Assembly: GCF_900100315.1 (NCBI RefSeq)
Contig: NZ_FNFF01000021.1
Location: forward strand, 1-64,000
Length of the DNA stretch: 64,000 nucleotides
Source: Streptomyces indicus
GTDB taxonomy: Bacteria > Actinomycetota > Actinomycetes > Streptomycetales > Streptomycetaceae
Reading direction: 5' to 3'
Shown here: piece by piece, positions 1 through 64,000 of the stretch
Numbering within the stretch: the first letter of the stretch is position 1
Layout: every line of letters starts with the position of its first letter
Made by a program: the position numbers and the translations under genes
The notes under the pieces: generated by a model
Told to the model about the DNA's origin: nothing
Database searches by the model: none
What the model saw: only the letters and a program-made list of their open reading frames with translations

Positions 1-45
1 GAAGACGGGACGGGCCTTGGCCGTCTGGCGAGTGGATTGCTCCAT
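1..45 (-). CDS. 5' end of an unidentified gene, cut by the window edge
   Basis: Reading the minus strand from the ATG at 45 gives MEQSTRQTAKARPVF before the window ends. It is divergent from the MarR gene, with a palindromic operator between the two starts, an arrangement usual for a MarR regulator and its target (often an exporter or oxidoreductase). Fifteen residues are too few to name the product. Confidence 0.35.
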   Translation of the reverse strand, partial: MEQSTRQTAKARPVF

Positions 46-105
46 GGCTCCGTCTCCTCTGCGGGCGGCGCGAGGCGCTACCCTGATATGCGGAGGTACT
101 ACATA

Positions 106-120
106 GTGAAGTCACTTCAC
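106..120. promoter_or_regulatory. Perfect palindrome, candidate MarR operator
   Basis: The sequence gtgaagt-c-acttcac is a perfect 7-1-7 palindrome that ends 3 bp before the chosen MarR start and lies between two divergent starts. MarR dimers bind inverted repeats of this size, so autoregulation plus control of the divergent gene is the natural inference. Confidence 0.6.
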
Positions 121-123
121 GAT

Positions 124-579
124 ATGCCGGAGCGACCCGGTCCCGCCAGAGCTTCGCTCGACCGGCTCTTCGAGCTGACCGAGGTGCTGGGCGCACTGAT
201 GCAGCGCGGCATGGCCGATCGCGGGCTGACCCTCGCGCGTGCCGGCGTGCTGTGGGCCCTGTTCCACGACGGTCCGATGACCCAGCGCGCCCTGGCCGCC
301 GCGCGCGGCGTCACGCCCCGCAACGTCACCGGCCTCCTGGACGCCCTGCAGGAGGAGGGCCTCGTCGCTCGCGAGGCGCACCCGACCGACCGCCGCGCGA
401 CGCTGGTCTCCCTCACTCCAAAGGGCCGCGAGTTCACCGCCGGCCTACGCGGGGGGCGCGACGAACTGGCCGCCCTGCTGTTCGCGGACCTCCCCCCGGA
501 GCGGCTCGACACCTTCGCCGCAACGCTGGTGCTGGCCATCGAGCGACTCAAGGACGTCGATCCCACCGCTCACGCGTAA
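124..579 (+). CDS. MarR-family transcriptional regulator
   Basis: This 151-residue protein has the size and layout of a MarR winged-helix repressor. A dimerisation helix (LDRLFELTEVLGALMQRG) is followed by a helix-turn-helix around residues 55-80 (MTQRALAAARGVTPRNVTGLLDAL), and the wing contains the family motif HPTDRRATLVSLTPKG. A C-terminal helix completes the dimer interface. Starts at 37 and 88 are open in frame, but the ATG at 124 begins where homology to the family begins. A perfect palindrome lies just upstream at 106-120, suggesting autorepression. The ligand and targets cannot be read from sequence; the divergent gene leaving the window to the left is the obvious target. Confidence 0.85.
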   Translation: MPERPGPARASLDRLFELTEVLGALMQRGMADRGLTLARAGVLWALFHDGPMTQRALAAARGVTPRNVTGLLDALQEEGLVAREAHPTDRRATLVSLTPKGREFTAGLRGGRDELAALLFADLPPERLDTFAATLVLAIERLKDVDPTAHA

Positions 580-627
580 CGTCCCCGCGAAGCGCTCCCG
601 CTTCCGGGCGCGCTCCCAAGGTTGGGC

Positions 628-777
628 ATGCAATCTCAACACTTCAACTGGCTGGTCCTGTCGATCCCGCTGAACAAGGCCCTGTTCCAGGGCGCCGACA
701 AGGCAGGCACATCGCAGGAGTTGTCGCGCTAGGCGGACGAGGCCGTCCGCGTTTTCCTGGCCGCGTACAGCCGCTAG
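628..777 (+). pseudogene. C-terminal remnant of a TetR/AcrR regulator with an internal stop
   Basis: Frame 628-777 reads a stretch (NWLVLSIPLNKALFQGAD) followed, after a TAG at 730-732, by ADEAVRVFLAAYSR and a TAG stop at 775-777. This matches the last roughly 50 residues of TetR/AcrR proteins, where a tyrosine codon is expected at the position of the internal TAG (TAC to TAG). The DNA-binding N-terminal half is missing. The remnant abuts an integrase remnant, so a deletion or recombination junction lies here. Confidence 0.6.
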
Positions 778-778
778 A

Positions 779-1012
779 CGCTGGGGGGAGTGGAACGAAC
801 TCGCGCGGGAGGCCGGCATCCGGGCGTCGCGCACCCACGATGCCCGGCACGCGGCGGCGACCCTCATGCACGAGCGGGGAATGGACATCCGCGTCGTGCA
901 GCAGATCCTCCGGCACTCCTCCCTCGCCGTCCCGAAGCGTTACGCGCACGCGACGCGGAAGCTCGCGAAGGATGCCGCGCACCGGGTCGAAAACGCCCTC
1001 TGGGGACCGTAA
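779..1012 (+). pseudogene. C-terminal remnant of a tyrosine recombinase (phage/ICE integrase)
   Basis: About 77 codons ending at TAA 1010-1012 encode the catalytic C-terminus of a tyrosine recombinase. The segment THDARHAAATLMHERGMD carries the H-x-x-R box, VVQQILRHSS is the box that usually reads LGH, and KRYAHATRKLAK supplies the tyrosine nucleophile. The N-terminal DNA-binding domains and the first catalytic arginine are absent, and the open frame runs directly out of the TetR remnant. It points at an attachment-site-like copy of the bldA 3' end 90 bp downstream, the usual int-att arrangement. Inferred to be a dead integrase from an earlier insertion at bldA. Confidence 0.75.
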
Positions 1013-1150
1013 CGGCAACTGAGAGTGCTACTGAACTGGGCCTGAAGGGCCGTTCCTGGGATCGACACGGGGGCGGCCCTCCCCCTTTCCGTAGACGAGA
1101 AAGGTGCCCGGAACCGGACTCGAACCGGTACGCCCCCGAGGGGCAGCGAG
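1001..1150. repeat. Left copy of a 150-bp direct repeat ending in 51 bp of the bldA 3' half (att-like)
   Basis: Positions 1001-1150 align with 10229-10378. Both begin with the integrase-tail codons (L-W-G-P-stop), share a region with the string cacgggggcggccctcccc, and end in an identical 51-bp core, 1100-1150 here and 10328-10378 at bldA. The core is the 3' half of the tRNA from the 3' strand of the anticodon stem to the acceptor end. Beyond 1150 the tRNA similarity stops, so this copy is not a functional tRNA. This is the expected footprint of site-specific integration into a tRNA 3' end. Confidence 0.85.
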
Positions 1151-1223
1151 ATTCAAGCCAGCTGGAGCGTGATCCTGTTCGATTCGCCGGGGTTCGCGAC
1201 CTCGAAGTCCGTCCTTGCCGTCC

Positions 1224-1406
1224 TTACCAGGAGGGCCCTCGGGGCGTCTGCGGGTCTTCAGGGCCGCCCGGGGTGCCCGGGTCGCCCTTCTCGCCCTTGA
1301 AGAGGGTCTTGTACTTGGCCGTCTTCTTCGTCAGGAGGGCGTCGAGGTAGCGCTCGAGGTTGTTCTCGAGGCACTCCTCACAGTCCGGGGAGCTCGGTGA
1401 AACCAC
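1224..1406 (-). CDS. Possible small protein with a collagen-like stretch; doubtful
   Basis: An open frame of 60 codons starts MVSPSSPDCEECLENNLER and ends with a Gly-x-y-rich tail (GEKGDPGTPGGP). The gap 1151-1556 holds no better candidate. The C-x-x-C pair and the G-x-y run look non-random, but there is no clear ribosome-binding site and high-GC DNA yields such frames by chance. It may be a gene fragment left by the element. Confidence 0.2.
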   Translation of the reverse strand: MVSPSSPDCEECLENNLERYLDALLTKKTAKYKTLFKGEKGDPGTPGGPEDPQTPRGPSW

Positions 1407-1556
1407 CCATCAGTGAGCCGATGAGCCAAGAGGAGTCACCAAAGAGAGGCATTAGGTGGACCGAGGCGTATATGACGGGTCGTCAGCGGTCACATAGGTC
1501 TGCGACCTCCGCCACCTCCGGCGGCAGACCAGCCCTACGTCGAACGAAGGCACCTC

Positions 1557-2123
1557 ATGCACAGAAGCACTCTGGCGGCCCCGCTCGCCGCACTCGTCAC
1601 CGCGGGCGCGGCCCTGACGCTGGTGTCCGGCGCCCCCGCGGCCGCCGAGCCCAAGCCCGAACCCAAGCCCAAGACCAAGACGGTCGAGAAGATCGAGTGC
1701 ACCCGGATGGACAACTGCCAGGCCCGCACCGCGGCCGTCCTGGTGAACCGGCACTTCCTGGTGAGCACCGATGCCAAGGGCAGCAAGTACATCTACACCT
1801 GCCGCAAGGGCGAGGAGCAGGGCTGCAACTCCCTGCTCTCGGCCCTGGACGTCATCGGCAAGTTCCGCTTCACGAAGGGCAAGAACGAGCACTACTGGTG
1901 CCTGCCCACCGATACCTGCCGCGCCCGGTACGTGGCCGCCGCCACCAACCGCAACATCCTGGTCTCCGTGGCCAAGCGCAAGGGCAAGGACGGCAAGATG
2001 CACAACGCCTGGGAGATGCGCTGCAAGGAGGGCCGCGAGGACTCCTGCAACCGCACCATGCGGGCCATGGGCTGGCTGTCCCAGTTCCGCTTCGAGGTTC
2101 CGGTCCGCTCCAAGGTGAGCTGA
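1557..2123 (+). CDS. Small secreted protein with a duplicated four-cysteine unit
   Basis: This 188-residue protein begins with a Sec signal peptide (MHRSTLAAPLAALVTAG, cleavage probably after about residue 30, APAAA). A Pro/Lys/Glu linker (30-43) follows. The mature part is two homologous units of about 60-66 residues. Cysteines at 48, 54, 82, 90 recur at 115, 121, 156, 164, so each unit has Cx5C then Cx7C, and each ends in a similar motif (IGKFRF; LSQFRF). The mature protein is strongly basic, with many Lys and Arg. I do not recognise the family. Even, paired cysteines in an exported protein suggest disulfides. A terminator follows at 2139-2166. It lies inside the putative bldA-integrated element. 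Confidence 0.8.
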   Translation: MHRSTLAAPLAALVTAGAALTLVSGAPAAAEPKPEPKPKTKTVEKIECTRMDNCQARTAAVLVNRHFLVSTDAKGSKYIYTCRKGEEQGCNSLLSALDVIGKFRFTKGKNEHYWCLPTDTCRARYVAAATNRNILVSVAKRKGKDGKMHNAWEMRCKEGREDSCNRTMRAMGWLSQFRFEVPVRSKVS

Positions 2124-2138
2124 GCGAAGCAGTCGGAC

Positions 2139-2166
2139 GGCCCGCCCCCGGGTCCGGGGGCGGGCC
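2139..2166. terminator. Bidirectional hairpin between convergent genes
   Basis: An 11-bp perfect G/C stem (ggcccgccccc / gggggcgggcc, loop 2150-2155) lies between the stop of the secreted protein (2123) and the stop of the convergent PgsC-like gene (2193). It probably terminates both. Confidence 0.7.
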
Positions 2167-2192
2167 GCGGCGTGTTCGGCCTCGGCGGCCGC

Positions 2193-2672
2193 TCAAGCTC
2201 TCGGCAGCATCCCGAGCAGCCCGCCGACCATGATCACGCCGTACACGCAGAACGTGACCACGCCCGTCGTCAGCAGCGTGGCCCTGGGCGGCTGCCGGAT
2301 GAGCTGGTACGCGATCAGGCCGGGAACGATGTAGCCGAGAGTCTGGTCGGCGAAGAACATCGGGTACTGCTGCTGCATCAGGACGTACACCGTGGTCTGG
2401 AGCACCACCCCGCACAGCACGACGGCCGCGAACAGCCGCTTGCCGTACAGGATCGCGAGCTGCTGGAGCACCCGGGAGCTCACGTACGTCAGAGCGGTGA
2501 CACCGGCGACCATCAGGGCGAGGCGCAGATCCTTGTCCATCGCGAGGGCGAGCCAGCCCGGCGTGATCATGCCGCCGGGGGACAGGTTGGTCACCAGGTA
2601 GCAGACGAGGGACAGCAGGAGCCCCACCGCGATACCCACGGCGGCCGCTTCGGGGGCGAGAACTACAGGCAT
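2193..2672 (-). CDS. pgsC: PgsC/CapC-like poly-gamma-glutamate biosynthesis membrane protein
   Basis: This 159-residue hydrophobic protein (MPVVLAPEAAAVGIAVGLLL...) has about four to five membrane segments and the PgsC/CapC size. It keeps family features such as LSPGGMITPGWLAL near residue 30-45 and ILYGKRLFAA around residue 75. PgsC forms the membrane part of the poly-gamma-glutamate synthase with PgsB, whose gene lies 82 bp upstream on the same strand. The ATG at 2672 has an AGGAG about 8 bp before it; the longer frame upstream is non-homologous. PgsA, the export/anchoring partner, is not in this window, so polymer production is an inference. Confidence 0.8.
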   Translation of the reverse strand: MPVVLAPEAAAVGIAVGLLLSLVCYLVTNLSPGGMITPGWLALAMDKDLRLALMVAGVTALTYVSSRVLQQLAILYGKRLFAAVVLCGVVLQTTVYVLMQQQYPMFFADQTLGYIVPGLIAYQLIRQPPRATLLTTGVVTFCVYGVIMVGGLLGMLPRA

Positions 2673-2754
2673 GGTGCGGGTCTCCTGGGAACCTGCCGGG
2701 GTCGGTCCGGGGATCGGGGCGCCTCGATGTCGTCGAACGGGGCCCTCGGCGGCG

Positions 2755-3978
2755 TCACACGGGATCCTCGGCGGCGTCGGCCGGGTCCTTGTCGCGGGGC
2801 AGCCGGTCGAGTCGTTCGAGGAGCAGCTCACCCTGGCCGTGGATGTTGCCGATCGCGACCAGCGACACCGGGGCGCCGGCCTCGTCCACACGGGCGATCA
2901 GCTCGTCGAGGATCTCGTCGGGATGGCGTGCGCTGCCGCCCAGATCGACCACTTCGCCTCCGTACGCGGCCGGGATGCCGCTGCGGGCGCTCTTGGTGGG
3001 ATGGCCGATCAGGTAGACGGTGTCGGGTGCGATGTCCGGGACGATGCGGCCCATCTGCACATTGCGTTCGACGCGGTCGGGGCGGCAGTTGATCAGGACG
3101 TGCAGCGGACGCCGGATCGCGCCGGCGCCGAGCAGCTGCTCGATGTTCATGAGGGTGGACGCCGGGTCGTTGGCGGCGAAGACGTTGGCGAAGCGGAGTG
3201 AAGTGCCCTCGGGAGTACGGAAGTTGAGCACCGTCAGAACGCCTGGGTCCGGCGGTGCCGCGTACATGCCGCGCAGCGCGGCCTCCCGGTCCACGCCAAG
3301 CAGTCCGGCGACTTCGAGGGCGATGGCGACGTTCTCCTTGAAGGTGTACCAGTGGAACCCGCCCAGCTCCTCGTCGGTCACGGACTCGGGGTCCGCGACG
3401 ACGAGCCGGCAGCCGCGGGCCGCCGCTTCCGCGCGCAGGATGGGCAGCCGCTCACGCTCGGCGGTCACGCAGACCCCGCCGACCGGCATGGACCGGCTGA
3501 GTGAGCGGGCCACGTCGTCGAGGGTGGGGCCCATCTCGGCGAGATGGTCCTCGCGTACGTTGCAGAGCACCCCGATGTCGGAGCGGATCAGCTTCTCCTG
3601 GTTGATCTCCTGGAGGTCCGGCATCACCGCCATGCACTCCACCACCAGGGCGTCCGGCGCGTAGGCGGCGGCCCGCCGCACGATGCCGACCTGCTCGATG
3701 ATGTTGGCGATCCCGAACTTGCGGTAGACCGGCTCCTCGGTGGCGTCGGGGTGGATGAAGCGGGCGGCGCTCCCGGTGGTCTTGGCGACCGTGACGAGCC
3801 CGCCGCCGCGCAGTGCGCCCGCGCACAGACGGGTGATGGAGCTCTTGCCGCGGATCCCGTTGACGAGGACGCGGTGCGGCACCCGCTCCAGGTTTGCGAA
3901 GTGCCGCCGCTGTTCGACGATGCCGCCGGCGGCGAGAGCGAGCGCGGAGAGCAGCAGGATCCAGTAGAGGAAGCTCAC
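2755..3978 (-). CDS. pgsB: PgsB/CapB-like poly-gamma-glutamate synthase subunit
   Basis: This 407-residue Mur-ligase-like ATP-dependent amide ligase has a short N-terminal membrane segment (FLYWILLLSALALAAGGI), a P-loop region at about residues 40-52 (VNGIRGKSSITRL), then GSAARFIHPD and the long conserved stretch around AVMPDLQEINQEKL and CNVREDHLAEMG typical of PgsB/CapB. PgsB activates and joins glutamates through gamma-carboxyl amide bonds on the cytoplasmic face of the membrane. The GTG start at 3978 overlaps the stop of the upstream receptor gene (GTGA), so the two are translationally coupled. Length matches the family (about 390-400). Confidence 0.85.
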   Translation of the reverse strand: MSFLYWILLLSALALAAGGIVEQRRHFANLERVPHRVLVNGIRGKSSITRLCAGALRGGGLVTVAKTTGSAARFIHPDATEEPVYRKFGIANIIEQVGIVRRAAAYAPDALVVECMAVMPDLQEINQEKLIRSDIGVLCNVREDHLAEMGPTLDDVARSLSRSMPVGGVCVTAERERLPILRAEAAARGCRLVVADPESVTDEELGGFHWYTFKENVAIALEVAGLLGVDREAALRGMYAAPPDPGVLTVLNFRTPEGTSLRFANVFAANDPASTLMNIEQLLGAGAIRRPLHVLINCRPDRVERNVQMGRIVPDIAPDTVYLIGHPTKSARSGIPAAYGGEVVDLGGSARHPDEILDELIARVDEAGAPVSLVAIGNIHGQGELLLERLDRLPRDKDPADAAEDPV

Positions 3979-6104
3979 CCGTCCTCCTGCCTGCTCAAGT
4001 CGTGCCCGCTCCGGTCGACCGGTTGCTCCGCTGCGAGCCGACGACGGATGAGATCCAGGTTGCGCATGATCGTTCCCACTTCGTCGGCGTGCCGCGGGTA
4101 CAGGACGGTGCGCCGGTCCCCACCCGCAAGGGCCACCGCCGCCCGCGCCGCCTCGCGCAGCGGCCGCAGCACCACCAGATGCAGCCAGCCCATGCACAGC
4201 AGGACGGCGGCCAGCGCGAGCAACCCGGCCACCACACACCGGCGTTCGGTCTCGTACGAGGGCAGCGCCGACCAGGAAAGCGGCTTCTCGGTGACCACGC
4301 GCCAGCCGAGGCGGGCCACGGGGCCGGGGCCGGTGAGCGGTGCGTCGGCCGTGAACGCCGGCGCGTCGGCCCCGCGCAGCAGATCGCCGAGCGAGCTGTC
4401 GGTGGACCACTCGGTGAGTGTGCCGACCACGCCCTGGCCGGGCAGTGAGGCGAACGCCGTGAACCCGCGGTTGCCGCCGATGACCTTGGACCGGGCGTCG
4501 ACCAGCCAGGCCCGCCCGATCCCGGGGTGGTCCAACGGCGCGCTGAGCAGCTCCGGTTCGAGCTCACCGACCAGCATGGCGCCGTTCCCGAGCGGTGCGA
4601 GCGCGGCGACCAAGGGCTCTTTGCCGGAGTGGTTGAGCTGCACCGTCGTAGGTTCGGCGAGCGAGGCGAGCAGCGGTCGCCAGTCGTACGCGGTAGGGGA
4701 GTCGCCCGCCGTGGCTAGTACAGCGCCCGTGGGGTCGAGCAGGTACAGCGCACGCCAGCGCTGTCCGTCCGCCGCGGCCTGCTCCAGGAGTGCGGACGCC
4801 TGCGCCGCATCCCGCCGTACGGCCGGCGCCAGGGAGGACAGGTCGGCTGCCGCCTCGAGGACAAGCCGGCGCAGTCGGTCGGCGGTGGCCTGGGTGCGAT
4901 AGCCCTGGTCGCGGCCCAGCAGTGTGCGGGCCGCCTGCTCGCGAACCCGGTCCTGGGCGTCCGCGTGGTTGAGCAGCGGAAGGGTCAGCGCCCAGCCCGC
5001 GACCAGGGCCGTGCACAGCAGTGCCGTGGCTCGCACGCTGCCGAGCCCCTTACATGCCGGGGCGGCGGCAGCACGCGGAAGAATCGGTTCGCCTGAACGG
5101 AGCTCGGCCCGCAGGGACTCCAGCGCCTCCCCGATCCGCAGCGGTTCGCCCCACCCGCGGACCCGTACCGCTTGCGAGGTCTCTCCGCGGGCGAGGCGTC
5201 CGGACTCCTCGCCCAGGCGCAGCAGCGGCTGCTGCACCCTGCGACGCAGCAGCCAGGTGGTGAGCGCGGTGATGGCGAGCAGGGCGGCCGCGGCGGCCAG
5301 CGCAAGGCGCGCGTCGCCGCGTGCGGCGGTGCCGCGCGGCACGGACACGGCCGTCGTCAGGGTCAGCCCGAAGCCCTCTACGGTCTCGTCGCCTGCCACG
5401 GGAGCGCTGCCGAGGGCGAGTTGGCGATCCGGTCCGTCCGTCACGACGGGCGTCCGCCGGGCGCCGGCGGACGCCCGCAGCGCGGGATCGGATGCCCGTT
5501 CACCGGCTGCGGCGAGCACCTGACCCGCGGGGTCGGTGACGAGGGTGGTGCGCCCCGCCGCGTCCGGCGGCATCCGGAGAGCCCCAGAGGCGAGCAACAA
5601 CAGCGGTCGCTTGCCCGGAGGTTGGAAGGTGGCGTGGGTGACGAGGCGCGTCTGCCCGTCGGGCAGACGGGCCAGGGCAGCCGAGGGGGTCGCGGGCAGC
5701 GGGCCCGTCGCGGGGATCGCCTCGCCGGTGGCGGCGAGCGTCCGCCCGGTGGCCGGGTCACGCAGCGCCAGACCACGCCATTTCTGATACGAGCCGCTGA
5801 TGGCCGCGACCATCTCCCGAGGGGGCAGAGCGCCGAACATCCTTGTGGCGTGCGGGAGATCGCGTACCTGCTGGCGGAGTGCCGAACCGACCGTACCGGC
5901 CCCGTCCTCGGCGATGAACTGCTGCGCGTCGAGCACGGCCTGGGACACCGGGGTGTCGTCCGCGCGGCCGACGGTCACGGCGGTGAAGACGCAGACGCCG
6001 AGCAGCAGCGCCGACAGAAGGACGAGGGGCGGCCGCGCGCCACCGAGCAGCGGTACATCCGCACGACGGCCCAGAACACGTCTGCGCTCCGGGGTCTGGG
6101 CCAT
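3975..6104 (-). CDS. Membrane protein with two Cache-like/HAMP modules and no output domain
   Basis: The roughly 709-residue protein is an internal duplication. TM1 (about 26-46) precedes an extracytoplasmic domain to about 270, TM2 (LALAAAAALLAITALTTWLL), and a HAMP-like segment (RRRVQQPLLRLGEESGRLARGE). Then TM3 (about 365-385), a second extracytoplasmic domain, TM4 (VVAGLLALAAVLLCMGWLHL) and a second HAMP-like segment ending GTIMRNLDLIRRRLAAEQ. Sensor motifs recur (LALRDPATGRTLAATG; LYLLDPTGAVLATAG). No kinase, cyclase or methyl-accepting domain follows. Its stop overlaps the pgsB start, so it probably senses an extracytoplasmic signal for, or is part of, the PGA-like system; that is inference. 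The ATG at 6104 is preferred; 6143 is an alternative. Its large size and coupling to pgsB are unusual. Confidence 0.75.
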   Translation of the reverse strand: MAQTPERRRVLGRRADVPLLGGARPPLVLLSALLLGVCVFTAVTVGRADDTPVSQAVLDAQQFIAEDGAGTVGSALRQQVRDLPHATRMFGALPPREMVAAISGSYQKWRGLALRDPATGRTLAATGEAIPATGPLPATPSAALARLPDGQTRLVTHATFQPPGKRPLLLLASGALRMPPDAAGRTTLVTDPAGQVLAAAGERASDPALRASAGARRTPVVTDGPDRQLALGSAPVAGDETVEGFGLTLTTAVSVPRGTAARGDARLALAAAAALLAITALTTWLLRRRVQQPLLRLGEESGRLARGETSQAVRVRGWGEPLRIGEALESLRAELRSGEPILPRAAAAPACKGLGSVRATALLCTALVAGWALTLPLLNHADAQDRVREQAARTLLGRDQGYRTQATADRLRRLVLEAAADLSSLAPAVRRDAAQASALLEQAAADGQRWRALYLLDPTGAVLATAGDSPTAYDWRPLLASLAEPTTVQLNHSGKEPLVAALAPLGNGAMLVGELEPELLSAPLDHPGIGRAWLVDARSKVIGGNRGFTAFASLPGQGVVGTLTEWSTDSSLGDLLRGADAPAFTADAPLTGPGPVARLGWRVVTEKPLSWSALPSYETERRCVVAGLLALAAVLLCMGWLHLVVLRPLREAARAAVALAGGDRRTVLYPRHADEVGTIMRNLDLIRRRLAAEQPVDRSGHDLSRQEDG

Positions 6105-6334
6105 GGCTCCTGATTTCCGCACCGTCGTTGCGGCCAGAATCATGACCCACGCCCGCTGCGTTCATACGGACCTAATATGGCGTGTTCCGAATTGCAGGAA
6201 AGTTCGTCTAGTTGCCGCAGCGTACCGACAGACGAGTGAAACGGCCTACAGTCCGTCAAAAGTTATGAGCGATTTGATTTTGCCGATCTTTGTCATCGAT
6301 TAGAAGGGGAGGGCCAGCAAGGAGAGGGAAGATC
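6105..6334. promoter_or_regulatory. Divergent promoter region between the receptor/pgsBC operon and the LAXTG protein
   Basis: This 230-bp intergenic stretch is distinctly richer in A/T than its surroundings (for example cctaatatggcgtgttccga and gttatgagcgatttgatttt). It must hold promoters for both divergent units. I see no clear consensus boxes or strong inverted repeat. Shared control of the two units is plausible but not shown. Confidence 0.5.
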
Positions 6335-9300
6335 ATGCATTGGCGGAAACGGCGTCCACTTCGGATCGCCTTGGCGGCAGGGTTCCTCACTGCTTCCGGG
6401 GCCTCGATCACCGGGCCGGCCGCTGCGGCCGCGGCACCCACCATCAATATCGCCGTGAGCGTGGCCAAGGACGGCAACGGCAATTTCACGAGTACGGACG
6501 GTCCGGGCCTCGACTCGGGTGCGAACAACGGGATCGTGCGGACCCACAGCACCGTGCAGTACAAGGTGGACGTCAATGTGAAGGGGGGTACCGCCAAGAA
6601 CGAGACCTTCACGCTCGACGCCCCCGCGGGCACCGAATGGCGGCAGCTTCCCACGATCTGCACCGGTCCCGGCTCGAAGATCGACGGAAAGCAGCTGATC
6701 TGCAACCTGGGCGATCTCACGAATGCCTCCCGCAGCGTTCCCGTACTCCTTCATGTGACGGGCGAAGCCAAGAATGGCGACACTCTTCCGCTCTCCGCCA
6801 CGGTCAGTTCCGACAATGCACCGGGAAAGACGGTGCACGCCAAGCCCGTCACCGTGTCCGCGGCTCCGAAGTTCGACCTGAGCAAACAGGGTGGCAGCCT
6901 CACCCGCAATCAGGCGGAAGGCCCGAACGGTGAGCCCGGGATGGTCTACCAGTTCCCGATCCTGGTCGAGACAAAATCCCAGGCCGATCCGGCGCATTCT
7001 CCCAAGCTGGGCTCCGAGGCACTGAGTTCACCGGTTTCGTTCACGGACGACATCTCGCAGATCCTGGACGGCAAGGCCTCGGCGGGCGCCCGGCTCTACG
7101 ACTGGGGTCCGATGGCGGCCTGCGGCCCCTTCCCGGCGAGCCGGCCCGGCAGCCAGCCCGCGGGCCGCGACGGTGGCGCGGCAGGCGTTACCGAGTCCGG
7201 CACCTTCGCCTGTACGCAGCCGGCCCCCGGCCAGAACATCGGCGTCACCATCACCGGCGCCGACACCACCGCGGACCACGTGCCGACCCGGGCCACCAAC
7301 GGCCGCGCGCTGCGCGCGAACTCCTCGTACGTGATCTCCGGCTACATCCGGATCTGGATCCCGCAGGACGAGATCAACGCGGCGGCCGAAGGCAAGCCCG
7401 GCGGCGTCGTCGACATCAAGAACACCTACTCCGGCTTCGACCCCAGGAGCGTCTCCGGCCTCAGCAACTACGGTTCCGGCACCGAGCCGACGGGCAACAA
7501 CAGCGCCGTCACCAATGTCGTGATCAACGGCCGGCTGCTCCTGAACAAGCAGTACGAGGACATGGAGGGCGGCCCGGGCGGCACCGCCACGGACTACAAG
7601 ACCGGCGACGGCTTCGTCACCCCGGACGAGACCTTCCGCAGCCGGATCCGGATCACCAACTCCGGCGTGACGCCCTACGATCCGGTCATGGCGTGCGACA
7701 CCTTCGACAACGAGGTGCAGACCCTCAGCCCGGACGCGAACGGCGTCTACGCCTTCTCCCGCAACACCGGAAACCCCGTCAAGATCGAGTACGCCGCCGC
7801 CGACTGGGGCAGCCCGCGGGACATCCAGCAGGCCGACTGCAACGACGCCGACGGCCCTTGGTTCGACGATCCCACGAAGGTGCCCGGCGGCATCGCGGCC
7901 GTGGGCAAGGTCCGCTTCACCGGCACGCTCCCCGGCAGCCGGCAGGGCTACTACTACACGAACCTCAAGGTCGCCGACGGCGTCGAGGACGGCGCACGGC
8001 TGCGTAACTTCGGTGAGGCGAAGGCCCGTCAGCTGTGGGTCCACGACACCGGTGACCCGGACGAGGCACTGGGCCGCGCGGCCGACCGCCTCACGGTCAC
8101 CTCGGTCCTGACCAGGGTGAAGAAGCGGGTCGTCGAGCCCGGCCAGACGGCCGAGACCGCCGTCGACCGGCCGAGCTTCCTGATCACCGCGGGGCGCACC
8201 GCGACCTACGCCCTCTACCCGAGCCTGACCTCCAAGGCCAACGGCACCGGCACCCACGACGTGACAGTCGTCGACACCCTGCCCAAGCACATCCAGTACG
8301 CGGGAGACGCCTCCGTCGAGCCGCAGAGCGTGCGGCCCAACCCGGACGGGACCACCACGGTCACCTGGGTCCTGAAGGACCGTAAGGTCAACGAGCCCAT
8401 CGACCCGATCACGTTCACCGTGCGGGCCAGCTCCACGGCCCCCGAGACCACGGCCGTGAACGAGGTCGTGACCTCCACGCCCGCGGACAAGAGCCCGGAG
8501 GAGCAGCGCAAGTCGACCTCCGCGCTGCGTATCGCGCACGGTGCGGCGCTCGCGGTGGAGAAGGAGGCCCCGGTCCCCGTGGAGAAGGTGGGCGACGACC
8601 TCCATTACAACCTGACGATCGCGAACCACAGCCCGCGCCCGCTGCGCAATCTCGACATCATCGACGCCCTGCCGTACAACAGCGACGCTCGCAAACCCGC
8701 GAGCGATTTCCACGGCACCGTCGGCCTGGCCAAGGCTCCGGGCCCGCTCGGCGACGGCACCGTCTATTACACCCTCGCGGACCCGGCGGACATCGACCTC
8801 GACCCGGCGGACCCCACCAACTCCACTGGTGGGGCGACCCGTTGGTGCACGCAGGCCGAGCTCGGCACCACGGGCTGCCCGAAGGACCTGTCCAAGGTCA
8901 CCGGCTTCCGTATCAAGTGGCCCGGACCGCTGGCGCCGAACGAGACCCACTCGTACGACCTGCTCCTCGCCACTAAGGGTGCGGTGCACGACGACGTCTA
9001 CACCAACCGCATCGGCGCCCGCGCCGACGGTCTCGCGCTGCCGGTGCAGTCGGGGGACGCGACGGTCAGGGTGGTCGACAACGCACCGCCGCAGCCGCCG
9101 GTCCCGGTCACGATCCCGGTGCCGCCGCAGGACCCCGACGACCCGTCGCAGGATCCGGAGGACCCGCCGGCCAAGCCCGAGCCCCCGGCCAAGCCGAAGC
9201 CCCCGGCCGACCCGCCGGCCAAGCCGAAGCCCCCGGTCGTGCCTCCGGCCGACCCCGACGAGCCTCCGGCCCCCGGTGACCCGTCCCTGGCGGACACTGG

Positions 9301-9397
9301 TGCCGACACCAGCACGTACGCTCTCGGCGGCCTGGCCTTCGGCCTGACCGTCGCGGGCACCGCCCTCGTCGTCCGGGCGCGGCGCAGGGAGCGCTGA
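6335..9397 (+). CDS. Large LAXTG cell-wall-anchored surface protein with DUF11-like repeats
   Basis: This 1020-residue protein has a signal peptide (MHWRKRRPLRIALAAGFLTA) and a long all-beta stalk. It contains DUF11-like conserved-repeat domains (for example YALYPSLTSKANGTGTHDV and HYNLTIANHSPRPLRNLDII), then a Pro/Lys/Asp-rich wall-spanning linker (about 930-980). It ends with the sorting signal LADTG at about 985-989, a hydrophobic helix and an RARRRER tail. LAXTG is the signal used by class E sortases of high-GC actinobacteria. The ATG at 6335 has an AAGGAGAGGG ribosome-binding site; the longer frame from 6290 lacks one. A perfect terminator follows. It is divergent from the receptor-pgsBC operon and may be its surface partner. 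Confidence 0.85.
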   Translation: MHWRKRRPLRIALAAGFLTASGASITGPAAAAAAPTINIAVSVAKDGNGNFTSTDGPGLDSGANNGIVRTHSTVQYKVDVNVKGGTAKNETFTLDAPAGTEWRQLPTICTGPGSKIDGKQLICNLGDLTNASRSVPVLLHVTGEAKNGDTLPLSATVSSDNAPGKTVHAKPVTVSAAPKFDLSKQGGSLTRNQAEGPNGEPGMVYQFPILVETKSQADPAHSPKLGSEALSSPVSFTDDISQILDGKASAGARLYDWGPMAACGPFPASRPGSQPAGRDGGAAGVTESGTFACTQPAPGQNIGVTITGADTTADHVPTRATNGRALRANSSYVISGYIRIWIPQDEINAAAEGKPGGVVDIKNTYSGFDPRSVSGLSNYGSGTEPTGNNSAVTNVVINGRLLLNKQYEDMEGGPGGTATDYKTGDGFVTPDETFRSRIRITNSGVTPYDPVMACDTFDNEVQTLSPDANGVYAFSRNTGNPVKIEYAAADWGSPRDIQQADCNDADGPWFDDPTKVPGGIAAVGKVRFTGTLPGSRQGYYYTNLKVADGVEDGARLRNFGEAKARQLWVHDTGDPDEALGRAADRLTVTSVLTRVKKRVVEPGQTAETAVDRPSFLITAGRTATYALYPSLTSKANGTGTHDVTVVDTLPKHIQYAGDASVEPQSVRPNPDGTTTVTWVLKDRKVNEPIDPITFTVRASSTAPETTAVNEVVTSTPADKSPEEQRKSTSALRIAHGAALAVEKEAPVPVEKVGDDLHYNLTIANHSPRPLRNLDIIDALPYNSDARKPASDFHGTVGLAKAPGPLGDGTVYYTLADPADIDLDPADPTNSTGGATRWCTQAELGTTGCPKDLSKVTGFRIKWPGPLAPNETHSYDLLLATKGAVHDDVYTNRIGARADGLALPVQSGDATVRVVDNAPPQPPVPVTIPVPPQDPDDPSQDPEDPPAKPEPPAKPKPPADPPAKPKPPVVPPADPDEPPAPGDPSLADTGADTSTYALGGLAFGLTVAGTALVVRARRRER

Positions 9398-9411
9398 GAT
9401 CTGTCGCAGAA

Positions 9412-9452
9412 CATGCCTGTGGGGCCGGTCCGAAACCGGCCCCACAGGCATG
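9412..9452. terminator. 18-bp perfect hairpin terminator
   Basis: Arms 9412-9429 (catgcctgtggggccggt) and 9435-9452 are exact reverse complements around a 5-nt loop, 15 bp after the stop of the LAXTG protein. Confidence 0.85.
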
Positions 9453-9609
9453 TTCGCGTACCCGACGACGCCGCGTTCGGAGGCGATTCAAGGCAACACG
9501 CAACCGCGCGGGCTCGGCGAACCTCGACACGGATTCGGTCACAGTGGGAGCGGTGGGGGCGGCATGGTGGCCGGGGAGATCCCAGCACAGTCCGCCTGGG
9601 ACCTCATGA

Positions 9610-9972
9610 AACACCGCCCCCCCAACCAGCGCCCTCGAATCTGGCACATTTCGACGTCCGCGTGACCGTCTCCGTCCGGGGTTCGCCTGGCTGCGTGGCC
9701 ATGGAACCACCCTGCTGCTCTCGGAGGAGGGCCTCATCACCTCGCACCCGGGGGTGGGGTGGGCCGTCCGCGACCCGGAGCAGTCCGCAACCCGACCATT
9801 GGGCGAGCGACTGCGGCAGCGACTGCTCGACGGGGGTTTCGCAGTCGATGACCGCTTCCTCTCCGAGCCGGAGGTGTGCTCAGAGTTCGGGACGACTCAA
9901 CGTACGGGCGGAGCATCGATGCTCCTCCGTGCCGGTCGGCAGGTGACGAGGCTTGCGTACCAGGTGAGTTGA
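9610..9972 (+). pseudogene. Unrecognised gene fragment
   Basis: An open frame without a credible start contains protein-like sequence (PGFAWLRGHGTTLLLSEEG; LGERLRQRLLDGGFAVDDRF) and then loses coherence after about 9900. I do not recognise the family. It lies in the junk-like stretch 9453-10330 before the bldA junction and is best seen as a decayed remnant of the integrated element. Confidence 0.35.
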
Positions 9973-10210
9973 TCGCGCCTCGTCGAGCCTGGCCGGCTCG
10001 GTGACGATGCGAGCGGATCCCGTCTCCGCGGCGACTCCGACGGCTTGGAGGCCGACGGCCGCGGCCTGCTCCGGTTCGTGGACGCGGGCGCGGGCGCCGG
10101 CGAAGGCGACCGCCTTGCGTGCGAGGTAGACCCCGCAGTTGCGGCGGTACGTCGCGGGCCGTGTTGATGTACGCGGCATCGAGCCAGCTGCCCCAGCCGC
10201 TGCTGTCGTC
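9880..10210 (-). pseudogene. Decayed C-terminal part of a helix-turn-helix/TPR regulator
   Basis: On the minus strand one frame reads GSWLDAAYINTARDVPPQLR. A shifted frame continues with RARVHEPEQAAAVGLQAVGV and AAETGSARIVTEPARLDEAR. This resembles the C-terminal tetratricopeptide-like region of the large Streptomyces XRE-type regulators (repeats of the type EPEQA...A.E.GSARI). Two frames are needed, there is no start, and the DNA-binding domain is absent, so it is a frameshifted remnant. Assignment rests on remembered family sequence. Confidence 0.4.
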
Positions 10211-10240
10211 GAGACGTTCGCACCCCTCTGGGGACCGTAA
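10208..10240 (+). pseudogene. Extreme 3' tail of a second integrase gene
   Basis: The codons before TAA 10238-10240 read VETFAPLWGP, paralleling VENALWGP at the end of the integrase remnant at 1012. The downstream 90 bp also match. Only the last few residues survive. On its own it would be meaningless; the homologous flank makes it credible. Confidence 0.5.
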
Positions 10241-10378
10241 CTGCAACCAGGAGTGCAACTGGGCAGGGCTGGAAGGATCGCTCCTGGGATCCACACGGGG
10301 GCGGCCCTCCCCATTTCCGCAGACAGAAAAGGTGCCCGGAACCGGACTCGAACCGGTACGCCCCCGAGGGGCAGCGAG
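10229..10378. repeat. Right copy of the 150-bp direct repeat overlapping bldA
   Basis: This copy pairs with 1001-1150. The terminal 51 bp (10328-10378) are identical and form the 3' half of the intact bldA tRNA; the remaining 99 bp are similar but diverged (for example tggggaccgtaactgcaacc here against tggggaccgtaacggcaact). The two copies bracket about 9.2 kb. Confidence 0.85.
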
Positions 10379-10415
10379 GTTTAAGCTCGCCGTGTCTGCA
10401 TTCCACCATCCGGGC
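10331..10415 (-). tRNA. bldA: tRNA-Leu (anticodon UAA), bldA
   Basis: Minus-strand sequence starting GCCCGGATGGTGGAATGCAG folds as a class II tRNA. The acceptor stem is GCCCGGA/TCCGGGC, the anticodon stem GCGAG/CTCGC encloses the loop CTTAAAC (anticodon TAA), a long variable arm contains TGCCCCTCGGGGGC, and the T-loop is GGTTCGAGTCC. The terminal CC is encoded but the final A is not. Leu-tRNA(UAA) is the bldA product, the only tRNA that reads UUA efficiently in Streptomyces and a known regulator of development and antibiotic genes. The 3' end is the junction of the integrated element, yet the tRNA is intact. Confidence 0.97.
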
Positions 10416-10965
10416 AGGCCGCGGGATCGCTTGAGCGGAGTCCGAGCCTATCCGGACACATCCCCCGAACAGCGCAACGACAGACCGATGTTGTCTTATT
10501 TTATTGACGACTGACGGGGCGTCAGATGTGACGGGTGGTCGAGTGTGCATGGTGTGTGCGGTCTGTGCTCACCCGGGCGAGGTGCGCCGGCGCGTGCAGG
10601 ATTGACGGAATTCCGCCCCCTGTCAGGTCGTCTCCGAGGTCGGGGCAGGTCCCCGGCTGGACCCGGCCGGTCTCGGACGGGTCCGAACGAGGCCCCCGGA
10701 CGGCCCCGGACAAGAGCCCCGGACGGAGCCCGGACGGTCCCGGCCGGTCCCGCGCAGGGCGCCGGAGCGCGCCCCGCCCCGCGGCCGGGAGGACGAAGGA
10801 CTCAGGGTCCGGACTCATACCTGGGGATGACTGCGGGGTCGGGCCGTCAGCCTGAAGAGGGCGTGCAGAACCGGAGCCAGGGGTGACTTCACGCGCCTTT
10901 TACGCGGTGACGATGGAGACATCCGAACACGTCAGATGTCCCCGTCCCGTCAGGAGCACGCCCCC
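10416..10965. other. 550-bp non-coding region between bldA and the ABC transporter
   Basis: No gene is supported. It contains an A/T-rich patch (about 10488-10507, tgttgtcttattttattgac) that could belong to the bldA promoter, a perfect palindrome at 10511-10525, and about 170 bp of imperfect GGACGG/GGTCCCG-type repeats (10640-10770). Confidence 0.5.
10511..10525. promoter_or_regulatory. Palindrome ctgacg-ggg-cgtcag
   Basis: A perfect 6-3-6 inverted repeat 96 bp upstream of the bldA 5' end. A one-mismatch version (ctgatg-tgc-cgtcag) lies 65 bp before the LPQTG gene at 41681. It may be a protein-binding site; the binder is unknown. Confidence 0.35.
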
Positions 10966-11736
10966 GTGACCACCACCCCCCTCGCCACCCAGGCCACCGC
11001 CGTAGCCGCCCGGGCCACCGAGCTGACCAAGGTCTACGGCCAGGGCGAGACCCAGGTGGTCGCCCTGGACCGCGTGACCGTCGAGTTCCAGCAGGCGCAG
11101 CTCACCGCGATCATGGGCCCGTCCGGGTCCGGCAAGTCGACCCTGATGCACTGCGTCGCCGGTCTGGACAGCTTCAGCAGCGGTTCCGTGCGCATCGGTG
11201 ACACCGAGCTCGGGTCGCTCAAGGACAAGCAGCTGACCAAGCTGCGCCGCGACAAGATCGGCTTCATCTTCCAGGCCTTCAACCTGCTGCCGACCCTGAC
11301 GGCGTACGAGAACATCACGCTGCCCATGGACATCGCCGGCCGCAAGCCCGACAAGCAGTGGGTGCAGCAGGTGATCGACATGGTCGGGCTCAGCGGCCGC
11401 CTCTCGCACCGGCCCTCGCAGCTGTCCGGCGGACAGCAGCAGCGGGTGGCGGTGGCGCGGGCGCTCGCGTCCAAGCCCGACATCATCTTCGGGGACGAGC
11501 CGACCGGAAACCTCGACTCGCGCTCCGGTGCCGAGGTGCTCGGGTTCCTGCGCAACTCCGTACGCGAACTCGGCCAGACCGTCGTGATGGTCACCCATGA
11601 CCCGGTGGCCGCCGCGTATGCCGACCGCGTCGTCTTCCTCGCCGACGGACGCATCGTCGACGAGCTGTACGAGCCGACCGCGGACTCCGTGCTCGACCGC
11701 ATGAAGCGGTTCGACGCCAAGGGCCGCACGAGCTGA
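10966..11736 (+). CDS. ABC transporter ATP-binding protein (MacB/LolD/FtsE type)
   Basis: This 256-residue ATPase has Walker A GPSGSGKST at 51-59, the Q-loop FQAFNLLP, the signature LSGGQQQRVAVARAL, Walker B IIFGDEPT and the switch histidine in MVTHDP. The closest families are the MacB/LolD/FtsE ATPases that drive mechanotransmission or extrusion through FtsX-like permeases rather than substrate pores. The GTG at 10966 has an AGGAG 9 bp upstream; the in-frame ATG at 10936 does not. The partner permease gene begins 59 bp downstream, so they form one operon. The substrate is unknown. Confidence 0.92.
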   Translation: MTTTPLATQATAVAARATELTKVYGQGETQVVALDRVTVEFQQAQLTAIMGPSGSGKSTLMHCVAGLDSFSSGSVRIGDTELGSLKDKQLTKLRRDKIGFIFQAFNLLPTLTAYENITLPMDIAGRKPDKQWVQQVIDMVGLSGRLSHRPSQLSGGQQQRVAVARALASKPDIIFGDEPTGNLDSRSGAEVLGFLRNSVRELGQTVVMVTHDPVAAAYADRVVFLADGRIVDELYEPTADSVLDRMKRFDAKGRTS

Positions 11737-11795
11737 CCGCCGGCCCGAACCGCCGCAGCCAGCAGTCAACTCCGTACTGAGACAAGAGACTTCCC

Positions 11796-14348
11796 ATGTT
11801 CCGTACTGCCTTGCGCAATGTGCTCGCGCACAAGGCCCGGTTGCTGATGACCGTGCTCGCCGTGATGCTCGGCGTGTCCTTCGTGTCCGGCACCCTGGTC
11901 TTCACCGACTCGGTCTCCCAGGCCATCAAGAACAACGCGTCGACGAACTACAAGGACGTCGACGTCGTCATCACGCCCAAGGAGGGCAGGAACCACGCCG
12001 AGGGCAAGCCCGGACAGGCGCCCAAGCTCACCCAGGACCTGCTCGACAAGGTGCAGGGCACGGCGGGCGTCGAGTCGGCCACCGCGTCGATCTCCGGCTA
12101 CACCGCCGTCGCCGACAAGAAGGGCAAGCTCGTCGGTGACGGGTGGGCCTCCACCGGCACCAACTACCTCCCGGGCAAGGACGGCAAGGACAGCCGCTAC
12201 CCGATGGAGTCCGGCCGCGGCCCGCAGAACGGCGACGAGATCGCGCTCGACTCCAAGACCGCCGAGCGGGCCGGCTACAAGGTCGGCGACACCGTGCGGC
12301 TGTCCGTGGACGGACCGGTGATCACGCCGAAGATTGTGGGCATCTTCGACGCCGACGACAACGGCTCGGTCTCCGCCGGCGGCACCCTGGTCGCCTTCGA
12401 CAACGCCACCGCGCAGGACAAGTTCGCGGCGCCCGGCGAGTACGACCAGATCCAGGTCACGGCCGCCCCCGGCACCGGCCAGGCCGAGCTGCGCGACACC
12501 CTCGCCGCCACCGTGCCGAAGACCGCCGACCTGGACACCGCGGACCGGCTGATCGCCGACCAGGAGAAGTCCATCGACGCCGAGACCTCGGGCATCAAGA
12601 CCTTCATGCTGGTCTTCGCCGGAGTCGCGCTGTTCGTCGGCATCTTCATCATCGCCAACACCTTCACCATGCTGGTCGCCCAGCGCTCCAAGGAGATCGC
12701 GCTGATGCGCGCGGTGGGTGCGAGCCGCAAGCAGGTCACGCGGTCCGTCCTCGCCGAGGCGTTCTTCGTCGGTCTGGTCGCCGCAGTCGTCGGTCTCGCG
12801 GCCGGTATCGGCATCGGCGTCGGCATGCGCGCCGTCCTCGGCACGAACGTCGGCCTGCCCGACGGCCCGACCGTGATCGCCCCGGCCACCGTCGTCTCCG
12901 CCTTCGCCGTCGGCATCATCGTCACGATGCTCTCGGCCTGGCTGCCGGGCCGCCGCGCCGCGAAGATCCCGCCGGTCGCCGCGATGAACGCGCTGCACGC
13001 CACGCCCACCACCAAGGGCCTGGTCGTACGGAACACCATCGGCGCGGTCTTCAGCGGCCTCGGCATCGCCGCCGTCCTCTACGGCCGCACCATGGCCGCC
13101 TCGGACGCCAAGCTCCCGATGGGTCTGGGCGCAGCCCTCCTGGTGATCGGCGTCTTCGTCCTGACGCCGCTGCTCTCCCGCCCGGTCATCGGCGCCGCCG
13201 CGCCGCTCCTGAAGGCCTTCGGCGTCTCGGGCAAGCTGTCCCGGCAGAACGCGGTGCGCAACCCGCGCCGCACCGCCGCGACCGCCTCGGCCCTGATGAT
13301 CGGTCTGACCCTGCTCACCGGCATCACGGTCATCGCCGGCACCCTGCAGAAGTCCATCGACAAGATGGCCACCGAGGCGCTGCGCAGCGACTACGTGGTC
13401 TCGATGAGCAACCAGTCGCCGCTGTCCCCCGAGGTCGAGAAGACCCTCGCGAAGACCGAGGGCGTCACCGAGACCTCGCCGCTGCGGATGTCGCCCGCCA
13501 AGGTGTTCACCACCGACGGCGGCTCCCGCGCGGACCAGCTGGTCGGCGTGAACGGCAAGACCATCGACAAGCTGGTCCAGCTGGACTTCACCGCCGGCGG
13601 CTGGGACCTGACCGGCGACAACGCGGTGGTCGACACCGACACCGCCAAGGCGTACGGCTGGAAGAACGGCCAGAGCGTCGACGCGGTCTTCGAGGACGGC
13701 AAGCGCGGCAAGCTGAACATCGTCGGTGTCTACGAGGGCAACGAGATGATCAAGGGCCTCATGGTCGACACCTCGGTGCTCGACCCGCACATGAAGACCC
13801 CGGTCGACTTCCAGGTCATGCTGAAGACCTCGGACGGCGTCTCGGAGGCCACGAAGGACAAGCTGGTCAAGGCGCTCGGCGAGAACCCGGCGATCGCGGT
13901 CGACGACAAGGCCGACATCTCCAAGGCCATCGGCGGCATCTTCAACATGATCCTGAACATGCTGTACGGGCTGCTCGCGATGGCCGTCCTGGTCGCGGTG
14001 ATCGGCGTGATCAACACCCTCGCGATGTCGGTGTTCGAGCGCCGCCAGGAGATCGGCATGCTGCGGGCGATCGGCCTGGACCGCAAGGGCATCAAGCGGA
14101 TGGTCCGCCTCGAGTCCATCGTGATCTCGCTGTTCGGCGGTGTGCTCGGCATCGGGCTCGGCCTGTTCTTCGGCTGGGCCACGGGCGAGCTGCTCAAGTC
14201 CCTGATGACCACGTACACGCTGGTCATCCCGTGGGGCCGGATGGGCGTCTTCCTCGCCCTGGCCGGTGTGGTCGGTGTCCTCGCGGCGCTGTGGCCGGCG
14301 CGGCGGGCGGCGAAGCTGAACATGCTGGACGCCATCAAGGCGGAGTGA
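11796..14348 (+). CDS. ABC transporter permease with two FtsX domains
   Basis: This 850-residue protein has an N-terminal membrane anchor (LLMTVLAVMLGVSFVSGTLV) and a large extracytoplasmic MacB_PCD-like domain. Three membrane segments of a first FtsX domain follow (from about residue 265, MLVFAGVALFVGIFIIANTF), with the coupling-helix motif QRSKEIALMRAVGASRKQV. A second extracytoplasmic domain and a second FtsX domain (LLAMAVLVAVIGVINTLAMS; RRQEIGMLRAIGLDRKGIKR) complete it. This double-FtsX layout is typical of actinobacterial permeases paired with the ATPase encoded just upstream. A strong terminator follows. Confidence 0.92.
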   Translation: MFRTALRNVLAHKARLLMTVLAVMLGVSFVSGTLVFTDSVSQAIKNNASTNYKDVDVVITPKEGRNHAEGKPGQAPKLTQDLLDKVQGTAGVESATASISGYTAVADKKGKLVGDGWASTGTNYLPGKDGKDSRYPMESGRGPQNGDEIALDSKTAERAGYKVGDTVRLSVDGPVITPKIVGIFDADDNGSVSAGGTLVAFDNATAQDKFAAPGEYDQIQVTAAPGTGQAELRDTLAATVPKTADLDTADRLIADQEKSIDAETSGIKTFMLVFAGVALFVGIFIIANTFTMLVAQRSKEIALMRAVGASRKQVTRSVLAEAFFVGLVAAVVGLAAGIGIGVGMRAVLGTNVGLPDGPTVIAPATVVSAFAVGIIVTMLSAWLPGRRAAKIPPVAAMNALHATPTTKGLVVRNTIGAVFSGLGIAAVLYGRTMAASDAKLPMGLGAALLVIGVFVLTPLLSRPVIGAAAPLLKAFGVSGKLSRQNAVRNPRRTAATASALMIGLTLLTGITVIAGTLQKSIDKMATEALRSDYVVSMSNQSPLSPEVEKTLAKTEGVTETSPLRMSPAKVFTTDGGSRADQLVGVNGKTIDKLVQLDFTAGGWDLTGDNAVVDTDTAKAYGWKNGQSVDAVFEDGKRGKLNIVGVYEGNEMIKGLMVDTSVLDPHMKTPVDFQVMLKTSDGVSEATKDKLVKALGENPAIAVDDKADISKAIGGIFNMILNMLYGLLAMAVLVAVIGVINTLAMSVFERRQEIGMLRAIGLDRKGIKRMVRLESIVISLFGGVLGIGLGLFFGWATGELLKSLMTTYTLVIPWGRMGVFLALAGVVGVLAALWPARRAAKLNMLDAIKAE

Positions 14349-14366
14349 CCGCTCCGGTACGCGGGC

Positions 14367-14401
14367 CAGGGCCCGGCTCCCACCTCGGGAGCCGGGCCCT
14401 G
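14367..14401. terminator. 15-bp perfect hairpin terminator
   Basis: Arms cagggcccggctccc (14367-14381) and gggagccgggccctg (14387-14401) flank a 5-nt loop just after the permease stop and before the convergent methyltransferase gene. Confidence 0.8.
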
Positions 14402-14402
14402 C

Positions 14403-14461
14403 GTCGTATGCGGAGATCAGTCGTACGCGGAGATCCGGGGATCAGTCGTACGCGGGGATCA
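14403..14461. repeat. Three imperfect copies of a 16-bp repeat
   Basis: gtcgtatgcggagatc, gtcgtacgcggagatc and gtcgtacgcggggatc occur in tandem with short spacers. The last copy touches the stop codon of the convergent methyltransferase. No function is evident. Confidence 0.6.
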
Positions 14462-15766
14462 GAGGTGCCACTGGGGGCGCGGGCGCAGGGGCAGGCCCGA
14501 GGCGCCGGACGTCGGGGTGCGGACCGCGAGGACCTGGTTGACGCCGATCCTGTTGCGCTCGAAGGCGAGGGCGCTGGCCGCCATGTAGAGCCGCCAGACG
14601 CGGGCGCGGCCCGGGGAGGAGAGGCGGACCGCCTCGGGCCAGGCCGCCTCCAGGTTCGCCACCCAGCGGCGCAGCGTCAGGGCGTAGTGCTCACGGATCG
14701 ACTCCAGGTCGCGCACCTCGAACCCGGCCGCCTCCAGCTGCGCGACGGTGCTGCCGACCGGGGAGAGCTCGCCGTCGGGGAAGACGTACGCGTCGATGAA
14801 CGCGTCGATCCGGTACGCCGACTCGTCCTCCTGCGGGCGGCGCGCGATCTGGTGGTTGAGCAGCCGCCCGCCGGGCTTGAGCAGGGCGTACAGGTCGCGG
14901 GCGTACTCCAGGTAGCGCGCCGAGCCGACGTGTTCGGCCATCCCGATGGAGGAGATCGCGTCGTACGGGCCGTCGTCGACGTCGCGGTAGTCCTGCACGC
15001 GGATCTCGATGCGGTCCGCGAGTCCTTCTTCGGCGATGCGCTTCCTCGCGTACGCGGCCTGCTCGCGCGAGAGCGTGATGCCGACGACCTCCACGCCGTG
15101 CTCACGGGCGGCGTGCACCGCCATCGAGCCCCAGCCGCAGCCGACGTCGAGCAAGCGCATGCCAGGCTTCAAGTCGAGCTTGCGGCAGACCAGTTCGAGC
15201 TTGTCGCGCTGGGCGTCCTCCAGGGTGCCGTCGGGGGCGGACCAGTACGCGCACGAGTAGACCATCGACGGTCCGAGTACCAGCTCGTAGAAGTCGTTGC
15301 CCACGTCGTAGTGGTGGCTGACGGCCTGCCGGTCGCGGACCTTGGTGTGCAGGGCGCCGGTGCGGCGGCGGACCTCCTCGCGCGGCGGGGGCGGGGGCGG
15401 CAGCGGGCCCGCGAGCCGCACGAGTTCGCGTACGGCGGCGCGCGTGGCGGGGTCGCGCAGGGGCGGGGCCGGCAGGTCCTCGCGCTCCCAGACGAGACCG
15501 GCGATCGCGCCGAGCGCCTCGTACAGATCGCCCTCGACGTCGATCTCCCCGGCCACCCAGGCGCGGGCGAGGCCGAGTTCGCCCGGCTTGAACAGGATGC
15601 GGCGCAGAGCCCGGCGGTGGCGGATCACGAGGGTGGGCGGGGCGGGGGTGCCGGGGGTGGTCGGGGGGCCGTACTCGCTGCCGTCCCAGGCGCGCAGCCG
15701 CACCGGGAGTCTTGCGCCCAGGAGCTGCTCGGCGAGCGTGGTCAGCCGCTGCGCGGCGTCCGGCAT
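14459..15766 (-). CDS. Cyclopropane-fatty-acyl-phospholipid synthase family methyltransferase
   Basis: This 435-residue protein has the CFA synthase layout. An N-terminal lipid-binding domain (RILFKPGELGLARAWVAGEI) is followed by a linker and the catalytic domain beginning VSHHYDVGNDFYELVLG. The SAM-binding motif is LLDVGCGWGS, and SIGMAEHVG matches the active-site region of CFA synthases. These enzymes methylenate or methylate unsaturated acyl chains of membrane phospholipids. The ATG at 15766 has GGAAGG upstream. It is monocistronic and convergent with the ABC operon. Whether it makes cyclopropane or methyl-branched chains cannot be told. Confidence 0.9.
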   Translation of the reverse strand: MPDAAQRLTTLAEQLLGARLPVRLRAWDGSEYGPPTTPGTPAPPTLVIRHRRALRRILFKPGELGLARAWVAGEIDVEGDLYEALGAIAGLVWEREDLPAPPLRDPATRAAVRELVRLAGPLPPPPPPREEVRRRTGALHTKVRDRQAVSHHYDVGNDFYELVLGPSMVYSCAYWSAPDGTLEDAQRDKLELVCRKLDLKPGMRLLDVGCGWGSMAVHAAREHGVEVVGITLSREQAAYARKRIAEEGLADRIEIRVQDYRDVDDGPYDAISSIGMAEHVGSARYLEYARDLYALLKPGGRLLNHQIARRPQEDESAYRIDAFIDAYVFPDGELSPVGSTVAQLEAAGFEVRDLESIREHYALTLRRWVANLEAAWPEAVRLSSPGRARVWRLYMAASALAFERNRIGVNQVLAVRTPTSGASGLPLRPRPQWHL

Positions 15767-15995
15767 GGTGGATCACCTTCCCTGTCTCGGAACGGTTCCT
15801 CACCCACGTCAACACCGCACACCCCGAATTCAAGCCCGGGGGCGCCTTTCGGGGGATGGGCACGCTCCCCGGGACGTGATCCACAGGCCTTCTCGCCCGG
15901 TGCCCCGCCTCCGCCGACCCCCCATAAGCGCGGTCTATGACCTCCCCTCCAGATCGCGTCTAGCGGGGGCTTCGTCCCGGGCGCACGCTGGGATC

Positions 15996-17111
15996 ATGGT
16001 TCTCATAGGTCCCGAGCGCACCTCGGCCCGCACCACCCCGCGGAGCAGGCGCCTCGTTCTCGTACAGGCCGTCGGGCGGAACATGCCCGGGCTGCTGCTC
16101 GCCGTCCTCGCCGTGGCCGTGGCGGCCGGGGTGCATGCGCTGTGGCCCGGGGTTCCGATGCTCACCGCGGCCGTCGTGCTCGGTGTCGTCGCGGCGCATC
16201 TGCCCCGCGTCGGCGGGTTCGTGCGCAGTACGGGACGTGCCGGGCTCTCCACGGCCGGGAAGCGGCTGATGCGCGCCGGGATCGTCCTGCTCGGACTCAA
16301 GCTGAGCCTGGGCGACGTGGTGGCGCTGGGCTGGGAGAGCCTGGTCATGGTGGTCGGAGTCGTGGCCGCCACCTTCTTCGGCACCCGGTGGCTCGGGCGC
16401 CGGATCGGACTCTCCGACGACCAGTCGCTGCTCGTCGCCACCGGTTACGCGATCTGCGGGGCATCGGCGATCGGTGCTGTTTCGAGCGTGCTCGGCAAGA
16501 GCGAGCACGACGAGCGGCACGAGGCCGAGGTGGCCTCGTCGGTCGCCCTCGTCACCCTCTGCGGCACGCTCGCCATCGTCGTACTGCCGCTCCTGAAGGG
16601 CCCGTTGGGGATGGACGCGGTCGAATTCGGGCGGTGGGTCGGGGCGGGTGTGCACGACGTCGGCCAGGTCGTGGCCACCGCGCAGACCGCGGGTCCCGAC
16701 GCGCTGACCGAGGGCGTCCTCGTCAAGCTCATACGAGTCGCGATGCTGGCGCCGCTGGTCGCCGGCGTGGCCTTCACCCTCCACCACAGGCGCGCGCAGG
16801 GGGCCGGGGGAGAGGCGGAGGCACAGGCAGGAGCGGAGGCGCAGGGGCGCCGGCCCGCGCTCGTGCCGCTGTTCGTCGCCGGGTTCCTGGTGATGGCCGC
16901 CCTGCGCAGCACCGGACTCGTCACCCCCGGCCTTCTCGAAGCGGCCGACACCGCCCAGGAACTCCTGCTCGCCGCCGCCCTGTTCGGCCTCGGCAGCGCG
17001 GTGTACTTCCCCACCCTCACCCGCTCCGGCGCCAAGCTGGCCACGCTGGGCCTCGGCGCGTGGGTCCTCGTGGGCTCGGCGGCGTACGCGGGCGTGCTGC
17101 TCACGAGCTGA
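15996..17111 (+). CDS. YeiH-family putative sulfate-type exporter membrane protein
   Basis: This 371-residue protein has about ten membrane segments and the family's glycine-rich motifs: GIVLLGLKLSLGDVVALGW, GYAICGASAIGAVSSVLG, GAGVHDVGQVVATA. This is the YeiH/UPF0324 family, related to transporters and often annotated as sulfate exporters; the substrate is not proven for most members. A His/Glu-rich cytoplasmic loop (SEHDERHEAEV) is conserved. An alanine/glutamate-rich insert (about 265-288) separates the last segments. The ATG at 15996 fits the family N-terminus, though its ribosome-binding site is weak. Confidence 0.85.
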   Translation: MVLIGPERTSARTTPRSRRLVLVQAVGRNMPGLLLAVLAVAVAAGVHALWPGVPMLTAAVVLGVVAAHLPRVGGFVRSTGRAGLSTAGKRLMRAGIVLLGLKLSLGDVVALGWESLVMVVGVVAATFFGTRWLGRRIGLSDDQSLLVATGYAICGASAIGAVSSVLGKSEHDERHEAEVASSVALVTLCGTLAIVVLPLLKGPLGMDAVEFGRWVGAGVHDVGQVVATAQTAGPDALTEGVLVKLIRVAMLAPLVAGVAFTLHHRRAQGAGGEAEAQAGAEAQGRRPALVPLFVAGFLVMAALRSTGLVTPGLLEAADTAQELLLAAALFGLGSAVYFPTLTRSGAKLATLGLGAWVLVGSAAYAGVLLTS

Positions 17112-17236
17112 TGCCGGGCGTGCGGGGTCCGGGCGACCTGAGGTAAAGACGCGGGAAAGCCGGCGCCATGGGGCAAGATCCTCGGTGACCGAGTAAGTGC
17201 GTGCGCGATCCGGTGTACGCAGGTGAAGGGGGACGT

Positions 17237-17899
17237 ATGGCCGTCACGCTGGCCGAAGAGATCATGCTGCTGTCGCTGGACGACGAGTCCGGGACCGCCA
17301 AGCAGAGGCAGGCCGCCGCCTGGGCGGTGGCGGGCGGGATCCTGCTCGAGCTGGTGCTCGCCGGGCGGGTGACCATCGACGACAAGCACATCGTGCTCGA
17401 GGACACGGCCGAGACGGGGGAGCCGCTGCTCGACGAGCGGCTCGCCCAGCTCCCCGGCTGGATCGGCAAGCGCGGGAAGCGGCACGTGAGTTACTGGCTC
17501 ACCAAGGAGCAGGGCAAGGCCGTGGCCCCGACCGTCGCGCGGCTCTGCGAGCGGGGTGTGCTCGTGGAGGAGAAGCGCAAGACGATGGGGATCTTCCCCG
17601 TACGCCGGTATCCGGAGGCGGACGGGGCGGTCGAGACCGAGCTGCGGGAGCGGCTGCGGGCGGTCGTGCTCGAGGGCGCCGAGCCCGATGTGCGCACGGC
17701 GGGACTGGTCTCCCTGATCCACGGTGCGGGCCTGCACACGGTGGCCTTCCCCGGCCAGCGCAAGAAGGAGCTCGCGCCGCGCATGGAAGAGGTGGCCGAC
17801 GGGCAGTGGGCCGGCGAGAGCGTGCGCGCCGCCATCCGCGACATGACCGCGGTGATGGTGGCGATCACGGCGGCCACGGTCGCGACCGCCGTCGGCTGA
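17237..17899 (+). CDS. GPP34 (GOLPH3-like) family protein
   Basis: This 220-residue protein begins TLAEEIMLLSLDDESG, the typical N-terminus of bacterial GPP34 proteins related to eukaryotic GOLPH3. GOLPH3 binds phosphoinositides; the bacterial proteins, numerous in Streptomyces, have no settled function. The middle is alpha-helical (AAAWAVAGGILLELVLAGRV) and the C-terminus has a hydrophobic helix (DMTAVMVAITAATVATAVG) that could contact the membrane. The ATG at 17237 has GAAGGGGGA upstream; the frame opens earlier at 17201. A terminator follows at 17963. Confidence 0.85.
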   Translation: MAVTLAEEIMLLSLDDESGTAKQRQAAAWAVAGGILLELVLAGRVTIDDKHIVLEDTAETGEPLLDERLAQLPGWIGKRGKRHVSYWLTKEQGKAVAPTVARLCERGVLVEEKRKTMGIFPVRRYPEADGAVETELRERLRAVVLEGAEPDVRTAGLVSLIHGAGLHTVAFPGQRKKELAPRMEEVADGQWAGESVRAAIRDMTAVMVAITAATVATAVG

Positions 17900-17962
17900 C
17901 CCGCGGACCGCCGTCGGCTGACCCGCTGGGCCACGCCGCCGCCGGCCCGCCGCACACACCGC

Positions 17963-17996
17963 GAAGGACCGCACCCTGCTCCGGGTGCGGTCCTTC
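17963..17996. terminator. 14-bp perfect hairpin between convergent genes
   Basis: gaaggaccgcaccc (17963-17976) and gggtgcggtccttc (17983-17996) pair around a 6-nt loop between the GPP34 stop and the bL37 stop; it can serve both directions. Confidence 0.8.
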
Positions 17997-18027
17997 GTCC
18001 GTCCTCCATGTGGGGGAAGGCGGTGGC

Positions 18028-18102
18028 TCAGGTGTTGGGGCGCTTGCCGTGGTTGGCCTTCTTCTTCTTGCGGGCCCTGCGCTTGTTGCCTCGGGTGGAC
18101 AT
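18028..18102 (-). CDS. 50S ribosomal protein bL37 (24 residues)
   Basis: The 25-codon minus-strand frame reads MSTRGNKRRARKKKKANHG then KRPNT and stop. It is almost entirely basic and ends in the KANHGKRPN signature of the actinobacterial bL37 protein found in mycobacterial ribosome structures. A strong AGGGAGG lies 6 bp before the ATG. It is usually missed by gene finders because of its size. It is convergent with GPP34 and divergent from the Bax-inhibitor gene. Confidence 0.88.
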   Translation of the reverse strand: MSTRGNKRRARKKKKANHGKRPNT

Positions 18103-18320
18103 GCGGCCTCCCTGGAATTGCGTCGTATTGCACGGCTACGGGCTGTTTGCCCATGCCCTGACGAGTCTAGGTTCGCGGCCCTGGGTACGCGTCCGGAACA
18201 GAGGCGAGTGCCCCGTCGTTCAAGGGGATGGGAAAGATCCTCCCTGAGCACTAGGGTGCATCTTTTGCTAACGCATTACTCTTGACCTAAGGCCGCGCAG
18301 GGTGGCCATGGAGGAGTGAG

Positions 18321-19217
18321 ATGAGGAGCAGTAACCCGGTCTTCTCGCGACGGGGGTTCAGCCGCGACAACGGCCACGCGGGCTTCAACGCCGGGCCGCA
18401 GGCCGGGGGCCCCGCCGTAGGCACTCAGGGCAACCCGTACGCGGGCGGCAACCCGTACGCGCAGCCCACCGCAGCGCCGACGAACCCTTACGCGCAGAAC
18501 CCGTACGCGCAGCAGGACCTCCAGCACGGTGCGCCGCAGGCGCCCGTGACCACCGGTAACCGGATGACGATGGACGACGTGGTGGCCCGTACGGGCATCA
18601 CGCTCGGCCTGGTCATCGCCGGTGCCGCCGTCGCCTGGATCATGGACCTCGCGCTGCCGCTCGCGGTGGGCGCCGGTCTGGTCGCGATGGTGCTCGCGCT
18701 CGTGCAGTCCTTCAAGCGCAAGCCCGTCCCCGCGCTGATCCTGGGCTATGCCGCGCTCGAGGGCCTGTTCCTCGGCGCCATCAGCAACTACGTCAACACG
18801 TTCGTGGCGGAGGGCGCGGCCATGCAGGCCGTCCTCGGCACGATGGCCGTGTTCGTGACGATGCTCGTGCTGTACAAGACGCGCATCGTCCGGGTCACCG
18901 CGCGCTTCACGCGCTACCTGATCATCGCGGCCACCGCGTTCCTGGTCCTGACGGCTGTGAACCTGCTGTTCATGGTCTTCGGCGGCGGCGACGGCCTCGG
19001 CTTCCGCAGCGGCGGCCTCGGCATCGTCTTCGGCATCGTCGGCATCCTGCTCGGCGCCTTCTTCCTCGCCCTGGACTTCAAGCAGGTCGAGGACGGCATC
19101 GCCTACGGCGCGCCGCGTGAGGAGTCCTGGCTGGCCGCCTTCGGTCTGACCATGACGCTGGTCTGGATCTACCTCGAGATGCTGCGTCTGATCTCGATCC
19201 TGCAAGGCAACGACTAG
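18321..19217 (+). CDS. Bax inhibitor-1/YccA family membrane protein
   Basis: This 298-residue protein has a disordered N-terminal 75 residues with four NPYA repeats, then seven membrane segments typical of the BI-1/YccA (TMBIM) family starting at GITLGLVIAGAAVAWIMDLA and ending FGLTMTLVWIYLEMLRLIS. Family members are membrane channels or modulators of ion and protein homeostasis; the bacterial role is poorly defined. It is a single gene with a terminator at 19254. The 218 bp before it contain A/T-rich sequence (cttttgctaacgcattactc) likely to include its promoter. Confidence 0.9.
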   Translation: MRSSNPVFSRRGFSRDNGHAGFNAGPQAGGPAVGTQGNPYAGGNPYAQPTAAPTNPYAQNPYAQQDLQHGAPQAPVTTGNRMTMDDVVARTGITLGLVIAGAAVAWIMDLALPLAVGAGLVAMVLALVQSFKRKPVPALILGYAALEGLFLGAISNYVNTFVAEGAAMQAVLGTMAVFVTMLVLYKTRIVRVTARFTRYLIIAATAFLVLTAVNLLFMVFGGGDGLGFRSGGLGIVFGIVGILLGAFFLALDFKQVEDGIAYGAPREESWLAAFGLTMTLVWIYLEMLRLISILQGND

Positions 19218-19253
19218 CAGGACCACTGACGGCCAGGCCGTCGGCAGTACGCG

Positions 19254-19285
19254 AAGGGGCTCCCGGTTTCCGCCGGGAGCCCCTT
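19254..19285. terminator. 13-bp perfect hairpin terminator
   Basis: aaggggctcccgg (19254-19266) and ccgggagcccctt (19273-19285) pair around tttccg and are followed by TT, between the convergent BI-1 and DUF4287-like genes. Confidence 0.8.
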
Positions 19286-19326
19286 TCACGTATGCAGGCA
19301 CATCGTGCGGTCGTCGCCGGGAGGCT

Positions 19327-19557
19327 TCAACGCAGCCTGCGCGCGGCCCTCCTCATGTCGTACTCGTGGATGATCGCCTTGGCGTGGCCGTACGACAGGT
19401 CGTACTCGTGGCGCAGCCAGCTGACCTTCTCCTCGAAGCGGAGGAAGGCGGGGCCGTCGTCGACGGCGCGGAGCCAGTCGGACACTTCGCGGCCCGTGCA
19501 GTGGGGGATGCGGGCGAGCAGGTTGCGATGGGTCTCCTCGGAGAAGACTAGGGACAT
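19327..19557 (-). CDS. Small conserved protein, DUF4287-like
   Basis: This 76-residue protein (MSLVFSEETHRNLLARIPHC...) has the pattern REVSDWLRAVDDGPAFLRF, EKVSWLRHEYDLSYGHAKAI and a terminal basic helix, matching the small proteins annotated with DUF4287 in actinobacteria. The ATG at 19557 is preceded by GGAGG. Function is unknown. It is divergent from the hypothetical gene at 19673. Confidence 0.75.
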   Translation of the reverse strand: MSLVFSEETHRNLLARIPHCTGREVSDWLRAVDDGPAFLRFEEKVSWLRHEYDLSYGHAKAIIHEYDMRRAARRLR

Positions 19558-19672
19558 CGGCGCCTCCGGACGCTGGCGTATGGGCGTGTGGGGTCGGAAG
19601 TCCTCTTCACGCCACCGTGCCTGAGCGTTCGGTTGTTGGCAATGCCCCGCGAGCGGCGCATAGGGTCGCCTT

Positions 19673-19984
19673 GTGCTTGATACGACGCCGCTGAACGCCG
19701 CCGTGGACCGCTTCGCCGACCGGCTGCGGGCCGCACCGCAGAGCCGCCTCCAGAGGGGCGCCGCAGCCGAAGCGCTCGCTCTGGCCAGGGAGTTGGCACG
19801 GCGTGCCCAGATCATCGAGGGCGTCGAGGGCGGGCCGTACGAGATGGCGGACGCCGGGATGTTCGCCGTGGCCGATCAAGTCACGGTCGCCGGACGGGAC
19901 TTGGCGCTCGTCCTGGAAAATCATGAGGAGCTCGCGGAAGCAGTGGCTCTGGTCGAGGAGGCGCAGAAACGCGCCGGTGTGTGA
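19673..19984 (+). CDS. Conserved hypothetical protein, 103 residues
   Basis: The protein is almost all alpha-helical (LNAAVDRFADRLRAAPQSRL; ALALARELARRAQIIEG) and acidic, with no signal peptide or recognisable catalytic motif. The GTG at 19673 is the only upstream start consistent with the divergent neighbour. A 21-bp hairpin follows the stop. I do not recognise the family beyond recalling similar short Streptomyces proteins. Confidence 0.7.
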   Translation: MLDTTPLNAAVDRFADRLRAAPQSRLQRGAAAEALALARELARRAQIIEGVEGGPYEMADAGMFAVADQVTVAGRDLALVLENHEELAEAVALVEEAQKRAGV

Positions 19985-19992
19985 GTCGTGAA

Positions 19993-20041
19993 ACGGCAGT
20001 GCGCCGGGGAGCCCGACAAGGGCTCCCCGGCGCACTGCCGT
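19993..20041. terminator. 21-bp perfect hairpin, bidirectional terminator
   Basis: Arms 19993-20013 and 20021-20041 are exact reverse complements around a 7-nt loop (cgacaag), between the convergent stops at 19984 and 20080. Confidence 0.85.
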
Positions 20042-20079
20042 GTGGGGGTCGACTCTGCCGCGCGCGGGAGCGCGGCGCC

Positions 20080-20949
20080 TTACGCGGAGGCGATGACGCG
20101 GTCCGCGAGGATGTACACGTTCTCCTCGCCGCAGGCGAAGGTCAGCGAGTAGGCGCCGGAGACTCCGGAGCCGCCGAGCAGCACCGGGGTGTCGCCGCCT
20201 TCCAGGGCGGCGGCCAGGCGCTCCGCGGTCTCGCGGTGACCCGGGGTCATGCAGAGCGTGGTGCCGTCGGTGAAGACGTAGACGTCGAGGGTGCCGAGCG
20301 GGCCCGGACGCACGTCGCACAGGGCGGTACGGGCGTCGGCGAGGGCCGCGAGGCGGGTCACGGTGTGCTCGTGGTCGCCGGAGAGCGCGGCGCTCTCGCG
20401 GGCGGGGCCGGCGGCCTGCACCGGGACGAAGTCCGGGTGCGAGGGGTGGCGGCGGCGGGCGGCGGCGAGCTCGGGGGAGTCGCCGGGGTGCTCGTCGGCG
20501 GTGGCCAGCTCCTCGGCGGCCTCCGCGAGCTCCAGGTCGCGCTCGAGACCCTCCAGGTCGAGCTCGCCCAGCTCGCGCTCCAGGCCGACGAAGTCGGACT
20601 GGCGCGGCAGGAACAGCTCCTCCGCGAGGTGCGGCGGCAGGGTGCCGAGCAGCGAGGGGGCGTCGGCGGCGTCGCGCGCCTCCTGGGCGGCCCAGAACGC
20701 GCGGGCCTCGGCGAGCTCGCGCTCGCGCTCCTCGGCCAGGGCCTCGGCGACGGCGCTGCGGATGGCCTCCGTACCGGGGTGCTCCACGGCGCTGCGGGCG
20801 GCCGGCACACGGGCCTGGCCTGCGGCGATCTCGGATCGCAGGGCGGATATCTGCTTCTGCAGGCCCCGCACGGTGTGCAGCGCCACGGCGCCGACCATGG
20901 CCGTGGCAGCGGCGATGGCGAGCAGCAGGACACTCAAGGTGACACTCAC
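20080..20949 (-). CDS. Membrane-anchored coiled-coil protein of unknown function
   Basis: This 289-residue protein has one N-terminal membrane helix (VTLSVLLLAIAAATAMVGAV), a coiled-coil segment (RGLQKQISALRSEIAAG), and a long Glu/Leu-rich helical region (about 75-150). A compact C-terminal domain contains LDVYVFTDGTTLCMTPGHRE and a final ENVYILADRVIAS. The GTG at 20949 has AGGAG 8 bp upstream. It is probably anchored in the membrane with a cytoplasmic or wall-facing helical stalk. No family recognised. Confidence 0.75.
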   Translation of the reverse strand: MSVTLSVLLLAIAAATAMVGAVALHTVRGLQKQISALRSEIAAGQARVPAARSAVEHPGTEAIRSAVAEALAEERERELAEARAFWAAQEARDAADAPSLLGTLPPHLAEELFLPRQSDFVGLERELGELDLEGLERDLELAEAAEELATADEHPGDSPELAAARRRHPSHPDFVPVQAAGPARESAALSGDHEHTVTRLAALADARTALCDVRPGPLGTLDVYVFTDGTTLCMTPGHRETAERLAAALEGGDTPVLLGGSGVSGAYSLTFACGEENVYILADRVIASA

Positions 20950-21100
20950 TGACGTACTCCTGGTTTCAAAGTCGACCCCCGACTTCCTACAACAGCTTGT
21001 CGTGCGGGCGTAAAGCCTGTCAGTGGAGAAGGTCACGAATCGGACGGGTCGTTTGACCTCACCCGTATGGGTGTACACCGCTGACCTGCGGATATGCCGC

Positions 21101-21131
21101 TCCCCCAGGACATTGGTCACATCCTGGGGGA
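21101..21131. terminator. 10-bp perfect hairpin downstream of the thiolase
   Basis: tcccccagga (21101-21110) and tcctggggga (21122-21131) pair around an 11-nt loop, downstream of the minus-strand thiolase stop at 21207. Confidence 0.6.
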
Positions 21132-21206
21132 GATTGGGTCACGGCCGGGGCTCGGCGCAGCGTGGCCGAAAACGGTCGCGCAGCGCGGCCGTTCGCATCC
21201 GTACGG

Positions 21207-22427
21207 TCAGCTCAGGCGCTCGATGACCATCGCCATGCCCTGGCCGCCGCCGACGCACATGGTCTCCAGACCGAACTGCTTGTCGTGGAACTGGAGGCTG
21301 TTGATGAGCGTGCCGGTGATGCGGGCGCCCGTCATGCCGAAGGGGTGGCCGACGGCGATGGCGCCGCCGTTGACGTTCAGCTTGTCGATGTCGATGCCCA
21401 GGTCGCGGTACGAGGGGATGACCTGGGCCGCGAAGGCCTCGTTGATCTCGACCAGGTCGATGTCGTCGATGGTCAGGCCCGCGCGCTTGAGGGCCTGCTT
21501 GCTCGCCTCGACCGGGCCGAGGCCCATGATCTCGGGGGACAGGCCGGTCACGCCGGTGGAGACGATGCGGGCGAGCGGGGTCAGGCCCAGCTCGCGGGCC
21601 TTGGTGTCGCTCATGATGACCACGGCCGCGGCGCCGTCGTTCAGCGGGCAGCAGTTGCCGGCCGTGATCAGGCCGTCGGGGCGGAAGACCGGCTTGAGAC
21701 CGGAGACGCCCTCCATGGTGACGCCGGCGCGCGGGCCGTCGTCCTTGGAGACGACCGTGCCGTCGGGCAGCGTGACCGGGGTGATCTCGCGCTCCCAGAA
21801 GCCGTTCTTGATGGCTTCCTCGGCGAGGTTCTGCGAGCGGACGCCGAACTCGTCCATGTCCTGACGCGTCACGCCCTTGATACGGGCCAGGTTCTCGGCG
21901 GTCTGGCCCATCGCGATGTAGGCGTCGGGCAGCAGGCCGTCCTCGCGCGGGTCGTGCCAGGAGGCGCCGGTGGACTGGGCGACCTCGGCGGTACGGGCCT
22001 CGGCCTCGGCGAAGATCGGGTTGTGCGTGCCCGGCATGCCGTCCGAGGAGCCGTTGACGAAGCGCGAGACGGTCTCGACGCCGGCCGAGATGAACACGTC
22101 GCCCTCGCCGGCCTTGATGGCGTGCAGTGCCATCCGGGTCGTCTGGAGCGAGCTGGAGCAGTACCGGGTGACCGTGCAGCCCGGCAGGTGGTCCATGCCC
22201 ATCTGGATCGCGACGATGCGGCCCAGGTTGTGGCCCTGCTCGCCGCCCGGCAGACCGCAGCCGAGCATCAGGTCGTCGATGTCCTTCGGGTCCAGCTCGG
22301 GGACCTTGGCCAGGGCGGCCTGGATGATCGTGGCGGTGAGGTCGTCGGGCCGCAGCTCCTTGAGGGAGCCCTTGCCGGCGCGGCCGATGGGGGAGCGGGC
22401 GGTGGAGACGATCACGGCTTCGGGCAT
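21207..22427 (-). CDS. Thiolase (acetyl-CoA C-acyltransferase)
   Basis: This 406-residue enzyme carries all thiolase active-site elements: the acyl-accepting Cys90 in CTVTRYCSSSLQT, the NEAFA motif, the histidine in GGAIAVGHPFGMTGAR and the second cysteine in CVGGGQGMAMV. It cleaves 3-ketoacyl-CoA in beta-oxidation or condenses acetyl-CoA. GTG 22430 immediately precedes ATG 22427; GGAG lies upstream. The upstream gap holds a long inverted repeat (22573-22614) that looks like a TetR-type operator. No dehydrogenase/hydratase partner adjoins it. Confidence 0.92.
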   Translation of the reverse strand: MPEAVIVSTARSPIGRAGKGSLKELRPDDLTATIIQAALAKVPELDPKDIDDLMLGCGLPGGEQGHNLGRIVAIQMGMDHLPGCTVTRYCSSSLQTTRMALHAIKAGEGDVFISAGVETVSRFVNGSSDGMPGTHNPIFAEAEARTAEVAQSTGASWHDPREDGLLPDAYIAMGQTAENLARIKGVTRQDMDEFGVRSQNLAEEAIKNGFWEREITPVTLPDGTVVSKDDGPRAGVTMEGVSGLKPVFRPDGLITAGNCCPLNDGAAAVVIMSDTKARELGLTPLARIVSTGVTGLSPEIMGLGPVEASKQALKRAGLTIDDIDLVEINEAFAAQVIPSYRDLGIDIDKLNVNGGAIAVGHPFGMTGARITGTLINSLQFHDKQFGLETMCVGGGQGMAMVIERLS

Positions 22428-22572
22428 CACGGGCTCCGGTTCTCGGGGGGCGGCTGAGGTGGGCGTCCGGCTTCGGCTCGGCCGGCCGGGAGGTCCGCGG
22501 CACGGCCGAATCGGAAGTTACCCGTACGTACGGTCAAGGTCACCGGGTACGGACTGTGACGCCCGCCTCTTT

Positions 22573-22614
22573 CTGAGCGTGCGCTTAGTCGTGCGGTCCT
22601 AAGCGTACGCTCAG
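22573..22614. promoter_or_regulatory. 16-bp inverted repeat, candidate TetR-type operator
   Basis: ctgagcgtgcgcttag (22573-22588) and ctaagcgtacgctcag (22599-22614) are inverted with one mismatch, separated by 10 bp. Each arm is itself nearly palindromic, as in paired TetR-family sites. It lies upstream of the thiolase start and after the stop of the SnoaL-like gene. Confidence 0.6.
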
Positions 22615-22620
22615 TAGGCC

Positions 22621-23043
22621 TCACTCCGGAAGCGTGAAGGTGTTCTGGTTCGCCGTGAGCAGCCAGCGGCCGTCCTCCTTGGCCATCACATACAGGGGTG
22701 AGGTCGGGTGGCCCGTGGGCTCGCCGTCGAGCGTCAGGTACTGGCCGCGCGCCTTGACCGCCGCCACGTCGGGGCGGATGAACAGCACGTCCACCAGCTC
22801 GTAGCTGACCGAGCCGTCCGTCATGGCCCCGGGCAGCGTCCTGCGCGTGAACGCGGCGATCTCGTCGAGCCCGGTGAGCAGCTTGCCGTGTGCCGTGGTC
22901 CAGATCGCGTCCGCGCGGAACAGGCCGAGGAATTCCTCCACGTCCTCGTTCACCTGGGCGTGCTCCAGCGTGGCGATGACCTGCTCGATGGCTTCGAGGT
23001 CGGCCCGGACGTCCTGCTGCGAAGTCGTTGTCGTCGTGTTCAT
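22621..23043 (-). CDS. SnoaL-like/DUF4440 family small protein (SgcJ/EcaC type)
   Basis: This 140-residue protein matches the cone-shaped alpha+beta SnoaL-like/NTF2 fold. Helices around DLEAIEQVIATLEHAQVNED lead to FLGLFRADAIWTTAHGKLL, LDEIAAFTRRTLPGAM, and the closing strands YVMAKEDGRWLLTANQNTF. SgcJ/EcaC-type proteins are often annotated as oxidoreductases without evidence. ATG 23043 is used; GTG 23052 is an alternative. A perfect 22-bp palindrome lies just upstream. Confidence 0.8.
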   Translation of the reverse strand: MNTTTTTSQQDVRADLEAIEQVIATLEHAQVNEDVEEFLGLFRADAIWTTAHGKLLTGLDEIAAFTRRTLPGAMTDGSVSYELVDVLFIRPDVAAVKARGQYLTLDGEPTGHPTSPLYVMAKEDGRWLLTANQNTFTLPE

Positions 23044-23057
23044 GCGCACCACCCTCG

Positions 23058-23079
23058 GACCTCAAGCAAGCTTGAGGTC
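23058..23079. promoter_or_regulatory. Perfect 22-bp palindrome, MerR-type operator candidate
   Basis: gacctcaagc-aa-gcttgaggtc has 10-bp perfect arms and resembles the CCTCAAG...CTTGAGG boxes bound by MerR-family activators. A TTGACC hexamer (minus strand, 23081-23076) overlaps its edge. No MerR gene is in the window nearby. Confidence 0.65.
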
Positions 23080-23121
23080 AAGGGGGTTGAGGAATTTCGC
23101 CCCGCGGCAGGTGCGCGCGTC

Positions 23122-24171
23122 TCAGGGCGCCGCACGCTCCGTCGGCTCGGACGGCGCCGAAGCCGCCGGGGCGGGCGCAGCCGGCTCCGGCTCCTCGATC
23201 CGCTGCCGGCGCCGGCGCTTGAGCAGCGCCCACGGTCCGCGCGGCCCGGTCGGCATCGCGGCCGTGACCTCCGTACCGCCCTCGGAAGCCGCCTGGGCCG
23301 CGGCGCGGGCCACCGGCAGGAAGCCCTCGTTGCGGGTCGCGTCCGGGCGCTCCTCCTCCGCCGGCCAGAGGCCGAGCGAGGCGCAGACCGTCGGAAGCAC
23401 CGCCATCGCGGCTGTCGCGTAGCCCTCCGCGGACGGGTGGTAGTTGTCCAGCGAGAACATCTCGCGCGGATTCGCCGAGAACTCGGGGCCGAGCAGATCG
23501 CCCAGCGACACGGTGCGGCCGCCCTGTTCGACGACACCGATCGTCTGGGCGGCCGCGAGCTGGCGGGAGACCCGGCGGGCCAGCCACCGCAGCGGCTGGT
23601 ACACCTGCTCCACCGAGCCCAGGTCGGGGCAGGTGCCCACCACCACCTCACAGCCCGCCGTACGGAGCCTGCGCACCGCGGCGGAGAGGTAGCGGACCGA
23701 CTTCGTGGGCGGCATCCGGTGCGTCACGTCGTTCGCACCGATCATGATCACGCAGACGTCGGGGACCGGGCCGCTGTTCGCGAGCACCAGCGTGACCTGG
23801 CGGTCCAAGTCGTCGGACTGGGCCCCGGGCAGCGCCACGTTGAGCAGCTCCACCGGGCGCTCCGCCACCGCCGCGAGTCCCTGCGCGAGCAGGGCGCCCG
23901 GGGTCTGCCGCGCCCTGCGCACGCCCTGTCCCGCCGCCGTGGAGTCGCCGAGCATCGTGAGCCGCAGCGGCGGGGAGCCGTCCGCGTACGACCGTCCGTA
24001 CAGTCCGTTGGCGCGGGGCGGGATGGGAGCGATCCCGTTGCCCACCGAACGCTTCGCCAGCTGCACCTCCGCCAGCACCAGACCCACCGCGGCCGCGCCC
24101 GCAAGCCCGATCCCTCCGCCGCCGAACGCCGCTCCCGCGGCGATCCGCCGTGCCACCCTCGCCCTCGACAT
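23122..24171 (-). CDS. SGNH/GDSL hydrolase, membrane-anchored or secreted
   Basis: This 349-residue protein starts with basic residues and a hydrophobic stretch (GGIGLAGAAAVGLVLAEVQL) that acts as signal anchor. It then has the four SGNH blocks: LGDSTAAGQ (nucleophile Ser77), the block II glycine region in VALPGAQSDD, GANDVTH with the block III asparagine, and DNYHPSAEGY with the catalytic Asp and His. Such enzymes are esterases or deacylases of lipids or polysaccharides. The C-terminal 60 residues are disordered, Arg then Pro/Ala/Glu rich. The ATG at 24171 precedes the hydrophobic segment; the long upstream frame is antisense to cbs. Confidence 0.88.
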   Translation of the reverse strand: MSRARVARRIAAGAAFGGGGIGLAGAAAVGLVLAEVQLAKRSVGNGIAPIPPRANGLYGRSYADGSPPLRLTMLGDSTAAGQGVRRARQTPGALLAQGLAAVAERPVELLNVALPGAQSDDLDRQVTLVLANSGPVPDVCVIMIGANDVTHRMPPTKSVRYLSAAVRRLRTAGCEVVVGTCPDLGSVEQVYQPLRWLARRVSRQLAAAQTIGVVEQGGRTVSLGDLLGPEFSANPREMFSLDNYHPSAEGYATAAMAVLPTVCASLGLWPAEEERPDATRNEGFLPVARAAAQAASEGGTEVTAAMPTGPRGPWALLKRRRRQRIEEPEPAAPAPAASAPSEPTERAAP

Positions 24172-24306
24172 GGACCGCAGCCACCTCCCGTTCACACCGC
24201 GGCGTATGCGGCGCCGTCCACGCCGCGGCGTCACGCGGCGCCGTACACCAACTGCTTGCCCCGTCGCGCAGGTCATCCAATCTCTCTGCACCGGAGTGGC
24301 CCCCGC

Positions 24307-24354
24307 CTTGTGCGCGGAGTGGCCGTCCTGTTGTGCGCAGAGTGGCCGTCCTCG
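24307..24354. repeat. Two tandem copies of a 22-bp sequence upstream of cbs
   Basis: ttgtgcgcggagtggccgtc and ttgtgcgcagagtggccgtc repeat with a period of 22 bp about 70-110 bp before the cbs start. The position would suit a regulator-binding array or a duplicated promoter element; no further evidence. Confidence 0.45.
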
Positions 24355-24417
24355 CGCATGCCGCACCCTTAAGCTGACGGCCGTCCCAGGCAAAGACCGG
24401 AGAACCCGGAGACAACG

Positions 24418-25809
24418 GTGCAATTCCACGACTCGATGATCAGTCTCGTCGGCAACACCCCGCTGGTGAGGCTCAACAAGGTGACCGAAGGGATCAGGGC
24501 GACCGTCCTGGCCAAGGTCGAGTACTTCAACCCGGGCGGCTCCGTGAAGGACCGCATCGCCGTACGGATGATCGAGGCGGCCGAGAAGAGCGGGGAGCTG
24601 AAGCCCGGCGGCACGATCGTCGAGCCCACCTCCGGCAACACCGGCGTCGGACTCGCCATCGTGGCCCAGCAGAAGGGCTACAAGTGCATCTTCGTCTGCC
24701 CGGACAAGGTCTCCACGGACAAGATCAACGTGCTGCGCGCGTACGGGGCTGAGGTCGTGGTCTGCCCGACGGCCGTCGACCCCGAGCACCCCGACTCGTA
24801 CTACAACGTCTCCGACCGGCTCGTCCGTGAGACCCCCGGCGCCTGGAAGCCCGACCAGTACTCCAACCCCAACAACCCGCGCTCGCACTACGAGACCACC
24901 GGTCCCGAGCTGTGGACGCAGACGGAGGGGAAGATCACCCACTTCGTCGCGGGCGTCGGCACCGGCGGCACCATCTCCGGCACGGGCCGCTACCTCAAGG
25001 AGATCAGCGAGGGCGGCGTGCAGATCGTCGGCGCCGACCCCGAGGGCTCCGTCTACTCGGGCGGCTCGGGCCGCCCCTACCTGGTCGAGGGCGTCGGCGA
25101 GGACTTCTGGCCGAGCGCGTACGACCAGAACGTCACGGACCGGATCGTCGCCGTGTCCGACAAGGACTCCTTCCAGATGACCCGCCGCCTTGCCAAGGAG
25201 GAGGGCCTGCTCGTGGGCGGCTCCTGCGGCATGGCGGTCGTGGCGGCGCTGGAGGTCGCGAAGGACCTGGGCGAGGACGACGTGGTGGTCGTGCTGCTGC
25301 CGGACTCCGGCCGCGGCTACCTCTCGAAGATCTTCAACGACGAGTGGATGGCGGACTACGGGTTCCTCGAGGACTCCGGCTCCTCCGCGAGCGTCGGCGA
25401 CGTGCTGCGCTTCAAGGAGGGCGCGCTGCCGCACCTCGTCCACATGCACCCCGAGGAGACGGTCGGCCAGGCGATCGAGGTCCTTCGCGAGTACGGCGTC
25501 TCGCAGATGCCCATCGTGAAGCCGGGCGCGGGCCACCCCGACGTCATGGCCGCGGAGATCGTCGGCTCGGTGGTCGAGCGCGAACTGCTCGACGCCCTCT
25601 TCGCCCAGCGCGCCTCGCTCGACGACCCGCTGGAGAAGCACATGTCGGCCCCGCTGCCGCAGGTCGGCTCCGGCGAGCCCGTCGGCGACCTGATGGCGGT
25701 GCTCGGTGCGGCGGCCGGCGCGGACGCGGCGATCGTCCTGGTGGAGGGCAAGCCGAAGGGCGTGGTCAGCCGCCAGGACCTGCTCGCGTTCCTGGCCGGC
25801 GGCAAGTAG
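24418..25809 (+). CDS. cbs: Cystathionine beta-synthase
   Basis: This 463-residue PLP enzyme of the cysteine synthase/CBS family has the PLP lysine Lys44 in NPGGSVKDRI, the phosphate-binding loop GTGGTISGTG, and the substrate loop TSGNTG. A C-terminal Bateman module of two CBS domains (VHMHPEETVGQAIEVLREYG; SAPLPQVGSGEPVGDL) distinguishes CBS from cysteine synthase. It condenses serine and homocysteine to cystathionine in reverse transsulfuration. It starts at GTG 24418 after CGGAGACAAC. Terminator at 25844. Confidence 0.92.
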   Translation: MQFHDSMISLVGNTPLVRLNKVTEGIRATVLAKVEYFNPGGSVKDRIAVRMIEAAEKSGELKPGGTIVEPTSGNTGVGLAIVAQQKGYKCIFVCPDKVSTDKINVLRAYGAEVVVCPTAVDPEHPDSYYNVSDRLVRETPGAWKPDQYSNPNNPRSHYETTGPELWTQTEGKITHFVAGVGTGGTISGTGRYLKEISEGGVQIVGADPEGSVYSGGSGRPYLVEGVGEDFWPSAYDQNVTDRIVAVSDKDSFQMTRRLAKEEGLLVGGSCGMAVVAALEVAKDLGEDDVVVVLLPDSGRGYLSKIFNDEWMADYGFLEDSGSSASVGDVLRFKEGALPHLVHMHPEETVGQAIEVLREYGVSQMPIVKPGAGHPDVMAAEIVGSVVERELLDALFAQRASLDDPLEKHMSAPLPQVGSGEPVGDLMAVLGAAAGADAAIVLVEGKPKGVVSRQDLLAFLAGGK

Positions 25810-25843
25810 CCCCAGCCGCCTGCCCGTTGTGCCGTGCGGGCTC

Positions 25844-25880
25844 CGAAGGCCGCGAGTGCCTCACGGCTTCGCGGCCTTCG
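25844..25880. terminator. 12-bp hairpin terminator after cbs
   Basis: cgaaggccgcga (25844-25855) and tcgcggccttcg (25869-25880) are exact reverse complements 34 bp after the cbs stop. Confidence 0.7.
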
Positions 25881-26074
25881 TGCAAACGGTACGTACGCGA
25901 CACGTCCGCGCAGCACCCGCTTAACACACGTCCGGCATTGTTCTGGGTGTCGGCAGGAACGGGAGCGGCTCCCCGGACCGGCCGGCACCGAGCGGCGCAG
26001 GACCTCCGGAGCGGCTCCCGGACCTCCTCGACGCCACGGACGCACCACGCCGGCCCTGACCCGGCCCGCGTCCA

Positions 26075-26132
26075 CTCGCGGGGCCGCCGTCGTCCCGCCC
26101 CCCGTCACACGGGGGTGCGGCGGCCCCGCGAG
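26075..26132. terminator. Long hairpin before the convergent membrane-protein stop
   Basis: ctcgcggggccgccg (26075-26089) pairs exactly with cggcggccccgcgag (26118-26132). The loop contains a smaller cccccc/gggggt hairpin. It lies downstream of the minus-strand gene ending at 26172. The rest of 25881-26074 shows nothing. Confidence 0.6.
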
Positions 26133-26171
26133 AAGCTCACCCTCTGCTCCGCGGGCTGGGGACAGCGGCCC

Positions 26172-26594
26172 TCAGTCCTCCCAGTCCGATTCCCGCCCCC
26201 GCTGCCCCCGCCCGAACCCCGGGAGCTTGTGCAGTGCGTGGACCGCGTTGACGCCGACGATGCCGAGCCAGGCGACGATCAGGCCCGGGAGGTCCGCGTT
26301 GACCGCTGCGATGGCCGACAAGGGGATCGCGAGGATCAGGGAGACGATCGCGAAGCCGAAGCGTTCGCCCCAGGCGTCCACCGGGCCGCGCGGGGTGCGG
26401 GCCTCGCGGGCGACCGCCATCTGCTGCTCCGCCATCAGGCGGCGCATGCGGCGGTCCACCGTCGCGTCGAGACGGGTCTCGACCTTTTCGAGGAACGACT
26501 CGACCAGCGCGGGTTCGTAGTCCTCGCCGAGCTCCCTGCGGGTGTGCAGGGTCGCTTGGAGTTCCTTCTTGAGCTCAGCGTCTCGGGCTTCCAT
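26172..26594 (-). CDS. Small membrane protein of unknown function
   Basis: This 140-residue protein has a charged helical N-terminal half (LKKELQATLHTRRELGEDYE; VETRLDATVDRRMRRLMAEQ) followed by two membrane helices (FGFAIVSLILAIPLSAIAAV; GLIVAWLGIVGVNAVHALH). Similar short proteins sit beside regulators in actinobacteria, sometimes as integral membrane partners. It is divergent from the RpiR-type gene. No function can be assigned. Confidence 0.75.
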   Translation of the reverse strand: MEARDAELKKELQATLHTRRELGEDYEPALVESFLEKVETRLDATVDRRMRRLMAEQQMAVAREARTPRGPVDAWGERFGFAIVSLILAIPLSAIAAVNADLPGLIVAWLGIVGVNAVHALHKLPGFGRGQRGRESDWED

Positions 26595-26724
26595 ACCTAC
26601 GAACGGTACGAAGCGGCGGTCCGCGGCGCAGTGGGGCTAGCCCCCGGATCCGGGGTCGGGCAGGCCCGCCGTCGGGGGCGGCGGCGGCTTCTCCCTTGCC
26701 GTGACTGCATACCCTCATGCAGAG

Positions 26725-26739
26725 TTCATGGTCACTGAA
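26725..26739. promoter_or_regulatory. Candidate RpiR-type site ttca-N7-tgaa
   Basis: The inverted repeat ttca-tggtcac-tgaa lies about 70 bp before the RpiR gene and next to a tgcat-N6-atgca repeat (26706-26721). RpiR-family proteins bind TGAA/TTCA-type palindromes, so autoregulation is possible. Confidence 0.35.
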
Positions 26740-26810
26740 TAGCCTCGTGGGAGGCCAGGGCGCCGCGGGACGCGAGCGGCGCGAGACCGAGCGATGCGGG
26801 AGACCGAGTG

Positions 26811-27644
26811 ATGACCGACAGCCCGGCCACCCGGCTGCAACAGCTCTTCGAGGGGCACCGGCTGACCCCGACCCAGCGCCGTATCGCGCACTGCATGGTG
26901 CGGCGCGCGGCCGACGTGCCGTTCCTGTCCTCCGTGGAGCTCGCCGAACTCGCCGGGGTGAGCCAGCCGTCCGTGACCCGGTTCGCGGTCGCCCTCGGCT
27001 TCGACGGCTACCCGGCGCTGCGCAGGCACCTGCGCGAGGTCGCCCCGGCGGCCGCGGACGCGCCCGCCGAGCTCAACGAGTACCAGCAGGCCGTCGAGGC
27101 CGAGATCGAGAACCTGCGCCACCTCGCCTCCGTGCTCGCCGACCCCTCGCCCGTGGAGCAGGCCGGCGCCCTGCTCGCCGCGTCCCGCCCGCTGCCGGTG
27201 CTCGGGCTGCGGGCGGCGGCCTCGCAGGCGTACGGCTTCGCGTACTTCGCCGCCAAGGTGCACCCGGACGTCCGGCTGCTGCACGAGGGCGGCACGATGC
27301 TCGCTGACCGTCTGGACGCCGCGGCCCGCGCGGGCGCCACGGCCCTGATGTGCTTCGCGCTGCCGCGCCATCCGCGCGAGGTGGTCGAGGCCCTGACGTA
27401 CGCCAAGTCCCTCGGGCTGACCGTCGTCACGGTCGCCGACTCGGCCTTCGCCCCGGTCGCCAAGGTCTCCGACCTGCTGCTGCCCGCGGCCGTCGGCACC
27501 GGCCTCGCCTTCGACACGGTGTGCGCGCCGATGCTGCTCGGCCGGGTCCTCCTGGAGGCCATGTGCGACGGCCTCCCGGAGGCCCAGGCCCGGTTGGAGG
27601 CCTTCGATGTGCGGGCCGCGGAGCGCGGGTTGTTCGTGGAGTGA
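26811..27644 (+). CDS. MurR/RpiR-family transcriptional regulator with SIS domain
   Basis: This 277-residue protein has an N-terminal RpiR helix-turn-helix (LTPTQRRIAHCMVRRAADVP; SSVELAELAGVSQPSVTRFA) and a C-terminal SIS domain (VLGLRAAASQAYGFAYFAAK; ATALMCFALPRHPREVVEAL) that binds sugar-phosphate-like ligands. GTG 26808 and ATG 26811 are adjacent; the ATG is taken. It lies 3.9 kb from hutU with amino acid metabolism genes between. Regulation of the hut genes is conceivable but not shown. Confidence 0.88.
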   Translation: MTDSPATRLQQLFEGHRLTPTQRRIAHCMVRRAADVPFLSSVELAELAGVSQPSVTRFAVALGFDGYPALRRHLREVAPAAADAPAELNEYQQAVEAEIENLRHLASVLADPSPVEQAGALLAASRPLPVLGLRAAASQAYGFAYFAAKVHPDVRLLHEGGTMLADRLDAAARAGATALMCFALPRHPREVVEALTYAKSLGLTVVTVADSAFAPVAKVSDLLLPAAVGTGLAFDTVCAPMLLGRVLLEAMCDGLPEAQARLEAFDVRAAERGLFVE

Positions 27645-27668
27645 GGGGGAGGGGGACAGCCGCTCCGG

Positions 27669-28277
27669 TTATACGCGGGCCGGTCTGCGTGCCCCGCCCG
27701 GCGCCGCGTCCCCCGCGGCGATCCCCGTCCTGCGGTACGGGCCCACCGGCCTGCCCGCGAGTCCCTTCGCCGCCCGGTCGACCGGTACCCACAGCAGCGC
27801 GTCCGCGTCCCGTTCGAGCCGGCCCAGCCAGGCGGCCTTCGCCCACAGGCCGGCGCCCGCGCCCGCGAGCAGCAGCCCGCCCGCCGTCGGCAGGACGAAA
27901 GAGGTGCACACGGCCGCGAGGAAGGCGCCGGCCAGCCACCAGCGGTGGGCGCGGCGCCAGTTCGCGAGCGTGACCCGCCGGTCCTGGAGCACGTCGTGCC
28001 GGGCGGCCCGGGTCGCGGCCCGCGCCGACGCGGCGTAGCGCCCGCGCCGTACGGCGAAGACGGCGGCCAGGGCGATCAGGAACAGCGCCCCGCCCGCCAT
28101 GACCCCGATCCGCCGCCCGGTCAGCCCCGGCACGAGGACGCCGACGCCCGCCGCGACCACGCCGAGCCACCACAAGGGGGCGGCCCCGGCCCTTACGGAC
28201 ACGGCAACCCGGGCCAGTACGTGCGTGTGTGCCCCGGAACCAGCTCCAGCTCCAGCTCCCGCTCCTGCTCTTGCCAC
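27669..28277 (-). CDS. Membrane protein of unknown function
   Basis: This 202-residue protein begins with an Ala-Gly dipeptide run (ARAGAGAGAGAGSGA). It has four predicted membrane segments in two pairs (LWWLGVVAAGVGVLVPGLTG; GVMAGGALFLIALAAVFAV; RWWLAGAFLAAVCTSFVLP; GLLLAGAGAGLWAKAAWL) around a basic cytoplasmic loop (YAASARAATRAARHDVLQDR). The GTG at 28277 has AAGGGAGAG upstream. No recognisable family. Confidence 0.7.
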   Translation of the reverse strand: MARAGAGAGAGAGSGAHTHVLARVAVSVRAGAAPLWWLGVVAAGVGVLVPGLTGRRIGVMAGGALFLIALAAVFAVRRGRYAASARAATRAARHDVLQDRRVTLANWRRAHRWWLAGAFLAAVCTSFVLPTAGGLLLAGAGAGLWAKAAWLGRLERDADALLWVPVDRAAKGLAGRPVGPYRRTGIAAGDAAPGGARRPARV

Positions 28278-28357
28278 GTGTTCTCTCCCTTCTGCCTGGC
28301 CGGGCCCCGCTCCGGCGAACAGGGCCCCGGCCGCCCGCTCCGGCCTGCTGACCAGCC

Positions 28358-28381
28358 GGTCGGCTGGTCGGCTGGTCGGCC
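28358..28381. repeat. Three 8-bp tandem repeats (ggtcggct)
   Basis: ggtcggct-ggtcggct-ggtcggcc lies in the 168-bp gap between two minus-strand genes. Probably a slippage product; no function evident. Confidence 0.5.
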
Positions 28382-28445
28382 GGAGAGGTTAGCGGCAGGA
28401 GATGAGAGCCGTCTGAGCGACCGGCCGCTCTCAACGCCCCGTCGT

Positions 28446-29822
28446 TCAGGCCCCCTTGGGCGTGTCCTCCTCGCCCCGCGCCTTCATGACCGCCTTGTTC
28501 ACCGCCCACAGCGCGATGCCGATCGCGAGCAGCACGCCGGCGCGGATGTAGACGTCCGCGGGACGGTCGGCGAGCGGGCTGGCCAGGATCAGCGCCGTGA
28601 TCGCACCGAGCACGGGCAGGACCGTCGGCGTACGGAAATGGGCGTGGTCCACCGGGTCGCGGCGCAGCACGAGCACCGCGATGTTGACCACCGCGAACAC
28701 GCAGAGCAGCAGGAACGCCGTGGTGTCGCCGAGCCCTTCGATCTCACCCGTCGACACGAGACCGATCGCGAGCAGCGAGACGAAGACGATGCCGACCACG
28801 GGGGTGCGGCGCTTGGCGAGCACGCGGCCCATGCCGCGCGGCAGGATGCGCTCGTTGGCCATCCCGTAGCAGAGCCGCGAGGCCATCATGATGTTGATCA
28901 GCGCCGAGTTGGTGACCGCGAACAGGGCGATCAGGGCGAAGAGTTTGTGCGGGAAGTCCACCCCGCCGGCCTTCACGACCTCCAGCAGCGGGCCGCTCGA
29001 ACCGGCGAGGGTCTTGTGGTCGACCATCAGCGAGGACACCAGCGCCACGAGCACGTAGATCGTGCCGGTGATCGCCACGCCCAGGAAGATCGCCCGCGGG
29101 AAGTTGCGGTGCGGCTCCTTGGTCTCCTCGACCATGTTCACCGAGTCCTCGAAGCCCACGAAGGCGAAGAAGCCCAGGGCCGTCGCGCCGAGTACGCCGG
29201 TGATCAGCGCGTATCCGGTGCCGGTCGCCTCGAAGTCGGTGAGCCGGGAGGGCTCGCCGTCGCCGGTCAGGACCGCCCAGGCGCCGATCGCCAGGATGAT
29301 GACCAGGCCGGTCAGCTCGACGAGGGTCAGGACCACGTTGGTCTTCACCGACTCCGACACCCCGCGCAGGTTCAGCGCGGCGAGCACCAGGATGAAGGCG
29401 ATCGCGACCAGCGTGGGCGGCAGCAGGTCGCCGGTGAGCTCGCTCAGGTAGTCCCCGCTGAACGCCCGGGCCGCCGCGCTCGCCGAGGAGAGGCCCGAGC
29501 ACATCACCATGAAGGCCACGATGAAGGTGATGAAGGGGACCTTGAAGGCCTTCTGCGTGTAGAGCGCCGCACCGGCCGCGCGCGGGTACTTCCCGACGAG
29601 TTCGACATACGAGGCGGCCGTCAGGATCGCGACGACGAACCCGATCACGAACGGCAGCCAGAGGGCCCCGCCCACCTTTCCCGCGACCTTCCCGGTGGTC
29701 GCGTAGATCCCCGTCCCGAGAATGTCCCCGATCACGAAGAGGATCAGGAGACCCGGGCCGATGGCGCGTTTGAGCGTGGGTTCCTCCTGCGGAACGGTGC
29801 TGTGCGGCTCAGTGACGGACAC
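28446..29822 (-). CDS. APC-superfamily amino acid permease
   Basis: This 458-residue protein has about twelve membrane segments and the APC signature near TM1 (GPGLLILFVIGDILGTGIYA), then TAASYVELVGKYPRAAGAAL and GFFAFVGFEDSVNMVEETK, where the conserved Phe-Glu pair sits. It probably imports an amino acid or polyamine. It follows the fold-III decarboxylase gene by 131 bp on the same strand and may share its substrate. GTG 29822 has GGGGAGG upstream. Proximity to hut does not by itself make it a histidine permease. Confidence 0.9.
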   Translation of the reverse strand: MSVTEPHSTVPQEEPTLKRAIGPGLLILFVIGDILGTGIYATTGKVAGKVGGALWLPFVIGFVVAILTAASYVELVGKYPRAAGAALYTQKAFKVPFITFIVAFMVMCSGLSSASAAARAFSGDYLSELTGDLLPPTLVAIAFILVLAALNLRGVSESVKTNVVLTLVELTGLVIILAIGAWAVLTGDGEPSRLTDFEATGTGYALITGVLGATALGFFAFVGFEDSVNMVEETKEPHRNFPRAIFLGVAITGTIYVLVALVSSLMVDHKTLAGSSGPLLEVVKAGGVDFPHKLFALIALFAVTNSALINIMMASRLCYGMANERILPRGMGRVLAKRRTPVVGIVFVSLLAIGLVSTGEIEGLGDTTAFLLLCVFAVVNIAVLVLRRDPVDHAHFRTPTVLPVLGAITALILASPLADRPADVYIRAGVLLAIGIALWAVNKAVMKARGEEDTPKGA

Positions 29823-29953
29823 GGTTGACCTCCCCCGACAGCGGATACGTCGGGTCGGCTCATGCCCGGTGTGGCGCCGGTCACACGCAACTCGTGCGGG
29901 ATCAGAGGTTCTTCAGAGGTTCGCCCGCGTGCCCGGCGCCGTTCGGCCCGCCG

Positions 29954-31372
29954 TCACATCCCGTCCAGCGCCCGCAGCTGTTCGCCGCCCGACTCCGCCA
30001 CGATCTCCGCCACCGTCTGCGCCTCGCGGACCAGCGCGAAGCGCACCGTGCCGTCGGCCTCCGCCGCGAAGCCGTGAATCGCGGGCCGGGCAAGGGAGTT
30101 GTACGCGTAGGGGTGGGCGAAGTAGTACGCGCCCGTGTCCAGGGCCGCCACCCAGTCGTCCTGTTCGAGGAGCGGCAGCGGGCGGTCGGCGGCGAGCAGG
30201 TCGCCGGCGAAGCAGGCCGGGCCCGCCACGTCCTGGGCGGTCTCGGGGCCCGTCTTCGGGCGGCCCTTCGGGTCGTACGCGGCGATCCGCAGCGGCCAGG
30301 AGTGCGGGGCGTAGACCGTGCGCGTCGCCACCTGGGCGCCCGCGTGCGTCACCGCGATGGGGCGGCCGCCGGAGGTCTTCGTGTACTCCACGCGCGCCAG
30401 GATCGTGCCGTGCTTGGCGAGCAGCGACCGGCCGAACTCCGTGACCAGGCCGTACGACCCGGTGAACAGGCCGGGCACGCTGCGCTGCAAGGCCCGTACG
30501 AACTCGGCGTAGGTCGGGGTCTCCTCGTCCGAGGTGAAGTTCACCGAGAGGCCGCCGCCGATGTCGAGGGTGTCGATCTGCCGGCGGCCGGCCCGCGCGT
30601 TGATCTCCTCGGCGAGCTCGTACAGCGCGCGGATGCCCTGGACGTGCAGGTCGAGCGGGATGCCCTGGGAGCCGGAGTGGATGTGCAGCCGGGTCAGCCA
30701 GGGGCGGTCGAGGTACGCGCGGATCAGCCAGTCGCGGGCGCCTTCGTCCCGTAGCGCCACACCGAACTTCGAGGTCGAGGTCGCGGTGGACAGGGCCTCG
30801 ATGGAACCGCCGCCCGTCTGCGGGTTCACGCGGATGCCCAGCGGAGAACCGCTCGGCGCCGAGCGGACCAGGGCGTCGAGGCGGGCGAGCTCCTGCGGAT
30901 TGTCGGCGTTGACCGCGATGCCGAGCGCGAGCGCCTCGCGGAGTTCGGCGGGGGTCTTCGCGGGGGAGTCGAGGACCGTCTGTGCGGGGCGGATCCCGGC
31001 CGCGCGGGCGAGGGCCAGCTCGCCGGGGCTCGCCACCTCGGCGCCCAAGCCCTCTTCGCGCAGCAGCCGCAGGACGGGCACGAGCGGGGCGGCCTTCACG
31101 GCGAAGGCGTGCAGGACGGGGGCCGAAGTCGCCGCCGCGAAGGCCGACTTGAGGGCGGCGGCGGAGGCGCGGATGCCGGTGATGTCGAGGAAGGCGGCGA
31201 TCGGGATGTCGCGCCCTACGAGGCCTTGCTCGACGGCGGCGCGGACGGCGGCGTCACGGCGCTCGGCCGAAGGGCTCCCCGCGCTGTCCGCGCGCCCCGT
31301 GCTCTCTGCGTCCCCCGCGCTGTCCGCGCCCTCTGCGTTCCCCGCGCTCTCTGCGTTCTCCCGTATCCCCAT
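29954..31372 (-). CDS. Fold-III PLP decarboxylase (diaminopimelate decarboxylase-like)
   Basis: This 472-residue protein has the alanine-racemase-type barrel with the PLP lysine at Lys93 (LHAFAVKAAPLVPVL), HIHSGSQG, DIGGGLSVNF for phosphate binding, and a C-terminal beta domain containing GPACFAGDLLAADRPLP, which carries the conserved Cys. It resembles LysA but is divergent and unlikely to be the housekeeping enzyme. The first 35 residues are a low-complexity Asn/Ala/Glu/Ser/Gly tract. It may act on ornithine, arginine or a modified amino acid; the adjacent permease may supply the substrate. Confidence 0.85.
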   Translation of the reverse strand: MGIRENAESAGNAEGADSAGDAESTGRADSAGSPSAERRDAAVRAAVEQGLVGRDIPIAAFLDITGIRASAAALKSAFAAATSAPVLHAFAVKAAPLVPVLRLLREEGLGAEVASPGELALARAAGIRPAQTVLDSPAKTPAELREALALGIAVNADNPQELARLDALVRSAPSGSPLGIRVNPQTGGGSIEALSTATSTSKFGVALRDEGARDWLIRAYLDRPWLTRLHIHSGSQGIPLDLHVQGIRALYELAEEINARAGRRQIDTLDIGGGLSVNFTSDEETPTYAEFVRALQRSVPGLFTGSYGLVTEFGRSLLAKHGTILARVEYTKTSGGRPIAVTHAGAQVATRTVYAPHSWPLRIAAYDPKGRPKTGPETAQDVAGPACFAGDLLAADRPLPLLEQDDWVAALDTGAYYFAHPYAYNSLARPAIHGFAAEADGTVRFALVREAQTVAEIVAESGGEQLRALDGM

Positions 31373-31421
31373 GTGGTCCAGACAACCACCCCCACCCGTG
31401 CCGCGCAGAGGGACGAGGGGA

Positions 31422-31450
31422 TTGACTAGTTCTATTCAGCTGGACAGGAT
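31422..31450 (+). promoter_or_regulatory. Predicted hutU promoter
   Basis: TTGACT (31422-31427), a 17-bp spacer and CAGGAT (31445-31450) match the vegetative HrdB-type consensus and lie 54 bp before the hutU ATG. Operator sequence for histidine control is not obvious. Confidence 0.6.
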
Positions 31451-31504
31451 GTGAATAACGACATCACGCAGCATCGACCCTCATGACGTCTCGAGGAGGC
31501 CCCC

Positions 31505-33169
31505 ATGTCCGGACCCCGTCCCGTCCGAGCGCCCCGCGGCACCGGGCTCAGCGCCCTGGGGTGGCAGCAGGAGGCCGCCCTCCGGATGCTCCAGAACAAC
31601 CTGGACCCCGAGGTCGCCGAGCACCCCGACAAGCTCGTGGTCTACGGCGGCACCGGCAAGGCGGCCCGCGACTGGCGCTCCTTCGACGCGATGGTCCGCA
31701 CCCTGAAGACCCTCAAGCAGGACGAGACGATGCTCGTGCAGTCGGGCCGTCCGGTCGGCGTGATGCAGACCCACGAGTGGGCGCCGCGGGTCCTGATCGC
31801 CAACTCGAACCTGGTGGGCGACTGGGCGAACTGGGAGGAGTTCCGGCGTCTGGAGCAGCTGGGTCTGACCATGTACGGGCAGATGACGGCCGGTTCCTGG
31901 ATCTACATCGGCACCCAGGGCATCCTCCAGGGCACGTACGAGACCTTCGCCGCGGTGGCCGCGAAGAAGTTCGGCGGCACCCTCGCGGGCACGATCACGC
32001 TGACCGCCGGACTCGGCGGCATGGGCGGCGCCCAGCCGCTGGCCGTGACGATGAACGACGGCGTCGCGATCTGCATCGACGTGGACCCGCGCGCCATCGA
32101 GCGCCGTATCGAGCACCGCTACCTGGACGTGCAGGCCGACAACCTGGCCCACGCCCTCCAGCTCGCCACCGAGGCCCGGGACGCCCGGCGCCCGCTCTCC
32201 ATCGGCCTGCTCGGCAACGCGGCCGACCTGCTGCCGCAGATGCTCGCCGAGGGCGCCCCGATCGACATCGTCACGGACCAGACCTCCGCGCACGACCCGC
32301 TCTCGTACCTGCCGAGCGGTGTGGCCTTCGAGGACATGGCGGACGCGGTGGCCAAGGACCCCGCCGGGTTCACGACGCGGGCCCGTGAGTCGATGGCCAG
32401 GCACGTCGAGGCCATGGTCGGCTTCATGGACGCGGGCGCCGAGGTCTTCGACTACGGCAACTCCATCCGCGGCGAGGCCCAACTGGCCGGATACGAGCGG
32501 GCGTTCGCCTTCCCCGGCTTCGTGCCCGCGTACATCCGCCCCCTCTTCTGCGAGGGCAAGGGCCCGTTCCGCTGGGCCGCGCTCTCGGGCGAGGCGAGCG
32601 ACATCCACAAGACCGACAAGGCGATCCTCGAGCTCTTCCCCGAGAACGAGTCCCTGCACCGCTGGATCAAGATGGCCGGCGAGCGCGTCCACTTCCAGGG
32701 CCTGCCCGCCCGTATCTGCTGGCTCGGCTACGGCGAGCGCGACAAGGCCGGCGAGCGCTTCAACGACATGGTGGCGAGCGGCGAACTCCAGGCACCCCTG
32801 GCCATCGGCCGCGACCACCTCGACTGCGGCTCGGTGGCCTCCCCGTACCGCGAGACCGAGGCGATGCTCGACGGCTCGGACGCCATCGCCGACTGGCCGC
32901 TGCTCAACGCCATGGTGAACGTGGCCTCCGGCGCCTCCTGGGTCTCACTGCACCACGGCGGCGGCGTGGGCATGGGCCGCTCCATCCACGCCGGCCAGGT
33001 CTCGGTGGCCGACGGCACCAAGCTCGCGGGCGAGAAGATCCGCCGCGTGCTCACCAACGACCCGGGTATGGGCGTCATCCGCCATGTCGACGCCGGTTAC
33101 GACATCGCGGAGTCGGTGGCGGACGCCAAGGGCGTACGGGTCCCGATGCGCGAGGGCGAGCAGGCGTGA
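31505..33169 (+). CDS. hutU: Urocanate hydratase
   Basis: This 554-residue protein is full length for the NAD-dependent urocanase family, with [10 protein letters not shown] near the N-terminus, [20 protein letters not shown], the NAD-binding [16 protein letters not shown], and [12 protein letters not shown] and [18 protein letters not shown] later. It converts urocanate to imidazolonepropionate, the second step of histidine degradation. The histidase gene hutH is not in this window. Ribosome-binding site GAGGAGG precedes the ATG. The stop overlaps the next start (GTGA). Confidence 0.97.
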
Positions 33170-34377
33170 CCTCGTCCTTCCAGGAGATGTGGGCGGATCT
33201 CGCGCCCATCGGGCGGGACGCCGGCAGCGGCGGCTACCGGCGTTTCGCCTGGACCGAGGCGGACCGCGACTGCCGTGCGTGGTTCCGGTCCGAGGCCGAG
33301 GCCCGCGGCCTGACCTACGAGCTGGACCGCAACGGCAACCAGTGGGCCTGGCTCGGCGACCCCGCGGCCGGCGACGCGGTCGTCACCGGCTCGCACCTCG
33401 ACTCCGTACCGGACGGCGGGGCCTTCGACGGCCCGCTCGGTGTCGTGAGCGCGTTCGCGGCACTGGATGAACTCCGCCACAGGGGAGTGGAGTTCACCAG
33501 GCCGCTCGCGCTCACCAACTTCGGCGACGAGGAAGGCGCCCGCTTCGGGCTCGCGTGTGTGGGCTCGCGGCTGACCGCCGGGCAGCTGTCGAAGGAGCAG
33601 GCGTACGCGCTGAAGGACGGCGACGGGGTATCGCTGCCCGCGGCCATGGAGGCGGCGGGGCACGACCCTTCGAGCCTCGGCCGCGACGACGAGCGGCTCT
33701 CCCGCATCGGTGCGTACGTGGAACTCCACGTGGAGCAGGGCCGCGCGCTCGACCTGTCCGGGGACGCGGTCGGCATCGCGAGCGCCATCTGGCCGCACGG
33801 CCGCTGGCGCTTCGACTTCCGCGGCGAGGCCAACCACGCGGGCACCACGCGGCTCGTGGACCGGCGCGACCCGATGCTGCCGTACGCCGAGACGGTCCTT
33901 GCCGCCCGCCGCGAGGCCGAACTCGCGGGCGCGGTGGCCACGTTCGGGAAGATCGCGGTGGAGCCCAACGGCGTCAACGCGATCCCTTCGCTCGTACGCG
34001 GCTGGCTGGACTCGCGCGCGCCCTCGCCGGACGACCTGGACGCCACGGTCACGGCGATCGAGAAGGCGGCGCGCGAGTACGCCGACCGGCACGGCGTGGA
34101 CCTGGACGTGGTCCGGGAGTCCTTCACGCCGGTCATCGAGTTCGAGCACGCGCTGCGCGACGAGCTCGGGCGGCTCCTGGGCGGTTCCGTGCCGGTACTC
34201 GGCACGGGCGCGGGACACGACGCGGGAATCCTCTCGTCGGTGATCCCGACGGCCATGCTGTTCGTACGCAACCCCACGGGCGTCTCGCACTCCCCGGCCG
34301 AGCACGCGGCCGAGGACGACTGCGTGGCCGGGGTGCGCGCACTGGCGGACGTACTGGAGGGCTTGGCGTGTCGGTGA
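33166..34377 (+). CDS. M20-family amidohydrolase (allantoate amidohydrolase/N-carbamoylase type) in the hut operon
   Basis: This 403-residue metalloenzyme has the dinuclear-metal motifs of the M20/AllC subfamily: [28 protein letters not shown] with the Glu pair, YVELHVEQG, a dimerisation domain starting [17 protein letters not shown], and GVSHSPAEH. The GTG at 33166 overlaps the hutU stop by four bases and it runs into hutF. Annotators call such proteins allantoate amidohydrolase. In this operon the missing activity after HutF is N-formylglutamate deformylase (HutG), so it may hydrolyse N-formylglutamate; this is inference. Confidence 0.85.
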
Positions 34378-35705
34378 CGTATTGGGCGCAGTACGCGTGG
34401 CTCGACCCGGTGGTGGAGCCCGGCGTCGTCCTGGAGGTCTCGGCGGAGGGCCTGCTCTCCGCCGTACGCAAGGGAGTCGAGGAGCCGCCCCCCGGTTCCG
34501 TCGTCCTGCGCGGCCTGACCCTCCCCGGCCTCGCGAACGCCCACTCGCACGCCTTCCACCGGGCGCTGCGCGGCACGGTGCAGGTCGGCTCCGGCACCTT
34601 CTGGACCTGGCGCGAGGTCATGTACCAGGTCGCGTCCCGGCTCACCCCCGAGTCGTACTTCCGGCTCGCGCGGGCCGTGTACGCGGAGATGGCGCTCGCG
34701 GGCGTGACGGTGGTGGGCGAGTTCCACTATCTGCACCACCAGCCGGGCGGACGGCCGTACGACGACCCCAACGCGATGGGGGAGGCGCTGCTCGCGGCGG
34801 CGGGCGAGGCGGGGGTCCGTCTGACGCTGCTCGACACGGCGTACCTGTCCTCCGGCTTCGGCGCCGCCCCCTCCGCGCACCAGCTGCGGTTCTCGGACGG
34901 CTCCGCGGAGGACTGGGCCGCGCGGGTGTCCGGCCTGAAGCCGCGGGACGGCGTGCGCATCGGTGCGGCGATCCATTCCGTACGGGCCGTTCCCGCGGGC
35001 GAGTTGGGGACGGTGGCGGACTGGGCGCGGGCACAGGGCGCACCCCTGCACGTGCACCTGTCGGAACAGACCGCCGAGAACGAGGCCTGCCTGGCGGCGC
35101 ACGGCTGCACGCCGACGCGGCTGCTCGCGGACCACGGGGTGCTCGGCCCCTCGACGACGGGTGTGCACAACACGCACCTGACGCCTGAGGACATCGCACT
35201 CCTCGGCTCGTCCGGCACGGGCACGTGCATGTGCCCGACGACGGAACGCGACCTGGCGGACGGCATCGGTCCGGCGGCCGCGCTCCAGCGCGCGGGCTCG
35301 CCCCTGTCGCTCGGCTCGGATTCCCACGCGGTGATCGACCTCTTCGAGGAGGCGCGCGCGATGGAGCTCAACGAGCGGCTGCGGACGCGGACGCGGGGGC
35401 ACTGGACCGCGGCGGCGCTGCTGCGGGCGGCGTCGGCGGACGGGTACGCGGCGCTGGGCTGGTCGTCGGGTGGCGTCCTCGAGCCGGGTGCGCTGGCCGA
35501 CTTCACGTGTGTGGCGCTGGATTCGGTGCGTACGGCTGGGCCGTTGCCGCGGTTGGGTGCGGAGACTGCGGTGTTCGCGGCGGCTGCTTGTGATGTGCGG
35601 GACACGGTGGTCGGCGGCCGTCAGGTGGTCCGGGACGGGGCCCATGTCTCGGTCCCGGATGTCGCGGGCGAGCTCGCCGCCGCGGTGGCTGAGCTGCGCG
35701 GCTGA
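34368..35705 (+). CDS. hutF: Formimidoylglutamate deiminase (HutF)
   Basis: This 445-residue amidohydrolase-superfamily enzyme has the metal-binding [15 protein letters not shown], the HHQ region in [26 protein letters not shown] and [15 protein letters not shown]. It converts N-formimidoyl-glutamate to N-formylglutamate and ammonia in the five-step histidine pathway. GTG 34368 has GGAGG seven bases upstream and overlaps the amidohydrolase gene by 10 bp, indicating coupled translation. Confidence 0.9.
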
Positions 35706-35715
35706 GATTTCCCCT

Positions 35716-35891
35716 ACCCGCCCCTTCCCGAAACCGGGGCTCCGCCCCGGACCCCGCATCCGAGCTTCGCTCGGATCTGCTCAAGCGCCGCAGGGGCTGA
35801 ACCTTCAGCCCGTCCGGCGTTTGAGGACGAGCGCGTTCAGCGCGAAAAGGGGGTCTGGGGGCGGAGCCCCAGTTTCGGGAAGGGGCGGGGT
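35716..35891. repeat. Streptomyces-type intergenic palindromic repeat
   Basis: Left arm acccgccccttcccgaaacc... and right arm ...gtttcgggaaggggcggggt form a long imperfect inverted repeat of about 40 bp per arm. The centre contains tccgagcttcgctcgga and gccgcaggggctgaacctt. I recall this family (with cgtccggcgtttgaggacga) as common between Streptomyces genes. It separates hutF from hutI and could act as a terminator or processing site. Confidence 0.75.
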
Positions 35892-35925
35892 GGGGGAGAA
35901 GAACGAATCCCACGGAGAGGGACAC

Positions 35926-37116
35926 ATGACGACCACCGTCATCACCAACATCGGGAACCTGGTCACCAACGACCCCGACCGCGGCACCGGCCCCCTGGGC
36001 CAGATCCAGGACGCCGCCGTCGTGGTCGACGACGCGACCGGGACCGTCGCCTGGGTGGGCCCCGCGGCCGAGGCCCCCGCCGCCGACGCCGCCCACGACG
36101 CCGAGGGCCGCGCGGCCATCCCCGGCTTCGTGGACTCCCACTCCCACCTCGTCTTCGCGGGCGACCGCACCCAGGAGTTCAACGCCCGTATGGAGGGCCG
36201 GAGTTACGAGGCGGGCGGCATCCGGACGACCGTCCGCGCCACCCGCGCCGCCACCGACGAGGAGCTCGAGGCCAACCTCGTACGCCATCTCGACGAGGCC
36301 CTGCGCCAGGGCACCACCACCTTCGAGACCAAGTCCGGCTACGGGCTCACCACCGAGGACGAAGCCCGCGCCCTGCGCATCGCGAGCGCGCACACCGACG
36401 AGGTCACCTACCTCGGGGCGCACATCGTCAGCCCCGACTACGCCGAGGACCCCGCCGCCTACGTGGACCTCGTCACCGGCGAGATGCTCGACGCCTGTGC
36501 CCCGTACGCCCGTTGGGTAGATGTCTTCTGCGAGAACGGCGCCTTCGACGGCGACCAGGCCCGCGCCATCCTCACCGCGGGCCAGGCCAAGGGCCTCATG
36601 GCGCGCGTGCACGCCAACCAGCTCACGTACGGCCCCGGCGTACAGCTGGCCGTCGAGCTCGACGCCGCGAGCGCCGACCACTGCACCCACCTCACCGACG
36701 AGGACGTGGCCGCGCTCGCGAGCGGCAACACCGTCGCGACGCTGCTGCCGGGCGCCGAGTTCTCCACGCGCGCCCAGTGGCCCGACGCCCGCCGCCTCCT
36801 CGACGCCGGGGTCACGGTCGCGCTGTCCACGGACTGCAACCCCGGCTCCTCGTACACCTCCTCGATGCCGTTCTGCCTCGCCCTCGCGGTGCGCGACATG
36901 CGGATGACCCCGGACGAGGCGCTCTGGTCCGCGACCGCGGGCGGCGCACAGGCCCTGCGCCGCACGGACGTGGGCCGCCTGGCCCCGGGAGCCCGCGCGG
37001 ACCTGGCGCTCCTCGACGCCCCCAGCCACGTCCACCTCGCCTACCGCCCCGGCGTACCGCTGGTGTCGCGGGTGTGGCGGCGCGGGCGGGCCGTCCGGGG
37101 GCGGCGCCTGGGCTAG
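35926..37116 (+). CDS. hutI: Imidazolonepropionase
   Basis: This 396-residue amidohydrolase has [16 protein letters not shown] (metal-binding HxH), [41 protein letters not shown] and [16 protein letters not shown]. It hydrolyses imidazolonepropionate to formimidoylglutamate, the substrate of HutF. ATG 35926 follows GGAGAGGGACAC. A 220-bp gap with a palindromic repeat separates it from hutF. A convergent gene begins 37 bp after the stop without a clear terminator. Confidence 0.96.
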
Positions 37117-37153
37117 TCCCGGCCGTCCGGGCCCGGCGGTGGTCCCGCACGCG

Positions 37154-38782
37154 TCACACGGGCTCCAGGCCCGCCCGCCACCGCTGGTCCGCCGCGCCCG
37201 AGACCGGCTCCAGGCTCACCTGCGAGCCGTGCGCCGTGACCGCGTGGTCGAGCTGAATGACCGGGCGGATCGTGCCGCTCGCGTCCACCGTGAACCACAG
37301 GTTGCGCGTGCCCCGGTCCAGGGAGGAGCACTTCCAGATGCCCACGCCGCTGTAGGTGTCGCCGCGGGTGTCCAGGCAGTAGTCCGGGTCCGCGTGCGAG
37401 ACGATCACGCCGCGGTTGGCGTCCAGGCGCCAGCGCTGGGTGTCGGAGGGGCCGCAGGGCTCGGCGACGACATCGGTGTCGTTGCGGAAGTCCCCGTCCT
37501 CGACGGTGAGGCAGCGGCCGTTGCCCGCGCTCACCACCTGGGTGAACCGGCCGTCCTGCAAGGCCGGTTGAGGTGCGGGGGGCTTCCTGGTCGGCGAAGG
37601 CGCCGGCTTCTTCGGGGACTTCGAGGACTTCGTGGGAGAGGGGGTCGGCGAGGGCGACGCGCTCGGCGACGCGGTGACCGTGACCGTGGCGGAGGGGACG
37701 GGTGCGGGCGGCAGCGCGACGTCGTCGCGACCGTGCCCCTCGTCCGGATCACCACTGGTGAGAGCGAAGAGCAGCAGCGGGGCGACGGCGATCCCGAGCG
37801 CGGCGGAGCCGAGCATCACGCGGCGTGAGGGCAGCCAACTCGGTGGCGGGGTCGAGGAGTTGACCGAGGCGTTACGGGTGCGGAGGGGCTGCGCCGCAGA
37901 ATCCGGGGCCGGGGCACGGTGTGCGGCCCGCCCTCGTACAGCACGTGCCGCGGGCCCCCGAGCCTCCGGCCGCACCCCCGCGTACCCCGCACCCACCTGG
38001 GGCAGCAGCCCTTGCGCCAGCGTCTCGCGGGGCGCGCCGGCCAGGCTTCGCAGCTGGGTGTGGGCGCGGCGGCAGCAGGGGCAGTCGGCGAGGTGCTGCT
38101 CCAGGTCGGCGCTGTGGCGCGGGTTCTCAGGGCTCGTCGCGTTCTCGATCAGGCGCGCGTAGCCCTGGCACTGCGCCTCGCCGTGCCGGGCGAGGTACGT
38201 GCGCAGGAACGCGCGGCGCAGCGCGCCCAGGCAGGTGTCGCGTGCGGCGCGGACATCGCCCGCCGAGGCGCCGAGGAACACCGCCACCCGGTCGTCCGGC
38301 TCCCCGTCCACCAACGCGTACCAGAGCACCGCCTGCGTGCGGACCGGCAGTGTGCGCAGGGCGCCGAGCAGCACCGGCGGCTCGTCCTCGCCCGGCGTGA
38401 ACTGCGCGGAGAGCCGGGCGGCGCGCTCGTCGCCCGCCCAGGCGCGCGCAGCCCGGTGGACCAGGAGCAGCAGATGGTGCCGTAACGCCCCCGGAGCCGC
38501 GACCCCGCGCGCCGCCTCCTCGGCGGCGAGGGAGAGCGCCTGGCTCACCAGCCGGCGGGCCGCCGCGTCGTCGGTGGTGCACAGCCGGGCGTACGGCGTG
38601 AGGAACGCGCCGTGCCGCAGCCGGAGTTCGCGCAGTGCGGGGTACGCCGTGGCGGTGTCGCGGCCGAGCAAGGCGGTGAGCTCCGCGTCCGACAGCCCTG
38701 CGTGCGGCGGGAGTTGGGCGTCGGCGCCCAGGGTGCCCTCCGGCGCCCCGCCGTCTCCCGCGCGGCTCTCGTGCTGCGACAT
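37154..38782 (-). CDS. Sigma-like domain/zinc anti-sigma motif/TM/ricin-B lectin fusion, contains a TTA codon
   Basis: This 542-residue protein combines several parts. Residues about 30-200 look like a degenerate ECF sigma factor (ARRLVSQALSLAAEEAARG; VLWYALVDGEPDDRVAVFLG). A zinc anti-sigma motif H230-x3-C234-x2-C237 follows (LEQHLADCPCCRRAH). A membrane helix lies near 320-342, then a Ser/Pro/Thr linker, then an extracellular ricin-type lectin (about 405-542) with Q/N-x-W motifs (DTQRWRL, NLWFTV, DQRWRAG). It may link sugar or wall binding outside to transcription inside. Codon 100 is TTA, so translation should depend on bldA. A possible promoter, TTTCGC-N16-TACGAT, lies at 38899-38872. GAGGAGG precedes the ATG. 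It is convergent with hutI. Confidence 0.85.
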   Translation of the reverse strand: MSQHESRAGDGGAPEGTLGADAQLPPHAGLSDAELTALLGRDTATAYPALRELRLRHGAFLTPYARLCTTDDAAARRLVSQALSLAAEEAARGVAAPGALRHHLLLLVHRAARAWAGDERAARLSAQFTPGEDEPPVLLGALRTLPVRTQAVLWYALVDGEPDDRVAVFLGASAGDVRAARDTCLGALRRAFLRTYLARHGEAQCQGYARLIENATSPENPRHSADLEQHLADCPCCRRAHTQLRSLAGAPRETLAQGLLPQVGAGYAGVRPEARGPAARAVRGRAAHRAPAPDSAAQPLRTRNASVNSSTPPPSWLPSRRVMLGSAALGIAVAPLLLFALTSGDPDEGHGRDDVALPPAPVPSATVTVTASPSASPSPTPSPTKSSKSPKKPAPSPTRKPPAPQPALQDGRFTQVVSAGNGRCLTVEDGDFRNDTDVVAEPCGPSDTQRWRLDANRGVIVSHADPDYCLDTRGDTYSGVGIWKCSSLDRGTRNLWFTVDASGTIRPVIQLDHAVTAHGSQVSLEPVSGAADQRWRAGLEPV

Positions 38783-39044
38783 CCGCTGCCCTCCTCGGCT
38801 GCTGCGGTCACCGGCGGCACCAGGACATACGCCCGCCCAGCGGCGGCGTACCGGCGAGTATGCGAGCGTCCATCGTAGGGAGGAGTGGCGGTTGCGAAAG
38901 ATGTTTCCCGGGGTAACTGCCAGTGGATCATGGCGAGTTGGGCACCGCTCGGCCGAGCGGACCGAAGGGGGGCGTCCTCGAACGGCCGGAGGCGCCCCCC
39001 GCCGAGCTCGGGGAGCGCCTCCGGAAAGCCTGGAAGTGCGCGCG

Positions 39045-39995
39045 TCACTCCTCGACCGTGAGCCCCTTGCGCAGCCGTACGAGCGTGCGCGAGAGCAGCC
39101 GGGAGACGTGCATCTGGGAGATGCCGAGCTCCTCGCCGATCTCGGACTGCGTCATGTTGGCCACGAAGCGCAGCGAGAGGATCTTGCGGTCGCGCGCGGG
39201 CAGCGAAGCGATCAGCGGCTTCAGGGACTCGACGTACTCGATGCCTTCGAGTCCGTGGTCCTCGTAGCCGATGCGGTCCGCGAGCGCACCCTCGGAGTCG
39301 TCCTCCTCGGGCTGGGCGTCGAGCGAGCTCGCGGTGTACGCGTTGCTGGCCGCCATGCCCTCGACGACCTCGTCCTTGCCGATGCCGAGCCGCTCGGCCA
39401 GCTCGCCCACGGTGGGCGCGCGGTCGAGCTCCTGGGCGAGCGCGTCCCCGGCCTTGGCGAGGTCGAGACGCAGCTCCTGCAGCCGGCGCGGTACGCGCAC
39501 GGACCAGGAGGTGTCGCGGAAGAAGCGCTTGATCTCGCCGACGATGGTAGGCATCGCGAAAGTCGGGAACTCGACTCCGCGGCTGAGCTCGAACCGGTCG
39601 ATCGCCTTGATCAGGCCGATGGTGCCGACCTGGATGATGTCCTCCATCGGTTCGCTGCGCGAACGGAACCGGGCGGCGGCGAACTTCACGAGGGCGAGGT
39701 TGAGTTCCACGAGCGTGTTGCGGACGTACGCGTACTCGTGGGTGCCTTCCTCGAGGGTCTCGAGGCGGGCGAAGAGAGTCTTGGACAGGGCCCGCGCATC
39801 CTGCGGGGCCACCTCGTCGTAGGGCGGGATCTCGGGCAGGTCCAGGAGATCCGCGAGCTCCTCACCGGTCTCCGCGGCGGTCGTGGGGTCCGCCGTGGCC
39901 CGGGGGGCAGGTACATGGGGGTCGGTGTCGAACTGGTCCGGTGGGGGTGTCGACGTCGCATTACGGGTAGGCGATGCGTCGAGCCGGGGTGACAT
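39045..39995 (-). CDS. SigB/F/G-family RNA polymerase sigma factor (SigI-like)
   Basis: This 316-residue group 3 sigma factor has region 2 (NLALVKFAAARFRSRSEPME; DIIQVGTIGLIKAIDRFE), region 3 (APTVGELAERLGIGKDEVVE) and region 4 (LPARDRKILSLRFVANMTQS; EIGEELGISQMHVSRLLSR). A 70-residue disordered extension precedes region 2. ATG 39995 has GGAGG five bases upstream and is preferred to 40007 or 40019. Divergent genes encode an antagonist and an anti-sigma kinase, recalling the S. coelicolor sigI locus and a partner-switch stress response. Confidence 0.92.
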   Translation of the reverse strand: MSPRLDASPTRNATSTPPPDQFDTDPHVPAPRATADPTTAAETGEELADLLDLPEIPPYDEVAPQDARALSKTLFARLETLEEGTHEYAYVRNTLVELNLALVKFAAARFRSRSEPMEDIIQVGTIGLIKAIDRFELSRGVEFPTFAMPTIVGEIKRFFRDTSWSVRVPRRLQELRLDLAKAGDALAQELDRAPTVGELAERLGIGKDEVVEGMAASNAYTASSLDAQPEEDDSEGALADRIGYEDHGLEGIEYVESLKPLIASLPARDRKILSLRFVANMTQSEIGEELGISQMHVSRLLSRTLVRLRKGLTVEE

Positions 39996-40149
39996 GGTGT
40001 CCTCCATCGTTCTCGGCATATGGCTGCCGATGCCAATACGTGCACTGCGGTGTGCGGCGCCTCCGAAGCCGGCCGTCGTGAACAGGTCTTCTTCTAGGCC
40101 TACCCGTTTCCCTCACCCCGTTGCAAGTGCGGTTTAGACCAATTTGCCC

Positions 40150-40173
40150 GGTTCCGCGAGGAACTTCGGGTAC
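40150..40173 (+). promoter_or_regulatory. SigB-type promoter for the antagonist gene
   Basis: ggtt-N14-gggtac matches the SigB-family consensus GNNT-N14-16-GGGTA(C/T) of Streptomyces and lies 71 bp before the antagonist ATG. It suggests that the adjacent sigma factor or a relative drives its own regulators. Confidence 0.6.
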
Positions 40174-40243
40174 CCCGGCGCGTACGGAAGGCGTATGTTC
40201 AGAGGGGTCATCCACCAGCTAGGGACAGCGGAAGAGGAGCGGC

Positions 40244-40612
40244 ATGGACCGCGGCACGGTCGGCAGCGCACACAGGGGCCGGCTTCAGGTCGGCGTGCGG
40301 CGCGAGGGTGCGAGCGCCGTCTTCTCGCCTGCGGGTGAGCTCGATCACCACACCGCGGATCTGCTGCGCGAGCCGCTGGAGCAGGCCGTCGACGAGGGTG
40401 TGACCAGGCTCGTCGTGGACTGCTCGCGCTTGGAGTTCTGCGACTCCACCGGGCTCAATGTGCTGCTCGGCGCCCGTCTGAAGGCCGAGGCCGAAGGGGG
40501 CGGGGTGCACCTCGCCGGGATGCAGCCGGTGGTGGCCAGGGTCTTCGAGATCACGGGAGCGGAGGCGGTCTTCACCGTGCATCCCACCCTCGAGGAAGCG
40601 CTCGTGGAGTGA
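40244..40612 (+). CDS. Anti-sigma factor antagonist (STAS domain)
   Basis: This 122-residue STAS protein has FSPAGELDHHTADLLREPLE, RLVVDCSRLEFCDSTGLNVL with the phosphorylatable Ser68 in CDSTG, and GVHLAGMQPVVARVFEITG. Unphosphorylated, such proteins bind the anti-sigma kinase and free the sigma factor. It lies divergent from the sigma gene and upstream of the anti-sigma gene, and is preceded by a SigB-type promoter. Confidence 0.92.
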   Translation: MDRGTVGSAHRGRLQVGVRREGASAVFSPAGELDHHTADLLREPLEQAVDEGVTRLVVDCSRLEFCDSTGLNVLLGARLKAEAEGGGVHLAGMQPVVARVFEITGAEAVFTVHPTLEEALVE

Positions 40613-40843
40613 CGCGTCACAGCCGCCGTTATCTCTGTGTGGCCACGCTGTGACCATTGCGTAACCGGGGTCACACTTTCCGCGCACAGAAAGCGGGTGT
40701 TCGTCCGGTCCGGGCGGGCAGGAGACGCATCGGAACCGTTGGATGCGGCGCGATGTCACAACAAGCGCGATGACAGAACAAGAACGGTCGGGGCCCAGGC
40801 CCCGCAGGAACTACGACTGGTGAATCGGTGAGGTGAAGCGCTG

Positions 40844-41338
40844 ATGAGCACCACCCGGCCCCTCTCGCCGGGCGACCGCGGTCCGGAGTCCGGTGCCGCC
40901 GGCCCGGGCCCGGATGCTGCGCCCGCCTCCCGTCAGGTGCGCCGGCTGAGCCTCGTGGGCCAGAGCGGCGTCGTGCCCCTTGCGCGCGACTTCACCCGGC
41001 AGGCGCTGCACGAGTGGGGCTGGCTGCCAGCGGCCACCGCCGACCGCCGTGCCGCCGCCGAGGACGTGCTCCTGGTCGTCTCCGAGCTGGTCACCAACGC
41101 GTGCCTGCACGCCGAGGGCGCGCGCGAGCTGTGGATCGGCTCCGACGGCAAGGTCCTGCGCCTTGAGGTCTCGGACCAGGGTGCGGGCAATCCCGCGCCG
41201 CGCACCCCGCACCGCGCCGGCCGCCCCGGTGGCCACGGCATGTTCATCGTCCAACGCCTCTGCCTCGACTGGGGAGTTGTCCGTACGCCGGGTGCGGCGG
41301 GCAAGACGGTGTGGGCGGAACTCGCCGCGCCTGCCTAG
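40844..41338 (+). CDS. Anti-sigma regulatory factor, RsbW-type HATPase
   Basis: This 164-residue GHKL ATPase has the N-box in EDVLLVVSELVTNACLHAEG, the G1 box DQGAGNP and the G2 box GRPGGHGMFIVQRL. The first 35 residues are disordered. The expected role is to bind the sigma factor and phosphorylate the STAS antagonist encoded 231 bp upstream. The ATG at 40844 follows GAGGTGAAG. The gap 40613-40843 contains gctgtgaccattgcgtaacc, which may be a second promoter region. Confidence 0.9.
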   Translation: MSTTRPLSPGDRGPESGAAGPGPDAAPASRQVRRLSLVGQSGVVPLARDFTRQALHEWGWLPAATADRRAAAEDVLLVVSELVTNACLHAEGARELWIGSDGKVLRLEVSDQGAGNPAPRTPHRAGRPGGHGMFIVQRLCLDWGVVRTPGAAGKTVWAELAAPA

Positions 41339-41680
41339 CGAAGTGCTTCGTCCCGCGTCGCTGCTACACGTCGTCCCGCCTCGCGCTACGTATCGTCCCG
41401 CCCCGCCGAATCACCTCATCCGCATCACGCCCCCCGCCCGCGCGTACGTCCGGGCGGTGTCCTCCGGTGCGCGAATCGAACCCTTTTCCGTCCGAAATCT
41501 CCCGTCGGCGAGCCCGTTTGCGCAGGTCGGAGACCTCCATCAAACCGCCTCGTTGTTTGTCTTCCCATGTCTTGGCCCCGGGCGTACCTTGAGCGCCCAA
41601 TCTGATGTGCCGTCAGTAACCTTCAGGGGCCTGGCCCTTGGAGCCGGCGGCCTTCACTCCCGGCATGAGGGGAACTCGAG
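41339..41680. other. 342-bp non-coding region before the surface-protein cluster
   Basis: No supported gene. It begins with repeats of cgtcccgc (41348-41405) and ends with a palindrome ctgatg-tgc-cgtcag at 41602-41616, 65 bp before the first surface-protein start, where the promoter of the cluster should lie. Confidence 0.5.
41602..41616. promoter_or_regulatory. Inverted repeat ctgatg-tgc-cgtcag
   Basis: A 6-3-6 inverted repeat with one mismatch, similar to the perfect ctgacg-ggg-cgtcag beside bldA. It lies in the promoter region of the LPQTG gene. Confidence 0.4.
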
Positions 41681-42385
41681 GTGTCGTACCAGAAAAGCGC
41701 CGCCGCGCTTCTAGCCGCGGCCTTGGCCGGCTCGGCGGTACTGCTGGCCGCCCCCGCAGCCCACGCCACCGTGGTGGACGTCAATTACGACTGCAAGACG
41801 CCGATCGGACCGAAGAGCGCGGTCTCGCCGGTCGACATCAAGGCCGAGAAGAGCGGCAGCGGCTACAAGCTCACGGTGACCTTCAACAAGGGCGTCTCGT
41901 CCAGCCCGGTCGCCCTGCCCAAGGGCGTCATGAAGCCCAGCATCGACATCAAGCTCGGCGGTGCGGAGAGCGGCACCGTCAAGGCCACGGCGGGCGGCAA
42001 CCCGGCGGACATCCCCGCCAACTCGCCGATCAAGATCCACCCGATGACGGCCACGTACACGCCGAAGGGCAGCGGCAAGGTCACCTTCAGCGCGGGCACG
42101 CTCACCATCTCGGCGATGCAGACCACCACGACCTGCACGCCCAAGAACAACCCCAAGCCCTCCCTCGAACTCGACGTCAAGGGCTCGGGCGGCGGCGCGG
42201 GATCGGCCACCGACGGCGGCACGGGCGGGGACGCGGCGGCCGCGCCGGACGGCGGCTCCGAGCTGCCGCAGACCGGCCCCGAGGACTCCGCGCTCGCCCT
42301 CGGCACCCTCGGCGGCACGGTGCTGCTCGTCGGCGCGGGCGGTGTGCTGTGGCTGACCCGGCGCAACCAAGCGGTGCGCCGGTAG
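41681..42385 (+). CDS. LPQTG sortase substrate, first gene of the surface cluster
   Basis: This 234-residue protein starts at GTG 41681 (GAGGGGAA upstream) with a signal peptide ending PAAHA. One all-beta domain (about 29-167) begins VDVNYDCKTPIGP and ends CTPKNNPKPSLELDV; its two cysteines probably form a disulfide. A Gly/Ala/Asp linker precedes LPQTG at 195-199, a hydrophobic helix and RRNQAVRR. The domain is homologous to the second domain of the LAETG protein at 44644 (for example LTVTFNKGVSSSPVALPKGV against LTVSTAKGVMDSPAALPAGA). Ligand unknown. Confidence 0.85.
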   Translation: MSYQKSAAALLAAALAGSAVLLAAPAAHATVVDVNYDCKTPIGPKSAVSPVDIKAEKSGSGYKLTVTFNKGVSSSPVALPKGVMKPSIDIKLGGAESGTVKATAGGNPADIPANSPIKIHPMTATYTPKGSGKVTFSAGTLTISAMQTTTTCTPKNNPKPSLELDVKGSGGGAGSATDGGTGGDAAAAPDGGSELPQTGPEDSALALGTLGGTVLLVGAGGVLWLTRRNQAVRR

Positions 42386-42485
42386 GTCTGATCGGTACGC
42401 CCGGTCCGTCCGATCGGCACGTCCGGTCGGCCGGACCGGTCCGCCCGGTCAACGCGCCCGCACAGCACCGCACTTGGAGCCGCCG

Positions 42486-43466
42486 ATGCACCCCGGTCAC
42501 CGTTTCGCCGCCGTATGCCTGCTCGCAGCCGTGGGCCTCGCCGGCCTGCCCGCGGGCGGCGCGGCGGCGTACGCGGCCGACGACGACCCTTCCTGGTCCG
42601 TGGCCCCGTCCTCCGGCAGCGGCACGCGCCCCGCGGAGGACGGCCGCCCGTACTTCTACATGGAGGGGGCGCCGGGCGCCGTCCTGGAGGACACCGTCGC
42701 GGTGACCAACCCGGGCGACAAGCCGGCCACGGTGAAGCTGCGCGCCGCGGAGGCGTACAACCGCGCCGACGGCTCCTTCGCCGTACGGGACTCCCGCGGG
42801 GAGGCCCGGCCGCACGGCGCCGGCGGCTGGCTGAGCTTCGCCGACGACGAGGTGCGGATACCGGCGCGCACCCGGGCCGAGGTGCCGTTCACCGTGGCGG
42901 TGCCGGACGGCGCGACGCCCGGCGACCATCCGGCCGCGCTCATCGCCGAGATGGACGGCAGGAAGGCGGGCGTGCGGGTGCATCTGCGGGTGAGCGGCCC
43001 GACGCTGTCGGCGGTGACGGTCGAGGACGTGACGATCGAGGGCGACTCCATCTCGTACGCCCTGGTCAACCGCGGCAATACGGTGCTCACGCCGAAGCTC
43101 GCCGTGCGCGCCGACGGCCTCTTCGGCGAGGTGCTCGACCGCGCGGCGCGGACGCTGCCGGTGGAGCTGCTGCCCGGCCGCAAGGTGACGCTGCGCGAGC
43201 CCTGGACCGACCGCCCGGCCTTCGATTCGGTACGGGTGGAGCTCACCGTCTCCGCGGACGGCGCCGCCGCCGACAGCGAGGCGGCCGAGCTGCGCATCGT
43301 GCCCTGGGCGGCCGTGGCGGGCGGCGGCGCGCTCTTCGCGGGCTTCGCCGGGCTCGCGGTCTTCACCGTACGGCGCAGACGCGCGGCCGCCGCGTTCGCG
43401 GCAGAGCTCCAACCGCAGGACGGAGAGCGGGAGTTGGTTTCCGCAGGGACGGGAGAGAAGCAGTGA
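42486..43466 (+). CDS. Secreted, membrane-anchored protein with DUF916-like domains
   Basis: This 326-residue protein has a signal peptide (MHPGHRFAAVCLLAAVGLAG). The Ig-like extracytoplasmic region (PSWSVAPSSGSG; DTVAVTNPGDKPATVKLRA; LSFADDEVRIPARTRAEVPF) resembles the DUF916 part of WxL-interacting proteins. One membrane helix (VPWAAVAGGGALFAGFAGLA) and a short cytoplasmic tail end it. Such proteins in Firmicutes help assemble peptidoglycan-bound surface complexes; here the domain call is by pattern only. ATG 42486 follows GGAG; the next gene overlaps by GTGA. Confidence 0.75.
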   Translation: MHPGHRFAAVCLLAAVGLAGLPAGGAAAYAADDDPSWSVAPSSGSGTRPAEDGRPYFYMEGAPGAVLEDTVAVTNPGDKPATVKLRAAEAYNRADGSFAVRDSRGEARPHGAGGWLSFADDEVRIPARTRAEVPFTVAVPDGATPGDHPAALIAEMDGRKAGVRVHLRVSGPTLSAVTVEDVTIEGDSISYALVNRGNTVLTPKLAVRADGLFGEVLDRAARTLPVELLPGRKVTLREPWTDRPAFDSVRVELTVSADGAAADSEAAELRIVPWAAVAGGGALFAGFAGLAVFTVRRRRAAAAFAAELQPQDGERELVSAGTGEKQ

Positions 43467-44647
43467 ACGTCGACCGTTACCGTTCGAAGTGGCCGAGCCT
43501 TGTGCTGGCCGCACTCCTCGCGGCCGTGGCGTTCGTCCTGCTCCCGGCAGCGGGCGCCGTCGCCGCCGAGAACCCGTCCGTGACCGTCGACAAGGAGGAG
43601 GCGGGCAAGGGCGGGGAGGTCACCGTCACCGGCAAGGGCTGGCGGCCCGGCGCCCTGGTGATGATCCTGATCTGCGGGCAGAACATGATCGGCGGCACCA
43701 ACAGCTGCGCCAACCCCGAGGGCGTCGCCCTCAACACCGACGACAAGGGCGGGTTCAAGAAGAAGATCCCGGTGGCCGAGCCGCCGAAGGCCTGCCCGTG
43801 CGTCATCAACGTGGCGACGGTGACGGGGGCCAAGGCCACGGCCCAGGTCCCGTTCAAGGTAGCGGGCCACCCCGTCAAGCCGCTGCCCGACCGGACCGGC
43901 GGCGGCAAGCTCGCCGTGCTCGCGGCCACCCGCCTGGAGGGCGACAGCGGCCTGCTCAACTGGTTCGGCTCCCCGCAGAGCCGCAAACTCGTCGTGACCA
44001 TGGGCAACTTGGGCTCCGCACCCGTCAAGGACCCCGTGTTCAAGGTCGGCACCTCGCACGGCGTCTTCGCGCCGCAGTGGGAGGAGCAGCAGTGGAAGGG
44101 CACGATCGCGCCGGGGCAGAAGGCCCAGGTCGAGCTCACCGTGCAGCTCGACGCCGGGGCGCACGGCGACTACCTGGTCTCCCTCCAGTACGGGGGCAAG
44201 GTGCTCGCCGAGCAGCCCTGGGGCGTGCCGCGGCCGTGGGGCGTGACGCTGTTCTGGATCCTGCTCTGCATCGTCGTGCCGGCCGCCGTGTTCCGTATCG
44301 GCATGGCCGTCGTCGACCGGGTGCGCCCGCGCCGCAAGGGCAACAAGCCGCGCCGGTTCACCGACGTCACGGCGAAACTGCCGAAGGTGCTCAAGCCGAC
44401 CACGGGCGTCGGCGGCGAGCACAAGAAGCCGCGCATCCCGCGGCGACCGGGAGCCGATCCGGACGCGACGGCACCCGTACCCACCCAGAACTCCGGGGCG
44501 ACCGCGAACGGGAGCGGCGCCAGCTCGACCGCCACCCTGCCATGGTTCACCCCGGACACCGCGCCGGCCGCGCCGGCACAGCATTCCGCACCGCAAGAGA
44601 ACCGCCCCGATCCCACAGGAACATCCGAGAGGAAGGGCACTACGTGA
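43463..44647 (+). CDS. Secreted single-pass protein with a neocarzinostatin-like Ig domain
   Basis: This 394-residue protein starts at GTG 43463, overlapping the previous stop. After the signal peptide (LVLAALLAAVAFVLLPAAGA), an Ig-like domain reads VTVTGKGWRPGALVMILICG with two cysteine pairs (CGQNMIGGTNSC; ACPCVINV), a layout recalling neocarzinostatin-type folds. A second beta domain (KLVVTMGNLGSAPVKDPVFK) precedes a membrane helix (TLFWILLCIVVPAAVFRIG) and a basic, Pro-rich cytoplasmic tail of about 110 residues. The tail is long for a passive anchor. Confidence 0.75.
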   Translation: MNVDRYRSKWPSLVLAALLAAVAFVLLPAAGAVAAENPSVTVDKEEAGKGGEVTVTGKGWRPGALVMILICGQNMIGGTNSCANPEGVALNTDDKGGFKKKIPVAEPPKACPCVINVATVTGAKATAQVPFKVAGHPVKPLPDRTGGGKLAVLAATRLEGDSGLLNWFGSPQSRKLVVTMGNLGSAPVKDPVFKVGTSHGVFAPQWEEQQWKGTIAPGQKAQVELTVQLDAGAHGDYLVSLQYGGKVLAEQPWGVPRPWGVTLFWILLCIVVPAAVFRIGMAVVDRVRPRRKGNKPRRFTDVTAKLPKVLKPTTGVGGEHKKPRIPRRPGADPDATAPVPTQNSGATANGSGASSTATLPWFTPDTAPAAPAQHSAPQENRPDPTGTSERKGTT

Positions 44648-45999
44648 ACACACGACGGAGAGTGAGCGCGCTGGGCGTCGCGCTCATGCTCGGCGGCGCG
44701 GGAATCCTGCTGACCGCAGCACCTGCCCAGGCGGCCGAGTCCACCTGGAAGGCCAAGTGCACACCGAGCATGGGCTCGGACCCGATCGAAGGCACGTCGA
44801 TCGCCGACATCACGGCTCCGGCCGAGGCGAAGGTGGGCGACGAGATCGAGGTGACCTGGAAGTTCGTCCAGGCCGCGTCGAAGAACCCGGACATCGTGGA
44901 CCTGCCCGCGGACTCGCTGCTGCCGACCGGCACGGTGAAGGCCGCCGGTGCGCAGACGGCCGACATCAAGCTCGAAGGGCCGCGCAAGAACCCGGCCATC
45001 CCCAAGGGCGGCGACATGAAACTCGCCGACATGAAGGGCAAGTTGAAGCTGACGGCACCGGGCGATCTGACCCTGACGCCGGACGAGTACAACATCAACG
45101 CCAAGGTCATGGGCTTCGACGTGAACACCAAGTGTGTGCCGCTCGAGAAGGTGCCCACGGCGGTCACGATCAAGGTCACCGGCGACGCCGCGCCCACGAC
45201 CGGCGGCGGCAACAACGGCGGTACGACGACCACGGGCGGCACCGACGGCGGTACGACCACCGGCGGCACGGCCACGGGTGGTGACACCGGCGGCACCGCG
45301 ACCGGTGGCGACACCGGCGGTTCGGCGAGCGGCGGCGCGGCGGCCGGCGGCAGCACGGGCGGTGGCGGCGGCAGCGACTTTCCGGGCAAGGAGGTCGCCA
45401 CGACCTTCGAGTGCACCTCGCCGGGCCCGGCGAAGATCGACGGCAAGGCGACCGTCAGCGCCAAGAAGAACGGTGAGAACTACGACCTCACGGTGAGCAC
45501 CGCCAAGGGCGTGATGGACAGCCCGGCCGCCCTGCCGGCCGGTGCGATGAAGTCGTCCATGCAGGTCAGGGTGGGCGGCGACGACAAGGGCACGGTCAAG
45601 GTCGAGGGCGCCGCGAACAAGGCGCCGATCAAGGCCGGTGACCCGGTCTCCCTCGAGCCCATGACCGGCACGTACAAGCCGGGCGCCGAGGGCAAGGCGG
45701 AGCTGAGCCCCGGTGACCTCACGATCAGCGTGACGCTCGGCGGCAACCCGATCACCATCCCGTGCAAGGCCACGAAGACGTCCACCTCGCTGACGCTCGA
45801 CGTCACCGACCAGGGCGGCGTGGCCGGTGGCGGCGACGGCGGTGCGGCGGCCGGTGGCTCCCCGGCCACGGGCGGCGGCCTCGCCGAGACCGGTGCCGAG
45901 TCCGACGGCGCGCTGCGTGCCCTCGGTCTGGTGGCCGGCACGGTGATCCTGCTCGGCGGCGCGGTCTTCACGTTCATGCCGCGGCGCCGCACGCAGTAA
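44644..45999 (+). CDS. LAETG sortase substrate with two domains, last gene of the surface cluster
   Basis: This 451-residue protein starts at GTG 44644, overlapping the previous stop. After the signal peptide (to about 30, PAQAA) comes a first beta domain (KCTPSMGSDPIEGTSIADIT to NTKCVPLEKV), a Gly/Thr-rich repeat linker (about 188-240), and a second domain (ATTFECTSPGPAKIDGKATV) homologous to the LPQTG protein at 41681. LAETG at 413-417, a hydrophobic helix and PRRRTQ complete the sorting signal. Direct repeats and a terminator follow. Confidence 0.85.
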   Translation: MNTRRRVSALGVALMLGGAGILLTAAPAQAAESTWKAKCTPSMGSDPIEGTSIADITAPAEAKVGDEIEVTWKFVQAASKNPDIVDLPADSLLPTGTVKAAGAQTADIKLEGPRKNPAIPKGGDMKLADMKGKLKLTAPGDLTLTPDEYNINAKVMGFDVNTKCVPLEKVPTAVTIKVTGDAAPTTGGGNNGGTTTTGGTDGGTTTGGTATGGDTGGTATGGDTGGSASGGAAAGGSTGGGGGSDFPGKEVATTFECTSPGPAKIDGKATVSAKKNGENYDLTVSTAKGVMDSPAALPAGAMKSSMQVRVGGDDKGTVKVEGAANKAPIKAGDPVSLEPMTGTYKPGAEGKAELSPGDLTISVTLGGNPITIPCKATKTSTSLTLDVTDQGGVAGGGDGGAAAGGSPATGGGLAETGAESDGALRALGLVAGTVILLGGAVFTFMPRRRTQ

Positions 46000-46007
46000 G
46001 CGGCTCG

Positions 46008-46040
46008 AAGGCGGTAACCGGCTCAAGGCGGTAACCGGCT
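46008..46040. repeat. Tandem duplication of aaggcggtaaccggct
   Basis: Two 16-bp copies (46008-46023 and 46025-46040) lie between the LAETG gene stop and its terminator. Confidence 0.7.
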
Positions 46041-46044
46041 TCAC

Positions 46045-46085
46045 GGTGCCGGGTGTTGCTCCCCTCGGGGGCGGCACCCGGCACC
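46045..46085. terminator. Bidirectional terminator between the LAETG gene and the hydrolase
   Basis: ggtgccgggtg (46045-46055) and cacccggcacc (46075-46085) pair, with an inner cccc/gggg stem, between convergent stops at 45999 and 46124. Confidence 0.75.
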
Positions 46086-46123
46086 TTCGCGTTCCCGGGA
46101 CGCCCCGACGCGAGGCGGCGGCT

Positions 46124-47005
46124 TCAGTCGTGCGCCCGCAGCCACCGCAGCACCGCGTCACGCACCGCCGGCGTGAGCAGCGCCGCCCCGTGCGCGGACC
46201 CGCGCTCGGTCCGTACGGTCACATCCCGAAGTCCCTTGTCCCGTACGGCAGTCGACAGCGCGCGCGAGTGCGCGGGCGGCACGAAGTCGCCGGCCGAGTG
46301 GATCAGGAACAGCGGCGCGTCCCCGGCGCCCGAGGCGTACGAGGCCGCCGACAGCGACCGCCACTGCGCGGGGCAGCCCGCGGGAGCACAGCCCGCGAGC
46401 CGCTGCGCCTCCGCCCGCAGCCGCCGCTGCCGCTTCGAGGCCTCCGTCCGCTCGCCGTCCATCCAGGCCCGCAGCGGGGAGGCCACGGGCGAGAGCGCCA
46501 CGACACCCCGTACGCGCGAGGCACCCTCGCCGTACCCGCCCGTGACCGTCGCGATGTGGCCGCCCGCCGAGGAGCCGAGCACCAGCGGCCGGGTGCCGCT
46601 GTGCCGGGCCGCCCAGTCGACCGCGGCCAGGGCGTCGACGCGCTGGGCGGGCCAGTGCGCGTCGGAGTTGAGCCGGTAGTCCGTGTCGTACACCCGGAAG
46701 CCGCGCGCGGCGAACCAGCGCGCCCAGCGGCTCCAGTCGGTGTCGTCGGCCCAGTAGCCGCCGTGCAGGATGACCAGCGCGGGCCCGCGGCTGCCGTACA
46801 CGGAGACCGTCTGCCGCGGGTGCGGGCCGTACGCGTACGTCCGTACGGAAGGCCCGGCGGCCGCGGCCCGCGGGGCGTCCGCGTGGGAGACCGCCGGGTC
46901 GGAGGCGGCCGGCGCCGTCGAGGAGGACAGCAGGCCGGCGGAGGCGAGCAGCGCGAGCAGGGCGCGGCGCACGGAGAGGCGCGAGGTGGGGCGCATGTCC
47001 CGCAT
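46124..47005 (-). CDS. Secreted alpha/beta hydrolase
   Basis: This 293-residue protein has a signal peptide (LSVRRALLALLASAGLLSSS) and an alpha/beta-hydrolase fold of the esterase/BD-FAE type. The oxyanion motif is HGGYWADD, the nucleophile elbow is GSSAGGHIA, an acid lies near HSAGDFVPP, and the catalytic His is in ERGSAHGAALL. The substrate is an unknown ester. ATG 47005 or 46996 are both possible. It follows the POT gene on the same strand, but a terminator separates them. Confidence 0.85.
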   Translation of the reverse strand: MRDMRPTSRLSVRRALLALLASAGLLSSSTAPAASDPAVSHADAPRAAAAGPSVRTYAYGPHPRQTVSVYGSRGPALVILHGGYWADDTDWSRWARWFAARGFRVYDTDYRLNSDAHWPAQRVDALAAVDWAARHSGTRPLVLGSSAGGHIATVTGGYGEGASRVRGVVALSPVASPLRAWMDGERTEASKRQRRLRAEAQRLAGCAPAGCPAQWRSLSAASYASGAGDAPLFLIHSAGDFVPPAHSRALSTAVRDKGLRDVTVRTERGSAHGAALLTPAVRDAVLRWLRAHD

Positions 47006-47040
47006 CGTCCACGGGACGCGCCGCCCGGCACGGGAGAAAC

Positions 47041-47080
47041 ACGAAGGGCCACCGCACCGAGTGGTGCGGCGGCCCTTCGT
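47041..47080 (-). terminator. 18-bp hairpin terminator of the POT transporter gene
   Basis: acgaagggccaccgcacc (47041-47058) pairs with 47063-47080 with one mismatch around gagt, downstream of the transporter stop at 47120. Confidence 0.75.
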
Positions 47081-47119
47081 TCGAGCTGCGTACGAAGCGT
47101 CAGCCTCGGGTGAGCCGGG

Positions 47120-48634
47120 TCAGCGGACCTCGCCCATCAGGGACTTGACCTTCTTGCGCGCCATGTAGATCGCGAAGCCGGCCAGGACCGCGGCGGCGGC
47201 CTCCAGGGCGACGACGCCCTGACCGTTGAGGTCGACACCGGCGATGGAGAGCATGCCGGTCACGGAGTCACCGGCGGTGACCGCGAGGAAGAAGACACCC
47301 ATCATCTGGGAGGCGTACTTCGCGGGGGCCAGCTTGGTGGTCAGGGACAGACCCACCGGGGACAGGCACAGCTCACCGAAGGTGTGCATCAGGAAGATCA
47401 GCACCAGCCACCACATGGTGACCTTGCCGTCGCCCGCCATGCCCATGGGGATCAGGAAGACGAAGAACGAGGCGCCGATGATGACCAGACCCATCGAGAA
47501 CTTCACGATGGTGTCGGGCTCGCGGTTGCGGCGGGCCAGGGCCAGCCAGATCGCGGCGACGATCGGCGCGAAGATCATGACGAACATCGGGTTCAGGGAC
47601 TGGAAGAGCGTGTTGGGCATCTCCCAGCCGAAGATCGCGCGCTCGGTGGAGGTGTCACCGAAGAGCGACAGGGTCGAACCACCCTGGTCGAAGATCATCC
47701 AGAACACGGCGGCGGCCACGAAGAACCAGACGAAGGCGTTCATCTTCGTCTGCTCCTCGCCCGTCAGGTCCTTGTCGGACTTGATACGGGCGATCACGGC
47801 GATCGGGATCAGCAGACCGACGACGGTGATCGGGAGCAGCGCCCAGTTGAGGGTCAGGTCCCAGACACCGGTGAAGGCGACGACCAGGTAGAAGGCGGCG
47901 ACCACGGCGACGGTGGCCAGCGTCTTGGTGACGACGGCGCGCTTCTCGGGGGCGGTCAGCGGGTTCGGGACCTCGCTGGAGGCCGCGGCCAGGTGCTTGG
48001 AGCCGACCATGAACTGGATGGCGCCGAGCGCCATGCCGACGGCCGCGAGACCGAAGCCGAGGTGCCAGTTGACCTTCTCGCCGAGGATGCCGATCGCGAA
48101 CGGGGCGGCGAAGGCACCGAGGTTGATGCCCATGTAGAAGATCGTGAAGCCACCGTCGCGGCGCACGTCCTTCGGGTCGGTGTACAGCTGGCCGACCATC
48201 GTGGAGATGTTGGCCTTCAGCAGACCCGAGCCGACGGCCACGAGGGCCAGACCGACGAAGAACATCGCCTGCGTGGGCAGGGCCAGGCTGACGTGACCGG
48301 CGACGATCACGACGCTCGCGATGGCGACCGTCTTGCGGGCGCCCCAGACGCGGTCACCGAACCAGCCGCCGGGCAGCGTGAAGAGGTACACCAGCGACAC
48401 GTAGACCGAGTAGATCGCGGTGGCCGCAGCCGCCGTGTAGGCGAGGCCGCCGCCCTGGGAGCCGGTCGCGGCATCGGCGCCACCGGAGACCAGGTAGAGC
48501 ACGAGCAGTGCGCGCATGCCGTAGTAGGAGAAGCGCTCCCACATCTCGGTCATGAAGAGTGTGGCCAGGCCGCGGGGGTGGCCGAAGAAGGTCTTCTCGC
48601 CGGCGGCGGAAGGCTTCGTCAGGCTGGACGCCAT
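47120..48634 (-). CDS. Proton-dependent oligopeptide transporter (POT/PTR family)
   Basis: This 504-residue protein has the POT signature FMTEMWERFSYYGMRALLVL in TM1 (containing ExxERFxYY) and ALVAVGSGLLKANISTMVGQ, FTIFYMGINLGAF and ELCLSPVGLSLTTKLAP further on. It has about fourteen membrane segments and imports di- and tripeptides with protons. ATG 48634 follows AAGGAA. The upstream gap of 572 bp to the two-component system is long. A short C-terminal basic tail (ARKKVKSLMGEVR) ends it. Confidence 0.95.
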   Translation of the reverse strand: MASSLTKPSAAGEKTFFGHPRGLATLFMTEMWERFSYYGMRALLVLYLVSGGADAATGSQGGGLAYTAAAATAIYSVYVSLVYLFTLPGGWFGDRVWGARKTVAIASVVIVAGHVSLALPTQAMFFVGLALVAVGSGLLKANISTMVGQLYTDPKDVRRDGGFTIFYMGINLGAFAAPFAIGILGEKVNWHLGFGLAAVGMALGAIQFMVGSKHLAAASSEVPNPLTAPEKRAVVTKTLATVAVVAAFYLVVAFTGVWDLTLNWALLPITVVGLLIPIAVIARIKSDKDLTGEEQTKMNAFVWFFVAAAVFWMIFDQGGSTLSLFGDTSTERAIFGWEMPNTLFQSLNPMFVMIFAPIVAAIWLALARRNREPDTIVKFSMGLVIIGASFFVFLIPMGMAGDGKVTMWWLVLIFLMHTFGELCLSPVGLSLTTKLAPAKYASQMMGVFFLAVTAGDSVTGMLSIAGVDLNGQGVVALEAAAAVLAGFAIYMARKKVKSLMGEVR

Positions 48635-49206
48635 GGTCGTTCCTTGTTCTGTCGGGACGCGCTTCATGAGCGTGACGCGCGCCCGGTGGGGGGTGGCCGG
48701 CACCGGGCACACCACAGCTCTCCCCACGCCCGGGGGTCTCGTTCCACAGGGATACGAAGAAGTGAGCGGTGCGCTCCGGGATCCACGCCCCGTGCGCTTC
48801 GTCGCGTCCGGGGCCCGGCCCATAGGTCAATCACTAACGCAAGGCTGACAGTGCAACCTTGCCCGCATAAGGGACTTTCGGCTGATACGCCAGGCCATTG
48901 GTCCCATCTGCGGTTATAGGCGTTCGGACACCATAAAGAGATGAAGGCCGCGTATGGAAGGATTTGAGAGCTGGATCACAAGCCCTGATGGAACCGAACC
49001 GGTAATTCGAAGGTAACTCATGGAAAAGTCCCGCAGACTCGCAGGGTGAGCCGGAGAATTTTCAGAGTGCCGCTCTTCAGTAGATTTCGGGTTACGTCCG
49101 CTATGTGAACCGGCGGCGGCCGCTGGGCCGGAAGCACCCCCTCCGCCGGCCTGTGGCCTGCGGGATGCCCGGCGGCCCACGGCCTTCGACGACTACCATC
49201 AGGGCC
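48635..49206. promoter_or_regulatory. 572-bp divergent regulatory region between POT gene and response regulator
   Basis: No gene is supported. The stretch 48830-49090 is A/T-rich by local standards and contains the direct repeat GGTAA at 49001-49005 and 49012-49016, one helical turn apart, preceded by gaaccgaacc. OmpR-family regulators bind such 11-bp-phased repeats, so it may be the target of the adjacent response regulator. Confidence 0.5.
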
Positions 49207-49884
<678 letters not shown>

Positions 49885-50069
49885 GCTCTGTCGATCCGTC
49901 CGGGCCGGGCAGCCGCCCGTGCTTCGGCGGCGACGCGCACCGGGGTATCGGGGCGGAGCCCCGCAAGGGGGGCACGGGGGCGTCAGCCCCCGGAAACCCA
50001 CCCGCCGCGGAGCGGCGGAGCACAGCACCCTGAACAGGGTGGGCGCCCCACACGCGTAAGGAAACAACG

Positions 50070-51341
50070 TTGCGTCGCCGCTTGATCAACTCCACGCTCG
50101 CCGTCGTGCTCGTGGTCATCGCCGTCTTCGGCGTCTCCCTCGTCATCGTGGAGACCCGGACGATCACCACCAGCGCCCAGGAGCGCGTGGAGTCCGAGGC
50201 GGTGCGGCTCACCTCCATCATCGACGCGCGGCTCATCGGCCAAGAGGAGATCACGCCCAAGGTCCTGCGCGACCAGGTCGACGGCGAGCGCTTCGCCCTG
50301 ATCGAGATCCCCGGCCGCGCCCCCATCGAGATCGGCAAGCGCCCGGCCGGCGATGTGATCGAGGCGGAGCGGAAGGGCGAGCAGGGCGAGACCGTCACCG
50401 TCCAGGAGCCCCGCTCCTCGGTGACCAACGAGGTCTGGCGCACCCTCCTGATGATCCTCGCGGTGGCCACCCTCGCCGTGATCGCCGCGGTGCTGCTCGC
50501 CGTACGCCAGGCCAACCGTCTCGCGTCCCCGCTCACCGACCTCGCCGAGACCGCCGAGCGCCTCGGCTCCGGCGACCCGCGGCCGCGCCACAAGCGTTAC
50601 GGCGTCCCCGAGCTCGACCGCGTCGCCGACGTCCTCGACGCCTCCGCCGAGCGCATCGCGCGCATGCTGACCGCCGAACGCCGCCTTGCCGCCGACGCCT
50701 CCCACCAGCTCCGCACGCCGCTGACCGCGCTCTCCATGCGGCTGGAGGAGATCACGCTCACCGACGACCCGGACACGGTGAAGGAGGAGGCCACCATCGC
50801 GCTCACGCAGGTGGAGCGGCTCACCGACGTGGTGGAGCGGCTGCTCACCAACTCCCGTGATCCGCGCACCGGTTCGGCCGTCTCCTTCGACCTCGACGAG
50901 GTGGTCAAACAGCAGCTGGAGGAGTGGCGCCCCGCCTACCGCAGCGCGGGCCGCGCCATCGTGCACTCCGGCAAGCAGAACCTCCAGGCGGTCGGCACCC
51001 CGGGCGCGGTGGCCCAGGTGCTCGCCGCGCTCATCGAGAACTCCCTGATGCACGGCGGCGGCACGGTCGCGCTGCGCACCCGCGTCGCCGGCAACCAGGT
51101 GGTCATCGAGGTCACGGACGAGGGCCCCGGCGTCCCCTCCGACCTCGGCCCCCGGATCTTCGAGCGGGCCATCAGCGGCCGCAACTCCACGGGCATCGGC
51201 CTCGCGGTGGCCCGCGACCTGGCGGAGGCCGACGGCGGCCGCCTCGAGCTGCTCCAGGCCCAGCCGCCGGTCTTCGGCCTGTTCCTGTCGAGCTCCCCGC
51301 GCGCGGCGGACAGGGATGAGGAGCACCGCACGGTCAGGTGA
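50070..51341 (+). CDS. Sensor histidine kinase
   Basis: This 423-residue kinase has TM1 (LAVVLVVIAVFGVSLVIV), a short extracytoplasmic loop of about 95 residues, TM2 (LLMILAVATLAVIAAVLLAV), HAMP, and the phosphoacceptor His212 in ADASHQLRTPLTAL. N-box is ALIENSLMHGGG, G1 DEGPGVP, and G2 STGIGLAVARDLAE. It starts at TTG 50070 with AAGGA seven bases upstream. The small sensor loop and placement after an OmpR-type regulator make a classic pair. Ligand unknown. Confidence 0.92.
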   Translation: MRRRLINSTLAVVLVVIAVFGVSLVIVETRTITTSAQERVESEAVRLTSIIDARLIGQEEITPKVLRDQVDGERFALIEIPGRAPIEIGKRPAGDVIEAERKGEQGETVTVQEPRSSVTNEVWRTLLMILAVATLAVIAAVLLAVRQANRLASPLTDLAETAERLGSGDPRPRHKRYGVPELDRVADVLDASAERIARMLTAERRLAADASHQLRTPLTALSMRLEEITLTDDPDTVKEEATIALTQVERLTDVVERLLTNSRDPRTGSAVSFDLDEVVKQQLEEWRPAYRSAGRAIVHSGKQNLQAVGTPGAVAQVLAALIENSLMHGGGTVALRTRVAGNQVVIEVTDEGPGVPSDLGPRIFERAISGRNSTGIGLAVARDLAEADGGRLELLQAQPPVFGLFLSSSPRAADRDEEHRTVR

Positions 51342-51602
51342 GCCCCGCCGCCGGGTGCCCGCCTGCGAGTCCCGGCACCGGGCGGCCGTCGTCTGCCGGG
51401 CCCGCCGCCAGGCAGCCGTCGCTTGCCGGCGCCGCCGCCGGGTGGTCTTCCCACGTCGGGCCCGCCGCCCGCGAGTTCCGCGGCCGGGTGCCCGCCGCCT
51501 GCCGGGCCCTGGCGTCGTCCCGTGCGACGGCGTTCGCCGCCCGTGCCTTCGTGCACCGCCCTATGATGCGATCCCGGCCCTCCTCCCGCTTGGAGAAGAC
51601 GC

Positions 51603-52226
51603 ATGACGGACGCCAGCTCGACGGACGCGGGCACGACGGAAGGCGGCGGCACGACGGAAGCCGGCGCGACAGCCCCCGGCAGCGGTGCGGCGGCCGGCGG
51701 CAAGGTGGTCGTGAACCGGGTGATGTCCCTGGACGGGTACATCGCCGGGCCCGGCGACTCGATGGACTGGATCTTCGAGCACATGACCTCGGCTACGTTC
51801 CCCGAGGTCATGGCCGCCACGGGCGCCATGCTCATCGGACGGGGCACGTACGAGGTCGGCAAGCGCATGGCCGCGGAGAACCCCGAGAACCCGGAGTACG
51901 ACGGCGGGGCGCAGTTCGTCCTCACCCACCGCCCGCCCGCGGAGCCCGACCCCCACGTCACCTTCCTCACCTGCGGTATCGAGGAGGCCGTGGCCACGGC
52001 ACGCCGCGCGGCGGGCGACCGGAACCTGGAGATCCTCGGCGCCGACGTGGCTGCCCAGTGCCTGGAGCACGGCCTCGTCGACGAGATCCTGGTGTACGTC
52101 CTGCCGGTGCTGCTCGGCGACGGCGTCCGCTTCACGCCGCCCGGACTCGACCGGATCGACCTGGAGCCCTTCGCCCATCTCCACTCGGGCGGGGTCACCC
52201 TGCTGCGCTTCCGGGTGCGCAAGTAG
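51603..52226 (+). CDS. DHFR/RibD C-terminal domain protein
   Basis: This 207-residue protein has an Ala/Gly/Thr-rich N-terminal 32 residues, then the RibD_C/DHFR-like fold: VVVNRVMSLDGYIAGPG, MLIGRGTYEVGKRMA, GGAQFVLTHRPPAEP, LEILGADVAAQCLEHGLVDE and YVLPVLLGDG. These are NADPH-dependent reductases of mostly unknown substrate. GGAGAAGACGC precedes the ATG. The 261 bp upstream are made of imperfect ccgccgccgggtgcccgcc-like repeats with no gene. Confidence 0.85.
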   Translation: MTDASSTDAGTTEGGGTTEAGATAPGSGAAAGGKVVVNRVMSLDGYIAGPGDSMDWIFEHMTSATFPEVMAATGAMLIGRGTYEVGKRMAAENPENPEYDGGAQFVLTHRPPAEPDPHVTFLTCGIEEAVATARRAAGDRNLEILGADVAAQCLEHGLVDEILVYVLPVLLGDGVRFTPPGLDRIDLEPFAHLHSGGVTLLRFRVRK

Positions 52227-52252
52227 CCGCGCAGGACTCGGGTGCGAGCGCG

Positions 52253-52753
52253 CTAGCGCTCCGCCCGCTCGGGCCGCGGGTCGTCCAGGAACGATTCCGC
52301 GCTGGCCACGGCCTCGCGGGCGGGCAGGGTGCGGAACACCCACGTGCGGTAGGACCAGAACCGGAACATCGTCGCGATCCCGATGCCCACGAACTTGAAG
52401 ATGTTGGACTGGAGCCTGCTGTCCCAGCCGAACCAGTACGTGGCCGCGTAGAGCACCCCGTTCTCGATCACGAGCCCGACGATCGAGAACAGCAGGAAGA
52501 GCGTCATCTCTTTGGTGCGGCTGCTCTTGTCGCGGTCACGGTACGTGAAGTACCGGAACCCGATGTAGTTGCAGCAGATCGCGACGGCCGTCGCGAGAAT
52601 CGAGGCGCGCACGACCGGGATGTCGGTGGTGTGCCGCAGCAGGTTGAAGACGCCCAGGTTGACCAGCATCCCGACGCCGCCCACGGCACCGAACTTCGCG
52701 ATCTCCCGCCAGAGCTGATCCAGTTGTGCGCGCAGTGCGCCACGCTCACTCAT
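52253..52753 (-). CDS. GtrA-family membrane protein
   Basis: This 166-residue protein has four membrane segments and GtrA features: EIAKFGAVGGVGMLVNLGVF, AVAICCNYIGFRYFTYRDRD, FSIVGLVIENGVLYAATYWF and FKFVGIGIATMFRFWSYRTW. GtrA proteins help move or present polyprenyl-linked sugars for cell-surface glycosylation. It is divergent from purK and ends 27 bp from the DHFR-like gene stop. Confidence 0.9.
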   Translation of the reverse strand: MSERGALRAQLDQLWREIAKFGAVGGVGMLVNLGVFNLLRHTTDIPVVRASILATAVAICCNYIGFRYFTYRDRDKSSRTKEMTLFLLFSIVGLVIENGVLYAATYWFGWDSRLQSNIFKFVGIGIATMFRFWSYRTWVFRTLPAREAVASAESFLDDPRPERAER

Positions 52754-52880
52754 GGTGATCGCTCAGCCCCGTTCCGTGGTTTCCCCCGCCTGGTCGTTCA
52801 AGCCATGCTAACCAGACTGTGAGATGTGACGCAGGACTCGTAGGTCTTTACGTATCCGGGGGCCCCTTACCCTGGAGGAT

Positions 52881-54020
52881 GTGACGTTCCCCGTAGTCGG
52901 CATGGTCGGCGGTGGGCAGCTCGCGCGCATGACGCACGAAGCAGGCATCCCGCTCGGCATCAGGTTCAAGCTCCTCAGTGACACCCCCACGGATTCCGCG
53001 GCGCAGGTGGTCGGCGATGTCGTCGTCGGCGACTACCGCGACCTGGAGACGCTGCGCGCGTTCGCCCGCGGCTGCGACGTGATCACCTTCGACCACGAGC
53101 ACGTACCGCTCGAGCACCTGCGCGCCCTGGAGGCGGACGGCATCGCCGTACGTCCGGGCCCGGCGGCGCTCCGGTACGCGCAGGACAAGGGCGCGATGCG
53201 CGAGCGCCTCACCGCGCTCGGCGCGCCCTGCCCGCGCCACCGCATCGTGGCCGACGCGGCCGACGTGGTCGCCTTCGCCGAGGAGGGCGACGGCTTCCCC
53301 GTCATCCTCAAGACGGTGCGCGGCGGTTACGACGGCAAGGGCGTGTGGTTCGTACGCTCCGAGGCGGACGCCGCCGAGCCGTTCAAGGCCGGCGTCCCCG
53401 TGCTCGCCGAGGAGAAGGTGGACTTCGTACGGGAGCTCGCGGCCAACGTCGTGCGCTCGCCGCACGGGCAGGCCGTCGCCTACCCGGTCGTGGAGTCCCG
53501 CCAGGTCGACGGCGTCTGCGACACCGTGATCGCACCCGCGCCCGCCCTCGCGGAGGAACTGGCGGGCGAGGCCCAGGAGTTGGCGCTCCGTATCGCCGAC
53601 GAACTCGGCGTGGTCGGCCACCTCGCCGTCGAGCTCTTCGAGACGCGCGACGGCCGGATCCTGGTCAACGAGCTGGCGATGCGCCCGCACAACTCCGGGC
53701 ACTGGACGATGGACGGCGCGGTGACCTCGCAGTTCGCCAACCACGTCCGCGCCGTGCTCGACCTGCCCCTCGGCGACCCGCGCCCGCGTGCGACCTGGAC
53801 CGTGATGGCCAACGTGCTCGGCGGGGACTACCCCGACATGTACTCCGCGTATCTGCACTGCATGGCACGCGACCCGCAGCTCAAGATCCACATGTACGGC
53901 AAGGACGTGAAGCCCGGCCGCAAGGTCGGTCATGTGAACACCTACGGCGACGACTTGGACGATGTGCTGGAGCGCGCATCGCACGCCGCCGGCTACCTGC
54001 GAGGAACAATCGTCGAGTGA
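52881..54020 (+). CDS. purK: N5-carboxyaminoimidazole ribonucleotide synthase
   Basis: This 379-residue ATP-grasp enzyme starts [20 protein letters not shown], then [54 protein letters not shown] and [20 protein letters not shown]. It carboxylates AIR with ATP and bicarbonate for purine synthesis. GTG 52881 lies close after GGAGG. The last codons overlap purE (GTGA). Confidence 0.96.
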
Positions 54021-54571
54021 GCAACGCGAACGGAACAAGCGGGATGAGCACGGCACCTGTCGTCGGCATCGTCATGGGCTCCGACTCCGACTGGCCCGTG
54101 ATGGAGGCGGCCGCGCAGGCGCTCGCCGAGTTCGAGATCCCGTACGAGGTCGACGTCGTCTCCGCGCACCGGATGCCGCGCGAAATGATCGCGTACGGCG
54201 AGGAAGCCGCGGACCGCGGCCTCAAGGCGATCATCGCGGGCGCCGGGGGAGCGGCCCACCTGCCCGGCATGCTCGCGTCGGTGACGCCGCTGCCGGTGAT
54301 CGGTGTGCCCGTACCGCTGAAGTACCTCGACGGCATGGACTCCCTGATGTCCATCGTGCAGATGCCGGCCGGCGTCCCCGTCGCCACGGTCTCCGTCGGC
54401 GGCGCGCGCAACGCCGGGCTGCTCGCGGCCCGCATCCTCGCCGCGCACGACGCCGAACTCCTCGGCCGCATGCGGGAGTTCCAGCAGGAGCTGAACGACC
54501 AGGCCACCGAGAAGGGCCGCCGGCTGCGCGCGAAGGCCGAGGGCAACAAGTCCTTCGGCTTCGCCAAGTAG
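54017..54571 (+). CDS. purE: N5-CAIR mutase
   Basis: This 184-residue (or 175 from ATG 54044) enzyme has [58 protein letters not shown] and [19 protein letters not shown]-like motifs of class I PurE ([20 protein letters not shown]). It converts N5-CAIR to CAIR directly after PurK. GTG 54017 overlaps the purK stop by four bases. Confidence 0.96.
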
Positions 54572-54628
54572 CGATCCCCAGGTCAGGCTCATGGTGAGGG
54601 TCGTGCCCCCGGCGGTTACGTTGGGGGC

Positions 54629-55852
54629 ATGACTTCCTCGCCGGACACCGACCTCGCGCCCTACCTCGCCGAAGCCCTCGACCTGCTCGCCGAGCACCCG
54701 GTCGTCGACGGGCACAACGACCTGCCGTGGGCGCTGCGCCAGCACGCGCGCTACGACCTCGCGCAGTTCGACATCGCGGGCGATCTGCGCGGCCGGCTGC
54801 ACACCGACATCCCGCGGCTGCGGGCGGGCGGCGTGGGCGCGCAGTTCTGGTCGGTGTACGTGCGCAGCGACATGGCGGGCGAGGACGCGGTCAGCGCCAC
54901 CCTCGAACAGATCGACTGCGTCGACCAGTTGCTGGCCGCGTACCCGAAGGACCTCGTCCGCGCGCTGACCGCCGACGACATGGAGAAGGCGCGCGGCGAG
55001 GGCCGTATCGCCTCGCTCAAGGGCGCCGAGGGCGGCCACTCCATCAACAACTCGCTGGCCACGCTGCGGGCGCTGCACGCGCTCGGCGTGCGCTACATGA
55101 CGCTCACGCACAACGACAACATCGCGTGGGCGGACTCGGCCACGGACGAGCCGGGCGTGGGCGGGCTCTCGGCCTTCGGCCGCGAGGTGGTCCGCGAGAT
55201 GAACCGCACCGGCATGCTCGTCGACCTCTCGCACGTCGCCGCCTCCACGATGCGCGACGCCCTGGACGAGTCGGCGGCCCCGGTGATCTTCTCCCACTCG
55301 TCCTCGCGCGCGGTCTGCGACCACCCGCGCAACATCCCGGACGACGTGCTCGCGCAGCTCCCCGCCAACGGCGGTGTGGCCATGGCCACCTTCGTCCCGA
55401 AGTTCATCCTGCCCGCGGCCGTCGCGTGGACCCAGGCCGCCGACGAGAACATGCGCGCCCACGGCCGCCACCACCTCGACACCACCCCCGAGGCGATGGA
55501 GATCCACCGCGCCTTCGAGGCCGCCAACCCGCGCCCCATTGCGACCGTCGCCACGGTCGCCGACCACCTCGACCACATGCGCGAGGTGGCGGGCATCGAC
55601 CACATCGGCATCGGCGGCGACTACGACGGCACCGCGTTCACGCCCTCCGGCCTGGACGACGTGGCGGGCTACCCCAACTTGATCGCCGAGCTCCTGCGCC
55701 GCGGCTGGTCCACCGCCGACCTCGCCAAGCTCACCTGGTCGAACGCGGTACGGGCGCTGCGCGATGCGGAGGACGTGGCCCGGGACCTCCAGTCCCGGCG
55801 CGGCCCGTCGAACGCGACGATCGACCAGCTGGACGGTCCGGCCACTTCCTAG
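54629..55852 (+). CDS. Membrane dipeptidase (M19 family)
   Basis: This 407-residue zinc peptidase has all M19 catalytic residues: HxD in [12 protein letters not shown] (H29, D31), the bridging Glu in [10 protein letters not shown], His in [22 protein letters not shown], Arg in CDHPRN, and Asp in GIGGDYDG. It cleaves dipeptides including D-amino acid or beta-lactam substrates. No signal peptide is evident. The gene after it is a paralogue that has lost these residues. Confidence 0.94.
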
Positions 55853-55992
55853 CGTGCGCCGGGGTCCGGGGGTGGGTGCGTGCGTGTGACGCCGTACCCC
55901 CGGACGCACCACTCACCAGGTCGCACGCGCGGGGCCGTGTCACGGTGGGCGATACGCGCAGCCCCCCGCACCCCACGTGACCGGAGCCCCCG

Positions 55993-57165
55993 ATGGCGGA
56001 TCTGCAGGAAGAGTCGCTGGCCCCAGGAGAAGTCGGCAAGCTGGACGAGCCCACGGCGCCGGTCCACGGCGGCGACGCCGTCCCACCGGAATACGACGAG
56101 CCGGCCGTCCCGCAGGACGACCCTGCGCCCACGGAAGCAGACGGCGACACCACCCGCGCCTGCGACCTCTCCCGCGCCCGCGACCTCCTGGCCCGCCACC
56201 CGGTGGCCGACGGTCACAGCGGGCTGCCCTGGGCGCTGCACCAACTCAGCTGGTACGACTTGGAGTTGGGTGAGAGTGCGCTGCGCACCGACATCCCGCG
56301 GCTGCGCGAGGGGGCGGTGGGCGCGCAGTTCTGGTCGCTCGCCCTGCCCGCCGAGGTGCGCGGCGAGCGGGCCGTCTCCGCCACGCTGGACCTCATCGAC
56401 CTCGCGGGCCGGGTCATCGCCTCGCACCCCGAGGCGCTGCGGCTGACCCGTACGCCCTCGGACGCCGCCGACGCCCGCTCCCACGGCCGGATCGCCTGCC
56501 TGCTCGGCCCCGCCGAGGCCCGCGCGCTCGGCGACTCGCTCGGCGCCCTGCGCGCCCTGCACGCACTCGGCGTCCGCAGCCTCGCCCTGCACTCGACGAG
56601 TTGGGCCGCGGGGGCGGGCCTGACCCGCTTCGGCGAGGAGGTCGTACGGGAGTGCAACCGCCTCGGCGTCCTGCTCGACCTCAGCGGCAGCTCACCGCGC
56701 ACCGTCGAGCGCACCCTGGCCGTCACGAAGGCCCCGGTGGTCTTCTCGCGCTCGGGTGCCGCCGCCCTCACCCCGCACCCGGCGAACGTGGACGACGGGG
56801 TGCTGGCCGCGCTGCGCGCGAACAAGGGCCTGTGCATGGTCCCGTGCGCCGCCGAGCGCACCGGCCCGACGCTGGCGCGGGTGGCGGACCACCTGGACCA
56901 TGTCCGCGCGGTGGCCGGGGTCGAGTGCGTCGCCCTGTCCGGTACGTACGACACCGAGGACCGGCCGGCCCAGGGCGTCGAGGACACCTCCCGCTACCCG
57001 GAGCTGGTCGCGGAGCTGCTGCGCCGCGGCTGGACCGAGACCGACCTCGCGCAGCTGACGTGGGGCAACGTCCAACGGGTGCTCAGGGACACGGAGTTCA
57101 CGGCCCGCGCGGCCCAGGAACGCAGGCCCCCGTCTACGGCCACTGCGGAGCGGTTGGACGGCTGA
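55993..57165 (+). CDS. Catalytically dead M19 dipeptidase paralogue
   Basis: This 390-residue protein aligns with the dipeptidase upstream (HALGVR; DIPRLREGAVGAQFWSLAL; LLRRGWTETDLAQLTWGNVQR) but lacks its chemistry. HND becomes HSG (H75 kept, D to G at 77), GAEGG becomes GPAEA, DLSH becomes DLSG, FSHS becomes FSRS, HPRN becomes HPAN, and GGDYDG becomes SGTYDT. A roughly 45-residue internal segment is missing. The N-terminal 55 residues form an acidic, Pro-rich extension. The frame is intact and codon use normal, so it is an expressed pseudoenzyme rather than a decaying gene. It may regulate the active enzyme. Confidence 0.88.
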   Translation: MADLQEESLAPGEVGKLDEPTAPVHGGDAVPPEYDEPAVPQDDPAPTEADGDTTRACDLSRARDLLARHPVADGHSGLPWALHQLSWYDLELGESALRTDIPRLREGAVGAQFWSLALPAEVRGERAVSATLDLIDLAGRVIASHPEALRLTRTPSDAADARSHGRIACLLGPAEARALGDSLGALRALHALGVRSLALHSTSWAAGAGLTRFGEEVVRECNRLGVLLDLSGSSPRTVERTLAVTKAPVVFSRSGAAALTPHPANVDDGVLAALRANKGLCMVPCAAERTGPTLARVADHLDHVRAVAGVECVALSGTYDTEDRPAQGVEDTSRYPELVAELLRRGWTETDLAQLTWGNVQRVLRDTEFTARAAQERRPPSTATAERLDG

Positions 57166-57204
57166 GCGGCCGGGCGGCTGAGCGTCCGGACGGCTGCGTC
57201 TGGA

Positions 57205-57243
57205 CGGCTGGGCGCGCCGGCTGGGCGCGCCGGCTGGGCGCGC
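57205..57243. repeat. Three perfect 13-bp tandem repeats (cggctgggcgcgc)
   Basis: Exact tandem copies at 57205-57217, 57218-57230 and 57231-57243 in the gap between convergent genes, preceded by degenerate gacggctg repeats. Likely slippage; may aid termination. Confidence 0.7.
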
Positions 57244-57330
57244 CGGGGGCGATGTCAGTGGGCGGCAGTAGCCTTGAAAAGGGCACGGCCCCCGGGCGGG
57301 AGGGGTTTGTCCGGCGAAGGGGTGGCCACC

Positions 57331-58656
57331 TTACGCCGCCGGACGCCCCATCGCCCGGTACGTCCAGCCCGCCTCGCGCCACAGGACCGGGTCGAGCGCG
57401 TTGCGGCCGTCGAGGATGACGCGCTCGGCCGCGACCGCGCCGAGCGCCGCCGGGTCCAGCTCGCGGAACTCGCGCCATTCGGTGAGGTGCAGCACGACAT
57501 CGGCGCCGCGGACCGCGCCGAGCGCGGTGTCGGCGTAGCCCAGCGTCGGGAACAGTTTGCGGGCGTTGTCCATGCCCTTGGGGTCGTAGACCGTGACCTG
57601 GCCGCCCTGGAGGTGGATCTGCCCGGCGACATTGAGCGCCGGCGAGTCCCGTACGTCGTCCGAGTCCGGCTTGAAGGTCGCACCGAGCACGGCGACGCGC
57701 TTGCCCAGGAACGACCCGCCCCCGACCGCCTCGCGCGCCAGCTCCACCATGTGCCCGCGCCGCCGCATGTTGATCGAGTCGACCTCGCGCAGGAAGGTCA
57801 GCGCCTGGTCGGCGCCCAGCTCACCGGCGCGCGCCATGAACGCGCGGATGTCCTTGGGCAGACAGCCGCCGCCGAAGCCGATCCCGGCCCGCAGGAACTT
57901 CTTGCCGATCCGGTCGTCGTAGCCGATCGCCTCGGCGAGCTTCACCACGTCGCCGCCGGCGGCCTCGCAGACCTCCGCCATCGCGTTGATGAAGGAGATC
58001 TTCGTGGCGAGGAAGGAGTTCGCGGAGGTCTTCACCAGCTCCGCGGTGGGGAAGTCCGTGACCACGAAGGGCGAGCCCTCGGCGATCGGCGTCGCGTACA
58101 CCTCGCGCAGGACCTTCTCCGCGCGCTCGCTCCGCACACCCGCCACGAGCCGGTCGGGGTGCAGGGTGTCCTGGACGGCGAAGCCCTCGCGCAGGAACTC
58201 CGGGTTCCACGCCAGCTCCACGCCCTCCGGCAGCAGCTCCGCGAGCCGCGCGGCCGAGCCGACCGGCACGGTCGACTTGCCGACGACCAGGGACCCCTCC
58301 CGTACGACAGGGGCGAGCGAACCGAACGCGGCGTCCACGTAGCTCATGTCGCACGCGTACTCACCGTGCTTCTGCGGCGTGTTGACGCACACGAAGTGGA
58401 CGTCGCCGAACGCGCCGACCTCCTCCCAGGAGGTGGTGAACCGCAGCCGCCCGCTCGACCCGGGCAGCCCCGCCACGTGCCGGGCGAGCAGTTCCTCCAG
58501 ACCCGGCTCGTACATCGGCACCTTGCCCGCCGAGAGCATCTCGATCTTCTCGGGCACGACGTCGAGCCCGAGCACCTCGAAGCCGAGCTCCGCCATGGCC
58601 GCGGCGTGGGTGGCGCCGAGGTATCCGGTGCCGATCACGGTGATCTTGAGGGACAT
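57331..58656 (-). CDS. UDP-glucose 6-dehydrogenase
   Basis: This 441-residue enzyme has the N-terminal NAD-binding motif ITVIGTGYLGATHAAAMAEL, FVCVNTPQKHGEYACDMSY, KSTVPVGSA, NPEFLREGFA and the catalytic cysteine in GFGGGCLPKDIRAF, followed by a C-terminal UDP-binding domain (AVLGATFKPDSDDVRDSPAL). It oxidises UDP-glucose to UDP-glucuronate for polysaccharides or sugar decorations. AGGAG lies before ATG 58656. It is not in an obvious glycan operon, though LCP and glycosyltransferase genes lie 2-5 kb away. Confidence 0.94.
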   Translation of the reverse strand: MSLKITVIGTGYLGATHAAAMAELGFEVLGLDVVPEKIEMLSAGKVPMYEPGLEELLARHVAGLPGSSGRLRFTTSWEEVGAFGDVHFVCVNTPQKHGEYACDMSYVDAAFGSLAPVVREGSLVVGKSTVPVGSAARLAELLPEGVELAWNPEFLREGFAVQDTLHPDRLVAGVRSERAEKVLREVYATPIAEGSPFVVTDFPTAELVKTSANSFLATKISFINAMAEVCEAAGGDVVKLAEAIGYDDRIGKKFLRAGIGFGGGCLPKDIRAFMARAGELGADQALTFLREVDSINMRRRGHMVELAREAVGGGSFLGKRVAVLGATFKPDSDDVRDSPALNVAGQIHLQGGQVTVYDPKGMDNARKLFPTLGYADTALGAVRGADVVLHLTEWREFRELDPAALGAVAAERVILDGRNALDPVLWREAGWTYRAMGRPAA

Positions 58657-58882
58657 GTGCGGTGCTCCTGTGGATACGGGTCAGGACTGCCGACCGAGCA
58701 TAGTCGGGGATGCGGAGGGGAACGTTCGTCCGTGGCGCGCGGGCGCTCCGCGCTGTCACCAAGCTCACGTATCCCCCGGGGGGCCCACCCCCTAAAATCT
58801 GGGTTACTTAACGGTAGTTAGCACCAGTTGTTTGCACCGGCACGCACCGACCGCAGCAGCGGCACCTTGGGAGTGAGAGAAC

Positions 58883-60040
58883 TTGGCGGGAAACGCTGAA
58901 TTCGACCTGTACCGTCCGGCCGAGGAGCACGACATGCTCCGCGACGCGGTCCGTTCGCTCGCCGAGGCGAAGATCGCCCCGCACGCGGCCGCGGTCGACG
59001 AGGAGGCCCGCTTCCCGCAGGAGGCCCACGACGCGCTCGTGGCCAACGACCTGCACGCCGTGCACGTCCCCGAGGAGTACGGCGGCGCCGGCGCCGACGC
59101 GCTCGCCACGGTCATCGTGATCGAGGAGGTCGCCCGCGTGTGCGCCTCCTCCTCCCTCATCCCCGCCGTGAACAAGCTGGGCTCGCTCCCGGTCATCCTC
59201 TCCGGCTCCGAGGAGCTGAAGAAGAAGTACATGGGGCCGCTGGCCAAGGGCGAGGGCATGTTCTCGTACTGCCTCTCCGAGCCGGACGCCGGTTCGGACG
59301 CGGCGGGCATGAAGACCAAGGCCGTGCGCGACGGCGACTTCTGGGTGCTCAACGGTGTGAAGCGCTGGATCACCAATGCGGGCGAGTCGGAGTTCTACAC
59401 GGTGATGGCCGTGACGGACCCCGAGAAGCGCTCGCGCGGCATCTCGGCCTTCGTCGTCGAAAAGGGCGACGAGGGCGTCTCCTTCGGCGCCCCGGAGAAG
59501 AAGCTCGGCATCAAGGGATCGCCGACCCGCGAGGTCTACCTCGACAACGTCCGCATCCCCGCCGACCGCATGATCGGCGAGGAGGGCACGGGCTTCGCGA
59601 CCGCCATGAAGACCCTGGACCACACCCGCATCACCATCGCGGCCCAGGCCCTCGGCATCGCGCAGGGCGCCCTCGACTACGCCAAGGGCTACGTCCAGGA
59701 GCGCAAGCAGTTCGGCAAGCCGATCGCCGACTTCCAGGGCATCCAGTTCATGCTCGCCGACATGGCGATGAAGATCTCCGCGGCCCGCGCGCTCACGTAC
59801 CAGGCCGCCGCCGCCTCCGAGCGCGGCGACGCCGACCTCACGTACCTGGGCGCGGCCGCCAAGTGCTTCGCCTCGGACATCGCGATGGAGGTCACCACGG
59901 ACGCCGTCCAGCTCCTCGGCGGCTACGGCTACACCCGCGACTACCCGGTCGAGCGCATGATGCGCGACGCCAAGATCACGCAGATCTACGAGGGCACGAA
60001 CCAGGTCCAGCGCATCGTGATGGCACGCAACCTGCCGTAA
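58883..60040 (+). CDS. Acyl-CoA dehydrogenase
   Basis: This 385-residue flavoprotein has the ACAD layout: FDLYRPAEEHDMLRDAVRSL, VPEEYGGAGADALATVIV, the FAD motifs FSYCLSEPDAGSDAAGM and NGVKRWITNAGE, TLDHTRITIAAQALGIAQGA, LLGGYGYTRDYPVERMMRDA and the catalytic Glu in ITQIYEGTNQVQRIVMAR. It introduces the alpha-beta double bond in acyl-CoA during fatty or branched-chain acid breakdown. It begins at TTG 58883 after GGGAGTGAGAGAAC. The upstream region is A/T-rich (taaaatctgggttacttaac). Confidence 0.94.
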   Translation: MAGNAEFDLYRPAEEHDMLRDAVRSLAEAKIAPHAAAVDEEARFPQEAHDALVANDLHAVHVPEEYGGAGADALATVIVIEEVARVCASSSLIPAVNKLGSLPVILSGSEELKKKYMGPLAKGEGMFSYCLSEPDAGSDAAGMKTKAVRDGDFWVLNGVKRWITNAGESEFYTVMAVTDPEKRSRGISAFVVEKGDEGVSFGAPEKKLGIKGSPTREVYLDNVRIPADRMIGEEGTGFATAMKTLDHTRITIAAQALGIAQGALDYAKGYVQERKQFGKPIADFQGIQFMLADMAMKISAARALTYQAAAASERGDADLTYLGAAAKCFASDIAMEVTTDAVQLLGGYGYTRDYPVERMMRDAKITQIYEGTNQVQRIVMARNLP

Positions 60041-60058
60041 CGACAGCCGCACACACCG

Positions 60059-60090
60059 ACGGCGGGCGTCCCCTTGGGGGCGCCCGCCGT
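60059..60090. terminator. Hairpin terminator after the acyl-CoA dehydrogenase
   Basis: acggcgggcg (60059-60068) pairs with cgcccgccgt (60081-60090) and the loop itself pairs (tcccc/gggg). It lies between convergent stops at 60040 and 60124. Confidence 0.8.
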
Positions 60091-60123
60091 CTGCTCTGCC
60101 GAGACCCGCCGGGGTCGCGACGG

Positions 60124-61425
60124 TCACTCCGTGACGGTGACCTTCTCGTCGTTCTTCAGCTGCTGCACCAGCTGCTGCACCTTGGCCTTGTCCCAGACCA
60201 GGTTGCCGCCGCGGCTGCCCGAGATCGGCATGTTCATCGACTTGCCGTCGCCGCCCGTGATGCCCTTCATCGCCCAGAACATCTCGGCCAGGTCGAACAG
60301 GCTCATGTCCTTGTCGACGATCAGGGTGTCCAGGCCCGCGCCCATCGTCGGGTAGAGCTTGAAGGGGTTCAGGACCGTGGTCGGGGTGGCCGCCTCGTTG
60401 GCGAGGGCCGCGAGGAACTTCTGCTGGTTCTTCGTACGGTCCAGGTCGCCGCCGGCCAGGCCGTAGCGCTGGCGGACGAAGGCCAGGGCCTGCTCGCCGT
60501 TCATCTCGTGCGTGCCCGGCTCGAAGTCCGCGCCGGACTTCTTGTCCTTCATGGGCTTGTCGACCTTGATCTCCACACCGCCGACCGCGTCCACGATCTT
60601 CGCGAAGCCGCCGAAGCCGATCTCCGCGTAGTGGTCGATCTTCAGGCCGGTGTTGTGCTCGACCGTGCGCACGAGCAGCTCGGGGCCGTCCTCGGCGTAC
60701 GCCGCGTTGAGCTTCACGCGGCGGCCGGTGTTCGGGAAGGTCTTGCCGGACTCCGAGCCCACGAAGGACGGGATCTCGACGTCCGAGTCACGGGGCAGCG
60801 AGATCATCGTGTTCCCGTTGTCCCCGACGTGCAGGATCATCATCGAGTCCGTGCGCTTGCCCTCGGCGGAGCCGGTGTGCAGGCGCTTCTTGTCCTCGGC
60901 GGACAGCCCCTCACGGCTGTCGGAGCCCACGATCAGATAGTTCGTGCCCTCGCCGCCGCCGGGCCGCTCGATCACCTTCGACAGGTCGACCTCGCGCTTG
61001 AGCTTGGAGTCGGCCCAGAAGTACGTGGCGACGGACCACACCAGCATGACCGCGACGAGCGTGATCAGACCGATCTTGATACGGCGCTTCCAGTCGGGCG
61101 CCGGCCGGCCCGCGGCGTAGTAGCCGTCGTCCCCGCCGCGTCCCGCACCGCCCCGGCCGCCGCGGGACGTGCCGCCGTACACCTGGCCGTCGCTGTAGCC
61201 GCTGTCGTAGCCGGCGCGTCCGTCGTCGTACCCGCCCTCGTAGCGGTCGTCGTGACCGCCGTACGCGGGCTGCGACGGGACACCGTACGACGGTGCGGCC
61301 TGAGGGGCCTGACCGCGCTGGACATGGCGCATCGTGCGCGCGCCCTCCGGCTGCGCACTGCTCGCGCCGCGTCCGTATCCACGGTTGCGGTCGTCACCAC
61401 TCCACCCCTGGGGCCAGTCATTCAT
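60124..61425 (-). CDS. LytR-CpsA-Psr (LCP) family protein, Gly/Tyr-rich N-terminus
   Basis: This 433-residue protein has a disordered cytoplasmic N-terminus of about 135 residues rich in Gly, Tyr, Arg and Asp (for example DDGRAGYDSGYSDG). One membrane helix (IKIGLITLVAVMLVWSVATY) and an extracellular LCP domain follow: NYLIVGSDSR, MMILHVGDNGNTMISLPRDS, NAAYAEDGPELLVRTVEH, GEQALAFVRQRYGLAGGD. The Arg/Asp residues that bind the polyprenyl pyrophosphate are present. LCP enzymes transfer glycopolymers to peptidoglycan. It is divergent from the thioesterase gene. Confidence 0.93.
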   Translation of the reverse strand: MNDWPQGWSGDDRNRGYGRGASSAQPEGARTMRHVQRGQAPQAAPSYGVPSQPAYGGHDDRYEGGYDDGRAGYDSGYSDGQVYGGTSRGGRGGAGRGGDDGYYAAGRPAPDWKRRIKIGLITLVAVMLVWSVATYFWADSKLKREVDLSKVIERPGGGEGTNYLIVGSDSREGLSAEDKKRLHTGSAEGKRTDSMMILHVGDNGNTMISLPRDSDVEIPSFVGSESGKTFPNTGRRVKLNAAYAEDGPELLVRTVEHNTGLKIDHYAEIGFGGFAKIVDAVGGVEIKVDKPMKDKKSGADFEPGTHEMNGEQALAFVRQRYGLAGGDLDRTKNQQKFLAALANEAATPTTVLNPFKLYPTMGAGLDTLIVDKDMSLFDLAEMFWAMKGITGGDGKSMNMPISGSRGGNLVWDKAKVQQLVQQLKNDEKVTVTE

Positions 61426-61543
61426 GCCCCCAGTGTGCAGGGTGGATAAAGGCGTACGACAAGGGATGCCGTGAAACCGGGCCAGTGCTGTTGCACACCT
61501 GACACAAAGCACCCACGACCAGGCCAGACATAGAGTGGAGGGC

Positions 61544-62092
61544 ATGACAGACCAGGCCCCTCACCCGGAGGCGGAGATTCCGGGCAAGCCGACCGCGGCC
61601 TCCCGGACCACGCTCAGCCACATCATGACCCACAACGACACCAACCTTCTGGGCACGGTGCACGGCGGGGTGATCATGAAACTGGTGGACGACGCCGCGG
61701 GCGCGGTGGCGGGACGGCACTCCGGCGGACCCGCGGTGACGGCGTCCATGGACGAGATGGCGTTCCTGGAGCCGGTCAGGGTCGGCGACCTGGTCCATGT
61801 GAAGGCCCAGGTCAACTGGACCGGCCGGACCTCGATGGAGGTGGGCGTCCGGGTCCTCGCCGAGCGCTGGAACGAATCCACGCCCGCCCAGCAGGTCGGC
61901 TCCGCGTACCTCGTGTTCGCCGCCGTCGACGCCGACGGCAAGCCGCGCCGGGTCCCGCCGGTGGTCCCGGAGACGGAGCGCGACCGCCGCCGCTACCAGG
62001 AGGCCCAGATCCGCCGCACCCACCGCCTCGCCCGCCGCCGCGCGATCATGGAACTGCGCGAGAAGCGGGCGGCGGAGGGCCTGGACGACTGA
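61544..62092 (+). CDS. Acyl-CoA thioesterase (hotdog fold)
   Basis: This 182-residue protein has the acyl-CoA thioesterase II/BFIT pattern: LSHIMTHNDTNLLGTVHGGV with the key Asn/Asp region, MKLVDDAAGAVAGRHSGGPA, FLEPVRVGDLVHVKAQVNWT and SMEVGVRVLAER. A C-terminal basic helical tail (RRTHRLARRRAIMELREKRA) ends it. It hydrolyses acyl-CoA to free acid and CoA. ATG 61544 is used; GTG 61535 is possible. It lies between two convergently oriented LCP genes. Confidence 0.9.
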   Translation: MTDQAPHPEAEIPGKPTAASRTTLSHIMTHNDTNLLGTVHGGVIMKLVDDAAGAVAGRHSGGPAVTASMDEMAFLEPVRVGDLVHVKAQVNWTGRTSMEVGVRVLAERWNESTPAQQVGSAYLVFAAVDADGKPRRVPPVVPETERDRRRYQEAQIRRTHRLARRRAIMELREKRAAEGLDD

Positions 62093-62192
62093 GCGGAAGC
62101 GGATCGGCCGCTTCCCTGCGGACCGGTCGCTTCTGCGCCTGAACGGCCCTCTCCCCGCGGACCCGCGGACCGGCGGCCCGCCCAGCCGGCCT

Positions 62193-63779
62193 CTACTTCC
62201 CGCACACCACCTGGTCCCCGGTCACCACACCGAACTCGCCCTGGTTGATGTCCGTGGCCCGGACCGGCCGCACCTGCTCGTAGTCGGGCCCCGCCGTCAC
62301 CTTCAGCGTCCCGCCCTGCCCCTTGACCGCCTTCAGCTCGCAGCCGGGCAGCGCGGTGGCCAGCGAGCGGGCCGAGCGGTCCCAGCGCGGGTCGTACTCG
62401 ACGAGGGTCCGCTTGACCGGTGCGGCGTCGAGCGGGGCGCCCGTCGTACGGAAGCCCGTCTTGCGCAGGGCCTTGTCCACCCGGGCGCCGAGGCCGGAGA
62501 CGTCCGTGCCGTTGGCGACCTGGACGCGGATCTGCTGCGGGGCCACATCCACCAGCGTCACCTTGCGCTTCTTGCGCAGCGGCGCGAGCGGCCGGTCCTC
62601 GCGCAGGGCCTCGAAGAGCTTCTCCGAGCGCTCCGGGTCCCACTTCAGGGTCGAGCCGATGCCCTTCACCATGTAGCCCATCTCGCCGATCGGCACGGAG
62701 GTGAACTCGGAGGACGCCGGGGTGAACCCGCGCATCGCCCGGCCGAGGTCCAGCATCTCGTCGGTGCCGAAGGACTGGTCGGCGCGCACCGAGCCGAGGA
62801 TGGTCCGGGTCACGTCGCGGAACTTCACCGGGTTCAGGAGCACCCCGGACGAGGTGGCCTTCGCGATGACGGCCGCGAGGAAGCGCTGCTGGCGCTGCAT
62901 CCGGCCGAGGTCGGCCGCGCCGTCGATATGGCGCGAGCGCACGTACTGAAGGGCCTCGCCGCCGCTGAGGTGGTGCCGGCCCGCGGCCAGGTCGAGCCCG
63001 GTGTACGAGTCCTTCATCGGGGTCGTGGTGCAGATCTCCACCCCGCCGAGCACGTCCACCGTCTTCATGAAGCTGGTGAAGTCGACCTCCAGATAGTGGT
63101 CGATCTTGACCTTGGTCATGTGTTCCACGGTGCGCACCGTCAGGTTCGGGCCGCCCTCCGCGTACGCCGCGTTCAGCTTGATCGGGTGCGCCTTGTGCTT
63201 CTCGCCGCTGTTGCGGTCGGTGTGCGCGGGCGCCTCCGCGTAGGAGTCGCGCGGCAGGCTCACGATGCTGGCCCGGTCACCGTCGGCGGAGATGTGCACG
63301 ATCATGATCGTGTCGGTGCAGTGGCAGGGTGCACCGCCCAGGCGGTACTTGCGGCGCTCCTGCTCGGTGATCTTGTCGCGGCCGTCGGTGCCGACCAGGA
63401 GCACGTTCATGCCGTCGCCCCCGGAGGGACGGTTCTTCATGTCCTTGAAGGGGTCGACCCGGTCGATCCCGGTGTCCAGGCTGGTGACCACCGCATGCCC
63501 GACCCCCGCCGCGGCGAGCACCGCCACCGAGAACGTCGTCGCCATCCGCATGGCCCAGCGGGGCCGGGTCCTGGGACGTCTGCGCCGCCCCGCCGCCTGT
63601 CGTGTCGAGGTCCGTACGGGCTGCCGTGGCCCTTGCCGGGGAGGGCGGGCGGGGCTGGGCGGCACGGGCACAGGGGACACCTCCGCGAGCTGTACTTTTT
63701 TACGACGTGGGCGCAGGGACCGTGCAACCGTAGGCCCATACGAAATGCGGCCCGGGGAGGCCACCCGGGGGCCGCGCAC
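62193..63779 (-). CDS. LytR-CpsA-Psr family protein with a LytR_C domain
   Basis: This about 528-residue protein has a Pro/Arg-rich cytoplasmic N-terminus, one membrane helix (MATTFSVAVLAAAGVGHAVV), an LCP domain (MNVLLVGTDGRDKI, TIMIVHISADGDRASIVSLP, NAAYAEGGPNLTVRTVEHMT, GEALQYVRSRHIDGAADLGR) and a C-terminal LytR_C domain (IRVQVANGTDVSGLGARVDK). GTG 63779 with GGGGGA upstream is chosen; several later GTGs are possible. It is divergent from the glycosyltransferase gene with only 33 bp between starts. It presumably ligates a wall glycopolymer. Confidence 0.9.
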   Translation of the reverse strand: MRGPRVASPGRISYGPTVARSLRPRRKKVQLAEVSPVPVPPSPARPPRQGPRQPVRTSTRQAAGRRRRPRTRPRWAMRMATTFSVAVLAAAGVGHAVVTSLDTGIDRVDPFKDMKNRPSGGDGMNVLLVGTDGRDKITEQERRKYRLGGAPCHCTDTIMIVHISADGDRASIVSLPRDSYAEAPAHTDRNSGEKHKAHPIKLNAAYAEGGPNLTVRTVEHMTKVKIDHYLEVDFTSFMKTVDVLGGVEICTTTPMKDSYTGLDLAAGRHHLSGGEALQYVRSRHIDGAADLGRMQRQQRFLAAVIAKATSSGVLLNPVKFRDVTRTILGSVRADQSFGTDEMLDLGRAMRGFTPASSEFTSVPIGEMGYMVKGIGSTLKWDPERSEKLFEALREDRPLAPLRKKRKVTLVDVAPQQIRVQVANGTDVSGLGARVDKALRKTGFRTTGAPLDAAPVKRTLVEYDPRWDRSARSLATALPGCELKAVKGQGGTLKVTAGPDYEQVRPVRATDINQGEFGVVTGDQVVCGK

Positions 63780-63812
63780 CCGTGTCCCCCATTCGCGGTA
63801 ACGTGACGGGTG

Positions 63813-64000
63813 ATGAGCGAGAATCCCCAGACGAGTACAGCGCAGCCGACGGCCGTGTCCGTGATCATGCCGGTCCTCAACGAGGAGCGTCATCTGCGCG
63901 GCGCCGTCCACGCGATCCTCCAGCAGGAGTACGCGGGCGAGATGGAGGTGGTGATCGCGCTCGGGCCGTCCACGGACCGCACCGACGAGATCGCCGCGGA
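63813..64000 (+). CDS. Glycosyltransferase family 2, N-terminal part, cut by the window edge
   Basis: The first 62 residues (VSVIMPVLNEERHLRGAVHA; GEMEVVIALGPSTDRTDEIA) show the GT-A nucleotide-binding start of a GT2 enzyme. ATG 63813 follows an in-frame GTG at 63810. It is divergent from an LCP gene, suggesting a role in wall glycan or secondary polymer synthesis. The remainder lies outside the window. Confidence 0.85.
   Translation, partial: MSENPQTSTAQPTAVSVIMPVLNEERHLRGAVHAILQQEYAGEMEVVIALGPSTDRTDEIAA

Follow-up and report, generated by a model that had tools for sequence, protein, structure and literature searches.

Copies of the bldA 3' half

The tRNA-Leu(UAA) gene bldA sets the timing of translation of UUA-containing developmental and antibiotic regulators. 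In the window (the whole 64,000-nt stretch of Streptomyces indicus DNA analysed here) a second copy of its 3' half lies across a 9.2-kb segment, which raises the question of how this arrangement arose and whether the tRNA gene was affected. The gene itself (10331-10415, reverse strand; ARAGORN, anticodon TAA) is the single tRNA gene of the window and matches the bldA genes of seven other Streptomyces, in a run of 199 genomes, at 85/85 bp. It is completed by the right copy of the repeat, as first described, and we saw no damage to it. Because bldA is intact, the effect on UUA decoding raised in the preliminary description found no support. The UUA role of bldA is restated in extracts of PMC8369830.

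We have compared positions 1001-1150 with 10229-10378. The two copies agreed at 131 of 150 positions, being identical over their last 51 bp (1100-1150 vs. 10328-10378) and at 80/99 positions of the preceding 99 bp, which bore out the repeat pair originally reported. The full repeat extends over 996-1158 and 10224-10386 (163 bp, 87% identity, 200 bits), the top self-match in 20 dinucleotide shuffles of window 1-14000, used as chance control, being 32.8 bits. The copies are, however, not two but three, since a further one (att3) is present at 2131-2202 of C40, another contig of the same genome.

The three att copies combine different arms. The att1 site (10317-10386), where the right element meets the bldA 5' half, consists of an integrase tail, a P arm, the core and the intact bldA 5' half. 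The internal, attP-like att2 (1089-1166) consists of an integrase tail, a P arm, the core and a P' arm, and att3 of a flank, the core and P'. The att2 core (1100-1150) exactly reproduces 48 nt from the bldA 3' half and 3 nt downstream, and this 3' half would be the attachment site. A 70-bp core is common to att1 and att3, with 69 of 70 positions in agreement and the sole mismatch, at 10382, corresponding by counting to the middle anticodon base. Past the core, att2 and att3 share a short P' identity of about 8 bp. With up to three mismatches allowed, the core plus P' pattern occurred only at att2 and at the C40 copy among 392 Streptomyces genomes. We found no intact element with this P' type in the 391 other Streptomyces and no exact match in the wider set of genome contigs; six plasmids matched the att region, only over its tRNA part. 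The P arm of the right element (10224-10330, forward strand) comprises the last 17 nt of the integrase gene and a spacer. A G+C-rich inverted repeat can be seen by eye in this spacer.

A single insertion followed by a segmental duplication of the bldA 3' end and its flank would account for the integrase tail, spacer and core that the window copies have in common, but we regard it as improbable. The identity stops in the anticodon loop (1158 and 10386) and the adjoining DNA is unlike between the copies, with att2 running into the P' arm found also at att3. In addition, the spacers differ at 19/87 positions whereas the 51-bp core is identical, and the cargo of the two stretches differs. Since the repeat breaks off in the anticodon loop, and since its copies have the hybrid arms that two end sites and one internal site would be expected to show, we have rejected a plain duplication. 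That the repeat is instead a second bldA 3' half under selection, e.g., a tRNA-fragment gene, is hardly credible. Such a copy would agree with the 51/51 core and with the tRNA-Ser(TGA) called by ARAGORN at att3, but by eye the 5' half of att3 shows no pairing with the acceptor strand derived from bldA and leaves the stem incomplete, so the call was considered spurious. No tRNA was called by ARAGORN at att2, and selection on the native gene together with recent exchange explains the core identity.

Remains of the integrase

An integrase 3' tail had been assigned to both copies. This held for the left element, in which a truncated gene (779-1012, forward strand) encodes the C-terminal 77 codons and the stop of a tyrosine integrase (PF00589, E 3.7e-13 for 779-1009) and converges on att2. 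The right element keeps merely 17 nt (10224-10240), identical at 17/17 positions to the left integrase end (996-1012), so that a complete integrase gene is absent from both units. Neither replication or transfer genes in general, nor FtsK/TraB or a replication initiator in particular, were detected in a Pfam scan limited to the 10 main proteins of both units; ~0.96 kb of the left unit lies outside the contigs.

The five best relatives of the integrase C-terminus in 392 genomes were 47-51% identical to it. Three of them end 81-105 bp before an opposite-strand tRNA-Thr(CGU) gene, the same layout of integrase stop and opposite-strand tRNA as in the window; one of the other two reads into a tRNA-Thr(CGU) gene and one has no tRNA in the 3.2-kb stretch. 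The C-terminus had only two other matches in its own genome (35-36% identical) and none at E 1e-5 in 40 bldA neighbourhoods. Integrases of plasmids and phages had at most 39% and 45% identity, respectively, among the matches listed.

Cargo and distribution of the 9.2-kb segment

The right element carries a PgsBC-like cluster together with HAMP and DUF11 proteins. A small protein whose start by eye resembles a signal peptide (1557-2123, forward; no family match) is followed on the reverse strand by a CapC/PgsC-like membrane protein (2193-2672; PF14102, E 8.6e-34; TIGR04011, 83.9 bits, below the cutoff of 96.45), a PgsB/CapB-like poly-gamma-glutamate synthase (2755-3981; TIGR04012, 364 bits vs. 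a cutoff of 222.7) and a HAMP-domain protein (3975-6143; PF00672). A large DUF11 protein, by its look a surface protein (6335-9397; PF01345), and the weak remnant of a GntR regulator close to the integrase end (9610-9969; PF00392, E 4e-4, below cutoff) are encoded on the forward strand. The HAMP gene formed a trio with capB-capC in 11/11 loci inspected, including other Streptomyces, and none of 46 pattern matches in the wider genome contigs was confirmed as a DUF11 relative. The left element encodes a MarR regulator (115-579, forward), a methyltransferase and a putative ABC transporter, partly past the contig edge; it runs off the window because contig C35 begins at window base 1.

The preliminary description had named synteny of the 9.2 kb in all Streptomyces as the finding that would speak against insertion. 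We have rejected such synteny, since the genes of the segment lay on the bldA 3' side in 0/40 neighbourhoods and the pgsB-like gene was present in 16/60 other Streptomyces sampled (0/39 genomes of other genera). In seven genomes listing both on one contig, the pgsB-like gene was at least 0.23 Mb from bldA. The capB-capC cluster is nevertheless not always far from bldA, because in genome G166 it lies about 20 kb away, on the bldA 5' side. The segment had further been expected to be absent from some genomes and integrase genes to be present in others. The first part agreed with 14/40 neighbourhoods that were nearly empty, bldA and the conserved flank gene being 128-334 bp apart. This distance was 0.8-10.9 kb in 21/40, and in 5/40 the fetched stretch ended short of the gene. 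As for the second part, a complete tyrosine integrase adjoins bldA in 3/6 genomes examined, but its type differs from that of the window.

Proposed junction of contigs C40 and C35

The link of the left element to att3 depends on a C40-C35 join that we infer and that is not assembled. NDH, located on C40, adjoins the bldA-ABC-CFA block in 8/8 right flanks of relatives analysed (11 fetched), and a repeated MarR-methyltransferase module bridges base 1 of C40 to base 1 of C35, with ~0.96 kb missing. The module recurs on contigs C45 and C28, a repetition that would account for the contig break. That C45 and C28 also end in the MarR module counts against the join; C28 is assigned to C45 by one informative site only (window 243). 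The sequence to the left of att3, with pectate lyase followed by NDH, differs from the ancestral flank of bldA, so that a local inversion around bldA would be needed as well.

Probable origin of the array

The locus is very probably a tandem array formed by accretion of two related integrative elements, each using the bldA 3' half as attB. The three att copies supported the earlier proposal that related elements inserted at the bldA 3' end at least twice. Strand exchange by a tyrosine integrase would have taken place within the core and 3' of the middle anticodon base, the only base to differ between att1 and att3. Given such an exchange, each insertion would have restored the whole tRNA, with the older bldA 3' half displaced outward. 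Most of the integrase would afterwards have been lost from both elements while the cargo remained, and with the att sites kept a related integrase could in principle move the elements in trans.

Alternatively, a composite element (composite ICE or CIME) containing att2 could have entered as one unit, with no second insertion. Both units are integrase-poor and cargo-rich, as would suit such an element, and extracts of PMC8369830 describe, for S. turgidiscabies, a composite island that contains an internal att. The divergence of the P arms (80/99) argues instead for two element lineages, and we consider the composite origin a possible but rather unlikely one, although composite entry and successive insertion are indistinguishable by sequence alone.

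Comparison with known elements

The bldA array is a further case of a known phenomenon, accretion at a tRNA. The att direct repeats lie at the 3' end of a tRNA gene, as in AICEs. With att on both sides (for the left unit, via the proposed C40-C35 join) and no functional integrase or transfer genes, the units resemble CIMEs or accreted remnants. The available text of PMC9513070 describes AICEs of the same specificity stacked in one Streptomyces tRNA-Arg gene, including a remnant without traB, like the window, in whose scanned proteins traB is absent; that accretion contains functional members, whereas here the gene is bldA and both units are integrase-degraded. The pSAM2-type AICEs of PMC3218068, as far as its extracts go, likewise have a tyrosine integrase, a tRNA 3' end as attB and the recombinase gene next to one att, and form tandem pairs in Frankia and S. 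avermitilis, but no rep, traB or full int was found in the window. In the same extracts a tRNA-Leu site is named only for serine-recombinase elements of Mycobacterium. Tyrosine integrase and an attB overlapping a tRNA gene are also shared with tRNA-dependent lysogeny, in which, according to extracts of PMC10865867, a phage tRNA takes the place of the destroyed tRNA; in contrast, bldA was rebuilt intact and the window holds no other tRNA.

Other elements at bldA

Beyond the elements of the window, bldA is a recurrent integration site. The S. venezuelae prophage Chymera (KU958700.1) terminates precisely at bldA; its attP, attL and attR are readable, and by eye its printed sequence agrees with that of genome G015. 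Like the window elements, it uses the bldA 3' end as attB, with a 27-bp match ~100 bp from the integrase. Unlike them, it is a complete phage with another integrase type, has a core spanning the T arm to the 3' end (24 bp) and faces bldA with the start, not the end, of its integrase. Integrase islands lie beside bldA in two further species, and a fourth has a type I-E CRISPR-Cas island whose att copy reaches the anticodon loop.

Second bldA matches were found in 31 genomes, seven of which were counted as islands. The uncounted ones comprised 11 short partials (22-39 bp) far off or on other contigs, four matches ~1.2 kb away on the bldA 5' side, and matches spanning the whole gene, taken as other tRNA genes (G203: 84% identical). 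They show that chance or other tRNAs can likewise give rise to short partial bldA matches. Two hits to the bldA 3' end in IMG/VR, by eye resembling tRNA-Leu genes of other bacteria, were set aside.

It is conceivable, though doubtful, that bldA is a general Streptomyces hot spot for at least two integrase classes (with a core reaching the anticodon loop or confined to the T arm), that a phage or ICE-like element often provides its 3' half or its 3' end and trailer, and that the element state could modulate UUA decoding. If so, integration and excision would change the bldA trailer and neighbouring transcription, and UUA decoding and development could be modulated, e.g., in S. venezuelae with Chymera. 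The P' arm of the window elements has another middle anticodon base, and an exchange a few bases off would then recode the tRNA. Given the different kinds of mobile elements at the bldA 3' end, including Chymera in the model strain S. venezuelae, an effect of integration or excision on bldA maturation would be testable. Elements landing at bldA also help to explain the variable 3' flank between species, in which 128 bp to 10.9 kb separate bldA from the conserved flank gene.

Repeat copies and att structures at bldA

The two 150-bp repeats of the preliminary description, 1001-1150 and 10229-10378, were identical at 131 of 150 positions. As it had claimed, the last 51 bp (1100-1150 vs 10328-10378) matched throughout (51/51) and the remaining 99 bp had diverged (80/99 identical). 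The whole repeat measured 163 bp (996-1158 vs 10224-10386, 87% identity) and scored 200 bits, the best score in dinucleotide shuffles (n = 20) being 32.8 bits. An intact bldA, the tRNA-Leu(UAA) gene, was likewise found at 10331-10415 on the minus strand; there was no second tRNA in the window, and its 85 bp were 100% identical to bldA in seven other Streptomyces. The integrase tail attributed to both copies held for the left one, which is preceded by a tyrosine integrase C-terminal remnant of 77 codons (779-1009; PF00589, E 3.7e-13), the right copy keeping only 17 nt.

Window base 1 is also the first base of contig C35. A third repeat copy, att3, was located in the same genome on contig C40 (2131-2202, minus strand). 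Over 70 positions, beginning 14 nt past the 3' end of the tRNA and running up to 10386, 69 were identical between att3 and the copy at bldA (att1, 10317-10386); the sole mismatch, at 10382, fell by counting on the middle anticodon base. A short non-tRNA arm, P' (~8 bp past the core, the part matching the bldA 3' half), was common to att3 and the internal copy att2 (1089-1166), and the core plus P' pattern had no match in any other genome among 392 Streptomyces. The copies read flank-core-P' (att3), int/P-core-P' (att2) and int/P-core-bldA 5' half (att1), and therefore represent a tandem pair, with att3 as its left end, att1 as its right end and att2 as the site between the units.

Att structures and integrase remnants stand beside an intact bldA and a patchily distributed cargo. 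The array would have arisen through two insertions, one after the other, at bldA, a tyrosine integrase having presumably exchanged strands within the core, 3' of the middle anticodon base, with the integrases of both units probably lost afterwards. That a composite element instead brought the three-copy arrangement in as a single unit is the less likely alternative, and two successive insertions are the reading retained here. Of the five closest integrases, three are followed at 81-105 bp by a tRNA-Thr(CGU) gene on the opposite strand; a fourth runs into a tRNA-Thr(CGU) gene, and the stretch of the fifth had no tRNA.

Elements and remnants piled at one tRNA gene, as in this array, resemble the AICE stacks with remnants described for Streptomyces (PMC9513070) and other actinobacteria (PMC3218068). 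A tandem array at a tRNA is a known phenomenon, and bldA as the target is the interesting part. Integration at bldA was not found in the literature searched, whose partial coverage does not prove absence. The phage att systems commonly used in Streptomyces (phiC31, phiBT1, VWB, R4, TG1, SV1) are not known to use bldA.

The bldA flank in relatives

We have compared 40 bldA neighbourhoods, most of them over ~17 kb beyond the bldA 3' end (G148 over 2 kb, G116 over 13.6 kb). Genomes were chosen because their bldA was highly identical, their contigs were few or bldA had a second match (12 of the 16 genomes with a second match), and the set is therefore not a random sample. The genes of the 9.2-kb stretch between the window repeats, predicted to be absent from some relatives, were found on the bldA 3' side in none of the 40 (E 1e-5).

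Flank genes (ABC transporter, CFA synthase, NDH, pectate lyase, BI1) were named by eye from translations. BI1 (window 18321) lay on the bldA 3' side in 35 of the 40 neighbourhoods, at 128-334 bp in 14 and 0.8-10.9 kb in 21; in the other five it fell outside the fetched stretch, and the same flank was found past the island or, for G148, on its contig C24. In the window genome BI1 lies on the bldA 5' side, beyond the bldA-ABC-CFA block, and NDH on the 3' side beyond att3. This gene order points to a local inversion of bldA, ABC transporter and CFA synthase relative to the 40 relatives (window 10331-15778, with C40 1-6950 and window 18230), both junctions lying inside contigs.

Cargo of both units

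The left unit encodes a methyltransferase (PF13649), a putative ABC permease with no family match, an ABC ATPase (on C40), MarR and the integrase remnant. The right unit encodes a small secreted protein, a CapC/PgsC-like protein, a PgsB-like protein (TIGR04012, 364 bits, above cutoff), HAMP and DUF11 proteins, and a weak GntR remnant. No rep or TraB/FtsK match was obtained among ten proteins scanned, and the cargo genes counted held zero TTA codons.

The PgsB-like cluster is accessory, not core. Of 60 other Streptomyces, 16 had the pgsB-like gene, as did 0 of 39 genomes from outside the genus; it was accompanied by capC and a HAMP gene in 11 of 11 inspected loci of scattered Streptomyces, as in window 2193-6143. 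In 7 of those 16 genomes, which list both on one contig, it lay at least 0.23 Mb from bldA; in the rest, either bldA was missing from the list or the two lay on separate contigs. In G166, outside the 60-genome sample, capB-capC lay 5' of bldA at a distance of ~20 kb.

Other elements at bldA

A bldA match was present in 388 of 392 Streptomyces and absent at E <= 1e-3 in four (G030, G130, G139, G168); second matches were listed for genomes showing any. In at least six other genomes (G015, G162, G019, G158, G166, G237), 24-27 bp of the bldA 3' end recurred 5-43 kb downstream, on the contig and strand of bldA itself, a lower bound with the best 2-4 candidates per genome scored in wide runs. The count also carries some noise, with eleven short partial matches lying at a distance from bldA or on contigs other than its own.

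The prediction of int genes beside bldA elsewhere was borne out in part. G015, G162 and G019 each carry an integrase of 417-432 aa that is separated from the 3' end of bldA by 83-101 bp, and their far copy is ~65-104 bp from the conserved flank; the window integrase C-terminus itself matched 0 of the 40 neighbourhoods on the bldA 3' side (E 1e-5). The G015 island encodes portal, major head and endolysin; of the other two islands, the PHROGs scan covered two proteins, both of G019. Two G158 proteins scanned included no integrase. G166 is less clear, with transposases adjoining bldA and the copy ~8 kb from the conserved flank.

The integrases of G015 and of Streptomyces phage Chymera (KU958700.1) were 100% identical, and the phage has a 27-bp bldA match ~100 bp from its integrase (region 24211-24508). 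By eye, GGTGCCCGGAACCGGACTCGAACC was common to attP, the bldA junction and the far junction, and the sequences split after it like attP, attL and attR. The far copy (3115367) and bldA (3150109) of G015 are 34,742 bp apart, the Chymera record length, and PMC10117723 places the prophage at 3114820-3149561 in S. venezuelae, an offset of 547-548. Given the matching spacing and constant offset, G015 would therefore be S. venezuelae or a near twin. Judged from these junctions, prophage Chymera of S. venezuelae ends exactly in the bldA 3' end, with attP, attL and attR readable. The main text of PMC10117723 does not mention bldA; a separate survey (PMC10023795) also records a prophage resembling Chymera in this strain.

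A 56-bp bldA copy reaching the anticodon loop was found in G148 on another contig, C24. By eye, it and the G148 bldA have in common 25 bp downstream and the 56 bp of the 3' half through that loop, a core of the same kind as that of the window, and an integrase-like C-terminal tail adjoins bldA. The C24 side carries cas3, cse1, cas7, cas5, a Cas6e-type protein and cas1, with CRISPR-like repeats (by eye) at the end of contig C23 and beside the C24 copy. C23 and C24 appear to bound one island, likely a bldA island with type I-E cas genes.

Four genomes showed a 29-31-bp piece matching bldA ~50-80, ~1.2 kb on the bldA 5' side (G143 C2:52445; G249 C5:49433; G299 C10:49862; G375 C1:6356650), either an att scar or unrelated T-arm-like sequence.

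A probable join between C40 and the window contig

Window 1-579 is part of a MarR-methyltransferase module with further copies at the C45 end and C28 start; the C45 MarR is 97% identical to that of the window, and C28 carries the module from inside MarR onward. In the C28 copy (364-1321), the positions matching window base 1 and C40 base 1 are ~958 bp apart. Within the overlap a single position, window 243, is informative; it pairs C28 with C45, leaving C40 with C35, the window contig. NDH, near the C40 start, adjoins the bldA-ABC-CFA block in 8 of 8 right flanks analysed for NDH synteny (11 fetched). C40 and C35 are thus probably adjacent, as a proposed order and not an assembled join.

Three contigs of this genome have the module at one end, and such a repeat would account for the assembly breaking at window base 1. 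In the C28 copy, the ABC ATPase breaks off and runs on into the end of the permease region.
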